Positions 1 to 44,094 of a stretch of 44,094 nt of DNA are shown here, one piece after another. Position 1 is the stretch's first letter, and the number at the start of each line of letters is the position of its first letter. The translations under genes were made by a program, and so were the position numbers. The DNA is taken from assembly GCA_903883945.1 (NCBI GenBank), contig CAISCV010000228.1:1-44094 (forward strand), read 5' to 3'. This stretch comes from an uncultured Chitinophagaceae bacterium. GTDB taxonomy: Bacteria; Bacteroidota; Bacteroidia; Chitinophagales; Chitinophagaceae. Below the pieces are notes generated by a model. It was not told where the DNA came from, did not search any database, and saw nothing but the letters and a program-made list of their open reading frames with translations.

Positions 1-83
1 CCCCAAAAGTTCACAAACCTTCCCCCCGCACAAGCAACCAAAATTTGTGTTTGGAAACCACAAATATCAAAATACTTAGTAAA

Positions 84-345
84 ACACGTGTTTATACGTC
101 CCTAACAAAATCGGATGACCATCCTACACGTGTTTATACGTCGTAAAAGAAATCGTATGACCATTCTACACGTGTTTATACGTCGCTAAAGAAATCGGAT
201 GACTATCCTACACGTGTTTATACGTCGTAAAAGAAATCGGATGACCATCCTACACGTGTTTTACTGTCATACGATTTTGTTGATGACACTAAAACACTTG
301 TAGGCACCCAATACGATTAATCGTATGACACTAAAACTTTTTCTT
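84..345. repeat. 42-bp tandem repeat array with ACACGTGT palindromic cores
   Basis: ACACGTGTTT begins at 84, 126, 168, 210 and 252, exactly 42 bp apart. A degenerate copy (ACACTTG) follows at 294 and a very weak one at about 336. Between cores the unit carries a conserved ATCGGATGACCATCCT-like stretch. The tail of the array also holds an 11-bp inverted repeat, GTCATACGATT at 266-276 against AATCGTATGAC at 319-329. At 42 bp, about four helical turns, every CACGTG palindrome lies on the same face of the DNA. There is no reading frame through it. Whether it is a protein-binding array, an iteron-like element or a neutral satellite cannot be decided from the sequence. Confidence 0.9.
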
Positions 346-508
346 AAGGGGATTATCTTGCGATAATAGATGGTAAATACATGAAAATAAAAAATTTTTG
401 AAAATCAAATAAATAGAATAAATATTAAAAATAAAAAATAAATAGGATAATTAAAAAATAAAGTGTATAACTTGCACGAATTATTAACGGTTGAATAAAA
501 ACACGGAT

Positions 509-1465
509 ATGAAAAGAATCTGGATTTATCTTCAAAACCCCTTTTTCAATTGCACTAAAAACAATTATAAAAAAGCTGTAAAAATCTCTACCTACACCGA
601 TGCACAGTTGTTTGCCAAAAGTACCGACCCTTTCTACGGGCCTATGTACACTGCCTATCATCCGCTACACCTCGCATTGGTATCTACCTACAACATCTGG
701 AAAGCACAAGGTGGTACTCAAAAAGGTAGCACCGTTACGATTACCGATTTGCTTGCTCAGTTAAATCCGGGCAAAAGCGGTATCTGGAGCAGGGCCGTGC
801 AGGTGTTGCACCCTATTGGCAGTGCCATTTATACAGCCATATTTCCTTTGAAAATGTCTGTCTTTTACAGAGGAACAAAACTTGCGCGCATCAATGCAGT
901 TAGTCAGCTTCAGATTGCTTTAACAGGTAAGGTAGGGTTAGAAACAACTCTTACAGATGTAACCACCTTTGCAGGGGCACTCGGCACCGCCAATATATCG
1001 CAAACGGGCAACATTGGCAATACCACCAATGCAAGCACCAATGTAGAAACCGCCAGGGCAAATGCCATGGTGATGTTATATAATATTTTGGGGCAAGGCA
1101 TTGCTCATTTTGCAGCCACACCCAATATGGTGACCGTATTGTTTAACCTGAATGTGATACGCAATAACATGCAAACAATTTTTACGGGCACCTTAAAAAG
1201 AAGCTTTTTTGAAACCATTGCCCAACGCACTTTTGCGCTTGACGATACCATTGATGCCACCAATGATGGTGGTGCTATATTGGGGTTTTATCTGGCCGAA
1301 AATGCAGGGCAAGGTCCGGCGGGATATACCGTTGTACGTGTTTTATGTGCTAAAACAGATACCCTAAAAGTGAGTGATTTTGTAGGGAATACCACCAACA
1401 ATTTTTTAAGTGTAGTAAACCTTTCCGAAACCTTGAGTGGTCATTTTAATGTGAATGTAGCCTAG
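509..1465 (+). CDS. Unrecognised 318-aa protein
   Basis: An open frame with ordinary Bacteroidota codon use. I start it at the ATG at 509; an in-frame TTG at 491 would add six residues but is less likely. I do not recognise the family. No signal peptide, transmembrane helix or known catalytic motif is visible. Residues about 20-120 are mixed, with several Tyr/Pro-rich stretches; the middle (about 160-180) is Asn/Thr/Gly-rich and low in complexity. The last about 70 residues look beta-rich, like a small Ig/FN3-type domain. It stands alone, between the 42-bp array and a 700-bp gene-free stretch. The function is unknown; only its coding nature is supported. Confidence 0.7.
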   Translation: MKRIWIYLQNPFFNCTKNNYKKAVKISTYTDAQLFAKSTDPFYGPMYTAYHPLHLALVSTYNIWKAQGGTQKGSTVTITDLLAQLNPGKSGIWSRAVQVLHPIGSAIYTAIFPLKMSVFYRGTKLARINAVSQLQIALTGKVGLETTLTDVTTFAGALGTANISQTGNIGNTTNASTNVETARANAMVMLYNILGQGIAHFAATPNMVTVLFNLNVIRNNMQTIFTGTLKRSFFETIAQRTFALDDTIDATNDGGAILGFYLAENAGQGPAGYTVVRVLCAKTDTLKVSDFVGNTTNNFLSVVNLSETLSGHFNVNVA

Positions 1466-1728
1466 TGTTAGTTTTTGGGTTTTGCTTTTTGTTAGTTAGC
1501 GTTTTAATTTAATTCCGCTTTCTGTTTTTTACGCCATCAAGGATGGGGGGAGAACGAAGCGGAATTGTTGTAAATAGCAGTTATTGCATCAAGTATTTAG
1601 CTGTAATGGTAGCTGCAAGAAACAACAATGATGGCAGTTTCTTCCATTCTGTAAACCAATCGGTGTGCTGCATCTATCACAATCTCTTTCTTAACAATTT
1701 GCTTCGTAAATATGACGGGTTAATATCC

Positions 1729-1884
1729 AATGTCGTTAAGTTAAGCATTTGCCACTAATTGCACTAATGAGCACGAATGTGCTTTATTGGTATTTATTAG
1801 TGCAATTAGTGGCAAACACAAGTATCTATTTGTGCATCTTCATGCCTTTGAGTCTTTGAGGCTAACGCTTAACTAAACGACATT
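1729..1884. mobile_element. MITE-like 156-bp element with terminal inverted repeats and 12-bp flanking direct repeats
   Basis: The ends are 18-bp inverted repeats with one mismatch (1729-1746 and 1867-1884). Immediately outside them lies the same 12-mer, GGGTTAATATCC, at 1717-1728 and 1885-1896, as expected for a target-site duplication. Nested inside is a perfect 21-bp inverted repeat (1748-1768 against 1796-1816) whose loop holds a smaller AGCAC-GAAT-GTGCT hairpin. There is no coding capacity, so any movement would need a transposase elsewhere in the genome. The interpretation as a non-autonomous mobile element is inference; the repeats are directly visible. Confidence 0.65.
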
Positions 1885-2098
1885 GGGTTAATATCCGTCC
1901 TTACAAGTTCGAGTGATTCCCTTTTTTGGGCACGCTAGCTATTGCCTCCAAAACATCATGGGTAGTGGCAATTTAATTATCGCATAAGGCTATTACAGTT
2001 ATTCTCCCCACCCTTACTTCCTCCTTTTTTAAATAAATGATTCAAAAAGTTTTAATAACTGCATTTTATTTAGTTAATTTGTTTTATTATTGAATTTT

Positions 2099-2123
2099 TT
2101 GCAGAAATTGATTTAATCTGCAA
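2099..2123. promoter_or_regulatory. Candidate operator dyad TTGCAGA-N11-TCTGCAA
   Basis: A perfect 7-bp inverted repeat with an 11-bp spacer, centred about 70 bp upstream of the xanthine dehydrogenase ATG in AT-rich, promoter-like DNA. The half-site spacing (18 bp centre to centre) would suit a dimeric helix-turn-helix regulator. No regulator gene adjoins it, so the binding protein is unknown. Confidence 0.3.
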
Positions 2124-2181
2124 GCATACGGTTAAACAACAATCCCCAAAAGGATACAAAAGGATTCAAACGTACCTATAG

Positions 2182-5100
2182 ATGGTGAAATTTATTTTAA
2201 ATAATCAGTTGGTAACGGCAAGGCAGGCTAGTGGAAGCACTGTGTTGGACTATATACGCTATTTTAAGCAGCTAAAAGGCACTAAAATTGGCTGTAGGGA
2301 AGGAGATTGTGGTGCCTGTACTGTATTGGTGGGCGATTTCGAAGACGGTAAACTCGTTTATCGCTCCATGACGAGCTGTTTAATGCCTTTAGGTAACGCT
2401 GTGGGTAAACATATTGTATCGGTAGAAGGCATCAATATGCAAGGGCTTACTCCCGTTCAACACGCTATGGCAGCTACCAACGGTACACAATGTGGCTTCT
2501 GCACCATTGGCTTTGTGATGTCGCTAACCGGCTTTGTCTTAGGAACAGAAACCAAGGAATACGACCAGGCCATTGCTTCCGTAGATGGTAACATCTGCAG
2601 GTGTACCGGCTATAAGTCTATCGAGCGGGCGGCAGCTGTGCTTACCCAGAAGTTGGCAGACAAACCGAGCAATAAAACAACGGAATGGTTGGTTACCAAT
2701 GGTTTTATTCCCGATTATTTCTTAGATATCGATCAACGGTTAATGGCGTTACGCCAGCAGTTGTTGCCTAAACCAACATCTGCGGCAGCGGGAGAAACGA
2801 TTTTAGGCGGTGGTACCGATTTGCTGGTACAGAAACACCACGTGGTAAAGAGGTCGGCTACCGTTCATTTATATGACGATGAGAACCTGAAACAAATACG
2901 CCTGCACCAGGGTAGGGTACACATAGGAGCATCGGTAACGGTGACGGCCTTTGCCGAATCGCCTCTCATACAAGGCCTGTTTCCCGATCTAGTAAAGCAT
3001 ATAAAGCTCATTTCCTCTACGCCCATCCGCAACATGGCAACGTTGGCGGGGAACCTGGTCAATGCTTCTCCCATTGGTGATATGAGTATTTATCTCTTGG
3101 CATTAGATAGCGATATAGTACTTGATAATGAAGGAGTTAAAAGAACTGTTTCGTTAAAAAGGTTTTATAAAGGATATAAGCAACTAGACAAACTGAAAGG
3201 GGAGAAGATAGTAGAAATTATTTTTAATGCACCTACAGAACATGCCCGCTTCAACTTCGAGAAGGTCTGTAAAAGAACACACTTGGATATCGCGAGCGTA
3301 AACAGCGCTTGTCTGTTGGCATTGAATACAGAGGGCATGGTACAATCCATTCATTTGTCGGCAGGTGGAGTGGCGCCTTATCCAAAATATTTGGCTAAGA
3401 CTGCGGCCTTCTTAACCGGAAAACCCCTTACAGAGGTAGTCATTACCGAAGCGATCAGCATTATTAACACAGAGATAGCACCTATTGGCGATGCTCGTGG
3501 CACAGAAACCTATAAGCGGCTACTGTTGGGACAATTGTTTAAAGCACATGTTGCACACCCCTCCGCTCCCAAAGGGGTACCAGGTTATGGTAATATAACC
3601 CCCGATTTGATCAGCGGGCTCCAAGGGTTCCCCTCAGGGGCGGATGGGTATGCGAATGTGGATGCCCCCATGCATGTAACCGGGAAATCGATCTATACAG
3701 ATGATATTCCGGTGATGGAAGGGACATTGTTCGTAAAGGTTTTCGATTCGCCTGTGGCGCACGGCATCATCAAAAAGCTAGACTTTACCAAGGCGGAACA
3801 GGTAGAAGGTGTGGTTAAAATCTTTAGTTATAAAGATGTAACAGGGGAGAATCAGATAGGTGGTATTATTCCGGATGAGCCGCTTTTGGCCGACCATGAA
3901 GTGCATTATCGTGGACAGCCTGTCCTGTTAATAGTTGCCGAGAACGAAGATGCTGCAGAAGATGCACTCCATTTAATTGAAATTGAAATAGATCCGTTGC
4001 CTGTTATCACCGACCCACGTGTTGCTTTTGCCCAAGGGAAACTGCTGAGCGCTACACGGAAGTTTAATAAAGGGAATGTAGAAGAAGCTTTTGCGAGTTG
4101 TGCCTATGTATTTGAAGGGAAAACAGAGTCTGGCGGACAAGAACATTTATACCTCGAAACACAAGGCGCTTATGCCTATCCAACGGAACATGGCAGTGTA
4201 AAGATTTATTCCTCCACACAAGGGCCTACGGCTGTACAACGGACTGTTGCAAGGGTTTTAGGGGTAGGGATGAACCAGGTTGAGGTAGATGTGGCTCGTT
4301 TAGGTGGTGGCTTTGGGGGTAAGGAAGACCAAGCGTCTACCTTCGGTGCCATGGCGGCGTTGGTGGCCTATGTGTTGAAAAAGCCGGCAAAATGCGTCCC
4401 TCATCGGATGGAGGATATGCGGATAACGGGCAAACGAAATCCGTATAGCAGCGATTATAAAATTGGATTGGATAAGGACTATATGATTGTAGCGTATCAA
4501 GCTACCTTTTACCAGAATGGGGGTGCAGCGGCCGACTTGTCACCGGCTATTATGGAGCGAACCTTATTTCATGCCACCAACACGTATGGTATTGAACATG
4601 TGTTTGTAACGGCACATTCCTGCAAAACCAACCTGCCGCCAAACACCGCCTTTCGTGGTTTTGGCGGGCCACAGGGGATGTTTGTAATAGAGAGTGCCAT
4701 CGACCATGCAGCTAAGTCTTTGGGGGTAGATACAACATTGATTCAACGTAAGAACCTGATGGATAATGGGTATGAACTTAGTTATGGTCAGATCATTGAC
4801 GGCTGCGAAGCAATTAACTGTTGGGATGAACTAACCGAGAAATATAAGCTAGATAAGCTTCGGGAAGAAGTGGCTGAATTTAATAGCAAAAATAATGTAG
4901 TAAAACAAGGTATCTCATTGATGCCCATTGCTTTCGGTATCTCATTTACCAACACCATGATGAACCAGGCTCGTGCCTTGGTGCATGTCTATTCCGATGG
5001 AAGTGTGGGCGTAAGTACAGGCGGTGTAGAAATGGGGCAGGGGCTGAATACCAAGATGATGCAAGTGGCAGCAGCTTGTTTGGGCGTAAACAAAAGCAGG

Positions 5101-5901
5101 ATTAAGCTAGAAACGACCAATACCACTAGGGTGGCAAATACATCACCAACAGCTGCAAGTGCTACTGCAGACTTAAATGGCAAGGCCATCGAGAATGCCT
5201 GTAAGCAGATAATGGAAAGGCTGGTAGAAACGGTTAAAGACTTAAAGGGACTACCTGCCGAAGCAAAGGTGAAGATAGCAGGGGAGAAGGTGTATATAAA
5301 TGAGGTGATTAGTGACCTATATTGGAAGTTATTGATTATGAACGCTTTTATGAAGCGAATTAACCTGAGTGCGAAAGGGCATTATGCCACCCCCATCATT
5401 AATTTTGATAAAACAAAAGAAAAGGGACATCCATTTGCCTATCATGTTTATGGTACTGCTCTCACTAAAGTGACCGTAGATTGTTTACGCGGTACCTACG
5501 AGATTGATGCAGTGAATGTGGTGCACGACTTTGGTACCAGCATCAACAGAGAAATTGACTTAGGGCAGGTAGAAGGCGGTATTGTACAAGGAATTGGCTG
5601 GATGACGATGGAAGAAGTAATTTATAACAAGGAAGGGCGCTTGTTGAGCAATGCCTTATCTACGTATAAAATACCCGACATCTATTCGGTTCCGAAGACC
5701 TTGGATGTGAACTTCTTGCACACCGATGGAAGTGAGTTAGCAATATTTAAATCCAAAGCAGTGGGAGAACCCCCTTTGATGTATGGGATAGGGGCTTATT
5801 TCGCGATTAGAAACGCGATATTGGCTTTCAATCCAAGCGCAAAAGTGGGTTATGAAGCACCAATGACAACCGAGAAAGTATTGACGGCATTGTATTCATA
5901 G
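2182..5901 (+). CDS. xdh: Xanthine dehydrogenase, single-chain (2Fe-2S/FAD/molybdopterin)
   Basis: Oxidises hypoxanthine to xanthine and xanthine to urate with a molybdenum cofactor. All three modules of the family are in one 1239-aa chain. The plant-type 2Fe-2S cluster has C38, C43, C46 and C66; the second 2Fe-2S cluster has C104, C107, C139 and C141. The FAD site includes ILGGGTDLLV (207-216). The Mo domain has GGGFGGKE (708-715), and E744, R825 and E1196 align with bovine E802, R880 and E1261. The first two position purine substrates and the third is the catalytic base, which favours xanthine dehydrogenase over aldehyde oxidase. Many bacteria split these modules into XdhA and XdhB; this is the eukaryote-like layout. 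The linker at about 459-489 contains an inserted palindrome. It is the first gene of the purine cluster; XdhC, for cofactor insertion, is encoded at its end. Confidence 0.95.
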   Translation: MVKFILNNQLVTARQASGSTVLDYIRYFKQLKGTKIGCREGDCGACTVLVGDFEDGKLVYRSMTSCLMPLGNAVGKHIVSVEGINMQGLTPVQHAMAATNGTQCGFCTIGFVMSLTGFVLGTETKEYDQAIASVDGNICRCTGYKSIERAAAVLTQKLADKPSNKTTEWLVTNGFIPDYFLDIDQRLMALRQQLLPKPTSAAAGETILGGGTDLLVQKHHVVKRSATVHLYDDENLKQIRLHQGRVHIGASVTVTAFAESPLIQGLFPDLVKHIKLISSTPIRNMATLAGNLVNASPIGDMSIYLLALDSDIVLDNEGVKRTVSLKRFYKGYKQLDKLKGEKIVEIIFNAPTEHARFNFEKVCKRTHLDIASVNSACLLALNTEGMVQSIHLSAGGVAPYPKYLAKTAAFLTGKPLTEVVITEAISIINTEIAPIGDARGTETYKRLLLGQLFKAHVAHPSAPKGVPGYGNITPDLISGLQGFPSGADGYANVDAPMHVTGKSIYTDDIPVMEGTLFVKVFDSPVAHGIIKKLDFTKAEQVEGVVKIFSYKDVTGENQIGGIIPDEPLLADHEVHYRGQPVLLIVAENEDAAEDALHLIEIEIDPLPVITDPRVAFAQGKLLSATRKFNKGNVEEAFASCAYVFEGKTESGGQEHLYLETQGAYAYPTEHGSVKIYSSTQGPTAVQRTVARVLGVGMNQVEVDVARLGGGFGGKEDQASTFGAMAALVAYVLKKPAKCVPHRMEDMRITGKRNPYSSDYKIGLDKDYMIVAYQATFYQNGGAAADLSPAIMERTLFHATNTYGIEHVFVTAHSCKTNLPPNTAFRGFGGPQGMFVIESAIDHAAKSLGVDTTLIQRKNLMDNGYELSYGQIIDGCEAINCWDELTEKYKLDKLREEVAEFNSKNNVVKQGISLMPIAFGISFTNTMMNQARALVHVYSDGSVGVSTGGVEMGQGLNTKMMQVAAACLGVNKSRIKLETTNTTRVANTSPTAASATADLNGKAIENACKQIMERLVETVKDLKGLPAEAKVKIAGEKVYINEVISDLYWKLLIMNAFMKRINLSAKGHYATPIINFDKTKEKGHPFAYHVYGTALTKVTVDCLRGTYEIDAVNVVHDFGTSINREIDLGQVEGGIVQGIGWMTMEEVIYNKEGRLLSNALSTYKIPDIYSVPKTLDVNFLHTDGSELAIFKSKAVGEPPLMYGIGAYFAIRNAILAFNPSAKVGYEAPMTTEKVLTALYS
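3558..3648. repeat. In-frame inverted repeat in the FAD-Mo linker of xanthine dehydrogenase
   Basis: The arm at 3558-3581 (CCCCTCCGCTCCCAAAGGGG...) pairs, with few mismatches, with the arm at 3626-3648 (...CCCCTCAGGGGCGGATGGG), about 44 bp apart. Each arm is itself a small CCCC/GGGG hairpin. The block is translated as residues about 459-489, a Gly/Pro/Ala-rich stretch at the boundary where other xanthine dehydrogenases have a flexible linker. Its C/G-run style differs from the surrounding coding sequence and resembles intergenic palindromes. Insertion of a repeat in frame is inference. Confidence 0.6.
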
Positions 5902-5926
5902 AATAGAGAATAGAGTGATAAAGATC

Positions 5927-6034
5927 ATTAACCACAAAGGACACAAAGATTTTCACGAAGTACACAATGGAAAATGGGTTGAACCATAGTGTTCTTTGTG
6001 TTTCCAACTTAGTGTTCCTTGTGGTAAATAGTTA
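5927..6034. repeat. Intergenic palindrome of ACCACAAAGGACACAAAG type
   Basis: It fills nearly the whole gap between the xanthine dehydrogenase and puuD genes. The left half (5927-5970) reads ATTAACCACAAAGGACACAAAG and the right half (5988-6034) is an imperfect reverse complement, with CTTAGTGTTCCTTGTGGT. The inner arms CACAATGG and CCATAGTG close a loop of about 13 nt. There is no T-run, so it is not a classic terminator. Repeats with this word occur in many unrelated bacterial genomes (recollection, not searched). Confidence 0.75.
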
Positions 6035-6045
6035 AATTAAAGCGT

Positions 6046-7467
6046 ATGATTAGTGGGTTTTTAATAGCAGTATTGTTGGGCATTTTAGTCATGTTAGTCG
6101 CAATGACCTACTATTTGCATACCATCAAGAAGCATCATGTAGAAGAATATGAAATGGAGGGAACGACCGAACAGGAAGCGCAGGTAGAGAAAGTTTCTCT
6201 GATAAGAGGATTCATTTATGTTGCCATCATCTTGACGGTCATCACCATGATTGCTGCCTTATACTTTGGCGTTAAGGGCACCAACTATGAAGGGCATGTA
6301 ATGGAATGGATGAATATTGTGGTTCGTTTGCTGCACATCACTTTTGGCATTGCCTGGATAGGGGCATCTTTCTATTTTGTATTCTTAGAGAATGCCTTGA
6401 ACCGTACAAAAGATGTACGAGAAGAATTGGCTGGTAACCTGTGGGCGGTACATGGAGGCGGTTTCTATTATGTAGAGAAATATAAAGTAGCCCCAAAAGA
6501 GATTCCTAAAGACTTACATTGGTTTAAATACGAAGCCTATTTCACATGGCTATCCGGATTTACGTTGCTGTTTGTGGTGTATTATTTTAATGCATCAGCG
6601 ATGTTGATTGATAAAAATATTCTGGATATCCCTGCTTGGGAAGGTGTATTAATAGGTATTGGCTCTTTTGTGGTTGCGTGGCTTATTTATGCTACCCTTT
6701 GTCGGACTCCCTTGGTAAAGAAAGGAGTCTGGTTTGCTTTGATAGGCTTCTTAATCTGCACAGGCTTTGCTTATTTCTACACTAAAGTATTCAATAGCCG
6801 CGCGGCCTATATCCACTTGGGTGCTATGTTGGGGACATTGATGGTAGGGAACGTATTCTTCATCATTATTCCTGCACAAAAGGCAATGGTAAAAGCTGCT
6901 AAGGAAGGTAAATGGCTCAATCCCGAGTTAGGAAAACATGCGGGATTACGCTCCTTACACAACAACTACTTTACACTTCCCGTTTTGTTTGTGATGATCA
7001 GCAATCACTTCCCAAGTACATTCGGAAATGAACATCCTTGGTTGATTCTGGCTATCATTTCTTTGGGTGCAGCTGGGGTGAAACACTACCTCAACCTAAA
7101 AGAAAAGGGCGTACTCACCTATTGGGTCATGCCGATATCCGTACTGATATTACTATCTGCGGCATACATAAGTTCTCCACAGAAAGAAGGAGAATGCATA
7201 GGAGACGTTAGTTTTGAGGAAGTTAATAAGATTGTTCAAAAGCGATGTGTGGCTTGTCATTCCTCACATCCAACAGATGATGTGTACAAAGCGGCACCCA
7301 ATGGGGTGATGTATGATACCCCCGAGGAGATATTTAAGTTAAAAGATAAGATTATGCAGCGTGTAGTAATTACGAAGACAATGCCACAAAACAATAAGAC
7401 AAATATTACCCAGAAGGAAAGGGATATGATTGGATGCTGGATAACACAGGGGGCTTCACTCAAGTAA
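6046..7467 (+). CDS. puuD: Urate hydroxylase PuuD (membrane, C-terminal cytochrome c)
   Basis: Oxidises urate to 5-hydroxyisourate in the cytoplasmic membrane, passing electrons to a cytochrome c domain instead of O2, so no H2O2 is made. The 473-aa chain has eight or nine hydrophobic helices (about 3-23, 55-75, 90-115, 163-185, 200-217, 228-246, 255-275, 310-345, 355-375). The family signature region at about 93-140 has LLHITFGIAWIGASFYFVFL and NLWAVHGGGFYYVEKYK. A C-terminal c-type heme site CVACH (401-405) follows, with M446 as the likely axial ligand. Length and order match PuuD proteins described from Pseudomonas/Agrobacterium-type clusters. Its place between the xanthine dehydrogenase and allantoin synthase genes fits the pathway order exactly. 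The start ATG at 6046 gives a natural N-terminal helix. Confidence 0.93.
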   Translation: MISGFLIAVLLGILVMLVAMTYYLHTIKKHHVEEYEMEGTTEQEAQVEKVSLIRGFIYVAIILTVITMIAALYFGVKGTNYEGHVMEWMNIVVRLLHITFGIAWIGASFYFVFLENALNRTKDVREELAGNLWAVHGGGFYYVEKYKVAPKEIPKDLHWFKYEAYFTWLSGFTLLFVVYYFNASAMLIDKNILDIPAWEGVLIGIGSFVVAWLIYATLCRTPLVKKGVWFALIGFLICTGFAYFYTKVFNSRAAYIHLGAMLGTLMVGNVFFIIIPAQKAMVKAAKEGKWLNPELGKHAGLRSLHNNYFTLPVLFVMISNHFPSTFGNEHPWLILAIISLGAAGVKHYLNLKEKGVLTYWVMPISVLILLSAAYISSPQKEGECIGDVSFEEVNKIVQKRCVACHSSHPTDDVYKAAPNGVMYDTPEEIFKLKDKIMQRVVITKTMPQNNKTNITQKERDMIGCWITQGASLK

Positions 7468-7471
7468 GGTT

Positions 7472-7538
7472 GTTTTGAATTATTAATTTTGAATTTTAAA
7501 TTAAGACAGTCCTCAATTTAAAATTAAGAATTCAAAAC
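7472..7538. repeat. Intergenic palindrome, TTTTGAATT/AATTCAAAA word
   Basis: The left arm (7472-7502) contains GTTTTGAATTATTAATTTT and the right arm (7515-7538) contains AATTTAAAATTAAGAATTC. They pair over about 22 bp with a small bulge and a loop of about 12 nt. It lies right after the puuD stop codon and 19 bp before the next ATG. There is no downstream T-run. It may act as an mRNA-stabilising or processing hairpin; that is inference. Confidence 0.75.
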
Positions 7539-7556
7539 CTAAAATAACAAAGAAGA

Positions 7557-8423
7557 ATGACACTAACTGATTTTAATAATTTACCCAAAGAAGAAGCGGC
7601 TAAACAATTAATTACTTGCTGCGGCTCGGATAGATGGGTGCAACTGATGTTGACTACATTCCCTTTTGCCGATGAAGTTGATTTAGTAACAAAGGCTGCG
7701 GAAATATGGTATGAGCAATGTACGTATAACGACTGGCTGGAATCATTTACCCATCACCCTAAGATTGGGGATGTGAAAAGTCTGGCTGAGAAGTTTGCGT
7801 CTACCCAGCATTTGGCAGGTAACGAACAAGCAGGTGTAAATGTGGCTACACAAACAGTGTTAGAACAGTTGGCTCAGGCAAATGAGGACTATGCCAATAA
7901 GTTTGGTTTCATCTTTATTGTATGTGCAACAGGTAAATCCGCCAATGAAATGTTGCGTTTATTGTTAGATAGAATCACCAATACGTATCAGGAAGAACTA
8001 GCTGTTGCCATGGGAGAACAACAAAAGATTACTGTCATCAGGCTAAAGAAACTATTGTCAGATGCAGATTGGAGCGGCTTGAAGCCAAGTCATATCACTA
8101 CCCATGTGTTAGATACATCGGTAGGCAAGCCCGGACAGCAAATAACCATCCGTTTGCAAGTATTAGTGAATGATAACTGGCAAACAATAACCCAAGGTGT
8201 TACCAACGCAGATGGACGGATTGGTGATTTGTTGGCTTCGGGCAGGTGGTTGAAACCGGCAAACTATCGGATGTTGTTTGATACGGCTACTTACTATCAG
8301 CAACTAGATACAAAGACTTTCTATCCAGAAGTTCCGATTACATTCACGGTTTTTGATTCGACGCATTACCATGTGCCACTATTGATTAATCCTTTTGGCT
8401 ATTCTACTTACAGGGGGAGTTAG
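7557..8423 (+). CDS. Bifunctional OHCU decarboxylase / 5-hydroxyisourate hydrolase (allantoin synthase)
   Basis: Converts 5-hydroxyisourate to OHCU (C-terminal domain) and OHCU to S-allantoin (N-terminal domain). Residues 1-168 form the decarboxylase, with the catalytic HP pair H67-P68 in HHPKIGD and the N89-E90-Q91 motif. Residues 178-288 form the transthyretin-like hydrolase, with HVLD (H183), NADGR (218-221), H272 in YHVPLL and the diagnostic C-terminal YRGS (285-288). This domain order is the same as in plant allantoin synthase (TTL). The 288-aa length leaves only a short linker (about 169-177) and no peroxisomal-type insertion. Coming directly after puuD, it completes urate to allantoin. 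Both active sites look intact. Confidence 0.95.
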   Translation: MTLTDFNNLPKEEAAKQLITCCGSDRWVQLMLTTFPFADEVDLVTKAAEIWYEQCTYNDWLESFTHHPKIGDVKSLAEKFASTQHLAGNEQAGVNVATQTVLEQLAQANEDYANKFGFIFIVCATGKSANEMLRLLLDRITNTYQEELAVAMGEQQKITVIRLKKLLSDADWSGLKPSHITTHVLDTSVGKPGQQITIRLQVLVNDNWQTITQGVTNADGRIGDLLASGRWLKPANYRMLFDTATYYQQLDTKTFYPEVPITFTVFDSTHYHVPLLINPFGYSTYRGS

Positions 8424-8441
8424 GGGAGAAAGAATAATTAT

Positions 8442-8449
8442 TATATTTG
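8442..8449 (+). promoter_or_regulatory. TATATTTG, Bacteroidota-type -7 box for the toxin-antitoxin pair
   Basis: It matches the Bacteroidota TAnnTTTG consensus and ends 11 bp before the antitoxin ATG, so the transcript would be nearly leaderless. No clear TTG -33 box is seen. It suggests the pair is transcribed independently of the purine genes around it. Confidence 0.4.
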
Positions 8450-8460
8450 AATACTAAAAG

Positions 8461-8664
8461 ATGATTATGAAAGGAGTGAATTTTATTACAAATAGCGACA
8501 ATGAAAAGGTAGCTGTTCAAATTGATTTGAAGCTATTAGAAAAAAGGGATAGCTCTTTGGAAGATTTTATAGATGGCATAATAGCCGAATCGCGTATAAA
8601 TGAAGAAAGAAAACCATTGGACGAGGTAATTAATCAATTGAAAAAAAGAGGAGCGTTAGAATGA
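8461..8664 (+). CDS. Type II antitoxin
   Basis: A 67-aa, highly charged protein (many Glu/Asp/Lys) encoded just upstream of, and overlapping by 4 nt (ATGA), a RelE/ParE-like toxin gene. The N-terminal part, about residues 10-45, could form a strand followed by two helices as in ribbon-helix-helix antitoxins. The helical C-terminus, about 46-67, would wrap the toxin. I do not recognise the exact antitoxin family; the role is inferred from size, charge and gene order. A second in-frame ATG at 8467 is an alternative start. It probably represses its own promoter as a complex with the toxin. Confidence 0.7.
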   Translation: MIMKGVNFITNSDNEKVAVQIDLKLLEKRDSSLEDFIDGIIAESRINEERKPLDEVINQLKKRGALE

Positions 8665-8921
8665 AACGCTTTACAGTTGTATTAACAAAAAGTGCAGAAA
8701 AAGAATTATACAAGCTGCCATTAGAAGTTATCCCTAAGATTGTGTCGGCTTTAAAAGGATTAGAAGAAAATCCTCGCCCCGAAGGATGCAAGAAATTAAA
8801 AGGGTTTAAAAATCTATGGCGTATTAGAATAGGAAACTATAGGGCTATTTATTCTATCGAAGAAATAGTACTGCTGGTTGACGTGAGAGATATAGGAAAT
8901 AGAAAGGACATTTATAATTAA
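8661..8921 (+). CDS. RelE/ParE-family toxin
   Basis: An 86-aa basic protein with the RelE/ParE fold signature: an N-terminal strand (KRFTVVLTKSAEKEL), two helices (about 10-40), the conserved LKGFKNLWRIRIGNYRAIY block (about 47-65), and a closing strand with VDVRDIGNRKDIY (about 73-85). RelE members are usually ribosome-dependent mRNA nucleases and ParE members inhibit gyrase; the sequence alone does not separate them, although the conserved Arg/Lys and C-terminal Tyr lean to RelE. The start overlaps the antitoxin stop by 4 nt. The pair sits between two purine catabolism genes, so it looks like an insertion into the cluster. Confidence 0.85.
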   Translation: MKRFTVVLTKSAEKELYKLPLEVIPKIVSALKGLEENPRPEGCKKLKGFKNLWRIRIGNYRAIYSIEEIVLLVDVRDIGNRKDIYN

Positions 8922-8965
8922 TCTTCCTTTTAAATGTGACAAATAACAGAATTAGAATATAAATT

Positions 8966-10387
8966 ATGACAACAACGATTCCAGCTAGCAAGAAAGAGCA
9001 ATTGTTTGCCAGATTAAAAGAAGCAAACACCGCTTTTCAAGAAATTTATCCGGGAGATAGACCCGATCGTCAACCCGTTCACACTGTTTATGGAGGGGCT
9101 AATTTGTTTAAGGCCGATGCTGCCCATAAAATGGGTATGCGCGCTTATGAAACCTTAATGACGTATGCACCAGATTTTGTAACCTTTGGTAAAGTATTCC
9201 ATTTAGAGGGTATCGATAAAGTAGCAAGTGGTTCTCCTGCAGAAATACAAGAAGCTTATGAAGCACTTTCCCCCGATGAGCAAAAGAAACATCCCGCCCG
9301 TTTGGCGTATGAGGTTTATCAAAAAGTAGGTAAGAAATTGCAGACGGAAGGCATTGAAGATTTCAGGATAGACTTTGAGGATGGTTATGGCAACCGTAGT
9401 AATGAAGAAGAAGATGCTACGGCTGTTGAAGCAGCAATGGAAGTGGCAAAAGGTATGGCTGATAATTCATTGCCGCCTTTTATTGGTATCCGTATAAAGC
9501 CCTTTACCGAGGAGATGAAAGAAAGGGGCTTACGCACACTAGATATCTTTATTTCTACTGTGGTAAAACAATCAGGTGGTAAACTGCCTAATAATTTTGT
9601 GGTGATGCTACCAAAGGTCACTATCCCAGAACAAGTAGTTACGCTGATTGATTTATTCGAGATTCTGGAAGAAGAACTTGGCCTTCCTGCTAATTCCCTG
9701 AAAATGGAGATGATGGTGGAAACCACACAGGCTGTTATGGATGATAAAGGCACCAATCCATTATTCCGATTTATAAAGGCAAGTCGGGGTCGTTGTATCG
9801 CTACCCATTTTGGCACGTATGATTACACGGCTTCTTGTAGCATTACGGCTAAATATCAGGAGATGGATCATCCAGTGTGCGACTTCGCACATCATGTAAC
9901 CAAGGTTGCTTTGGCACATACTGGTATCTGGTTATCAGATGGGGCTACCAACACAATGCCTATTGGACCACACAGAGGAGAATTGACTCCTGCTCAAATG
10001 CAAGAGAATACGGAAATCGTTCACCGTGCTTGGAGAAAAGGATACGACCATATACGCCACTCTTTATGGAATGGATTTTATCAGGGTTGGGATTTGAATC
10101 CTGCGCAGTTACCCATGCGGTATGCAGCTGTTTTCGCTTTCTTCTTAGAAAGCTATGATGATGCAGTGGAACGCTTAAAGACATTCGTAGAGAAAGCAGC
10201 AAGAGCAACTTTAATCGGCGATGTTTTTGATGATGCCGCTACTGGTCAAGGCTTATTGAACTACTTCCTTCGTGCTTTGAACAGTGGTGCTATCACTGAA
10301 GAAGAAGTTTTAAGAACCGGACTTACTATGGAAGAGATACGTGGTCGCTCCTTCAAGAAAATATTAGAGAATAGAAGCGGCAAATAA
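8966..10387 (+). CDS. DUF6986-like, HpcH/HpaI-superfamily aldolase/lyase in the purine cluster
   Basis: A 473-aa soluble protein related to the HpcH/HpaI aldolase, citrate-lyase-beta and malate-synthase barrel superfamily. Recognisable stretches are RIDFEDGYGNRSNEEED (about 134-150), with acidic residues for Mg2+ binding; GIRIKPF (about 174-180), with the substrate-binding Arg; MLPKV (about 213-217); MEMMVETTQA (about 246-255), with the second metal-binding Glu; and CIATHFGTYDYTAS (about 278-291). Proteins of this type have been annotated loosely as aldolase or phosphoenolpyruvate kinase, and to my knowledge no activity is established. Its place in a urate-to-allantoin cluster suggests a purine-derived substrate such as glyoxylate or a ureido acid; that is inference. 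No signal peptide. Confidence 0.75.
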   Translation: MTTTIPASKKEQLFARLKEANTAFQEIYPGDRPDRQPVHTVYGGANLFKADAAHKMGMRAYETLMTYAPDFVTFGKVFHLEGIDKVASGSPAEIQEAYEALSPDEQKKHPARLAYEVYQKVGKKLQTEGIEDFRIDFEDGYGNRSNEEEDATAVEAAMEVAKGMADNSLPPFIGIRIKPFTEEMKERGLRTLDIFISTVVKQSGGKLPNNFVVMLPKVTIPEQVVTLIDLFEILEEELGLPANSLKMEMMVETTQAVMDDKGTNPLFRFIKASRGRCIATHFGTYDYTASCSITAKYQEMDHPVCDFAHHVTKVALAHTGIWLSDGATNTMPIGPHRGELTPAQMQENTEIVHRAWRKGYDHIRHSLWNGFYQGWDLNPAQLPMRYAAVFAFFLESYDDAVERLKTFVEKAARATLIGDVFDDAATGQGLLNYFLRALNSGAITEEEVLRTGLTMEEIRGRSFKKILENRSGK

Positions 10388-10471
10388 AATATGAGTTATG
10401 AAATATGAAATATGCTTCAATCACATATTTCATATTTCATATTTCATATTTATGATTCATAACTCATATTT
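10387..10471. repeat. Intergenic palindrome, (GAAATAT)n / (ATATTTC)n word
   Basis: The left arm, 10387-10414, reads AAATATGAGTTATGAAATATG and onwards. The right arm, 10424-10471, consists of CATATTTCATATTTC repeats ending in CATAACTCATATTT. The element begins at the preceding stop codon and ends six bases before the xdhC start. It could form a long stem of about 28 bp. There is no T-run. Confidence 0.75.
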
Positions 10472-10476
10472 AATAC

Positions 10477-11442
10477 TTGTCTTTATTTCAATTTATACAG
10501 TCCCATCTTTCAAGTAATCGCCCTGTAATGCTGCTGTATGTATTGCAGAGTGAGGGGAGTTCCCCAGGAAGAAGGGGCTTTAATATGGCTGTTGCCGCTG
10601 ATGGAAGCTTTAGTGGCACCATTGGCGGTGGAATCATGGAGTATAAACTGGTAGAGAAAGCTAAGGCTTTACTGGCAAATGGTACGTCCGATACGTCATT
10701 GATGTGGCAACACCACGATAAAAAAAGCAGTGAACAGTCGGGTATGATTTGCTCTGGCAGTCAGCTAAATGCCTTTATCCCACTCACTCCCACACAACTG
10801 CCCATTATCGAAGCCATTGCAGATAGTGAGCGTGATGGCACCAAACAGGTCATTCAAATATCCCCAACTGGCATCTCCGTTTTGTCCGGATTAAATGCCC
10901 ATACACTCCCATTTTTTCAATATGAGTCGGAAACTGAATGGGTCTATCAGGAGTTAATAAACAACCAGCCTGTCATCCACATTATAGGTGGCGGGCATGT
11001 AGGATTAGCTTTAAGTGAAATGATGCACTTCTTAGGATTCTATGTCATTGTTTATGATGACAGATCAGATTTGACTACCCTAAAAGATAATTCATTTGCC
11101 AACGAGAAAAGATTGGTAAACTATAGCACCATTGGTGATTTGTTTACCCACTCAAATGATTACGTTGCAATTATGACGGTAGGCTACCGCACAGATAAGC
11201 TTGTGTTACAACAACTGTTAGACAAAGAGTTCTATTATCTCGGTTTGATGGGTAGTCAGAATAAGGTTAAAACACTCTTTGCTGAACTAGAAGCAGAAGG
11301 GTACAATCCCGCCAGCCTCAACAATATATTTACTCCAATCGGCATTAATATCTACAGCAAAACCACCCGTGAAATTGCAGTTAGCATTGCTGCCGAAATC
11401 ATTCGAGAAAAGAATAAGGATTTACCTACAGGAAGAATCTAA
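10477..11442 (+). CDS. xdhC: XdhC-family xanthine dehydrogenase accessory protein
   Basis: XdhC proteins bind molybdenum cofactor, help sulfurate it and deliver it to xanthine dehydrogenase. The 321-aa chain has the N-terminal XdhC/CoxI domain with GSSPGR (27-32), GGGIME (50-55) and a conserved Cys in MICSG (C92). A C-terminal Rossmann domain carries HIIGGGHVGLAL (about 168-179). An in-frame stop lies just upstream of the TTG at 10477, so this TTG is the earliest possible start and keeps a normal N-terminus. It serves the single-chain xanthine dehydrogenase encoded at the head of the cluster, from which it is separated by four pathway or accessory genes and the toxin-antitoxin pair. Confidence 0.9.
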   Translation: MSLFQFIQSHLSSNRPVMLLYVLQSEGSSPGRRGFNMAVAADGSFSGTIGGGIMEYKLVEKAKALLANGTSDTSLMWQHHDKKSSEQSGMICSGSQLNAFIPLTPTQLPIIEAIADSERDGTKQVIQISPTGISVLSGLNAHTLPFFQYESETEWVYQELINNQPVIHIIGGGHVGLALSEMMHFLGFYVIVYDDRSDLTTLKDNSFANEKRLVNYSTIGDLFTHSNDYVAIMTVGYRTDKLVLQQLLDKEFYYLGLMGSQNKVKTLFAELEAEGYNPASLNNIFTPIGINIYSKTTREIAVSIAAEIIREKNKDLPTGRI

Positions 11443-11555
11443 AAGATGGGATGACTGAATAAAGTAGAATAGTCTATTATTTTATAAAAGCTGTTTGTAA
11501 ACCACTCTGCTAGATTTGAAAATGGATTATGTTTTTTATACTACCAACCACTCTT

Positions 11556-12335
11556 TTACACACCATAAAGTGAACCTGCTCCTTTTTCCAATATAGATTT
11601 TGGTAGTATAATAGTTAGGAAAGCGCCTATCTTGTTTATTAAGCCCGTAACTACCTCTGCCTTGCCGGCATACATACCATCAACCGCCATTTTTGCCACC
11701 ACATCGGCTTTCATATTCAGTTTTTCAGCAGCTCGGATAGCCTTTTCACTTTTTATGTCTGCTCGGTTTGCAAAATTGGTATCTGTGGGACCAGGGTTCA
11801 CAACAGTTACAGAAACGGATGTATTCCTCAACTCATATCGTATTCCTCTACTCATACGCAGTACAAAAGCTTTACTAGCAGCATATATTGCTAAACCAGG
11901 CACCGCTTGATAGGATGCTGAACTTGCAATATTTAAAATATACGACTTTGGTTGTTGCTTTAATAAAGGCACAAATCGCAAAATAAGAGATAGGGGGGTA
12001 GACATATTTACTTGCATCATATTCTGATAGGTACTCATGTCATAATTCATGAAACTACCGCTAAGCCCATACCCCGCATTGTTTACCAATATGTTTACAT
12101 TGAACTGATGCTCACTACACCAAGCAATTACTTTATCGGGGGCATTATTCTCTGACAGGTCTAATGGGATATATTGGCAGTCTACTTTGTAGGAATCCAT
12201 AATTTCTTTACTGGAAGCAGCCAATTGGTCTGCATTTCGAGCAATAAGCAAAATATTGTTTCCTCTTTTTGCTAGTTCTGTTGCAATTGCCTTTCCAATT
12301 CCTTTGCTAGCGCCAGTAATAAGTGCGTATGTCAT
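11556..12335 (-). CDS. SDR-family NAD(P)-dependent oxidoreductase
   Basis: A classical short-chain dehydrogenase/reductase of 259 aa. The dinucleotide site TGASKGIG is at 7-14, NNAG at 85-88, the catalytic Ser at 138/139, and Y151-x3-K155. Arg33 after the second strand (LLIAR) suggests NADP(H) preference. The substrate is unknown; sequence style resembles the general YqjQ/DltE-like SDR group. It converges on xdhC and follows the PhyH gene on the same strand after a 10-bp perfect hairpin. Confidence 0.88.
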   Translation of the reverse strand: MTYALITGASKGIGKAIATELAKRGNNILLIARNADQLAASSKEIMDSYKVDCQYIPLDLSENNAPDKVIAWCSEHQFNVNILVNNAGYGLSGSFMNYDMSTYQNMMQVNMSTPLSLILRFVPLLKQQPKSYILNIASSASYQAVPGLAIYAASKAFVLRMSRGIRYELRNTSVSVTVVNPGPTDTNFANRADIKSEKAIRAAEKLNMKADVVAKMAVDGMYAGKAEVVTGLINKIGAFLTIILPKSILEKGAGSLYGV

Positions 12336-12350
12336 ACTTTTTATATTGAT

Positions 12351-12374
12351 AAGGGCCTCAATTATGAGGCCCTT
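12351..12374 (-). terminator. 10-bp perfect hairpin between the PhyH and SDR genes
   Basis: AAGGGCCTCA-ATTA-TGAGGCCCTT starts two bases after the PhyH stop codon and ends 15 bases before the SDR ATG. It is strong and GC-rich, but no T-run follows on either strand. It may be a partial terminator, an attenuator or an mRNA-stabilising hairpin rather than a full intrinsic terminator. Confidence 0.55.
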
Positions 12375-12376
12375 AG

Positions 12377-13192
12377 TTATTTTACTACTGTAGCAAGTTT
12401 ATGATAAAGCGGTGTTTTGCTGTTTGCATTTTTGGGTTTATGCTTTCCAGTTATTATCGGTACATACATCACCCTTCTTCTGCTTTCTTCTCCAAACTTG
12501 GGCGATTGTTTTACCCTGTGCCACAATCTGCCATCGTGTACAGATAGGTCACCCGCATTTAGGTCGAAACCTACTTCTCTCGGGTCGCTGCTATTGTCTA
12601 TAAAGTACTTCTTTCCAAAAAGAAGCTTCAGAACGTTTTGCTTATGTGTGCCAGGTATTATTCGCAAGCCGCCATTTTCGAAGGGGCAGGTATCTAAGTG
12701 TATTCCAACGTTTAGCATCGGCATTATTTTATGTCCTAGAAATAAATCTCTAGGGCTATCAGTGTGCCATCCCATTTTACTAAAAGAACTGTTGGGTATA
12801 TTTATATAATTATTAATTACAAGCCCATCTTTTTCGTTTTCACCTATTCTTCCCTCATAAGGGGCTAGTAAATCTAGTAATAAATTAAAACGTGCATCTT
12901 GTAACAATTGGTGTAACGGCTCACTAAATTGAGATGAAAAACAAAGACGATGTATGGTAGGGTTACCAAGGTCATCTTTGCCATATTTTAATGGGATGCC
13001 ATTTATTTTTTCTCTCCCTTCCTCAATCCATTGTTTCTCAATCCTTTTCAGCTCACTCAAATAAAGTTCAACTTTGTCTTTGGTTAGGAAATTGCGAAAC
13101 ACAATAATTCCGTGCGTATCAAAAAAAGCTAGCTGTTCTTCAGTCAGTGTGTTACCCAATTCAAACTCAGATTCCCATTTTTGTTTCACCAT
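12377..13192 (-). CDS. Phytanoyl-CoA dioxygenase (PhyH) family protein
   Basis: A non-heme Fe(II)/2-oxoglutarate-dependent oxygenase of 271 aa. The metal triad is visible as H143 and D145 in GWHTDSP and H225 in LWHRV. An Arg a few residues later (SRRRVMYVP, about 237-245) should bind 2-oxoglutarate. ENGGLRIIPGTHK (about 172-184) is the typical PhyH strand-turn region. The substrate cannot be predicted; bacterial members hydroxylate lipids, amino acids or secondary metabolites. It lies upstream of the SDR gene on the same strand, a common pairing of a hydroxylase with an alcohol dehydrogenase; joint action is inference. Confidence 0.85.
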   Translation of the reverse strand: MVKQKWESEFELGNTLTEEQLAFFDTHGIIVFRNFLTKDKVELYLSELKRIEKQWIEEGREKINGIPLKYGKDDLGNPTIHRLCFSSQFSEPLHQLLQDARFNLLLDLLAPYEGRIGENEKDGLVINNYINIPNSSFSKMGWHTDSPRDLFLGHKIMPMLNVGIHLDTCPFENGGLRIIPGTHKQNVLKLLFGKKYFIDNSSDPREVGFDLNAGDLSVHDGRLWHRVKQSPKFGEESRRRVMYVPIITGKHKPKNANSKTPLYHKLATVVK

Positions 13193-13485
13193 TATACCTA
13201 TAGAATTGAAATATTTATTTGATAAATAAAATATGCTAATAACTGCAAAATAGCAGACTATAATCCATTAAAAAGTATAATTAATAGAATTTTAAGTAAA
13301 AATTACAGCTAGTTATATAGAAACGAAGATAAGCATCTAGACTATTTATTTTCATAAACTAATCCACATAATTCGAATCAATTGATTGGTAAAGTAGTCA
13401 TAAATGAAAATGAAATGGTCGTACGCAGAAATACAACTTTTTGTGGTTGTTTCTAAATAGGGTTGCTATTCTTTTATTCTTCTCT

Positions 13486-15981
13486 TTAAAATGTAAATCG
13501 TGCAGTACCGAAAATGCCAAATTTATCTACTTTTTGTATGTTGTTCTTATCGCCATTCCATAGACGCCAAACAAAATCTACCCTGAAAATCTTAAATATG
13601 TTATCTATACCAGTACCTACTTCGGTATATAATCTTCCATCTAAGCTTTTGTAGGGATAAGTACCTACATAGTTCAGGGTTTTATTTGAATCGCTTAGCG
13701 TACCAACAATACCTTTTATATTCCACAACTGCCTCCATTTGAGCTTTCGGGTAAGGGGGATATATTTAAAAATACCACTTCCCAATTTATGCTCCATAAT
13801 AAAACCTGCATAAGAATCTGTAATGAATTCAAAACGATTCATCAGGTTAAATGCATATTTATTATAGTATAACTGTTCATTGCCGGGTACTACCTGTAAG
13901 TAATTGAAAGGAGCATTGCCATATATTCTCCCCGCGAATACATTGTAATATATTCTTCCGTATGGTGCCACACTTTGATAGTCGGTTAGCGAAAAGTTTA
14001 TTTTGTCGTATTTATAACTACTGTTAAGTACATTCTTAAGCGCTTTTGTATACTGAAATTCTACTATTGGTTTGTCGCTACCTAACGAGTATTTAATAAA
14101 GTTCTGTTCGATACTTCTCTCTGCATACGCATATTTTACTTTTATGGAAGCCTCAAATGAATTAAAAGGGTCCCCAATTGCCGCACTGAAGTTTGTTTTG
14201 GAAGGTAAGTTTTGCAGTGATTCATATTGTTTACTTGATGCAGACAATACAAAGCCAATGTTTTTATTTGTTTCCTGATTATATTCTAGTTTCTCCTCTA
14301 TTGAACGTTGAAACTTGTAGGGTACCCCCGATCGTCTGAAAAGGGTAGCGAACAGGTTGTCGGAAGCTAGTTGGTCGTAGTATACCTGTCCATTGTCCAG
14401 ATCGTTTTTGTAAGATGCAGATACATATCCCCAAGGATCTCTGCTAAAAAGGTATTTTGCTTCGAATCGTCCCTTAAAACTTTGGTCTAAAGTGCCATAA
14501 GCACCATATCCCTGAAAATGAATATGTTTGTCGAAATCGGTATTAGTGGCTACATCAAAACGTAGTCTTGTGCCTTCCCAAGGATTACCACTCACCCAAT
14601 AATACCAAGGGCCAATGCGTATTTTACCTATGTCTTTTGTTCCAGTGGTTAGGAAGGTAATGGTGTTTCTGTAATTGACGTAGGTTTTGTTTTTTTCTAA
14701 AGTATCCAATAATACATACACCGCTTTCTCACTTTTACTCAACTCCTCATGTCTGTTCTTTTGCCAGAAGCTATCCGAACTGTTGTCATAGTTGGCAGCT
14801 AATTCTACCTTTTCGGGGACTTTAGATTTGTTAACCTCTGCAATGGTAGAATCGCTATTGATAATTACATTCTTGTATGTCGTGGTTTTTCTACCTTTTA
14901 GGGCAAGGCTTTTTTTGCCAATAGGAGAGATGTCTGCCACAAATTTGTCTTTATATAAAAACCAGGTACTATCGTTAATCAGTTTAAATTCTTGTATTAA
15001 AGATAAGCCACTCAAAAAATTGATATTAGCATCAACTGATGGGCGTAGGGTGATTTTTTGCAAAGCAAAAGTCGTATCATGAACCCAACAATCGCCTTCA
15101 AAAACATCGTCTCCTTTATGTTTAGGAATTATTTTCAAATGCACTAGTCGTCTATTACCCAGATATTGGGTATCTAGTAGTTTGTAGGTGTAATAGTTGG
15201 GAGCATTGGTATTAAAGGGGCTAATAAATTCCCGGTTAAAAACAGGTATAAAATTGTCATATACATTTATGTTCTGGTACAGTCCCCCCAATTGCTTGAT
15301 AACGCTTTCGTTGTCTAGCCCATTTGTGCGGGTAGCTTTTATGACTTCTCTAACCTTATGAGGATTCTTTTGAAAATAATAATCCGACAACGTCTCTGTA
15401 AGATAGGCTGGTAGAAAGGGGCGTTCTTCCGAGGTTGAATCAATATAATTAAAAACAAAGTTCAAAGGCTTTAACAAAGCATTATTGCTAAGCTTTCTTG
15501 TATTAATATTTTCTATGTCCAACTCCAGCTTATTGTAAATTTCATAACTATAATTATCCCATCGCGTTTTATCATGAAGGGCTTTGTATTTCATTATCCG
15601 TTTCCAAAACCATAGTGCCCTATTGTATTTTGCTTTTACGGTAACATCATTTACAACAGGCAAAATCACAAGTTTAAAATCTAATAGGGTAGAGTCTGTA
15701 ATGCCTCCTGCCCAAATCGTTTGTACTTTATATCCGATACCACTAATAATTAATGAATCGTTCAGTGCATACTTTTCCACCTCTAAGGTAAACTTTCCTG
15801 CAGAATCTGTTAGTACTCCCACTCTGCTCTTTTTAAACATGGCCGAGGCAAATGGGATGGGTTCATCGCTTTGCTTATCTTTTATATAGCCAACAACTAC
15901 CTTCTTTTGTGCAAATGAAAAGAAGACAGCCAGCATAAAAAATAGGCAATGAAATAGTGTTAACGTAAACTTTTTTCCCAT
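13486..15981 (-). CDS. DUF5686-type outer-membrane protein with carboxypeptidase-like regulatory domain
   Basis: An 831-aa secreted protein. An N-terminal signal peptide (1 to about 25, ending FSFAQ) is followed by a carboxypeptidase D regulatory-like beta-sandwich (about 28-105: VVVGYIKDKQSDEPIPFASA, then VGVLTDSAGKFTL). A long region, typical of Bacteroidota DUF5686 proteins, has many alternating Tyr/Phe strands and ends in a C-terminal aromatic residue (RFTF), as expected for an outer-membrane beta-barrel. The function of the family is unknown; the sandwich domain is shared with SusC proteins, but there is no TonB plug. It is a single gene on the minus strand with gene-free flanks of 293 and 285 bp, in which I see no clear promoter. 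Confidence 0.8.
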   Translation of the reverse strand: MGKKFTLTLFHCLFFMLAVFFSFAQKKVVVGYIKDKQSDEPIPFASAMFKKSRVGVLTDSAGKFTLEVEKYALNDSLIISGIGYKVQTIWAGGITDSTLLDFKLVILPVVNDVTVKAKYNRALWFWKRIMKYKALHDKTRWDNYSYEIYNKLELDIENINTRKLSNNALLKPLNFVFNYIDSTSEERPFLPAYLTETLSDYYFQKNPHKVREVIKATRTNGLDNESVIKQLGGLYQNINVYDNFIPVFNREFISPFNTNAPNYYTYKLLDTQYLGNRRLVHLKIIPKHKGDDVFEGDCWVHDTTFALQKITLRPSVDANINFLSGLSLIQEFKLINDSTWFLYKDKFVADISPIGKKSLALKGRKTTTYKNVIINSDSTIAEVNKSKVPEKVELAANYDNSSDSFWQKNRHEELSKSEKAVYVLLDTLEKNKTYVNYRNTITFLTTGTKDIGKIRIGPWYYWVSGNPWEGTRLRFDVATNTDFDKHIHFQGYGAYGTLDQSFKGRFEAKYLFSRDPWGYVSASYKNDLDNGQVYYDQLASDNLFATLFRRSGVPYKFQRSIEEKLEYNQETNKNIGFVLSASSKQYESLQNLPSKTNFSAAIGDPFNSFEASIKVKYAYAERSIEQNFIKYSLGSDKPIVEFQYTKALKNVLNSSYKYDKINFSLTDYQSVAPYGRIYYNVFAGRIYGNAPFNYLQVVPGNEQLYYNKYAFNLMNRFEFITDSYAGFIMEHKLGSGIFKYIPLTRKLKWRQLWNIKGIVGTLSDSNKTLNYVGTYPYKSLDGRLYTEVGTGIDNIFKIFRVDFVWRLWNGDKNNIQKVDKFGIFGTARFTF

Positions 15982-16266
15982 GTTGTCAGGTTGGCAATAC
16001 TATAACTATTTTTATATAAAAAGGTTATTTTATTGTTATATAAGGTGAATTGTAAAAATAAAAGATAAACAAGATTTGTAAGGTTTTGATAGTAATTTAT
16101 AGTTGTAAATGGTGTGTCATATTAGGAAAAACAGGTTTTTGAAATACAACCATTTAACCGAAATGCGATTGGAATATCATCAAAATAATGTTTCGTAACA
16201 AACATTAACGCAATACAATAACAGGATAATTGGCAAAATATGGCTATTAATACAAAAAACCTTTTT

Positions 16267-16893
16267 CTATTCTAGTCCGTGCAAGATAGTATACTTTGTT
16301 ATCTCTGCGTTGGATGTCATGTGCATTTTTTCTAGTATTCTTGTCCGGTATGTACTCACCGTGTTCACGCTTAGCGAAAGTGCATCGGCAATATCAGTTA
16401 TCTTTTTCCCTTTAGCTAATTGGCTAAATACTTCCATTTCTCTGTCGGAAAGTGATTTATGTGGCTCGTTTAAATTCTCCTTATCATGGAAGTTAATGAG
16501 CAATTCGGCAATGTCCGGAGTAACATATTTACGCCCTTCAAGCACTAGTTCAATAGCCCTTACCAATTCTTCAGGTGCCGATTCTTTGGTTATATAACCA
16601 TAAGCCCCTGCTTTAAAGGCACGCAGCGCATAATGTTCGGGAGGGTGCATACTTAGTATCAACACTGGTATTTTGGGGTAATGCTCTTTCACAAATTTTA
16701 CAACCTCCAAGCCCGAACGCCCCGGCATAGAAAGGTCGGTGATGATTACCGACCAAGGTTTAAGATTTATTTTTTTAATTATATCAGCACCATCAGAGGC
16801 CTCTTCAATATGAGAATTTGGGTAAGCCGCCGATAGAATCATAATAATTCCTTTCCTTACCACACTGTGATCATCACCAATTAATATATTCAT
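16267..16893 (-). CDS. NarL/FixJ-type response regulator, no adjacent kinase
   Basis: A 208-aa two-domain regulator. The receiver domain (1-120) has the acidic pair D7-D8, the phospho-acceptor D53 (IITDLSMPG), S81 and K103. The C-terminal LuxR-type helix-turn-helix (about 145-208) has LSDREMEVF and the recognition helix NTVSTYRTRILEKM. All phosphorylation residues are intact. No histidine kinase is encoded anywhere in the window, so its partner must be elsewhere. In Bacteroidota this type often works with a hybrid or tetratricopeptide kinase encoded apart. Its targets are unknown. Confidence 0.92.
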   Translation of the reverse strand: MNILIGDDHSVVRKGIIMILSAAYPNSHIEEASDGADIIKKINLKPWSVIITDLSMPGRSGLEVVKFVKEHYPKIPVLILSMHPPEHYALRAFKAGAYGYITKESAPEELVRAIELVLEGRKYVTPDIAELLINFHDKENLNEPHKSLSDREMEVFSQLAKGKKITDIADALSLSVNTVSTYRTRILEKMHMTSNAEITKYTILHGLE

Positions 16894-17234
16894 AGCTTGT
16901 ACCGATTATGCAGGTTAAACAGTTAATCCATTGAGCAATCCTACAACCATTTTTTGTAAAAGTAGTAGTTAACAGGAAATAACAATAATTCAAGCTATGA
17001 AAGTTTAACTAATGGTGCGAAATTTCTAAAATTATAAGTCATACTTGGTTCAATTAAAAATGACTACCTGGGGTTAAAAAATAATATTGTTGTATAAACA
17101 TTCTTTCATCTATACTAAAATTGAACATTCATTGTGAGTTAACGCACATTTGTCGAAAAGTGGCTAAACTAATCCGTGAATCTAGAAGTCTACTTTATTA
17201 CTACCGCCAGGGACTGCTCCATACAAAAGGTTGA

Positions 17235-17292
<58 letters not shown>

Positions 17293-17719
17293 TTTACTAC
17301 TCTACTATTTATGTAAGCCAATGTCCTATGTACATTCCAATATCAGACGTCATTTATCCAACAGGTGGCTCTTAGCATTTGATAAAGTACCTCTTTTTAG
17401 GCTGATTGATGGTTTTTGAAACTTTAATTGGCATCTTTTCGTCAACCCTTATTAGTGAATAACCAAATTTGTTGATATTCTTATAAGGGAGAATAGCGTT
17501 ACATTATTCAATGAATTATCATATCGCTAGATCATTAATGCTTGGGGTGCAACTTTATAAGGAGGTAGATTTTTTGTGAACTGCTATAGCACAAATTAAT
17601 TAAACGATAGGAAAGATAAATGGTGCTTGCATCTTCATTGGGGCAAATGATAATTAAATAGGTAGTTTTCTTCTTTGATTTTTATAATCTATAAATCTTA
17701 TAGACTAAATAAATTGCCC

Positions 17720-17727
17720 TATTTTTG
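17720..17727 (+). promoter_or_regulatory. TATTTTTG, possible -7 box for the sigma/FecR/Sus locus
   Basis: It matches TAnnTTTG, 158 bp upstream of the GTG start of the ECF sigma gene. No convincing -33 TTG is at the right distance, so the call is weak. Confidence 0.25.
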
Positions 17728-17885
17728 TTCGATTAATATAATATAGTTCACAAAAAGTGTGTATTTAAACCCATTTCTGCCTAACGGGATTGTATTATTT
17801 CAGAACATAATGTAATTTTTAGGTTAATTATTTGTGAATTTTCCTTAGTTTTATTCCTTTTATCAAATAGCAATTAAGTTAATAA

Positions 17886-18476
17886 GTGTATCCCATCTCA
17901 AAAGATATCATCGCAAGTATAGAAGGAGGCAATGAGCTATCCTTCCGTACATTCTTTGACTATTACTGGGATCATATTTATTCAGTTGCTTTTGCTTTTA
18001 CTAAGTCAGACGCTCTTTCAGAGGAGATTGTTCAAGAGGTATTTGTGAAAGTATGGTTGAAAAGAACCCAACTCTCTACCGTTACAGATATGGATGCTTG
18101 GTTGTTTATCATCGCTAGAAATCATATACTAAATGTATTGCGTAAGAAATTGAAAGAAGATGCGTTCCTTCAAAATATGGAAGGTTACTTTAGTATTATC
18201 AATGGCTCTCCCGTAGATTTATTATATAAAAAAGAAGCGGAAGCAATAGTAAATAATGCCGTAAATAAACTGCCCCAACAGCAACAGCTCATATATAGCC
18301 TTAGTCGGATTGCAGGACTTTCTCAGGAAGAGATAGCAATAAAACTTAATATTTCTAAGAACACGGTAAAAAGTCACATGAATAAAGCATTGAATGCCAT
18401 TCGGTTGCATTTAGAGTCAAATTCTGTTAGTATTTCCTTCATTTATGCTATATTAACCATATATTCTTCGAAATAA
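17886..18476 (+). CDS. ECF RNA polymerase sigma factor (FecI/RpoE-like)
   Basis: A 196-aa sigma-70 family protein. Region 2 (about 20-90) has SEEIVQEVFVKVW, binding core polymerase and the -10 element. Region 4 (about 130-180) has GLSQEEIAIKLNISKNTVKSHM, a helix-turn-helix for the -35 element. It is the first gene of a sigma / FecR / SusC / SusD series, the usual Bacteroidota layout for an uptake locus that senses its own substrate. The start is a GTG at 17886; no ATG is available before region 2. The C-terminal tail (SVSISFIYAILTIYSSK) is hydrophobic, as often seen in this Bacteroidota sigma group. Confidence 0.93.
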   Translation: MYPISKDIIASIEGGNELSFRTFFDYYWDHIYSVAFAFTKSDALSEEIVQEVFVKVWLKRTQLSTVTDMDAWLFIIARNHILNVLRKKLKEDAFLQNMEGYFSIINGSPVDLLYKKEAEAIVNNAVNKLPQQQQLIYSLSRIAGLSQEEIAIKLNISKNTVKSHMNKALNAIRLHLESNSVSISFIYAILTIYSSK

Positions 18477-18586
18477 TTATTTATTTTCTTCACCACTAAT
18501 ACCTGCTTCCTTTTTTACTGTCTTTAGTAGGGATGGCATATTAATCTATTCTAATGAAGGACTGATAATGGTATCAAAAAACAAAT

Positions 18587-19747
18587 ATGATGGTAGATAA
18601 TCGCTATTTAGAACTGTTGGAAGGTTATACAAACAACACGCTCACCCTGCAAGAGTTGGAAGAGTTGAAAGTATTTTGGAAAACGAATGATACAGAGACC
18701 CTAAATGTTGTTATAGAAAAATCCTTTGACAATCATGCGTTCAACGGGCTATCAGATATTGCAAAAGCCGAGGAAATTTTTAATAGGGTAATGGCCACTG
18801 CAAAACAAGTAGAAAGCTTTGCGGTAAAGAAAAAAAGAGTATGGTTTGCCGCGGCCGCAGTGATTGCTTTTTTTGTAAGTATGGGTGGATTGTATTTGGC
18901 AGTTAGTAGTAAAGCAGCCGCAGATAACGTGGCTACACTTGCACCAAATAAAGACATTCAGCCAGGCAATAATAAAGCGGTTCTTACATTAGCCAACGGA
19001 ACAAAACTGATGTTGAATGATTCTCTTAATGGGATTGTTGCAAAAGAAGGAAGTATTCAATTAGTAAAGAGTGGAGGGGAGTTAAGTTATAGGTCTCTTG
19101 ATAAAGCAACAAACAGTATCAGCTATAATACCATCTGTACGCCGAGAGGGGGTATGTATGAGTTGGTATTGGCAGATGGTACAAAGGTTTGGTTGGATGC
19201 TGCTAGTTCCTTGAAATATCCTGCTTCATTTGTAGGGAATGAACGTAAAGTGGAATTGACTGGAGAAGCTTATTTTGAAGTAGCCCACAATAAGAACATG
19301 CCTTTTAGGGTAATAGCCAATCAAATGACAGTTGAAGTATTGGGTACGCATTTTAATATAAATGCTTACACAGAAGAAGCTGCTGCCAAAACAACACTCA
19401 TAGAAGGGGCTGTTAAAGTATCTGCCAACAATGCTACAGAAATATTGACTCCGGGTAAAATGGCGAGCTATAAAAATGCGTCTATTACCGTCGCTGATGC
19501 CAATATTGAGGAAGAATTAGCCTGGAAGAATGGATATTTTATATTTAATAAGGCAGGCATTGCGACTATTATGAGGCAACTTTCTCGTTGGTATGATGTA
19601 GAGGTTAGCTACGAAGGAACGGTGCCCCAAAATGAATTTGTAGGACAGATCAAAAGAGAGGAGACATTGGTAGGGGCATTGAAAATATTAGAATTAAGTG
19701 GTATGCACTTTAGAATTGAAGGAAGAAAAGTAATAGTGTTGGAATAA
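18587..19747 (+). CDS. FecR-family anti-sigma factor
   Basis: A 386-aa single-pass inner-membrane protein. A cytoplasmic anti-sigma segment (1 to about 84) is followed by a transmembrane helix (about 85-106), the periplasmic FecR domain (about 183-280: PRGGMYELVLADGTKVWLDA, then VELTGEAYFEVAH) and a C-terminal DUF4974-like domain (about 315-386). It should hold the upstream sigma factor inactive until the STN domain of the SusC protein signals substrate binding. The start is the first of two adjacent ATGs. The 110-bp gap to the sigma gene has no terminator. Confidence 0.93.
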   Translation: MMVDNRYLELLEGYTNNTLTLQELEELKVFWKTNDTETLNVVIEKSFDNHAFNGLSDIAKAEEIFNRVMATAKQVESFAVKKKRVWFAAAAVIAFFVSMGGLYLAVSSKAAADNVATLAPNKDIQPGNNKAVLTLANGTKLMLNDSLNGIVAKEGSIQLVKSGGELSYRSLDKATNSISYNTICTPRGGMYELVLADGTKVWLDAASSLKYPASFVGNERKVELTGEAYFEVAHNKNMPFRVIANQMTVEVLGTHFNINAYTEEAAAKTTLIEGAVKVSANNATEILTPGKMASYKNASITVADANIEEELAWKNGYFIFNKAGIATIMRQLSRWYDVEVSYEGTVPQNEFVGQIKREETLVGALKILELSGMHFRIEGRKVIVLE

Positions 19748-19777
19748 GGTTTTTATCATCGTAATAAATAGGTAAGG

Positions 19778-19984
19778 ATGCAATTACTACAACCTTCTTG
19801 GTTTCTTGGGTTGATTATGTGGGGATTAATTATAAATTATACCTGTATCATGTATGTAATGTGTCGTTTAGCATTTGGGAGAAAAAAAATTGGGTTTAAG
19901 AATAATGTCTTATTGTTAATTATTTTTTGGCTGATTCCATTTACTGTATTCGGTTATTTATATAAACTAAGGGCAAAGAGGTAA
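19778..19984 (+). CDS. Small two-helix membrane protein between the anti-sigma and receptor genes
   Basis: 68 aa, with hydrophobic helices at about 8-30 and 45-62 separated by a basic loop (RLAFGRKKIGFKN) and ending in a basic tail (YKLRAKR). By the positive-inside rule, loop and tail charges compete, so topology is unclear. It resembles the small PLDc_N-like membrane proteins of Bacteroidota, but no family can be claimed. The position, 30 bp after the anti-sigma gene and 49 bp before the SusC gene on the same strand, implies co-transcription. A role in the sigma/anti-sigma signal is speculative. Confidence 0.6.
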   Translation: MQLLQPSWFLGLIMWGLIINYTCIMYVMCRLAFGRKKIGFKNNVLLLIIFWLIPFTVFGYLYKLRAKR

Positions 19985-20033
19985 AGGTTTGGAGAATTGA
20001 GTGAAAATAGGCCTTTTTTAATGTGATTTAATT

Positions 20034-23000
20034 ATGCGAATTTTTATTATAGTTTTATTGGTAGTGAGCTTACAGGTATCCGCACGCGCCTTCTCTCAGA
20101 AAATTTCTCTGTCGGTTAAGGATGCACGTATCGAGCGGATATTGGAAGTAATAAAGCAGCAATCTGGCTTCTTATTGTTTTATGATTATGATTTGATTAA
20201 AGAAGTAAAACCATTGACTATCAATATTAAAGATGCTTCTGTTTCTCAATTAATGGATCTGATTGTAAAAGGACAACCTTTTGAGTACACAATTCAAAAC
20301 AATACCATTGTATTAAAGAAGAAACCTTCTTTCTTCGAAACCGTTACAACAAGTTTGTTTAGCGATGAGATTCAAATAAAAGGACATGTTTATAGTGATG
20401 GTGGCGAACCACTACAAGGGGCTTATGTATCGGTAAAAGGAAATAGCAAAAAGATTGCCATCACCAACGCAAATGGAGAATTTACGCTTAGCTTATCCAA
20501 GCAAGAGTCGTTGCAAGGTATCCTTGTATTCTCTTTTGTTGGGTATAATAAATACGAATACAAGGTAAGTGGTCATAAAAGTGTTGATGTAACGCTGGCT
20601 AAAAACATACAATCTCTCGGTGATGTGGTGGTTACCAACAGTTACAGCAAACCTAAAAGAAAAGAAGAGGTTACAGGTAGTATATCCGTGGTAACAGCTA
20701 AAGATTTGCAGGTGGATAGACCTATCGAAAGTTTCGATAAAATGTTGGAAGGTATGGCGGCAGGCGTGCAGGTAGAGACTAATACCGAACTAGGCACCCC
20801 CGTTAAAGTTAATATTCGAGGGCAGAACTCACTTACAAACCTTAATGGTGCAAACATTACGACACTCACTACTTCTTCACAGCCGCTCTATATCATAGAC
20901 GGTGTTCCTGTTATGGAGCAACGCCGTAGTGACGAGCCTTTAGCATTCATTAACAATGAAGAATTACTAAACCCGCTAGCAGGTATAAATCCCTCAGACA
21001 TAGAAAGTATATCTGTTTTAAAGGATGCAGCCGCCGCTTCCATTTATGGGGCTAATGCAAGTAATGGCGTTATCATTATTACCACCAAAAAAGGCAAATC
21101 GGGTAAAACAAAGTTGGACATCGGTTATAGCAACGGTTGGGCGCAAAGCATTAATGGCATAAAATGGTTGAATGGTAAACAATACCATGATTTATTAAGA
21201 GAAGAATACGTGAATGATGGCAAAAGTCCCGCCGATGCGGAACTTTTGGCTGGTTCTAGTACTATGAATACGCCTTGGTTTGAGCTTACAAATCGTTACA
21301 GTACTTTTGATGATGCCGAAATAGAAGTTTCGGGTGGGGGTGAAGCTACACAGTTTAGGTTGTCGGGTTCTTTCTACAATCAACAGGCTATTCAGAAGGG
21401 AAACGATTATCAAAAAATATATCTTCGTGCACGAATAGACCATAAAGTAAATAACCAGTTTTCTTTTGGGCTTAATTTAGCACCTTCTATTACCCACAAG
21501 CATGCAGTAAACATATATGGTGTTGTGCCCATCATACCCAATGTGCCGGTTTATAATGCAGATAGTACATTCTTCTCTTTTGCTAACTTAGGCGTACCCA
21601 ATCCCCTCGCCGTTATCGCACAGAACACCGATTATGCTACAGGTGGATCTTTCAATGCCAATACACACGTTGATTTTACACCCATCAAGAACCTACGCTT
21701 TTCTACTTTGATTGGTATAGATGCATTGCAAAACAAATTAACTTTATTCCAGAGTCCTCAAAATGCAACTGGTGCAAGTAAAGGTGGGTTTGAACAAATT
21801 TTTGATAGAAGCAACTTTAGCTGGATAAGTACTTCACAAGCCAACTGGTCGCCTACGTTTAGGCAAGTGCATAAGTTGGATATAACGGTAGGGTTTGAAG
21901 CAAAAAGTGAGGATACTAAGTTGTTGAGTGGTTCAGGTACAGGGTTTACCTATAGTAAGTTGATAGAACTGAGTACCGCCACCAATCACTTTTCTGCGTC
22001 CTCTAAAGATCTAACCAAATCATATTCAGTTGTAAGCCAGGTGTTGTATAATTATAATAGCAAATACTTCTTTAGTCTTTCAAGCCGACTTGATGCGGCA
22101 AGCATCTTTGGTAAAGATGTAAACTCAACCGTAAACTCTGGGTTCGGGGTTGGATGGTTAATCAACAAAGAAAACCTCTTTCGCCAATACGACTGGTTAG
22201 ATATATTCCGCCTACGGTTTAGTTATGGTCGCACTGGTAACAGCCGCATTGGTAGCTATGCCGCAAGGGGTTTATATAGTTTCGAAACCCAAGGCTACAA
22301 CAATATCGTATCTTCTTATATTTCAACTGCCCCCAATCCATACCTCACTTGGGAAACTGGTTACAAACAAAACATCGGGATAGATATGGGCTTTCTCAAA
22401 CGTTTTAATGTGACGGTAGATATCTATAAAAATACAACAGTAAATGCCATTAATCCCGTAGGAATCCCTTCCGAAAACGGCTTCACCTCCATTTTGGCCA
22501 ATGTGGCCGATTTGAGAAACAAAGGGGTTGATGCAAGTATTTCTGCACAAATATTTACAGGAAAGTTTCGCTGGACAAGTACGCTAAACATTGGGTACAA
22601 CAAAAATATCGTTAGCAAAGTATATAATAAGTCATCTTATTACTCATCTGACCCCTCCATAGCAGCAGTATTAAAGGAAGGAGTAAGTACTTCAGCTGTT
22701 TGGGGCTTTAGGTATGCAGGGGTAGATACTGCAACAGGCTACGAACAATATTATGATCAAAGTGGTAAGGTTGTTTCCTCCAAAAATTTAAATCGGTTGC
22801 CTTCAAATGCCTATTCTTTAGGCGATAGATTGCCTAAAGCACAAGGCGGTTTCATCAATACATTCAGTTATGAAGGTGTCTCCTTAACCGTTAATCTTAT
22901 TTACAACTTCGGTGGATACTTCCTGGCCGATTACAATAACGAAAACAATGGTCGCAACTTATCAAATCGCAACCAGAGTGTAAACTTACTAGACAGATGG

Positions 23001-23321
23001 ACCAAATCGGGAGACATTGCTTCTATCCCAAGGCTTGCCTCTGGCATTTATGGTACAGGCAACCCAATTGTAGCCAACTCTTCTAGGTATGTATATGACA
23101 ATACCTATATCAAACTCAGCAATGTTTCAATTGCTTATGGGGTTCCCAAAAGTATGATGAGAAGGGTAGGAGGAATGACCCTTATGGTGTATGGAAATAT
23201 TACTAACCTTGCCTATTGGTATAAAGAGAAATCACCAGCAGGACGTAATGGTATCAAAGAATATAGGTTCAGTTTCCCAGAGGCACAAACTTTTACTTGG
23301 GGAGTGAAAATAGGAATTTAG
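20034..23321 (+). CDS. SusC/RagA-type TonB-dependent receptor with N-terminal STN domain
   Basis: An outer-membrane transporter of 1095 aa that moves an oligomeric or chelated substrate into the periplasm using TonB. A signal peptide (1 to about 19) is followed by the STN (secretin/TonB N-terminal) signalling domain (about 22-95), which talks to FecR; a carboxypeptidase-like regulatory domain (about 118-190, IKGHVYSDGGEPLQGAYVSV); the TonB plug (about 200-340, with SISVVTAKDLQ and LYIIDGVP); and a long beta-barrel to the end. The STN domain marks it as an inducing receptor controlled by the upstream sigma/anti-sigma pair. The substrate is unknown; no glycoside hydrolase lies nearby. Confidence 0.96.
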   Translation: MRIFIIVLLVVSLQVSARAFSQKISLSVKDARIERILEVIKQQSGFLLFYDYDLIKEVKPLTINIKDASVSQLMDLIVKGQPFEYTIQNNTIVLKKKPSFFETVTTSLFSDEIQIKGHVYSDGGEPLQGAYVSVKGNSKKIAITNANGEFTLSLSKQESLQGILVFSFVGYNKYEYKVSGHKSVDVTLAKNIQSLGDVVVTNSYSKPKRKEEVTGSISVVTAKDLQVDRPIESFDKMLEGMAAGVQVETNTELGTPVKVNIRGQNSLTNLNGANITTLTTSSQPLYIIDGVPVMEQRRSDEPLAFINNEELLNPLAGINPSDIESISVLKDAAAASIYGANASNGVIIITTKKGKSGKTKLDIGYSNGWAQSINGIKWLNGKQYHDLLREEYVNDGKSPADAELLAGSSTMNTPWFELTNRYSTFDDAEIEVSGGGEATQFRLSGSFYNQQAIQKGNDYQKIYLRARIDHKVNNQFSFGLNLAPSITHKHAVNIYGVVPIIPNVPVYNADSTFFSFANLGVPNPLAVIAQNTDYATGGSFNANTHVDFTPIKNLRFSTLIGIDALQNKLTLFQSPQNATGASKGGFEQIFDRSNFSWISTSQANWSPTFRQVHKLDITVGFEAKSEDTKLLSGSGTGFTYSKLIELSTATNHFSASSKDLTKSYSVVSQVLYNYNSKYFFSLSSRLDAASIFGKDVNSTVNSGFGVGWLINKENLFRQYDWLDIFRLRFSYGRTGNSRIGSYAARGLYSFETQGYNNIVSSYISTAPNPYLTWETGYKQNIGIDMGFLKRFNVTVDIYKNTTVNAINPVGIPSENGFTSILANVADLRNKGVDASISAQIFTGKFRWTSTLNIGYNKNIVSKVYNKSSYYSSDPSIAAVLKEGVSTSAVWGFRYAGVDTATGYEQYYDQSGKVVSSKNLNRLPSNAYSLGDRLPKAQGGFINTFSYEGVSLTVNLIYNFGGYFLADYNNENNGRNLSNRNQSVNLLDRWTKSGDIASIPRLASGIYGTGNPIVANSSRYVYDNTYIKLSNVSIAYGVPKSMMRRVGGMTLMVYGNITNLAYWYKEKSPAGRNGIKEYRFSFPEAQTFTWGVKIGI

Positions 23322-23335
23322 AAGGGAAACATTAT

Positions 23336-23400
23336 CCGTTGTACCGGTTACCGCAAACAGCAAACGGTCAACAGTACAACGGTCAAGGGTAAACAAAAGG
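23336..23400. repeat. Intergenic palindrome with CAAACGGTCAACAGT word
   Basis: CCGTTGTAC at 23336-23344 pairs with GTACAACGG at 23374-23382. Within and after the loop ACGGTCAA occurs twice, along with the related CAAACAGCAAACGG. It fills the gap between the SusC and SusD genes. There is no T-run, so readthrough with reduced downstream transcript levels is possible. Confidence 0.6.
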
Positions 23401-23410
23401 AGAAATAACA

Positions 23411-24835
23411 ATGAGACAAAATAAACATATTATCATCTTAAGTTTAATAGCGATAGCACTAAATAGCATGGGCTGCAGGAAATTCTTGGAATCACACTCC
23501 GAGAACAATGTTTCAGTCGCAGAGCTTTTCACAGATTATGAGGGTGCAAGAACCGCAATCATTGGATGCTATAACAAAATGAAAACCTCCGCTTATTATA
23601 CGAAAGACTTTTATGCCTATCCCGAATTAACGGGCGGCAACATAAACTATGCTATCACCAAAGCACCTTCGCTCTATCACAACTACAGTTTTACCAATGT
23701 ATCATTGTCTACCTATAATGACATGTATAATTTTTATACCCAGGCATATTCCGTCATATACAGTGCAAACAATGTTTTAGAAAATGTTGACAATGTTACA
23801 AATGCAAAGGTCACTCAGCTAAACCGTATCAAAGCCGATGCGTATACCATTAGGGCAATGGCGCATTTTGATTTAGTACGTGTATTTGCCCAAGATTATT
23901 CCAATTCGCCTACTGCAAATCATCGTGGTATTGTAATCAAAATAAAAAATACAGATAGTATCGCTTCTTTCAATACATATAGTACGGTAAAACAAGTATA
24001 CGACCAAGTGCTTAGCGACTTAGATACAGCCATTGCTTTGTATGCAGCGAGTGTAGATATTTATCCATCTGGTAGTTCGCAAACTTGGTTAAGTGCCAAT
24101 GCCGCAAATGCGCTAAAGGCAAGGGTATGTTTATATAAAGGAGATTATACGCAAGCGTATAATCTCAGTACCACAATCATTAAAAGTGGAAAGTATCCCT
24201 TGCTGACTACTTCTAATTATGATGCTTCTTGGAGCAAGAAAAATATTAGCTCCGAAAGCATCTTCGAACTAGCTTTTGGTGCGGGTACGGGTGGCGGATA
24301 TGGCGATTATTTCAATTTTACTATTCCTCAAACACTGTATGCACAATTTGCTACCTCCAATGATTTGATAGGGAATGGGGTTTTATTTGATCCTGCCGAT
24401 GTGCGTGGGCATAACTTTCTTTTTAAGGACACAACTATTGCTGGTAGAACCTATTCATTTAGTTCTAAGTATTTTGGTACAGCTGATAGTACCAATAACA
24501 TCAAAGTTATTAGGGCATCTGAGTTGTATTTGATTGCTGCAGAATCAGCTGTGCAATCCGATCCTATAAACGGATTATCAACAGCCGCAACTTACCTAAA
24601 TGCTATCCGCACACGTGCCAACCCCAATGCAACCTACTTTACAGCTGCCTCTAAACAAGCAATGTTAGATGAAATCTTTAATGAACGTCGTAGGGAGTTA
24701 TGTTTCGAAGGGCATTTGTTTTTTGATATAGCTCGAATGCACAGAAATTTGGTAAGGGTAGATTGTAGTAGCAATATCAAAGGTTTCACTTACCCCAATA
24801 CTTTATATGCTTGCCCAATACCAACTTTATATTAA
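23411..24835 (+). CDS. SusD/RagB-family outer-membrane lipoprotein
   Basis: A surface lipoprotein that caps the SusC barrel and binds substrate. The 474-aa chain has a lipoprotein signal with lipobox SMGC (C22). The mature protein starts RKFLESHSENNVS, typical of SusD. The N-terminal region matches the SusD_N style (DYEGARTAIIGCYNKM), and TPR-like helices carry AYTIRAMAHFDLVRVFAQDYS. The C-terminal RagB/SusD signature is LNAIRTRANPNA plus EIFNERRRELCFEGHLFFDIAR. Length is slightly short but complete. The 89-bp gap to the SusC gene is ordinary for the pair. Confidence 0.95.
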   Translation: MRQNKHIIILSLIAIALNSMGCRKFLESHSENNVSVAELFTDYEGARTAIIGCYNKMKTSAYYTKDFYAYPELTGGNINYAITKAPSLYHNYSFTNVSLSTYNDMYNFYTQAYSVIYSANNVLENVDNVTNAKVTQLNRIKADAYTIRAMAHFDLVRVFAQDYSNSPTANHRGIVIKIKNTDSIASFNTYSTVKQVYDQVLSDLDTAIALYAASVDIYPSGSSQTWLSANAANALKARVCLYKGDYTQAYNLSTTIIKSGKYPLLTTSNYDASWSKKNISSESIFELAFGAGTGGGYGDYFNFTIPQTLYAQFATSNDLIGNGVLFDPADVRGHNFLFKDTTIAGRTYSFSSKYFGTADSTNNIKVIRASELYLIAAESAVQSDPINGLSTAATYLNAIRTRANPNATYFTAASKQAMLDEIFNERRRELCFEGHLFFDIARMHRNLVRVDCSSNIKGFTYPNTLYACPIPTLY

Positions 24836-24841
24836 TGAGTA

Positions 24842-25456
24842 ATGATAACAACGATGAGTAAATATTTATGGATGATGATAGCTTTTATTACGTTTCTAGG
24901 ATGTAAGAAAGAATATAATGTGCAGCCCACTTATGCTTCCTTGAAAATAGCAAATGTCTGGGCTCAAACGCAGCCATTTTATTCCCCTCATCCCCAGATT
25001 TATATTGATTCTTTGGGCGTCTGGAAACCGTTTATCAGTTTCTCATTCACTTCAGATGGAGAACCAGATAAAATAGGTTTCCAAAACCCAAATGTAGCTG
25101 GCAAAGGAACAAATGCCCTGTACATAAATACTATGTATAACACCTCTTATTATACGTCTACCTACAAAATAAATACCAGTTCCGATTCTGGCACGTACAA
25201 CGCCATTATACCAAAGTGCTTTCAATTTATACCCAAAAGCAAAGACTCTTCCGATGTAGGCACAGTCGTTGTTTTGCCCCAAACAGTTACGTTAACAAGA
25301 AAAGATAAAACAAAATACCAGATATACATTGCCCCAAGTACACAACCGGGTTCGTACAATACAAAAACGGGGGTATTTGAAATCGAAGTGTTGTTTGATG
25401 AAAGCAATTTCGGAGGACCAAAGGAGGTTAGAAGGAAGTATCGCTTTACTTCTTAG
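24842..25456 (+). CDS. Small lipoprotein of the Sus locus, family unknown
   Basis: 204 aa, with a lipoprotein signal ending FLGC-KKE (C21 from the first ATG, or C17 from the ATG at 24854, which is as good a start). The mature part is beta-rich with many Tyr/Thr/Ser and two Trp, and ends in FDESNFGGPKEVRRKYRF, which looks like the last strands of an Ig-like sandwich. I do not recognise a family. Only 6 bp separate it from the SusD stop, so it is translated with SusD and is probably an accessory surface or periplasmic subunit of the uptake complex, or a partner of the di-heme protein encoded next. Confidence 0.75.
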   Translation: MITTMSKYLWMMIAFITFLGCKKEYNVQPTYASLKIANVWAQTQPFYSPHPQIYIDSLGVWKPFISFSFTSDGEPDKIGFQNPNVAGKGTNALYINTMYNTSYYTSTYKINTSSDSGTYNAIIPKCFQFIPKSKDSSDVGTVVVLPQTVTLTRKDKTKYQIYIAPSTQPGSYNTKTGVFEIEVLFDESNFGGPKEVRRKYRFTS

Positions 25457-25517
25457 TATTTAATTAAAAGTGTTTCGAGGTTAGGTTTAATAGTTATTTA
25501 AAAAAGTTTATAATAAC

Positions 25518-26666
25518 ATGAAGAAAACAAATTTAGTAATCGGTGTAATTGCAATTGCAGGAATCCTCACCTGTCTGTCATTCAAAAGTTACAATGAAGG
25601 CGATGATATTGCCGCATTGCGTGCCATATACAGTAGTGGCGACAGTACCAAGTGGCCGAAGGCAGACATAGACAGTAATACGGTGGGCTTTCAGGAAATT
25701 GGTCGGTTGGGTGCAGTGCCTTATCCCACAGACAATTTGCCAAATGCCGAGAAGGTAAAGTTGGGCAAACTGTTATTCTACGACCCTCGCTTGTCTTTAT
25801 CCAATCAAATTGCTTGTGCCTCTTGTCACGACCCGCAATTGGGTTGGGGCGATGGTAAAAAGCTAGGTTTCGGACACGATAGAAAATTAGGTAAACGCAA
25901 TGTAATGACCCTATTTAATGCGGGCTTCTATCAGAAACTGTTTTGGGATGGAAGAGCAAAGAGTCTCGAAGACCAAGCCCGTTTCCCAGTAGCAGATCAC
26001 GTAGAAATGAATATCGATCCCCACGAAATGGCCGAAAAGATAGAAGCTATTGAAGGGTATAAACCGCTATTTAAAGATGCTTTTGGCAGTGATACCATCA
26101 ATCTGGATAAGATATTAAAAGCAATTGCTACTTTCGAAAGGACTATTGTTAGTAGAAAAAGTAGATTTGATGTTTTTGTAAAAGGAAACAAAGAAGCACT
26201 GTCTGATGATGAAGTGATGGGATTGCATTTGTTCCGTACAAAAGCACGTTGTGTTAACTGCCACAATGGACCATTGTTTAGCGATAACCAGTTTCACAAT
26301 GATGGACAGACATTGTGGGGAACGGCAAATGAAGATTTAGGCCAATACAATGTTACAAAGAACAAAAAGGATATTGGGGCTTTCAAAACCCCTTCACTGC
26401 GTGAGGTGGGTATTACAGGACCATGGTTTCATCATGGCAACTTTACAGAACTAAAAGATATTGTAAGCACGTACAACTTAGGTAATCCTGCAAATATCCC
26501 CAAGAAGTATTTGGGCACACCTAGGGATAGTCTGTTGCCCAAGACATCACCTATTATTCGTAAGTTGAATCTTACCCCGAAAGAACAAGAGCAGATAATA
26601 GCATTTCTGCAAAGTATCACCAACCAGCCCCCACGGGTCAAGATACCAGTAGATTTTCCGATGTAG
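25518..26666 (+). CDS. Di-heme cytochrome c peroxidase / MauG-family protein
   Basis: A periplasmic protein of 382 aa with two c-type heme sites: CASCH (C100-H104) and CVNCH (C245-H249). Other family blocks are LGKLLFYDPRLS (82-93), RNVMTLFNAGF (127-137), FWDGRAKSLEDQA (142-154) and the distal histidine region GPWFHHGNF (about 309-317). The N-terminus is a signal peptide, possibly a lipoprotein signal (LTC, C19). The family includes true H2O2 peroxidases and MauG/MbnH enzymes that oxidise residues of a partner protein; the sequence does not settle which. It lies 61 bp after the Sus lipoprotein gene, so an oxidative step may be part of the locus. Confidence 0.9.
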   Translation: MKKTNLVIGVIAIAGILTCLSFKSYNEGDDIAALRAIYSSGDSTKWPKADIDSNTVGFQEIGRLGAVPYPTDNLPNAEKVKLGKLLFYDPRLSLSNQIACASCHDPQLGWGDGKKLGFGHDRKLGKRNVMTLFNAGFYQKLFWDGRAKSLEDQARFPVADHVEMNIDPHEMAEKIEAIEGYKPLFKDAFGSDTINLDKILKAIATFERTIVSRKSRFDVFVKGNKEALSDDEVMGLHLFRTKARCVNCHNGPLFSDNQFHNDGQTLWGTANEDLGQYNVTKNKKDIGAFKTPSLREVGITGPWFHHGNFTELKDIVSTYNLGNPANIPKKYLGTPRDSLLPKTSPIIRKLNLTPKEQEQIIAFLQSITNQPPRVKIPVDFPM

Positions 26667-26670
26667 GAGT

Positions 26671-26703
26671 GTGAGTGGTGAGTAGTGAGTAGTGAGTAGT
26701 GAA
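26671..26703. repeat. GTGAGTA direct repeat tract
   Basis: Four and a half copies of a GTGAGTA-GT unit begin five bases after the peroxidase stop codon. Unlike the other intergenic elements it has no clear inverted arm here. Confidence 0.7.
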
Positions 26704-26733
26704 TCTATCTAATCAATTAAATCATATTAATCT

Positions 26734-26781
26734 AGGTTCAGACAGTAATAGGTTCATACACTAATAGGTTCAGACAACAAA
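26734..26781. repeat. Three 16-bp direct repeats upstream of a T9SS cargo gene
   Basis: AGGTTCAGACAGTAAT, AGGTTCATACACTAAT and AGGTTCAGACAACAAA start at 26734, 26750 and 26766. They end about 10 bp before the next ATG, so they lie in the untranslated leader or promoter of that gene. Confidence 0.8.
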
Positions 26782-26791
26782 TAAAAAAAAC

Positions 26792-28801
26792 ATGAGAAAA
26801 ACGTTACTAATACTTGCTTCACTCGTTGCGTACCTTAATGTTGGGGCGCAATGGAATAATGGTACGTCCACTAATAATCTGGTTTGTGGTACCTCTCCAG
26901 CTACCAGCAAGTACGGCAATGTTTCTACTACAGATGGGGCAGGAGGTATGATCGTAGCTTGGATAGATTCTAGAGACTCTTCCAATAAAAGTATCTATGT
27001 ACAAAAGTTATCAGCTGAGGGTACCTTAACTTTTCCCCAAGAGTTATTGGTTAGTAATGCTACAGGTACCGTTTCTTCGGTTAAAACCAATCTGTCCATT
27101 ATTTCAGATAGTGTTGGTGGCGCAATATTGGTTTGGCAAGATGCTAGAAACACTACAGCTACAAATACCAATGCTGATATATATGGTCAGCATATAGATG
27201 CAGATGGTAATTCTTTATGGGCAAAGGATGGGGTTAGGTTAACGTTAGCAGATAATAGCAAATCCAATAAAGGAGCAGCATTGCCTGTTTTAGTAAATAA
27301 AAACGAGTTCGTCCTTGTTTACAACGATAATATAAATGGAACCTTCGACTACTTCGCCCAAAAGGTTTCTGTTAAGGATGGTTCTTTATTATGGGCATCA
27401 AATGCAAGCTTGCATGGTAGCAAACCATTCGTTCAAACCCAGGCCACAGCACTATCAGATGGAAAAGGGGGCTTATTTGTCGTATGGCAGGATCCAAGAC
27501 TAGCAAATACGAATAATGATATCTATGGACAATACATTGATAATTCAGGTAAAATATTGTGGGACACAGCAGGCTTGCCTATTTGTAATGCCTCAAATCA
27601 GCAACTCACCCCACAATTAATTGCCGACGGAAATGGAGGAATCATAGTCGTTTGGAGCGATCAACGTGCAAAGGTTGCCGATGGTAATATCTATGCACAA
27701 CGCATTAATGCAGCAGGTGCCATACAATGGGCAAAAGATGGGGTAGTCATTTGCGACTATACAGGTAACCAAGCAGTGCCTAACATCATTAAAGGGGGTA
27801 ACGGTTATATCATTGCTTGGAGCGATGCCCGGAAAGCAAGCAATGACAGAAATATTTTTGCTCAAAGCATTGATGCAAACGGAACAACCCAATGGACTGC
27901 TCCTGCTGCAGGTGGAATGCCTGTGTGCCAGGCTACAGGCGCACAACCCATCAATTATACCAATGCACAAAATATAAAAATACTGCCAGATGGAAGCAAT
28001 GGCGCATTCTTCATTTGGGATGATGGGAGAAATACAATTGCCAATATTGATATTTATGGTCAGCGACTAACCAGTACAGGCGCAGTTTCTCCAGGATGGT
28101 TGGCAGATGGTAATATAATTTGCAATGCAACTAAAAACCAGCAATCTCCAGGTGTAGTGTTGGATAATGCAAATAATGTGATTGTTTCTTGGAACGACGA
28201 AAGGGATAGTACGTTCAATATATATGCTAGTAAACTCGCTTTAGATGGTTCATTGGTATTACCATTACATTTTGTTTCTGCGAATGCGCTTTTAGTTAAT
28301 AATGCAATTCATATTAGTTGGCGAACAACCAATCAATCTGTTTCTACAGTATATTCTATCGAACACAGTACGAATGGTATCAACTTCTCAGAAATAGGTT
28401 TGTTGAAAGAGCAAGGAAGCAACACCTGTTCATTTGTTCACAATACGCCATCTCAAGGAAACAACTACTACAGAATTCATGCAACTGATAAACAAGGAAC
28501 CAGCCTGTATTCAGGTGTCTTAAACGTGATGTTTAGTCTAAATAATAAACCTAGTATAACTGCGTATCCCAACCCCGTTTTTAATTCCTTATTCGTTACA
28601 ATCAATCAGCTACCTAAGGGAAATTATTCCCTTAGGCTCATCAGTTCAGTTGGGAAAACTGTTAAACAATTAAATATTAGTTTAGATCAAACTACTACAA
28701 CTCAAATAGAGACAGCTAGTTTACCCAAAGGTGGTTATATGCTTCAGGTGACAAATGCAAAGGGGGCAATGGTATCTAATCAATTAATTATTAAACAATA
28801 A
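26792..28801 (+). CDS. T9SS cargo protein with eight W-x-D-x-R repeats (predicted beta-propeller)
   Basis: A secreted 669-aa protein. Signal peptide 1 to about 19 (VGAQ). Eight units of about 58 residues follow, each with a hydrophobic strand, a W-x-D-x-R motif and an IYxQxID strand: W57, W115, a degenerate Y177, W232, W288, W343, W409 and W467. This suggests an eight-bladed propeller. An FN3-like domain (about 492-585) precedes the T9SS type A sorting domain (about 588-669: AYPNPVFNS, then LPKGGYMLQV), which directs export across the outer membrane and surface attachment. The binding partner is unknown. It is the first of three cargo genes in a row. Confidence 0.85.
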   Translation: MRKTLLILASLVAYLNVGAQWNNGTSTNNLVCGTSPATSKYGNVSTTDGAGGMIVAWIDSRDSSNKSIYVQKLSAEGTLTFPQELLVSNATGTVSSVKTNLSIISDSVGGAILVWQDARNTTATNTNADIYGQHIDADGNSLWAKDGVRLTLADNSKSNKGAALPVLVNKNEFVLVYNDNINGTFDYFAQKVSVKDGSLLWASNASLHGSKPFVQTQATALSDGKGGLFVVWQDPRLANTNNDIYGQYIDNSGKILWDTAGLPICNASNQQLTPQLIADGNGGIIVVWSDQRAKVADGNIYAQRINAAGAIQWAKDGVVICDYTGNQAVPNIIKGGNGYIIAWSDARKASNDRNIFAQSIDANGTTQWTAPAAGGMPVCQATGAQPINYTNAQNIKILPDGSNGAFFIWDDGRNTIANIDIYGQRLTSTGAVSPGWLADGNIICNATKNQQSPGVVLDNANNVIVSWNDERDSTFNIYASKLALDGSLVLPLHFVSANALLVNNAIHISWRTTNQSVSTVYSIEHSTNGINFSEIGLLKEQGSNTCSFVHNTPSQGNNYYRIHATDKQGTSLYSGVLNVMFSLNNKPSITAYPNPVFNSLFVTINQLPKGNYSLRLISSVGKTVKQLNISLDQTTTTQIETASLPKGGYMLQVTNAKGAMVSNQLIIKQ

Positions 28802-28834
28802 GTACATATTCTTTCATCATTTAAAACAAACAAC

Positions 28835-30463
28835 ATGGGATTATTTACTACTTTACAACGACAGAAACGAACGCTTGCTAGTTATGCAACTTGTTTGCTT
28901 TTGTTTTTACTTTCTTCTGCTAACGCTGTCGCTCAGCAGTCATTCAATAAGGGCAACCTAGTTGTTCTGAGGGTGGGAGACGGAGTAGCGCCTTTAACCA
29001 ATTCAGCTGCCTCCGTTTATTTGGATGAATATACCACAGCAGGTAAGTTGGTACAATCAGTTCCCTTGCCTAGTAGTGGGGCTGGTCACAAACTAGTGCT
29101 TACAGGCAACTCCACCTCCGAAGGGCAAATAGCAAGTTCTCAGGATGGGGTTTACGTGGTGGTTGCCGGTTATGATACCATTGCTGGTGTTACAGGTTCT
29201 TCATCCAGTACGACCATACACCGCATTGTAGCACTTACTGCGAGTGATGCCAAGCCGGATCTCTCTACAAGCTTATCCAATGTGTTGAGTGCCTCTTCTG
29301 TAAGAACAGTGGCAACAGATGATGGCTCAAACTTTTGGTTGGGTGGTTCCAACAAAGGAACCTATTATGCTAAAAAAGGAGCAGACACAGGTACATTAAT
29401 TCAGAATGTAATAACCAATATTAAAAGTATGAAAGTAATCGGTGGCGATTTATATCTGTCCACTGCACAAGGAAGTAATTTTAGAATTGGGCAAATTGGC
29501 AATGGGCTACCAACGACCGCTGCGCAAACCTTTAATGGTTTTCAGGGATTGCCAACCTCAGGCAGTCCCAATAGTTTCTTTTTTGCAGACCTAAGTCCAA
29601 CAATTGCTGGCTTCGATGTACTCTATTATGCTGATAACTTGGCTGGTCAGGGTATCTTCAAATATTCTAAGATCAATGATAGTACTTGGGTTAGCAATGG
29701 ATTAGCTCCTTATACAGGAAGTGGTCTAACAGGTTTGGCAGGGATAGTAACCGATACAGGAGTTGTTTTGTACTCAACCAATTACACCACAACTGCATCG
29801 GGCTTAAATATTACGGTAGATAAAAGTGGTTACAACCAAGCCATCACAGGAAGTGTAACACAGTTACTTTCTGCACCTGCAAATACGGGTTTCAAGTCTG
29901 TTGCTTTGGCACCAAATGGTTCTGCCCTACCTATTTCTTTACTTTCTTTCAATGGAAAACTAGAGGCGACTGGTTGGGCTAATATGTGGTGGTCGGTAAG
30001 CGACAATGCCGATGCAGCATACTATACCATAGAAACAAGTACAGATGGTATCCATTTTAAAGCAGCAACGTCCATTACCCCATCTAAAAACAGGGATAGT
30101 TATACGACTTCGATTTACGTAGGCAAAAATACCAATAGCTATTATCGGTTAAATATTATTAGTAAGGGGGGCAAAAACGTATATAGTAATGTTGTGTTAC
30201 TATCCAACAAAACAACCTCTACGTATACAGTGTATCCAAATCCTGCTAGAAACAGTATAACGGTTACACATGCTATGGCATTGACTGGCGCAACCATAGA
30301 TATCTATACACTTGATGGAAGAAAAGTATATAGTAGCCTGGTGTCAGAAGGACTTTCTAGCAACCGAATAGACATATCTAGTTTACAAGCAGGCACTTAT
30401 AGTATCCTCTATACAAATAATGGTCAACGGCAGGTAGCTACCTTCATCAAATCTATTCATTAA
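28835..30463 (+). CDS. T9SS cargo protein, N-terminal domain unknown
   Basis: 542 aa. The signal peptide (1 to about 34, ending AVAQQ) starts unusually late because of a 15-residue basic N-terminus. The body (about 38-355) begins GNLVVLRVGDG and is rich in Gly/Ser/Thr strands resembling a repeated beta-propeller fold, without a known catalytic motif. An FN3-like domain (about 365-455: WSVSDNADAAYYTIETSTDGIHF) leads into the T9SS sorting domain (about 463-542: VYPNPARNS, then LQAGTYSI). It lies 33 bp after the preceding cargo gene and is probably co-transcribed with it. It is likely to be a surface adhesin or binding protein; no enzymatic role can be supported. Confidence 0.82.
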   Translation: MGLFTTLQRQKRTLASYATCLLLFLLSSANAVAQQSFNKGNLVVLRVGDGVAPLTNSAASVYLDEYTTAGKLVQSVPLPSSGAGHKLVLTGNSTSEGQIASSQDGVYVVVAGYDTIAGVTGSSSSTTIHRIVALTASDAKPDLSTSLSNVLSASSVRTVATDDGSNFWLGGSNKGTYYAKKGADTGTLIQNVITNIKSMKVIGGDLYLSTAQGSNFRIGQIGNGLPTTAAQTFNGFQGLPTSGSPNSFFFADLSPTIAGFDVLYYADNLAGQGIFKYSKINDSTWVSNGLAPYTGSGLTGLAGIVTDTGVVLYSTNYTTTASGLNITVDKSGYNQAITGSVTQLLSAPANTGFKSVALAPNGSALPISLLSFNGKLEATGWANMWWSVSDNADAAYYTIETSTDGIHFKAATSITPSKNRDSYTTSIYVGKNTNSYYRLNIISKGGKNVYSNVVLLSNKTTSTYTVYPNPARNSITVTHAMALTGATIDIYTLDGRKVYSSLVSEGLSSNRIDISSLQAGTYSILYTNNGQRQVATFIKSIH

Positions 30464-30509
30464 CCCCTTTTATTCATACACGCTTCATTCACAATTAAAC
30501 AATTCAATT

Positions 30510-33500
30510 ATGCAACAAAAAAAACAGTTACTCTTAAGGATACTACTATCCTTTTCAGTTATTATGGCTTTAAGCTTTCAGGTGCTCAAGGCACAAACCC
30601 CCGGCTTAGTGGCAGACATTGCTTCTGGTACCCCAAGTAGCTCTCCTGGTTTGTTTACCACCTTTAATAACAAATTATACTTTGTAGCTACACAAGGGAC
30701 TGGCGTTAATGGAGGGACTCGTTGGTTTAGTACCAATGGCACTAATGCTGGAACTTATGGAATATCGACCCCTACAACGAGTGGTAATTTTGCACCAGGG
30801 AATAATCTTGCTAGTAGTATCGCAGCATATACTGATAATTCAAATAATACTGCATTGTATTTTATTGGGGCAACAAATGGTATCGCTAATAGTCAGTTTT
30901 ACAAAATGGGTACCAATGAAGTTGTTACATTAGTTAAAACTATAAATACTTCTGGGAATTCTTGCCAAGCCACAACTCCAACAGTTTTTAACAACAAACT
31001 ATATTTCGCTGCAACAGATGGAACTGCAAGTGGAAATTGGGGGAAAGAATTGTGGGTGACTGATGGGACTACAAGTGGAACTTCTAGGGTGTATGATATA
31101 AATCAGGTAGTATCCGGAAGTGCCACTGCAAGTTCAAACCCATCTAATTTAACTGTTTTGGGCAATTATCTATACTTTTCAGCTACTGATGGGGTTAATG
31201 GTATACAGTTATGGCAATTAGGTACCAGTGGTAATCCATCTTTAGTTCAAAAAATTAATGGCACGTCAGGACTTACAAACCCAGGAAATTTTACAATATT
31301 CAATAGCAAACTTTATTTTACAGCTTCTTCTGATGGTGGAACAACATCTAAGGTTTGGGTATATGACCCAACTGTAGCTGCTTCATCTACCAATCCTTCA
31401 CAGTTAAACACGACCACTTCTTCAGCATCAGGGCTTGTTGTTGTTGGCTCTAATTTGTATTTCGTAGGTACGGTTTCTGGAATCGTCAACCTTTGGAAAT
31501 CTGACGGTACGGCTGCCAATACTGCTGCTACAAGTATAACCACTCCAACGAGTCTTGTTAATTCAAATGGTACACTTTTTTATGCTAACTCTACCGACTT
31601 TCAGGTATATACCTATAACGGAACTTCTGCTACAAAATTAACCACTACACTTACCGCTGCCCCAACACTAACAACTACTAGTAACAACCTAGTTTATTTT
31701 AGTGGTACAGATGTTACTTACACTGGACAACCATGGGTAAGTGATGGGACTAGTGCAGGTACTTACAGAATAGGTGTCATTAATCCTTCAAGTACCGCTA
31801 GCGCTACTGCTTTTTACTATTTCAATGGATTCGTTTATTTCAGAGCCACAAACGGTAGTACTGTAACGGGCTCCGAATTATACAAATTCGGTTACAATAC
31901 TTGGACAGGTACGACTAGCAATAATTTCTCTTTAGCCTCCAACTGGAGCGCAGGTTTTGTGCCTGATTATACCACCGATGTAAAGATCCCTTTGGTTTCT
32001 ACAATGCCTTCTCTTACTGGTACAAATACTATTAGAGGTTTGAATGTACCTAGTGGGGTTACACTCACCAATACAGGCACACTGCAAGTAGGTGGAGATT
32101 TAGTAAACAATGGGTCTATCGCTGGTTCGGGTACGTTACAAATGAATGGTAGTGCAGCTCAGGCTATAAATGGATTAACTACTACTGCCCAATCTATTTC
32201 TGGCACAGGTACAATTACCAATCTTACCCTTCCTACCTACAATAGTGTTAGTGGTGGTAGTACAGCTTATACCAATGGCGCCACCATCACAAGCGGTATG
32301 CAAAGCCTTACAGGAACATTATCGGTTCAAGCAGGTATGCTTACAACAGGTGGCTTCCTTACCCTGAAATCTACGTCTATTGCCAATAGTGCAGTCGTAG
32401 ATGTAGTAGGGAGTGGAAGTACAACAGGTATCTCGGGTAATGTAACCGTAGAACGGTATATTCCGAAAGGCTTCCGTGGATACCGCGATATGGCGCCTCA
32501 AGTTTACAACGCTAGCTACACGACTGGTAACATTTACGCTAACTGGCAAAGTGCGGGTGCTATGACAAGTGGTTCGGGCATCTTCATTACTGGCCCAGGT
32601 GCAAAACAAGCGAATACAGGTAACTTTTATGGGGCAGCTTATCCCAATACAGTTGCACAGCCTTCCCCTAACAATACCAATGGTTTAGATTACAGCATCG
32701 GTGGTCTTGCCTCTATATTTTCATACAACAATACGACGGGTACCTTCAATTGGAATTATGGTGGAACCGGAACAACCAATACCTACACTGCCGGAGCTGT
32801 GGCGTATGGTATTACCGATACAAAGGCAACCAATTTAGATGCCTTTACTGGTTACAGGGTAGTGGTTCGTGGCGACAGAAATTTCAACTTAGGTACTACG
32901 CCGATCGTATCTACCGTGCCTAATTCTTTAAACATGTACAACGCTACCACTATTAAAGCTACAGGCAGTCTCGTATATGGTACGATTACTTACAGTAAAA
33001 CAGGGGTTACGGGTAATGGTAATGGAGCTACTCCAATCTTTACTTCTGCTAATTACTTCAACACGAGCCTTACCAAATTCAGTATGGTAGCCAACCCTTA
33101 TGTATGTCCGGTAGATTGGGTGAAGATTTATGATGAAAATGGTTCTACTACTTCGGGCATCAACGCTAGTTACTGGTTCTTAGATCCTACCACTAGTTCC
33201 AATGGAACCTATCGTGCCTATAATGCCCTTTCAGGTTCTAGTGGAGTTTATTCTTATAGTGGCATTACTGCCCCAATTGGTTACCGGTACATTCAGGCAG
33301 GTCAGGCAGTATTTGTGCAGGCAACTAGCTCAGATCCCAAAGTAGTATTTACAGAGGCCGCTAAAGTAGCGTCTACGCCAAAGACCTCAGTATTTGGCAC
33401 AACTACTTTGAGCAAATTATATATAAGCTTATTGAAACAAGCAACAGCAACTACCTATGATAGGATAGATGGTGCAGCTGAAGCATTCAGAACAGATTTT

Positions 33501-34400
33501 GGTAACACAACTTATGGTCCGCAAGACGCCTTAAAGTTTAATGGTACCAACGATAATCTATCTATCACCAACAAAGGAAAGGAACTCAGCATTGATGGTC
33601 GATTACCTGCTACATCTAGCGATGTAATTGCTTTAGCAATCAGCAAACCAAGTGGTAACAAATACCAATTAGAAGTTGATGCTGCTGCTTATGTTAATAA
33701 TGGTTTTAAGCCGTCAATATTTGATGCGTACAACAAAACTACAACGGCACTAAGTACGGGTATTACTACCATAGATTTCACAGTAGATACAGCAGTAGTA
33801 GCTAGCTTTAGCAACCGATTCTCTATATTGTTCGCTCCTAGTGCTTTGCCTGTAAATAGTATATTGGCAAGTGCAAGCCTCAACAACAAGGTGGCAACCA
33901 TTACTTGGAAAACAGTAGGTGAGCAGCATGTTGCTCGGTTTGAAGTAGAGAAATCTACCGATGCGAAAACATTTGCTACTATTCGTCAGTCTATTGCAAA
34001 AAATACAACAACTGCTGTATACAGCACAACTGATAATAATGTAACTGCAACAAGCTACTACCGTATCAAGGCTGTTAGTACAACGGGTGCAACAAGCTAT
34101 AGTAATGTTGCGAAACTCACTACTAACAATTCTCCACTCACTACTATCTATCCAAACCCACTTAAAGGCAAAACTTTAAACGTGTCGATGGATAATCTAG
34201 TTGCGGGTAAATACACCGTTAGTATTATCAATGTATTGGGTGTAAAAGTAAGTGAGCAGACTATCAACCACTTTGGTGGAAGTGCAACCCACGCTATTAC
34301 AATCAGCAATACATTGGCGGCAGGTACTTATAGTGTTACCATCAGCGAAGTAGGCAGCAAGCAATTGGTTCACCAATCAACTTTATCAGTACAACCCTAA
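30510..34400 (+). CDS. Large T9SS cargo protein with ELWxxDGT-like repeats
   Basis: 1296 aa, signal peptide 1 to about 28 (VLKAQ). Residues about 35-460 hold repeats of the ELWxxDGT type (TRWFSTNGTNAGTYG, KELWVTDGTTSGTSR, NLWKSDGTAAN, PWVSDGTSAGTYR), which form propellers in other Bacteroidota proteins. A NTWTGTTSNNFSLASNWSAG segment (about 465-490) opens a long Thr/Ser/Gly-rich beta region resembling surface filaments or adhesins. An FN3-like domain (about 1130-1205) and the T9SS sorting domain (about 1210-1296: IYPNPLKGK, then LAAGTYSVTI) close the protein. It is very low in Cys and Lys in the middle. Likely a surface-attached structural or adhesive protein. Confidence 0.85.
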   Translation: MQQKKQLLLRILLSFSVIMALSFQVLKAQTPGLVADIASGTPSSSPGLFTTFNNKLYFVATQGTGVNGGTRWFSTNGTNAGTYGISTPTTSGNFAPGNNLASSIAAYTDNSNNTALYFIGATNGIANSQFYKMGTNEVVTLVKTINTSGNSCQATTPTVFNNKLYFAATDGTASGNWGKELWVTDGTTSGTSRVYDINQVVSGSATASSNPSNLTVLGNYLYFSATDGVNGIQLWQLGTSGNPSLVQKINGTSGLTNPGNFTIFNSKLYFTASSDGGTTSKVWVYDPTVAASSTNPSQLNTTTSSASGLVVVGSNLYFVGTVSGIVNLWKSDGTAANTAATSITTPTSLVNSNGTLFYANSTDFQVYTYNGTSATKLTTTLTAAPTLTTTSNNLVYFSGTDVTYTGQPWVSDGTSAGTYRIGVINPSSTASATAFYYFNGFVYFRATNGSTVTGSELYKFGYNTWTGTTSNNFSLASNWSAGFVPDYTTDVKIPLVSTMPSLTGTNTIRGLNVPSGVTLTNTGTLQVGGDLVNNGSIAGSGTLQMNGSAAQAINGLTTTAQSISGTGTITNLTLPTYNSVSGGSTAYTNGATITSGMQSLTGTLSVQAGMLTTGGFLTLKSTSIANSAVVDVVGSGSTTGISGNVTVERYIPKGFRGYRDMAPQVYNASYTTGNIYANWQSAGAMTSGSGIFITGPGAKQANTGNFYGAAYPNTVAQPSPNNTNGLDYSIGGLASIFSYNNTTGTFNWNYGGTGTTNTYTAGAVAYGITDTKATNLDAFTGYRVVVRGDRNFNLGTTPIVSTVPNSLNMYNATTIKATGSLVYGTITYSKTGVTGNGNGATPIFTSANYFNTSLTKFSMVANPYVCPVDWVKIYDENGSTTSGINASYWFLDPTTSSNGTYRAYNALSGSSGVYSYSGITAPIGYRYIQAGQAVFVQATSSDPKVVFTEAAKVASTPKTSVFGTTTLSKLYISLLKQATATTYDRIDGAAEAFRTDFGNTTYGPQDALKFNGTNDNLSITNKGKELSIDGRLPATSSDVIALAISKPSGNKYQLEVDAAAYVNNGFKPSIFDAYNKTTTALSTGITTIDFTVDTAVVASFSNRFSILFAPSALPVNSILASASLNNKVATITWKTVGEQHVARFEVEKSTDAKTFATIRQSIAKNTTTAVYSTTDNNVTATSYYRIKAVSTTGATSYSNVAKLTTNNSPLTTIYPNPLKGKTLNVSMDNLVAGKYTVSIINVLGVKVSEQTINHFGGSATHAITISNTLAAGTYSVTISEVGSKQLVHQSTLSVQP

Positions 34401-34409
34401 ACAACAGTT

Positions 34410-34468
34410 ATTAGTGGTTAGTGATTAGTTGTCAGAAATGGCACTAATCATTAACACTGATTACTAAT
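34410..34468. repeat. Intergenic palindrome with TTAGTGATTAGT word
   Basis: ATTAGTGGTTAGTGATTAGT at 34410-34429 is an imperfect reverse complement of 34443-34468 (ACTAATCATTAACACTGATTACTAAT). It begins about 10 bp after the stop of the large cargo gene. There is no T-run. Confidence 0.65.
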
Positions 34469-34495
34469 CTAAAAAACTTATTTAATTATTAAATT

Positions 34496-34753
34496 ATGAA
34501 GCAAATTATTAAAGGAATCAGGTTGATAGGATTGTCAATGTTGATTGGAATATTATTCAGTGCCGTTGACGTTAATGCCCAATCCCCAGCCGACGATCCA
34601 GGTATTGGAGGTCCAGGTAGCCCTACAATTGGGGTTGGCGGCGATAGTGGCCCTGTGGTTCCGTTTGACAATAGTTTAAACCTTCTTTTTATTGCCACAA
34701 CTTTAGGGGGTTTCTACATGGCAAATAAGAAAGGGATTATCGCTTTGAGATAA
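34496..34753 (+). CDS. Small exported protein with PID-CTERM-like C-terminal sorting signal
   Basis: 85 aa with a signal peptide (1-28, cleaved near VNA-Q), a short Asp/Gly/Pro-rich mature segment (30-55), the motif P56-F57-D58, a hydrophobic helix (about 61-76) and a basic tail (NKKGIIALR). This tripartite tail (P-x-D, helix, Lys-Lys) resembles the PID-CTERM signals of Bacteroidota, thought to be recognised by exosortase-like enzymes; here the middle residue is Phe instead of Ile. No exosortase gene is recognisable in the window. The only mature part left after processing would be about 28 residues, so this may be a peptide-like surface product. The gene is very closely followed by another membrane ORF. 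Confidence 0.65.
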   Translation: MKQIIKGIRLIGLSMLIGILFSAVDVNAQSPADDPGIGGPGSPTIGVGGDSGPVVPFDNSLNLLFIATTLGGFYMANKKGIIALR

Positions 34754-34761
34754 TATTGGTT

Positions 34762-34905
34762 ATGTTACTTTATGCCCTTGCCCGATCAGCAGGTGGTGTA
34801 TACTTACAACTGTTGGGGATACTTCTCGTATTCCTGGCAGTTGTTTTTGTTTATAACCAGATGTTCCCACACCTCTACGATGATGTTTCCAAACCTCTAC
34901 GATGA
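34762..34905 (+). CDS. Possible 47-aa single-helix membrane protein
   Basis: An ATG 8 bp after the preceding stop opens a frame of 47 codons. Residues about 12-31 form a strong hydrophobic helix (VYLQLLGILLVFLAVVFVY), followed by NQMFPHLYDDVSKPLR. The end of the frame (HLYDDV) is encoded by the first units of the downstream 22-bp repeat array, and the stop lies in the second unit. It may be a real coupled microprotein, or the front of a longer gene cut short by expansion of the array. Coding potential is judged only from hydrophobicity and spacing. Confidence 0.4.
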   Translation: MLLYALARSAGGVYLQLLGILLVFLAVVFVYNQMFPHLYDDVSKPLR

Positions 34906-35125
34906 TGTTTCCAAACCTCTACGATGATGTTCCCACACCTCTACGATGATGTTCCCATACCTCTACGATGATGTTTCCGCACAACAACGATGATGCCCCA
35001 ACACCTCTACTATGATGTTCCAACACATCAACGATGATGTTCCAACACATCAACGATGATGTTCCAGCACATCAACGATGATGTTCCAACACATCAACGA
35101 TGATGTTCCAACACATCAAGAAAGT
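34865..35125. repeat. 22-bp tandem repeat array, about 12 units
   Basis: Units of the form CCTCTACGATGATGTTCCCACA start at 34872, 34894, 34916, 34938, 34960, 34982, 35004, 35026, 35048, 35070, 35092 and 35114, with no spacing error. Early units have CCTCTACGATGATG and later ones CATCAACGATGATG, so two subtypes are arranged in blocks. The later unit contains a small dyad (CATCA-ACGA-TGATG). There are no unique spacers, so this is not CRISPR. At two helical turns per unit, all units face the same side. Because 22 is not divisible by 3, every frame meets TGA, so it is not protein-coding beyond the first unit. Confidence 0.95.
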
Positions 35126-35276
35126 AGCGTTTTTGTAATCCTGAAACAAAGTTATCGTTGCACTTCTGTGTATAGTGTGCTACTAAAACCAATTTTTATT
35201 AGGGGAATGCATTTACCTCCTTTCTAATTTTTCATCCGTCCCGCCAGAAAATAATAGTAACGACGTAATTCTGTAG

Positions 35277-35352
35277 AGACGGATGATAATCCGTCTAATT
35301 TGCGCAGCAAATCAATAATTTAATTTATCAAATTAAGGCTGATTATATAATC
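35277..35352. other. String of four consecutive perfect short hairpins
   Basis: Within 76 nt: AGACGGAT-GATA-ATCCGTCT (35277-35296), ATTTGC-GCA-GCAAAT (35298-35312), TTAATTT-ATC-AAATTAA (35320-35336) and the palindrome GATTATATAATC (35341-35352). An extra copy of CATCCGTC sits upstream near 35233. The string lies about 165 nt before the ribBA start. The rest of the 34906-35517 gap holds the 22-bp array and AT-rich sequence without a gene. It does not match the FMN riboswitch core that I know. Confidence 0.7.
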
Positions 35353-35517
35353 CTTCTCTAAAATGCAGCAGGTTCAAAAATTTCACGTCATTGTAAGGTC
35401 ATTTAGTAGCTAGTCGGAGCACGCTAGTGAACCCAAATCCTATAAATAGTGTATTACAAGTGTGAATTTTGGGATTATTAAAATATCCTCTCTTATTTTT
35501 ACATAAAATTAATTTGA

Positions 35518-36717
35518 ATGTTAGATAGTATAGTAGAAGGGATAGAGGCGATTAAGCGTGGAGAAATGGTAATCGTAGTTGATGATGAGGACCGTGAAAA
35601 TGAAGGTGACTTTATTATGGCTGCAAGGTTTGCAACACCAGAAGCCATCAATTTTATGAGTAAAGAGGGTAGGGGACTCATTTGTGCAGCCCTTACAGAA
35701 GAACGTTGTGCCGAATTAGACTTAAAACCAATGGTTAGTTCAAACACCTCATTGCACGAAACGGCCTTTACTGTTTCAGTAGATTTAATTTCAGAAGATA
35801 CTTCCACAGGGATTTCTGCCTCAGACAGGTCAAAAACAATACAAGCTTTAATAAATCCTGCCACCCAGCCATCAGATTTAGGAAGGCCAGGACATATATT
35901 TCCACTCATTGCAAAATCGGGTGGCGTTTTAAGAAGAACAGGACATACCGAAGCAACCGTAGACTTATCCAGACTCGCAGGCTTTGAGCCAGCAGGTGTT
36001 TTAGTAGAGGTAATGAATGAAGACGGCACTATGGCTCGTTTGCCTGAACTGAAAAAGATTGCAGATAAGTTTGGATTGAAAATGATTTCTATCAAAGACC
36101 TTATCGAATATCGGTTATCTATAGAGAGTTTGGTGGAGGAACAAGTGCGTGTAGATATGCCAACGAAGTATGGACATTTCAAATTGGTGGCATTTAAAGA
36201 TAAAAGTAGCAATGCAGAGCATTTGGCAATGATAAAAGGAACGTGGACCAAAGATGAACCAGTTCTTACCCGAGTGCATAGTAGTTGTTTTACAGGCGAT
36301 ATACTCGCAAGTTTCAGGTGTGACTGTGGCGAGCAATTACACAAGGCAATGCAGATGATAGAAGCAGAGGGTAAAGGTATTATCTTATATATGAACCAAG
36401 AGGGAAGGGGAATTGGATTGTTGAATAAATTAAGGGCCTACAAGCTGCAAGAAGAAGGAATGGACACCGTTGAAGCAAATTTGCATTTAGGTTTTGCAAT
36501 GGACGAAAGAGATTACGGCGTAGGCGCACAAATGCTGAAATTATTAGGGGCAAGTAAACTTAAATTGATGAGTAATAACCCCAAGAAAAGGGTTGCTTTA
36601 AAAGGATATGGGTTAGAGATTGTAGAAATTGTGCCACTAGAGATAAAGCCCAATAAATACAATGAGAAATATCTTCAAACAAAGCGCGATAAAATGGGGC
36701 ACGAAATTCTTGGATAA
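35518..36717 (+). CDS. ribBA: Bifunctional DHBP synthase / GTP cyclohydrolase II
   Basis: Catalyses both entry reactions of riboflavin synthesis: ribulose 5-phosphate to 3,4-dihydroxy-2-butanone 4-phosphate plus formate (N-terminal domain), and GTP to the diaminopyrimidine precursor (C-terminal domain). In 399 aa, RibB motifs are [10 protein letters not shown] (22-31) and [11 protein letters not shown] (139-149). The RibA zinc site is C256, C267 and C269 ([18 protein letters not shown]), with the GTP-binding QEGRGIGL (293-300). Both domains look catalytically intact. The rest of the rib pathway is not in the window, as is normal for Bacteroidota. The ATG at 35518 places the conserved RibB start correctly. 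Confidence 0.97.
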
Positions 36718-36842
36718 ATGCTTTTGTAGCTAAATAACGCACCATACACCATGAATTAATGCGAATATTTTGAGAATGAATAGCCAAAAAGATTAATGGT
36801 GTTATATTTTTTTGCATCTTTACACAACTAAACAATATTGAG

Positions 36843-37043
36843 ATGGGATTAAACGAAGATAAAATGAAGCACGATAAGGAAAAAGCAAAGGGGTACTTTA
36901 TTCGTCCAACTGGAAAAGGTGCCTTGAAGATATATCAACTGATTAGCATAGAGGACTTCGAGATGCTATATGTTTTTTTTGATACAGAAGATGAAGCTAA
37001 GGAATATGCGCAAAAGAATGCTTTGAATCTTGTTAACTTCTAA
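36843..37043 (+). CDS. Small conserved-looking protein, 66 aa
   Basis: A compact acidic/basic protein with no signal or membrane segment. It reads like one small alpha/beta domain: a charged N-terminus (1-17), strand YFIRPTGKGALKIYQLI (18-34), then IEDFEMLYVFFDTEDEAKEYAQKNAL (36-61). I do not recognise the family. It is flanked by ribBA and by a strong terminator, so it forms its own small unit or the end of the ribBA transcript. The good start, clean terminator and codon use support a real gene. Confidence 0.75.
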   Translation: MGLNEDKMKHDKEKAKGYFIRPTGKGALKIYQLISIEDFEMLYVFFDTEDEAKEYAQKNALNLVNF

Positions 37044-37083
37044 GATATTTTCTGAGGCTTTATATCCTCTTATGTTTCATAAG

Positions 37084-37137
37084 AAGACAAAACAAATGAG
37101 TGTATGCTTATGCTACTTTATTGTTTTGTCTTTTTTA
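37084..37137 (+). terminator. Intrinsic terminator
   Basis: AAGACAAAACAA (37084-37095) pairs perfectly with TTGTTTTGTCTT (37121-37132), followed by T-rich sequence. The loop is 25 nt. It follows the 66-aa gene by about 40 bp and is the most classical terminator in the window. Confidence 0.8.
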
Positions 37138-37212
37138 TTTTATTTGCTGGATGATATTTACCGCAATAGTTGAAATTGGCTAGATTGCTAAAATGCATAA
37201 AAAGGGTTCTCT

Positions 37213-37220
37213 TATATTTG
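37213..37220 (+). promoter_or_regulatory. TATATTTG, probable -7 box for def
   Basis: It matches TAnnTTTG, 35 bp upstream of the def ATG and downstream of the terminator. A TTG at 37185-37187 is slightly too far for the usual -33 box. Confidence 0.45.
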
Positions 37221-37254
37221 CCTACCTTAATTCTTAATTATTCTTTTTTAAAAT

Positions 37255-37833
37255 ATGACTTTACCTATCGTCGCCTACGGAAATCCTGTCTTACGTAAAA
37301 TTGCAACAGATATTACGCCCGATTATCCTGGTTTAAAAAAATTGTTAGATGATATGTGGGAAACTATGTATAGCAGTAAAGGTGTTGGGTTGGCGGCACC
37401 ACAGGTGAATAAGGATATCAGGGTTTTTATAATAGACAGCAAGCAAATATTCGAGAACCAGGAAGAGGATGAAAAGGGCATATATAATGATGAGCCAGGT
37501 GTGAGAAAGGTATTCATAAATGCTAAGATACTTGAATTGTCCGGGGAAGAATGGGCCTATAACGAAGGCTGCTTGTCTATCCCAAAAATTAGAGAAGACG
37601 TCTACAGACCAGAAACTGTTTTGATGGAATACTACGATTCTACTTTTACAAAACATACTGAAACCTTCACAGGGTTAACATCTAGAATTATTCAACATGA
37701 ATATGATCATATAGAAGGAAAGCTGTTTATTGACTACCTAAAGCCCCTTAAGAAGAAGTTACTTCAAGGAAAGTTGAATGATATTAACAAAGGGAAAGTA
37801 AAGGTTGACTACAAAATGAGTTTCTCAAAATAA
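37255..37833 (+). CDS. def: Peptide deformylase
   Basis: Removes the N-formyl group from nascent proteins. The 192-aa chain has all three metal motifs: GVGLAAPQ (43-50), EGCLS (104-108, with metal ligand C106) and HEYDH (148-152, with H148, H152 and the catalytic acid between them). An insertion at about 63-83 (KQIFENQEEDEKGIYNDEPG) is typical of Bacteroidota def. The stop codon is immediately followed by the ATG of a secreted 310-aa protein, so the two are co-translated. Essential and not accessory. Confidence 0.97.
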   Translation: MTLPIVAYGNPVLRKIATDITPDYPGLKKLLDDMWETMYSSKGVGLAAPQVNKDIRVFIIDSKQIFENQEEDEKGIYNDEPGVRKVFINAKILELSGEEWAYNEGCLSIPKIREDVYRPETVLMEYYDSTFTKHTETFTGLTSRIIQHEYDHIEGKLFIDYLKPLKKKLLQGKLNDINKGKVKVDYKMSFSK

Positions 37834-38766
37834 ATGAAATCTATCCTCTTTTTTGTTAGCTTCTTCATTGTATTCGAAGCGATTGGTCAGGATACCACTA
37901 TTATCATTGACAATAAAAAGATGGTGCTTCCTGAAGTAATCGTAAGGAATAATTTTGATTATAAGAAGCTCTTAAAACAAATCAAAGAGGATACAACCTT
38001 TTATAAGGCATTTAGAAATCTCAGGATACTAAACTATACTTCTTTTAACGATATAAAAATGTTGGATAAAGAAGGGAAAATAAAGGCTTCCTTATTTAGT
38101 AAAACACAGCAACTACGTTCCAATGGTTGTCGAACTATGAAAACTTTGCAAGAACAAACCACTGGTGACTTCTACTCAAATGACCACGATTACAATTATT
38201 TTACTGGTAAGCTATATGCGTCTTTGTTTTTTACAACAGGAAAAGTGTGTGGTGAAACTAATATCGTAAGTAATGCCCAGATTTCTATTGAGGGTAAAAC
38301 AGGGATTGATAAGCACAAAGAACAGTTGAAGATGCTTTTCTTTAATCCGGGGAAGAAGATAAACGGTATTCCTTTTATAGGTGGCAATAAGCTTGATTTA
38401 TATGATGAGCAAGCCCATAAGCTTTATGATTATCGACTGGAATTACAGGAATATCACGGCAGTCAATGTTATATGTTTTCCATTACACCAAAAGAAGACC
38501 TAGGTCCTCGAGCAGACGATATAGTGGTGGATGGGATGACAACTTGGTTTGATGCTAAAACCTTAGAGGTATTGGGAAGGAATTATGCACTAAGCTACAA
38601 GGCTGGTGTTTATGATTTTGATGTGAGTATGGAGGTAGAGATGAGTCATTATAAAGAATTATTGGTACCTAAAGTCTTACGTTATAAGGGGAATTGGGAT
38701 GTAATATTCAAAAAAAGGGAAAGAGGAACTTTTACGGCAACCTTATTTGATTTTTGTTCTGAATAA
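37834..38766 (+). CDS. Secreted protein of unknown function downstream of def
   Basis: 310 aa with a signal peptide (1-18, ending EAIGQ). The mature part begins DTTIIIDNKKMVLPEVIVRNNFDYKKLLKQIKED, recalling the opening of Bacteroidota carboxypeptidase-regulatory/DUF5686-like proteins, but the long barrel is missing. Later parts have alternating Tyr/Phe strands (YNYFTGKLYASLFFTTGKV; MSHYKELLVPKVLRYKGNWDVIF), suggesting a beta-rich periplasmic or outer-membrane-associated fold. Two Cys (in NGCRT and KVCGE) could pair. It begins on the nucleotide after the def stop codon. No function can be assigned. Confidence 0.7.
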   Translation: MKSILFFVSFFIVFEAIGQDTTIIIDNKKMVLPEVIVRNNFDYKKLLKQIKEDTTFYKAFRNLRILNYTSFNDIKMLDKEGKIKASLFSKTQQLRSNGCRTMKTLQEQTTGDFYSNDHDYNYFTGKLYASLFFTTGKVCGETNIVSNAQISIEGKTGIDKHKEQLKMLFFNPGKKINGIPFIGGNKLDLYDEQAHKLYDYRLELQEYHGSQCYMFSITPKEDLGPRADDIVVDGMTTWFDAKTLEVLGRNYALSYKAGVYDFDVSMEVEMSHYKELLVPKVLRYKGNWDVIFKKRERGTFTATLFDFCSE

Positions 38767-38835
38767 TGTGAAATGTAGGTAAGTAGAATATCTAAAAATT
38801 ATCTTGCATCAGACTTATTAATGAAATAAGCTAAA

Positions 38836-39852
38836 CTAAAGAGACCGCAAATACTGGTCTATGTTAGATAAATCAGTGCTTGCCGGGGTTAATTGAATTG
38901 GATTACTTGAGGTTGCAGTAATTTGTTTTGTTGCCCAATAATAAACCCCATCAATTTTAGAAATTGAAACCAAAGTAATAGTAGTATTTATTGGAATTCC
39001 TGATGCACCATAGCTTTTTCCCAAAGGATTAGGCTTTAATCTTACTACTGTTTTAGTATCATTAAATACGGCATAAGTAACCGTATTTTTATTGGTAAAG
39101 TTTATAGGTAGAAAAACATTGATGCGGGTTGTATAGGGAGCAGGTGGAATTGAATTAGCACATCCAAACCAACCTATTTTGTTGGTAGTGATTAAATATC
39201 CATTATTAGGACTGTTGGATGATCCACCACCAATATAAGTAGGCGTTACAGGACCATGGCTAACAAGAGGAAGCCAAACTGTATCTTTTCCCGTAGTGTC
39301 TGGTTGAAACATAAAGTATTGCATAGGTACTGTTGGATAATGATCTTTAGTCCTAACCTTAAATTGAATTTGTTTCTGTAAAGCAGCATTCCAATAAACA
39401 GGGTTGCCCTTGTACGACAATTTAATATTTACATAAGCCCCAAAGTTTAGTAAGGTTCCATTACTAGTTGTTTGAACTTTGTGTCTTATTACATCTCCTT
39501 TTGAAGTTAATACCAATATATTGGCTTTAACTTTTGCAGACTTTGCTGTAATTGTTGTAGAAGGTTTATTTTGTGTGGTCATACACCCACCTGAAGGAAA
39601 AGTAATAGTTACAGAGTCACCAATGGAAATTTTACTTGCGTCATCACTACTGATGCAGTTAAAGCTATCGGTTATAACTGGTTTGTCTAAGTTTGCAGTA
39701 ATGGGAACAATTGTATCATTTGTAAACCATGTAGTATCATCTTGTTGTAAAGGGGGATTGGGCACAAAGTCTCCAACTGCGGTTTTGTTGCAACTAGCTA
39801 TTGCTAATGCCAAAAACGTTAATATGGAAATGTTTGTGAAAAATCTTTTCAT
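38836..39852 (-). CDS. Lipoprotein of the sigma / anti-sigma-barrel locus, unknown family
   Basis: 338 aa. Lipoprotein signal with lipobox IASC (C21), then a Thr/Pro-rich stretch of about 45 residues and a beta-rich body. Two central Cys (C66 in FNCISSDD and C94 in GGCMTT) may form a disulfide. No recognised domain. The gene follows the anti-sigma-barrel gene by 21 bp on the same strand and is the third gene of that series. It may be a surface or periplasmic partner of the barrel or simply a target of the same sigma factor; neither is shown by sequence. Confidence 0.75.
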   Translation of the reverse strand: MKRFFTNISILTFLALAIASCNKTAVGDFVPNPPLQQDDTTWFTNDTIVPITANLDKPVITDSFNCISSDDASKISIGDSVTITFPSGGCMTTQNKPSTTITAKSAKVKANILVLTSKGDVIRHKVQTTSNGTLLNFGAYVNIKLSYKGNPVYWNAALQKQIQFKVRTKDHYPTVPMQYFMFQPDTTGKDTVWLPLVSHGPVTPTYIGGGSSNSPNNGYLITTNKIGWFGCANSIPPAPYTTRINVFLPINFTNKNTVTYAVFNDTKTVVRLKPNPLGKSYGASGIPINTTITLVSISKIDGVYYWATKQITATSSNPIQLTPASTDLSNIDQYLRSL

Positions 39853-39873
39853 AATCTATCTGATACTCTTTCG

Positions 39874-41304
39874 TTATAATTTGATGCTTGAGCGTGGAAT
39901 TTTATATCTAATTCCAAAGTTTATTCCTAAACTATTAAAACGTTGGCTGAACCCAAATGAAGTATTGCTGCTGTTGGAAAGGCCATATTTACAATATGGT
40001 TCTGCAAATGCATCAAAACTATTTCCTATGTCGTACAAGAAGCTTACGCCTCCATATAAACTCAAATTAATTGCGCTTTTCAATACACCATTTTGTTCCT
40101 TGGCACTCAATGGGGCTGTATTTAAGTTATTGTCAAACGTTTTGCCTTCATAGAAGGACGCTATATTGGCAATGATACCTCCATTTGCAGCAAAATGCCA
40201 CTTGTTGTTGCCCGCTTCCCAACTAGCAATAACCGGAATTTCAATACTTTTATTCGTATTGTAACTAGTCATAAGTCTGTATCCTGTTTGAATAAAAGTA
40301 CTGGTGTCTTTTATTGAAATGGTTGCACCATCATTATTAATGTAAGACCTTTCAGTTACTACAGTACTGTTTTTTGTATCAAACTGTTTGTACCTGAAAC
40401 GTTCGTTTATTTGATTGAACTGAATACCACTTTTTAATAAAAGATGATTGGTCAGGTTTTTGGCAATACGAATGCCAACAGTAAATCCGGCAGATAGTTT
40501 TTGAGCAGTATCTAGTGCCTGGGTATAAAAATAATTTGAGCTAGAAATACCTACTTTCTTGCTGCTATACTCTGGGGAGGCATATAATTCCACAAACCAG
40601 TTCTTGGTTGTATTATTGGGTAATGTGATGGTTGTTATTGTATTCTTACTGTCATTAAGGGTTTTAGTTACATAATTGTCTGTGGGTAAATTCCATGATT
40701 TTAATACAATATTACCCCTTTCGAACTTTTGGTTTTCATTCTCACTTTCATTAAGTAGGCGTCTATTGTTTTTATTTGTAGTAAAAGTATTTATTCTTTC
40801 AGATTGGCTGATTACAAAGGAATTATCAGCTAGAAGCTGGGCATTACCTTTATCAGCAGTAGTTGCATTATACATCTTGAGTTTAGTCTCTTGGGCATTA
40901 GACTTGTGCGTACAAACTGAATGAATTGTATTTGTTTTACTATCATTATTTTTCGTCTCAACAGTTGTAAAATCGGATCTATTTTCCTTTGTTTTAGTAA
41001 TGACACCCGTAGCACTACCCGTAGCATTTTTGTTGAGTATAGCTAGTTTAATCAATGGAGATAATTCTTTTATTTTTATTGCATTTTCACCCGTAGACTT
41101 GTTGGTATAGAAATAAGCAGAACCAATTATACCAACAGTAATTATTGCAAGAATTGTGGATTGGAAATAACCATTCTTCCAAAAAGGAAGAGGAGCAGGC
41201 TTTTTCTTGTCTTTTTCAGGTACTATACGTTCCCAAAGACCAGCAGGAACTGGGCTTTCGTGATTGTATAAGTTATCTTTTATGTATTTGTCAAATTCTT
41301 GCAT
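39874..41304 (-). CDS. Anti-sigma-like membrane protein fused to an outer-membrane beta-barrel
   Basis: 476 aa with an unusual layout. A short cytoplasmic N-terminus (1-45) has the ESPVPAGLWERI motif common in Bacteroidota anti-sigma-type proteins. A single transmembrane helix (about 48-66) follows, then a long Asn/Thr/Lys-rich linker (67 to about 234) that could cross the periplasm. The C-terminal domain (about 235-470) has amphipathic strands ending GINFGIRYKI, like a small porin/PorT-type outer-membrane barrel. There is no signal peptide other than the helix. The ATG overlaps the stop of the sigma gene by 1 nt (TAATG), so both are made together. I infer that it senses envelope state and holds the sigma factor. 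An alternative is a periplasmic beta-domain rather than a true barrel. Confidence 0.7.
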   Translation of the reverse strand: MQEFDKYIKDNLYNHESPVPAGLWERIVPEKDKKKPAPLPFWKNGYFQSTILAIITVGIIGSAYFYTNKSTGENAIKIKELSPLIKLAILNKNATGSATGVITKTKENRSDFTTVETKNNDSKTNTIHSVCTHKSNAQETKLKMYNATTADKGNAQLLADNSFVISQSERINTFTTNKNNRRLLNESENENQKFERGNIVLKSWNLPTDNYVTKTLNDSKNTITTITLPNNTTKNWFVELYASPEYSSKKVGISSSNYFYTQALDTAQKLSAGFTVGIRIAKNLTNHLLLKSGIQFNQINERFRYKQFDTKNSTVVTERSYINNDGATISIKDTSTFIQTGYRLMTSYNTNKSIEIPVIASWEAGNNKWHFAANGGIIANIASFYEGKTFDNNLNTAPLSAKEQNGVLKSAINLSLYGGVSFLYDIGNSFDAFAEPYCKYGLSNSSNTSFGFSQRFNSLGINFGIRYKIPRSSIKL

Positions 41305-41867
41305 TAAACGGCAATTTTTTCTAGTTTAATAATCTGGTTCTGAAGCATTCTTCGAGCTTTTACAAGTTGACTTCTACTAGTGCTAGCTTCTATTCCTAAC
41401 ATAACCGCAATTTCTTCGTGACTATATCCTTCAATGACATTGAGGTTAAAAACAATTCGATAACCATCAGGAAGATTGCTAATCAATTTCAATAAATCAT
41501 CTTCAGAGAGGTTACCATAGATGTAAGGTTGTATATGAAGTTCGGAAGCACTCTCTCCGTCAATGTCTTTAAATGGTAGTTTTCTTTTCTGAATATATTT
41601 CAAGCAAACATTAACTACTATACGTCTCATCCAACCTTCAAAAGATCCTTCGAATTTAAATTGGTGGAGGTTACTGAATATTCTAACAAAGCCTTCTTGC
41701 AACATATCTTCTGCCTCCATCGAATCTATTGAGTAGCGTAAGCACACACTCATGAATTTACCCGCATATTGCTCAAAAAGCATACGTTGGGTATGAGGGT
41801 TCTGCTCAATGCAACCTTTTATAAGTTCGTACTCAGACAAAAGATATAATTGTTTTACAATGCTCAC
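41304..41867 (-). CDS. ECF RNA polymerase sigma factor
   Basis: A 187-aa sigma-70 family protein. Region 2 (about 25-95) includes EAEDMLQEGFVRIF (51-64) and FEGWMRRIVVN. Region 4 (about 125-180) includes GYSHEEIAVMLGIEASTSRSQLVKAR, a helix-turn-helix. It belongs to the RpoE-like Bacteroidota group usually encoded with a single-pass regulator instead of FecR. Its stop overlaps the ATG of the anti-sigma-barrel gene by 1 nt. No FecR or SusC is linked, so it is distinct from the first sigma gene of the window. Upstream (41880-41990) is AT-rich with a short (TAA)n run. Confidence 0.93.
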   Translation of the reverse strand: MSIVKQLYLLSEYELIKGCIEQNPHTQRMLFEQYAGKFMSVCLRYSIDSMEAEDMLQEGFVRIFSNLHQFKFEGSFEGWMRRIVVNVCLKYIQKRKLPFKDIDGESASELHIQPYIYGNLSEDDLLKLISNLPDGYRIVFNLNVIEGYSHEEIAVMLGIEASTSRSQLVKARRMLQNQIIKLEKIAV

Positions 41868-42014
41868 AAATAAGTTGATACATGACTTATTCGATTTGCT
41901 GCTTTAATAATAATAATAATAATCGGTATAAAAGTATATAGTAAATTTCAGAGGGAACGATTTCGTTCTAAATTTCTACTTTTTATAACTTTGTTAAGTT
42001 GATATTTGTTGAAA

Positions 42015-42323
42015 TCAATACTCATATTCCCTTTCCACCAAGCAAATTCTCACTTTGTAATGTTCGTACCATTGTGTTCTGCCCAATTCTTGTGCTAACA
42101 GGTGTTCAGCGTTTTGTTTCCATCTCTTAATAGCGTCTAAACTATCCCAATAAGAAATAGTAATGCCGATTTCTTGCCTTGCACTTTCCATTTCTATGAA
42201 ACCAACTTGCTGTTTTGCTAATTCTCCCATTTTCTCTGCCATTCTTTCATATTCTTCTGTCTTTTCTTTTTTTAAAGAAGTAAAGATTACTGCATAGTAT
42301 GGGGAGAAAGGTGACATTAACAA
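42015..42323 (-). CDS. ABM (antibiotic biosynthesis monooxygenase)-like domain protein
   Basis: 102 aa with the small ferredoxin-like ABM fold: strand YYAVIFTSLKK, helix EEYERMAEKMGELAKQQVGFIEMES, strand GITISYWDSLDAIKRWKQNAEHLLAQ, ending in the last strand YKVRICLVERE. Members oxidise phenolic compounds or degrade heme, but many of this stand-alone type have no known substrate. The conserved W-x-x-x-x-x-x-x-W/H spacing in DAIKRWKQNAEH fits the family. It is encoded alone between the sigma gene and the esterase pair; 59 bp separate it from the esterase stop. Confidence 0.8.
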   Translation of the reverse strand: MLMSPFSPYYAVIFTSLKKEKTEEYERMAEKMGELAKQQVGFIEMESARQEIGITISYWDSLDAIKRWKQNAEHLLAQELGRTQWYEHYKVRICLVEREYEY

Positions 42324-42382
42324 TGTGAATTAATAAATTATTAGTGATTATTACCTAGAACTTGTAATGTTTAATCCTTTAG

Positions 42383-43156
42383 TTAGAAATAGAGTTGTAC
42401 CATCTGAATCCAATATTGCGCTTTATGCGCTTCTCCTTTCCATATATAGTATTTGTGTGGTATTTGTTTTTCGTTGAGTTGTTGATGCAACAGGTTATTA
42501 TTCTGTAAAAAGGCGTCATCTTCTCCAATAACAATGGTAATATCTAATTTTCGTAATAATTCTAGGCTGTGTGGATTGAAAATGTGTGGTAAATACTTGG
42601 TTGGCGTGTGGCTATAAATATGATCGTCCATATAACCATCAAATAAATCGTTGAAATAGGAGAGCTGCAGTGTGAGGTCGTACCTGCCGCTCATTGCAAC
42701 TACTTTAGAAAATAATAGTGGGTATCTGAATGCTATGTTTGCGGCATGAAATCCACCGAGGCTGCAACCGGCAGAGATAAATTGTTGACTATTGTTTAGG
42801 CTTCGTATGAAAGGCATTAATTCTTGCAAAATATATTGCTCAAAGTGATTGTGTTGCTTAATTCTTTCGACAGGAGGAATGGATTTATTGTAAAAACTTT
42901 GTTGGTCGGCACTGTCGATACAGAACAATTGTATTTCACCGGCTATTAATTTGTCTTTAAAAGCTTCGACGACTTTCCAATCTTCGTAATCGTAGAATTT
43001 TGCAGTTCGGGTTGGGAAGAAGATAACAGGTTTGCCTGAAGCGCCAAATACTAGCAATTCCATATCTCGGTTTAAATGGGCGCTAAACCATTTGTAATAA
43101 GCTCTTTTGTAACCAAAAGCAGTGATGGAAGAAGATAAAGCCGTGTACATAGGCAT
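42383..43156 (-). CDS. Alpha/beta hydrolase, esterase D-like
   Basis: 257 aa. The nucleophile elbow GCSLGG (130-135) carries S132; D213/D214 (VIGEDDAF) and H244 (GEAHK) complete the triad. An aromatic N-terminus (YYKWFSAHL, MELLVFG, KPVIFFPTRTAKFYDYEDW) is typical of the cytoplasmic esterase subgroup near EstD/Fes-like proteins. There is no signal peptide. Its ATG overlaps the stop of the SGNH hydrolase gene by 1 nt (TAATG), so the two are made together and may act on the same ester-bearing compound. The natural substrate is unknown. Confidence 0.85.
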   Translation of the reverse strand: MPMYTALSSSITAFGYKRAYYKWFSAHLNRDMELLVFGASGKPVIFFPTRTAKFYDYEDWKVVEAFKDKLIAGEIQLFCIDSADQQSFYNKSIPPVERIKQHNHFEQYILQELMPFIRSLNNSQQFISAGCSLGGFHAANIAFRYPLLFSKVVAMSGRYDLTLQLSYFNDLFDGYMDDHIYSHTPTKYLPHIFNPHSLELLRKLDITIVIGEDDAFLQNNNLLHQQLNEKQIPHKYYIWKGEAHKAQYWIQMVQLYF

Positions 43157-43770
43157 TAAGTTTTTTTGCGTAAAGCAATATTATGTTCTTTAAAGAATTC
43201 TAATAGTGTGTCTCTCCATAAATTGTAGCCATTATCGTTCAGATGCAACCCTTCAGACTGAAAAAACGTCCTGATGGGGTATCTGTTTGCATCTAACATC
43301 TTATCAAATATATTTACAAAAAATACATTTGCATCCATTTTCTTAATTTCTGAAGAGATGATTTTGTTGGTAAACCTGATTTGCTCTATAATATTAAAAC
43401 GTCTGATGCTAGGTTTCACGGAAATGTAAACAAGTGGAATATTGCCAAAGCGTTTTCTTACTTCGACTACCATTTGTCGGAAGAAGATGAGTACTTCTTC
43501 GGGGTGTCTGCCATCACCGAGGTCATTATCGCCTGCATACAAAACAAAAATATCAGGGTTTAGTCCTTCCATCAATCTTTCGAAATAAACAATACAAGCT
43601 GCTAGGGTGCTACCACCAAAGCCCATGTTTAGGGGTTTATAAGCTTCGAAATCTTTGTATAATGAATCCCATAACCTTATTGATGAGCTACCATAGAAAA
43701 GTGTTTTTGGGTTATCTGCCATTGCCTTCCTTTCTTCCACTTGTGCTACATCGGGTTCGTACCAAAACAT
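43156..43770 (-). CDS. SGNH/GDSL-family hydrolase
   Basis: 204 aa, no signal peptide. Block I is FYGSSSIRLW (S28/S29 as nucleophile), block II is GFGGS (Gly of the oxyanion hole), block III is GDND (N82) and block V is EGLHLND, in which the usual DxxH acid is Glu instead of Asp. This is the group of short cytoplasmic SGNH esterases. Paired with the alpha/beta hydrolase gene downstream by a 1-nt overlap. Ester or acetyl hydrolysis is likely; substrate not known. The Asp-to-Glu change may keep activity, since Glu can serve as the acid. Confidence 0.88.
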   Translation of the reverse strand: MFWYEPDVAQVEERKAMADNPKTLFYGSSSIRLWDSLYKDFEAYKPLNMGFGGSTLAACIVYFERLMEGLNPDIFVLYAGDNDLGDGRHPEEVLIFFRQMVVEVRKRFGNIPLVYISVKPSIRRFNIIEQIRFTNKIISSEIKKMDANVFFVNIFDKMLDANRYPIRTFFQSEGLHLNDNGYNLWRDTLLEFFKEHNIALRKKT

Positions 43771-44094
43771 ATCTTTTCTCTCATTTAGTAAAGCAACAAA
43801 AATACTTGTAATAGTCTATCAAAGTGTGTGTTGCTTTTGAGAAAAAGATAATGTGTAAAAGTAATCTAACTACTCTAACTACATTTAGGTTGAAGCAATG
43901 ATAATAATATGATAATATCTGCGGTGGAGGGTTGAAAATGAGCACATGTTAGAAATAGACCTCTTCGGAAATTCATTTAGGCATACGAAAAGGTTTTGCA
44001 ATTCCGTTAATAGTTCTAAAAGCGTTTATGTTTTGGAAAGTTTTATCGAAATATTCGACATCAAGTTTCAAAAGAGCCACCGGGATTCATAAGA
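43771..44094. other. Right edge, no supported gene
   Basis: 324 bp of AT-rich sequence upstream of the SGNH hydrolase gene. A 48-codon frame (43946-44092) is present but not convincing. It is probably the promoter region of the hydrolase pair plus the margin of whatever lies beyond the window. Confidence 0.5.

Follow-up and report, generated by a model that had tools for sequence, protein, structure and literature searches.

A putative Dma-like anti-sigma protein with a predicted outer-membrane barrel, encoded in overlap with an ECF sigma factor gene and associated with a conserved candidate promoter dyad in Chitinophagaceae

The 476-aa protein encoded directly downstream of an ECF sigma factor gene in an uncultured Chitinophagaceae bacterium is a member of the known Dma kind, in which an anti-sigma N-terminus, a transmembrane helix, a long disordered tether, and a C-terminal barrel are joined in one polypeptide. 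Its locus lies within a 44,094-nucleotide stretch of DNA (assembly GCA_903883945.1, contig CAISCV010000228.1), which was analysed as a whole and is referred to here as the window. We consider it highly probable that this protein acts as an envelope-spanning anti-sigma factor with a barrel sensor and that its partner sigma factor controls a regulon marked by a conserved promoter dyad. The Dma design has been studied in gut Bacteroidales and is here extended to a lineage whose likely promoter is recognizable in the sequence itself. Beyond the known architecture, we add the pairing with a sigma gene at every intact locus read, the promoter dyad with its candidate outputs, and a tandem arrangement of the N-terminal segment in some relatives.

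Results

The sigma and Dma-like genes overlap at the head of a three-gene operon

The genes of interest are arranged on the minus strand in the order ECF sigma factor gene, 476-aa gene, and lipoprotein gene, with 21 bases separating the last two (Table 1). The lipoprotein gene, which is the third gene of the operon, was missing from the listing of an earlier sequence-only reading of this DNA. The first ORF matches sigma-70 region 2 (E 1.4e-14) and region 4 (E 7.5e-14) in Pfam, and in NCBIfam the listed sigma subfamily models all scored below their cut-offs, such that the superfamily alone passed. A single base is common to the TAA stop of the sigma gene and the ATG of the 476-aa gene; ORFs, sequence, and sigma-70 matches thus all agree with the TAATG overlap that the sequence-only reading had described. 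Among the 103 related ORFs that follow a sigma ORF, 60 likewise overlap its stop, by 1 or 4 bases, and the overlap of the two genes thus exceeds what would be expected by chance.

Table 1. Features of the sigma/Dma-like operon and their positions in the window
Feature	Position	Strand	Basis
Gene of the 187-aa ECF sigma factor, starting with GTG	41304..41867	-	ORF call, Pfam/NCBIfam; GTG co-positioned in 10/10 aligned same-genus loci
TAATG, shared by the sigma stop and the Dma-like start	41302..41306	-	Sequence
Dma-like anti-sigma/outer-membrane-barrel gene, 476 aa, ATG start	39874..41304	-	ORF, relatives, AlphaFold2 model, structure matches
N-terminal segment, putative sigma-binding, residues 1-45, single copy	41170..41304	-	Alignment of relatives, model, segment profile
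Inner-membrane helix, residues 46-71	41092..41169	-	Hydropathy, AlphaFold2
Disordered periplasmic tether, residues 72-231	40612..41091	-	pLDDT <50; S, T, N, Q, K, E, D, G, and P make up 66%
Predicted outer-membrane beta-barrel, residues 232-469	39898..40611	-	Model, structure matches; PF13568 in 9/24 relatives
Third operon gene, encoding a 338-aa surface-type lipoprotein with lipobox Cys 21	38836..39852	-	ORF, relatives, model
Predicted sigma-gene promoter, AGCAGCA-N15-GTATCA, 8 nt before GTG	41876..41903	-	Same-genus alignment, matrix
Predicted lipoprotein-gene promoter, AGCATCA-N15-GTATCA, 8 nt before ATG	39861..39888	-	Matrix

The 476-aa protein is predicted to combine an inner-membrane helix, a disordered tether, and a barrel

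On its own, the 476-aa protein gave no match in Pfam or NCBIfam at E 0.01. A FecR domain was not found in it, the sole Pfam match up to E 1 being DUF5820 at E 0.17, and a profile of the Dma-like proteins searched against the sequences of solved structures returned one chance-like match (E 0.099). Nine of 24 aligned relatives matched OMP_b-brl_2 (PF13568), which the window protein itself does not. An AlphaFold2 model built from these 24 aligned relatives placed helices at residues 2-12, 23-33, and 46-71, the last of which is the single inner-membrane helix that had been proposed earlier and that hydropathy also indicates. Residues 1-45 were modeled with pLDDT 53-71 by block, residues 70-231 were without structure (pLDDT <50), and the strands at residues 236-469 reached pLDDT 73-97 in ten-residue blocks. 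Structure prediction had been set beforehand as one of the tests that could overturn the proposed reading; it returned a barrel and no soluble domain. Foldseek matches of the barrel model reached E values down to 1.3e-7, and the comparison with solved structures was topped by a designed barrel (Z 18.5), followed by OprF (17.9), OmpA (17.1), NspA (16.8), and OmpW (16.0). The last barrel strand carries N-F-G-I-R-Y-K-I, which we take to fit the beta-signal of BAM substrates. With a helix, a disordered stretch, and a barrel all predicted, the chain has the parts that would be needed to reach from the cytoplasm to the outer membrane.

The linker proposed by the sequence-only reading is present, although its length in the window protein is ~160 rather than about 168 residues, the latter figure being the median among close relatives. 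The disordered stretch is also where a different fate of the protein has to be weighed: proteolysis after export may part an inner-membrane anti-sigma factor from an outer-membrane barrel, in which case the resting cell would have two proteins in place of one envelope-spanning chain. A disordered stretch of ~160 residues would be open to periplasmic proteases, yet a tether is present in all 79 close loci measured (an estimated 116-286 residues, median 168) even though its sequence is hardly conserved, and Reo of Phocaeicola vulgatus is described as spanning from the cytoplasm to the surface (PMC13114119). We regard separation of the two ends by cleavage as quite unlikely and favor an intact chain that would span both membranes.

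A sigma gene adjoins the Dma-like gene throughout its relatives

A search with the single sequence at E 0.001 found a match in 25 of 99 genomes, including the window's own. With a profile at E 1e-5, counting partial matches, 229 of 394 family genomes and 220 of 395 class genomes were matched; this profile search also yielded the class-level relatives that share the layout. Gene neighborhoods were read for part of the matched genomes. At the family level, removal of repeats and of one FecR-like ORF (L002, found at E 0.00175 and excluded from the segment, promoter, and overlap counts) left 104 loci, and at 103 of them the Dma-like ORF directly follows an ECF sigma ORF. The one exception is a broken copy represented by its 3' half, and the matching 5' half does have the sigma ORF. 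At the class level, the sigma ORF was directly upstream in 49 of 49 loci (48 by script and L138 by inspection), a count that includes four repeat genomes of the earlier family set (L122-L125) as well as one protein of 228 aa (L170) whose match covers the N-terminal part and in which the barrel was not seen. Thus, the co-occurrence with a sigma factor that had been put forward for a homolog search holds at every intact locus that was read.

A long frame in L138 was considered as a natural sigma-Dma fusion and was ruled out, as the sigma factor of this locus has an ORF of its own, overlapping in a different frame. It should be noted that the Dma-like gene of two relatives (L081 and L100) is split over two frames, apparently as a result of broken copies or draft-genome sequencing errors. 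In an order-level relative (L022), a xanthine-dehydrogenase-like gene, named by eye, lies downstream of the Dma-like gene, which may be a coincidence. Elsewhere in the window, at positions 2182-11442, is what we take to be a purine breakdown cluster comprising a xanthine dehydrogenase, an OHCU decarboxylase/HIU hydrolase-like fusion, and an XdhC-like protein, together with a presumed lyase-like protein of 473 aa (8966-10387).

The segment preceding the helix is conserved and repeated in some relatives

Among the aligned relatives, the pattern FDxxIxDKLxxxESPVPxGLWxKI is conserved ahead of the helix. Copies of this segment were counted with a profile, because a strict text pattern missed many of them, even in single-copy proteins. 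In the 81 close loci, there were 64 proteins with one copy, eight with two, one with three, five with four, one with five, and two with none. The two proteins lacking a segment are broken pieces, leaving 79 loci, the window's own included, of which 15 encode more than one copy of the ~31-residue segment (L012, L016, L018, L044, L046, L048, L052, L057, L058, L061, L075, L076, L083, L084, and L086). The window protein has a single copy. All copies sit between the start codon adjoining the sigma stop and the transmembrane helix, always before the helix, and retain the FD...L...PVP..LW..I pattern to varying degrees; some are weak, such as the third copies of L075 and L076 (E 0.0005-0.0007). When mapped onto a tree of the barrels from these 79 loci, the repeat trait requires at least seven changes, three of them forced by the starred branches, although this is a quick tree with several long branches. 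Two segments were also seen by eye in four class-level relatives (L138, L139, L149, and L156).

These segments bear upon whether the protein engages the sigma factor at all. It could merely be a co-expressed outer-membrane protein whose helix serves for export or anchoring and whose N-terminus does not bind sigma, with the sigma factor being regulated in some other way. The low pLDDT of the N-terminus would be compatible with this. Conversely, the short segment ahead of the helix is conserved, in contrast to the tether, and in 15 of 79 close loci it is repeated two to five times, never beyond the helix. Because an export signal would not need repeated segments, this explanation is disfavored; furthermore, in published relatives, loss of the protein activates the sigma regulon (PMC9308784, PMC13088901). 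In our view, a protein that is simply co-expressed is very improbable, and the N-terminal segment is best viewed as a putative sigma-binding element.

A more speculative extension is that the anti-sigma factor is multivalent in some relatives. Two to five segments may allow one outer-membrane sensor to hold several sigma molecules and release them together, in which case copy number would act as an evolving dial for threshold and burst size and the window protein would represent the one-copy state. We offer this as a tentative proposal that could well be wrong. If each copy does bind sigma, an envelope stress response would here have its stoichiometry set in an unusual way. The anti-sigma factor FpvR reportedly serves two sigma factors, and a search of the open-access literature found no paper on tandem anti-sigma segments of this kind.

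A predicted promoter dyad precedes the sigma gene in most close relatives

Alignment of the sigma upstream regions from ten same-genus loci revealed a GCAGCA-like box, 15 variable bases, and a GTATCA-like box just before the start, for which the consensus is RGCARCR-N15-GYATCW. Sites with no more than two mismatches occurred in 56 of 80 close loci, with a spacing of 15 in 52 of the 56, compared to ~4 per set of shuffled regions. A matrix built on 66 sigma-upstream sites, drawn from the same set of close loci that it subsequently scored, reached a score ≥14 in 67 of 77 close loci. None of 800 shuffled regions scored as high (3 reached 10), nor did any of 80 opposite strands. The dyad was therefore missing at score 14 in 10 of the 77 close relatives and at score 10 in seven. 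Three of the 23 loci below the cut for close relatives also reached 14 (L022, L026, and L081), two of which are a cut (L026) and a broken (L081) close relative; the remaining 20, including L102-L117 and L119-L121, scored <10. Both dyads of the window end 8 bases before a start codon, which would imply very short leaders or none, and the distance is often greater at other loci.

Across the 4.09-Mb genome, the exact dyad of the window's sigma gene has a single occurrence, the one in front of this gene. In eight same-genus genomes, the degenerate boxes matched 22-34 times per genome versus 0-11 times for the reversed pattern. The boxes alone are unspecific, as 8 of 20 selected matches (12 of the 20 from the window's own genome) sit inside other frames. 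Candidate targets in this genome include a 218-aa protein with a signal-like N-terminus (L236; site 99 nt upstream) and a 738-aa protein (L234; 87 nt). As the dyad stands at the sigma gene's own promoter, we assign it to this sigma factor, which would then be expected to use RGCARCR-N15-GYATCW sites.

The lipoprotein gene has its own dyad

A lipoprotein gene adjoins the Dma-like gene in 67 of the 81 close loci; in three, the contig was too short, and 11 have room for the gene but no match. The sites at these lipoprotein genes were not used to train the matrix and hence provide an independent test, in which a dyad scoring ≥10 was present at 63 of 67 loci (missing at four) versus 6 of 134 same-length control stretches. 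Relative to the Dma stop, all 63 lie between positions -23 and +10, often over the last Dma-like codons, and the predicted lipoprotein promoter of the window likewise begins within the last codons of the Dma-like gene.

The lipoprotein itself belongs to a family without a Pfam name. A model based upon 16 aligned relatives is beta-rich (mean pLDDT 81.4), and Foldseek found no match for it at E 0.001. Comparison with structures (VIA) yielded nothing convincing; the two best matches, both at Z 8.0 and possibly reflecting just a common arrangement, were a ZU5 tandem (model residues 56-237, rmsd 3.8, 129 aligned) and the Ig-like part of a protease (residues 239-325, rmsd 2.2, 81 aligned). Its profile matched nothing among the sequences of solved structures up to E 1. 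A NigD identity was also considered and rejected, as NigD, under what we presume to be its Pfam domain names, is absent from the four Pfam families matched over 16 of 16 members at E 0.1.

Being encoded in the operon and kept alongside it in 67 of the 81 close loci, the lipoprotein might instead be a part of the sensor, either as a ligand of the barrel or as a brake, and not an output. We consider this unlikely: the separate copy of the dyad at 63 of 67 loci is what would be expected of an output, the 11 close loci with room for the gene have no lipoprotein match, and NigD surface lipoproteins are among the outputs described for P. vulgatus (PMC13114119). Thus, we favor the lipoprotein as a candidate output of the sigma factor.

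A giant Ig-repeat protein is a further candidate target

In the window's own genome, a dyad at G000:C285:13156-13183 (L231, L273) precedes the gene of a secreted Ig-repeat protein, and two more dyads precede homologs of this gene in another genome (G008). The Ig-repeat protein of G008 is 2940 aa long and contains Big_2 in eight stretches as well as PKD, with a tail for type IX sorting (TIGR04183, 25.9 bits with a cut-off of 23); the copy in the window's genome runs past the end of its contig. A search with the N-terminus of the Ig-repeat protein gave 22 matches, which come from 10 of the 13 genus members. Upstream of these, 11 scored ≥10.8 and 10 of the 11 scored ≥14, a level reached by 0 of 440 shuffles. 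The 11 with a dyad, among them the homologs L252-L257, L259, and L261-L263, account for 11 of the 14 matches with E <1e-20, the misses being L258, L264, and L267. The eight weaker matches, most of which lack the N-terminus, have no dyad. Because 3 of the 11 dyads had led us to this protein, 8 of the 11 sites are new. In total, the dyad is found before an Ig-repeat gene in 8 of 13 same-genus genomes.

Discussion

A model for envelope signaling through a single protein

We propose that the N-terminal segment of the 476-aa protein would retain the sigma factor on the cytoplasmic side of the inner membrane, with one helix crossing this membrane and the ~160 disordered residues crossing the periplasm. 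The C-terminal barrel would sit in the outer membrane and read its condition, such that a disturbance of the outer membrane may free the sigma factor to transcribe from RGCARCR-N15-GYATCW promoters. The first target would be its own operon, creating positive feedback together with the production of extra anti-sigma as a simultaneous brake. The second would be the downstream surface lipoprotein, expressed from a second promoter, and the third would probably be one or more of the giant secreted Ig-repeat proteins. The occurrence of the dyad before the sigma, lipoprotein, and giant surface protein genes constitutes a ready-made regulon hypothesis.

Comparison with known systems

In FecR-SusC/FecA cell-surface signaling, an outer-membrane barrel communicates with an inner-membrane anti-sigma factor and, in turn, with an ECF sigma factor. 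The window protein would form the same chain, but the parts are separate proteins in the FecR systems and one protein here, and the latter is without a FecR domain. A likely FecR-type sigma/anti-sigma pair followed by SusC/SusD-like genes, as named from sequence, also occurs in the window at 17886-24835 (signaling set 17886-23321). The sequence-only reading had proposed a shorter route than FecR plus SusC. This idea was right yet already known, because the layout is of the kind published for Dma1/Dma2 and Reo (PMC13088901, PMC9308784, PMC13114119).

Dma1/Das1 and Dma2/Das2 of Bacteroides thetaiotaomicron are described as having an anti-sigma N-terminus, a transmembrane helix, a long disordered tether, and a C-terminal barrel, and as being encoded beside a sigma gene (PMC13088901). 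By layout, the window protein is predicted to be alike in all of these respects. The sigma factors of the Dma family belong to ECF21. Loss of Dma2 is reported there to raise expression of its own operon as well as vesicle formation (PMC13088901). Both Dma2 and the window protein are encoded in three-gene operons; however, the neighbors of Dma2 are DUF4943 and DUF4858 proteins, whereas the third gene in the window encodes the unnamed lipoprotein family with its own dyad. The EcfO/Reo systems of P. vulgatus and B. fragilis similarly comprise an ECF sigma factor followed by a large anti-sigma factor with an outer-membrane barrel. The P. vulgatus barrel anti-sigma factor, Reo, is described as likely sensing outer-membrane stress (PMC9308784, PMC13114119), and its system has NigD surface lipoproteins among its outputs, whereas the window operon has no NigD match in Pfam and belongs to another bacterial family.
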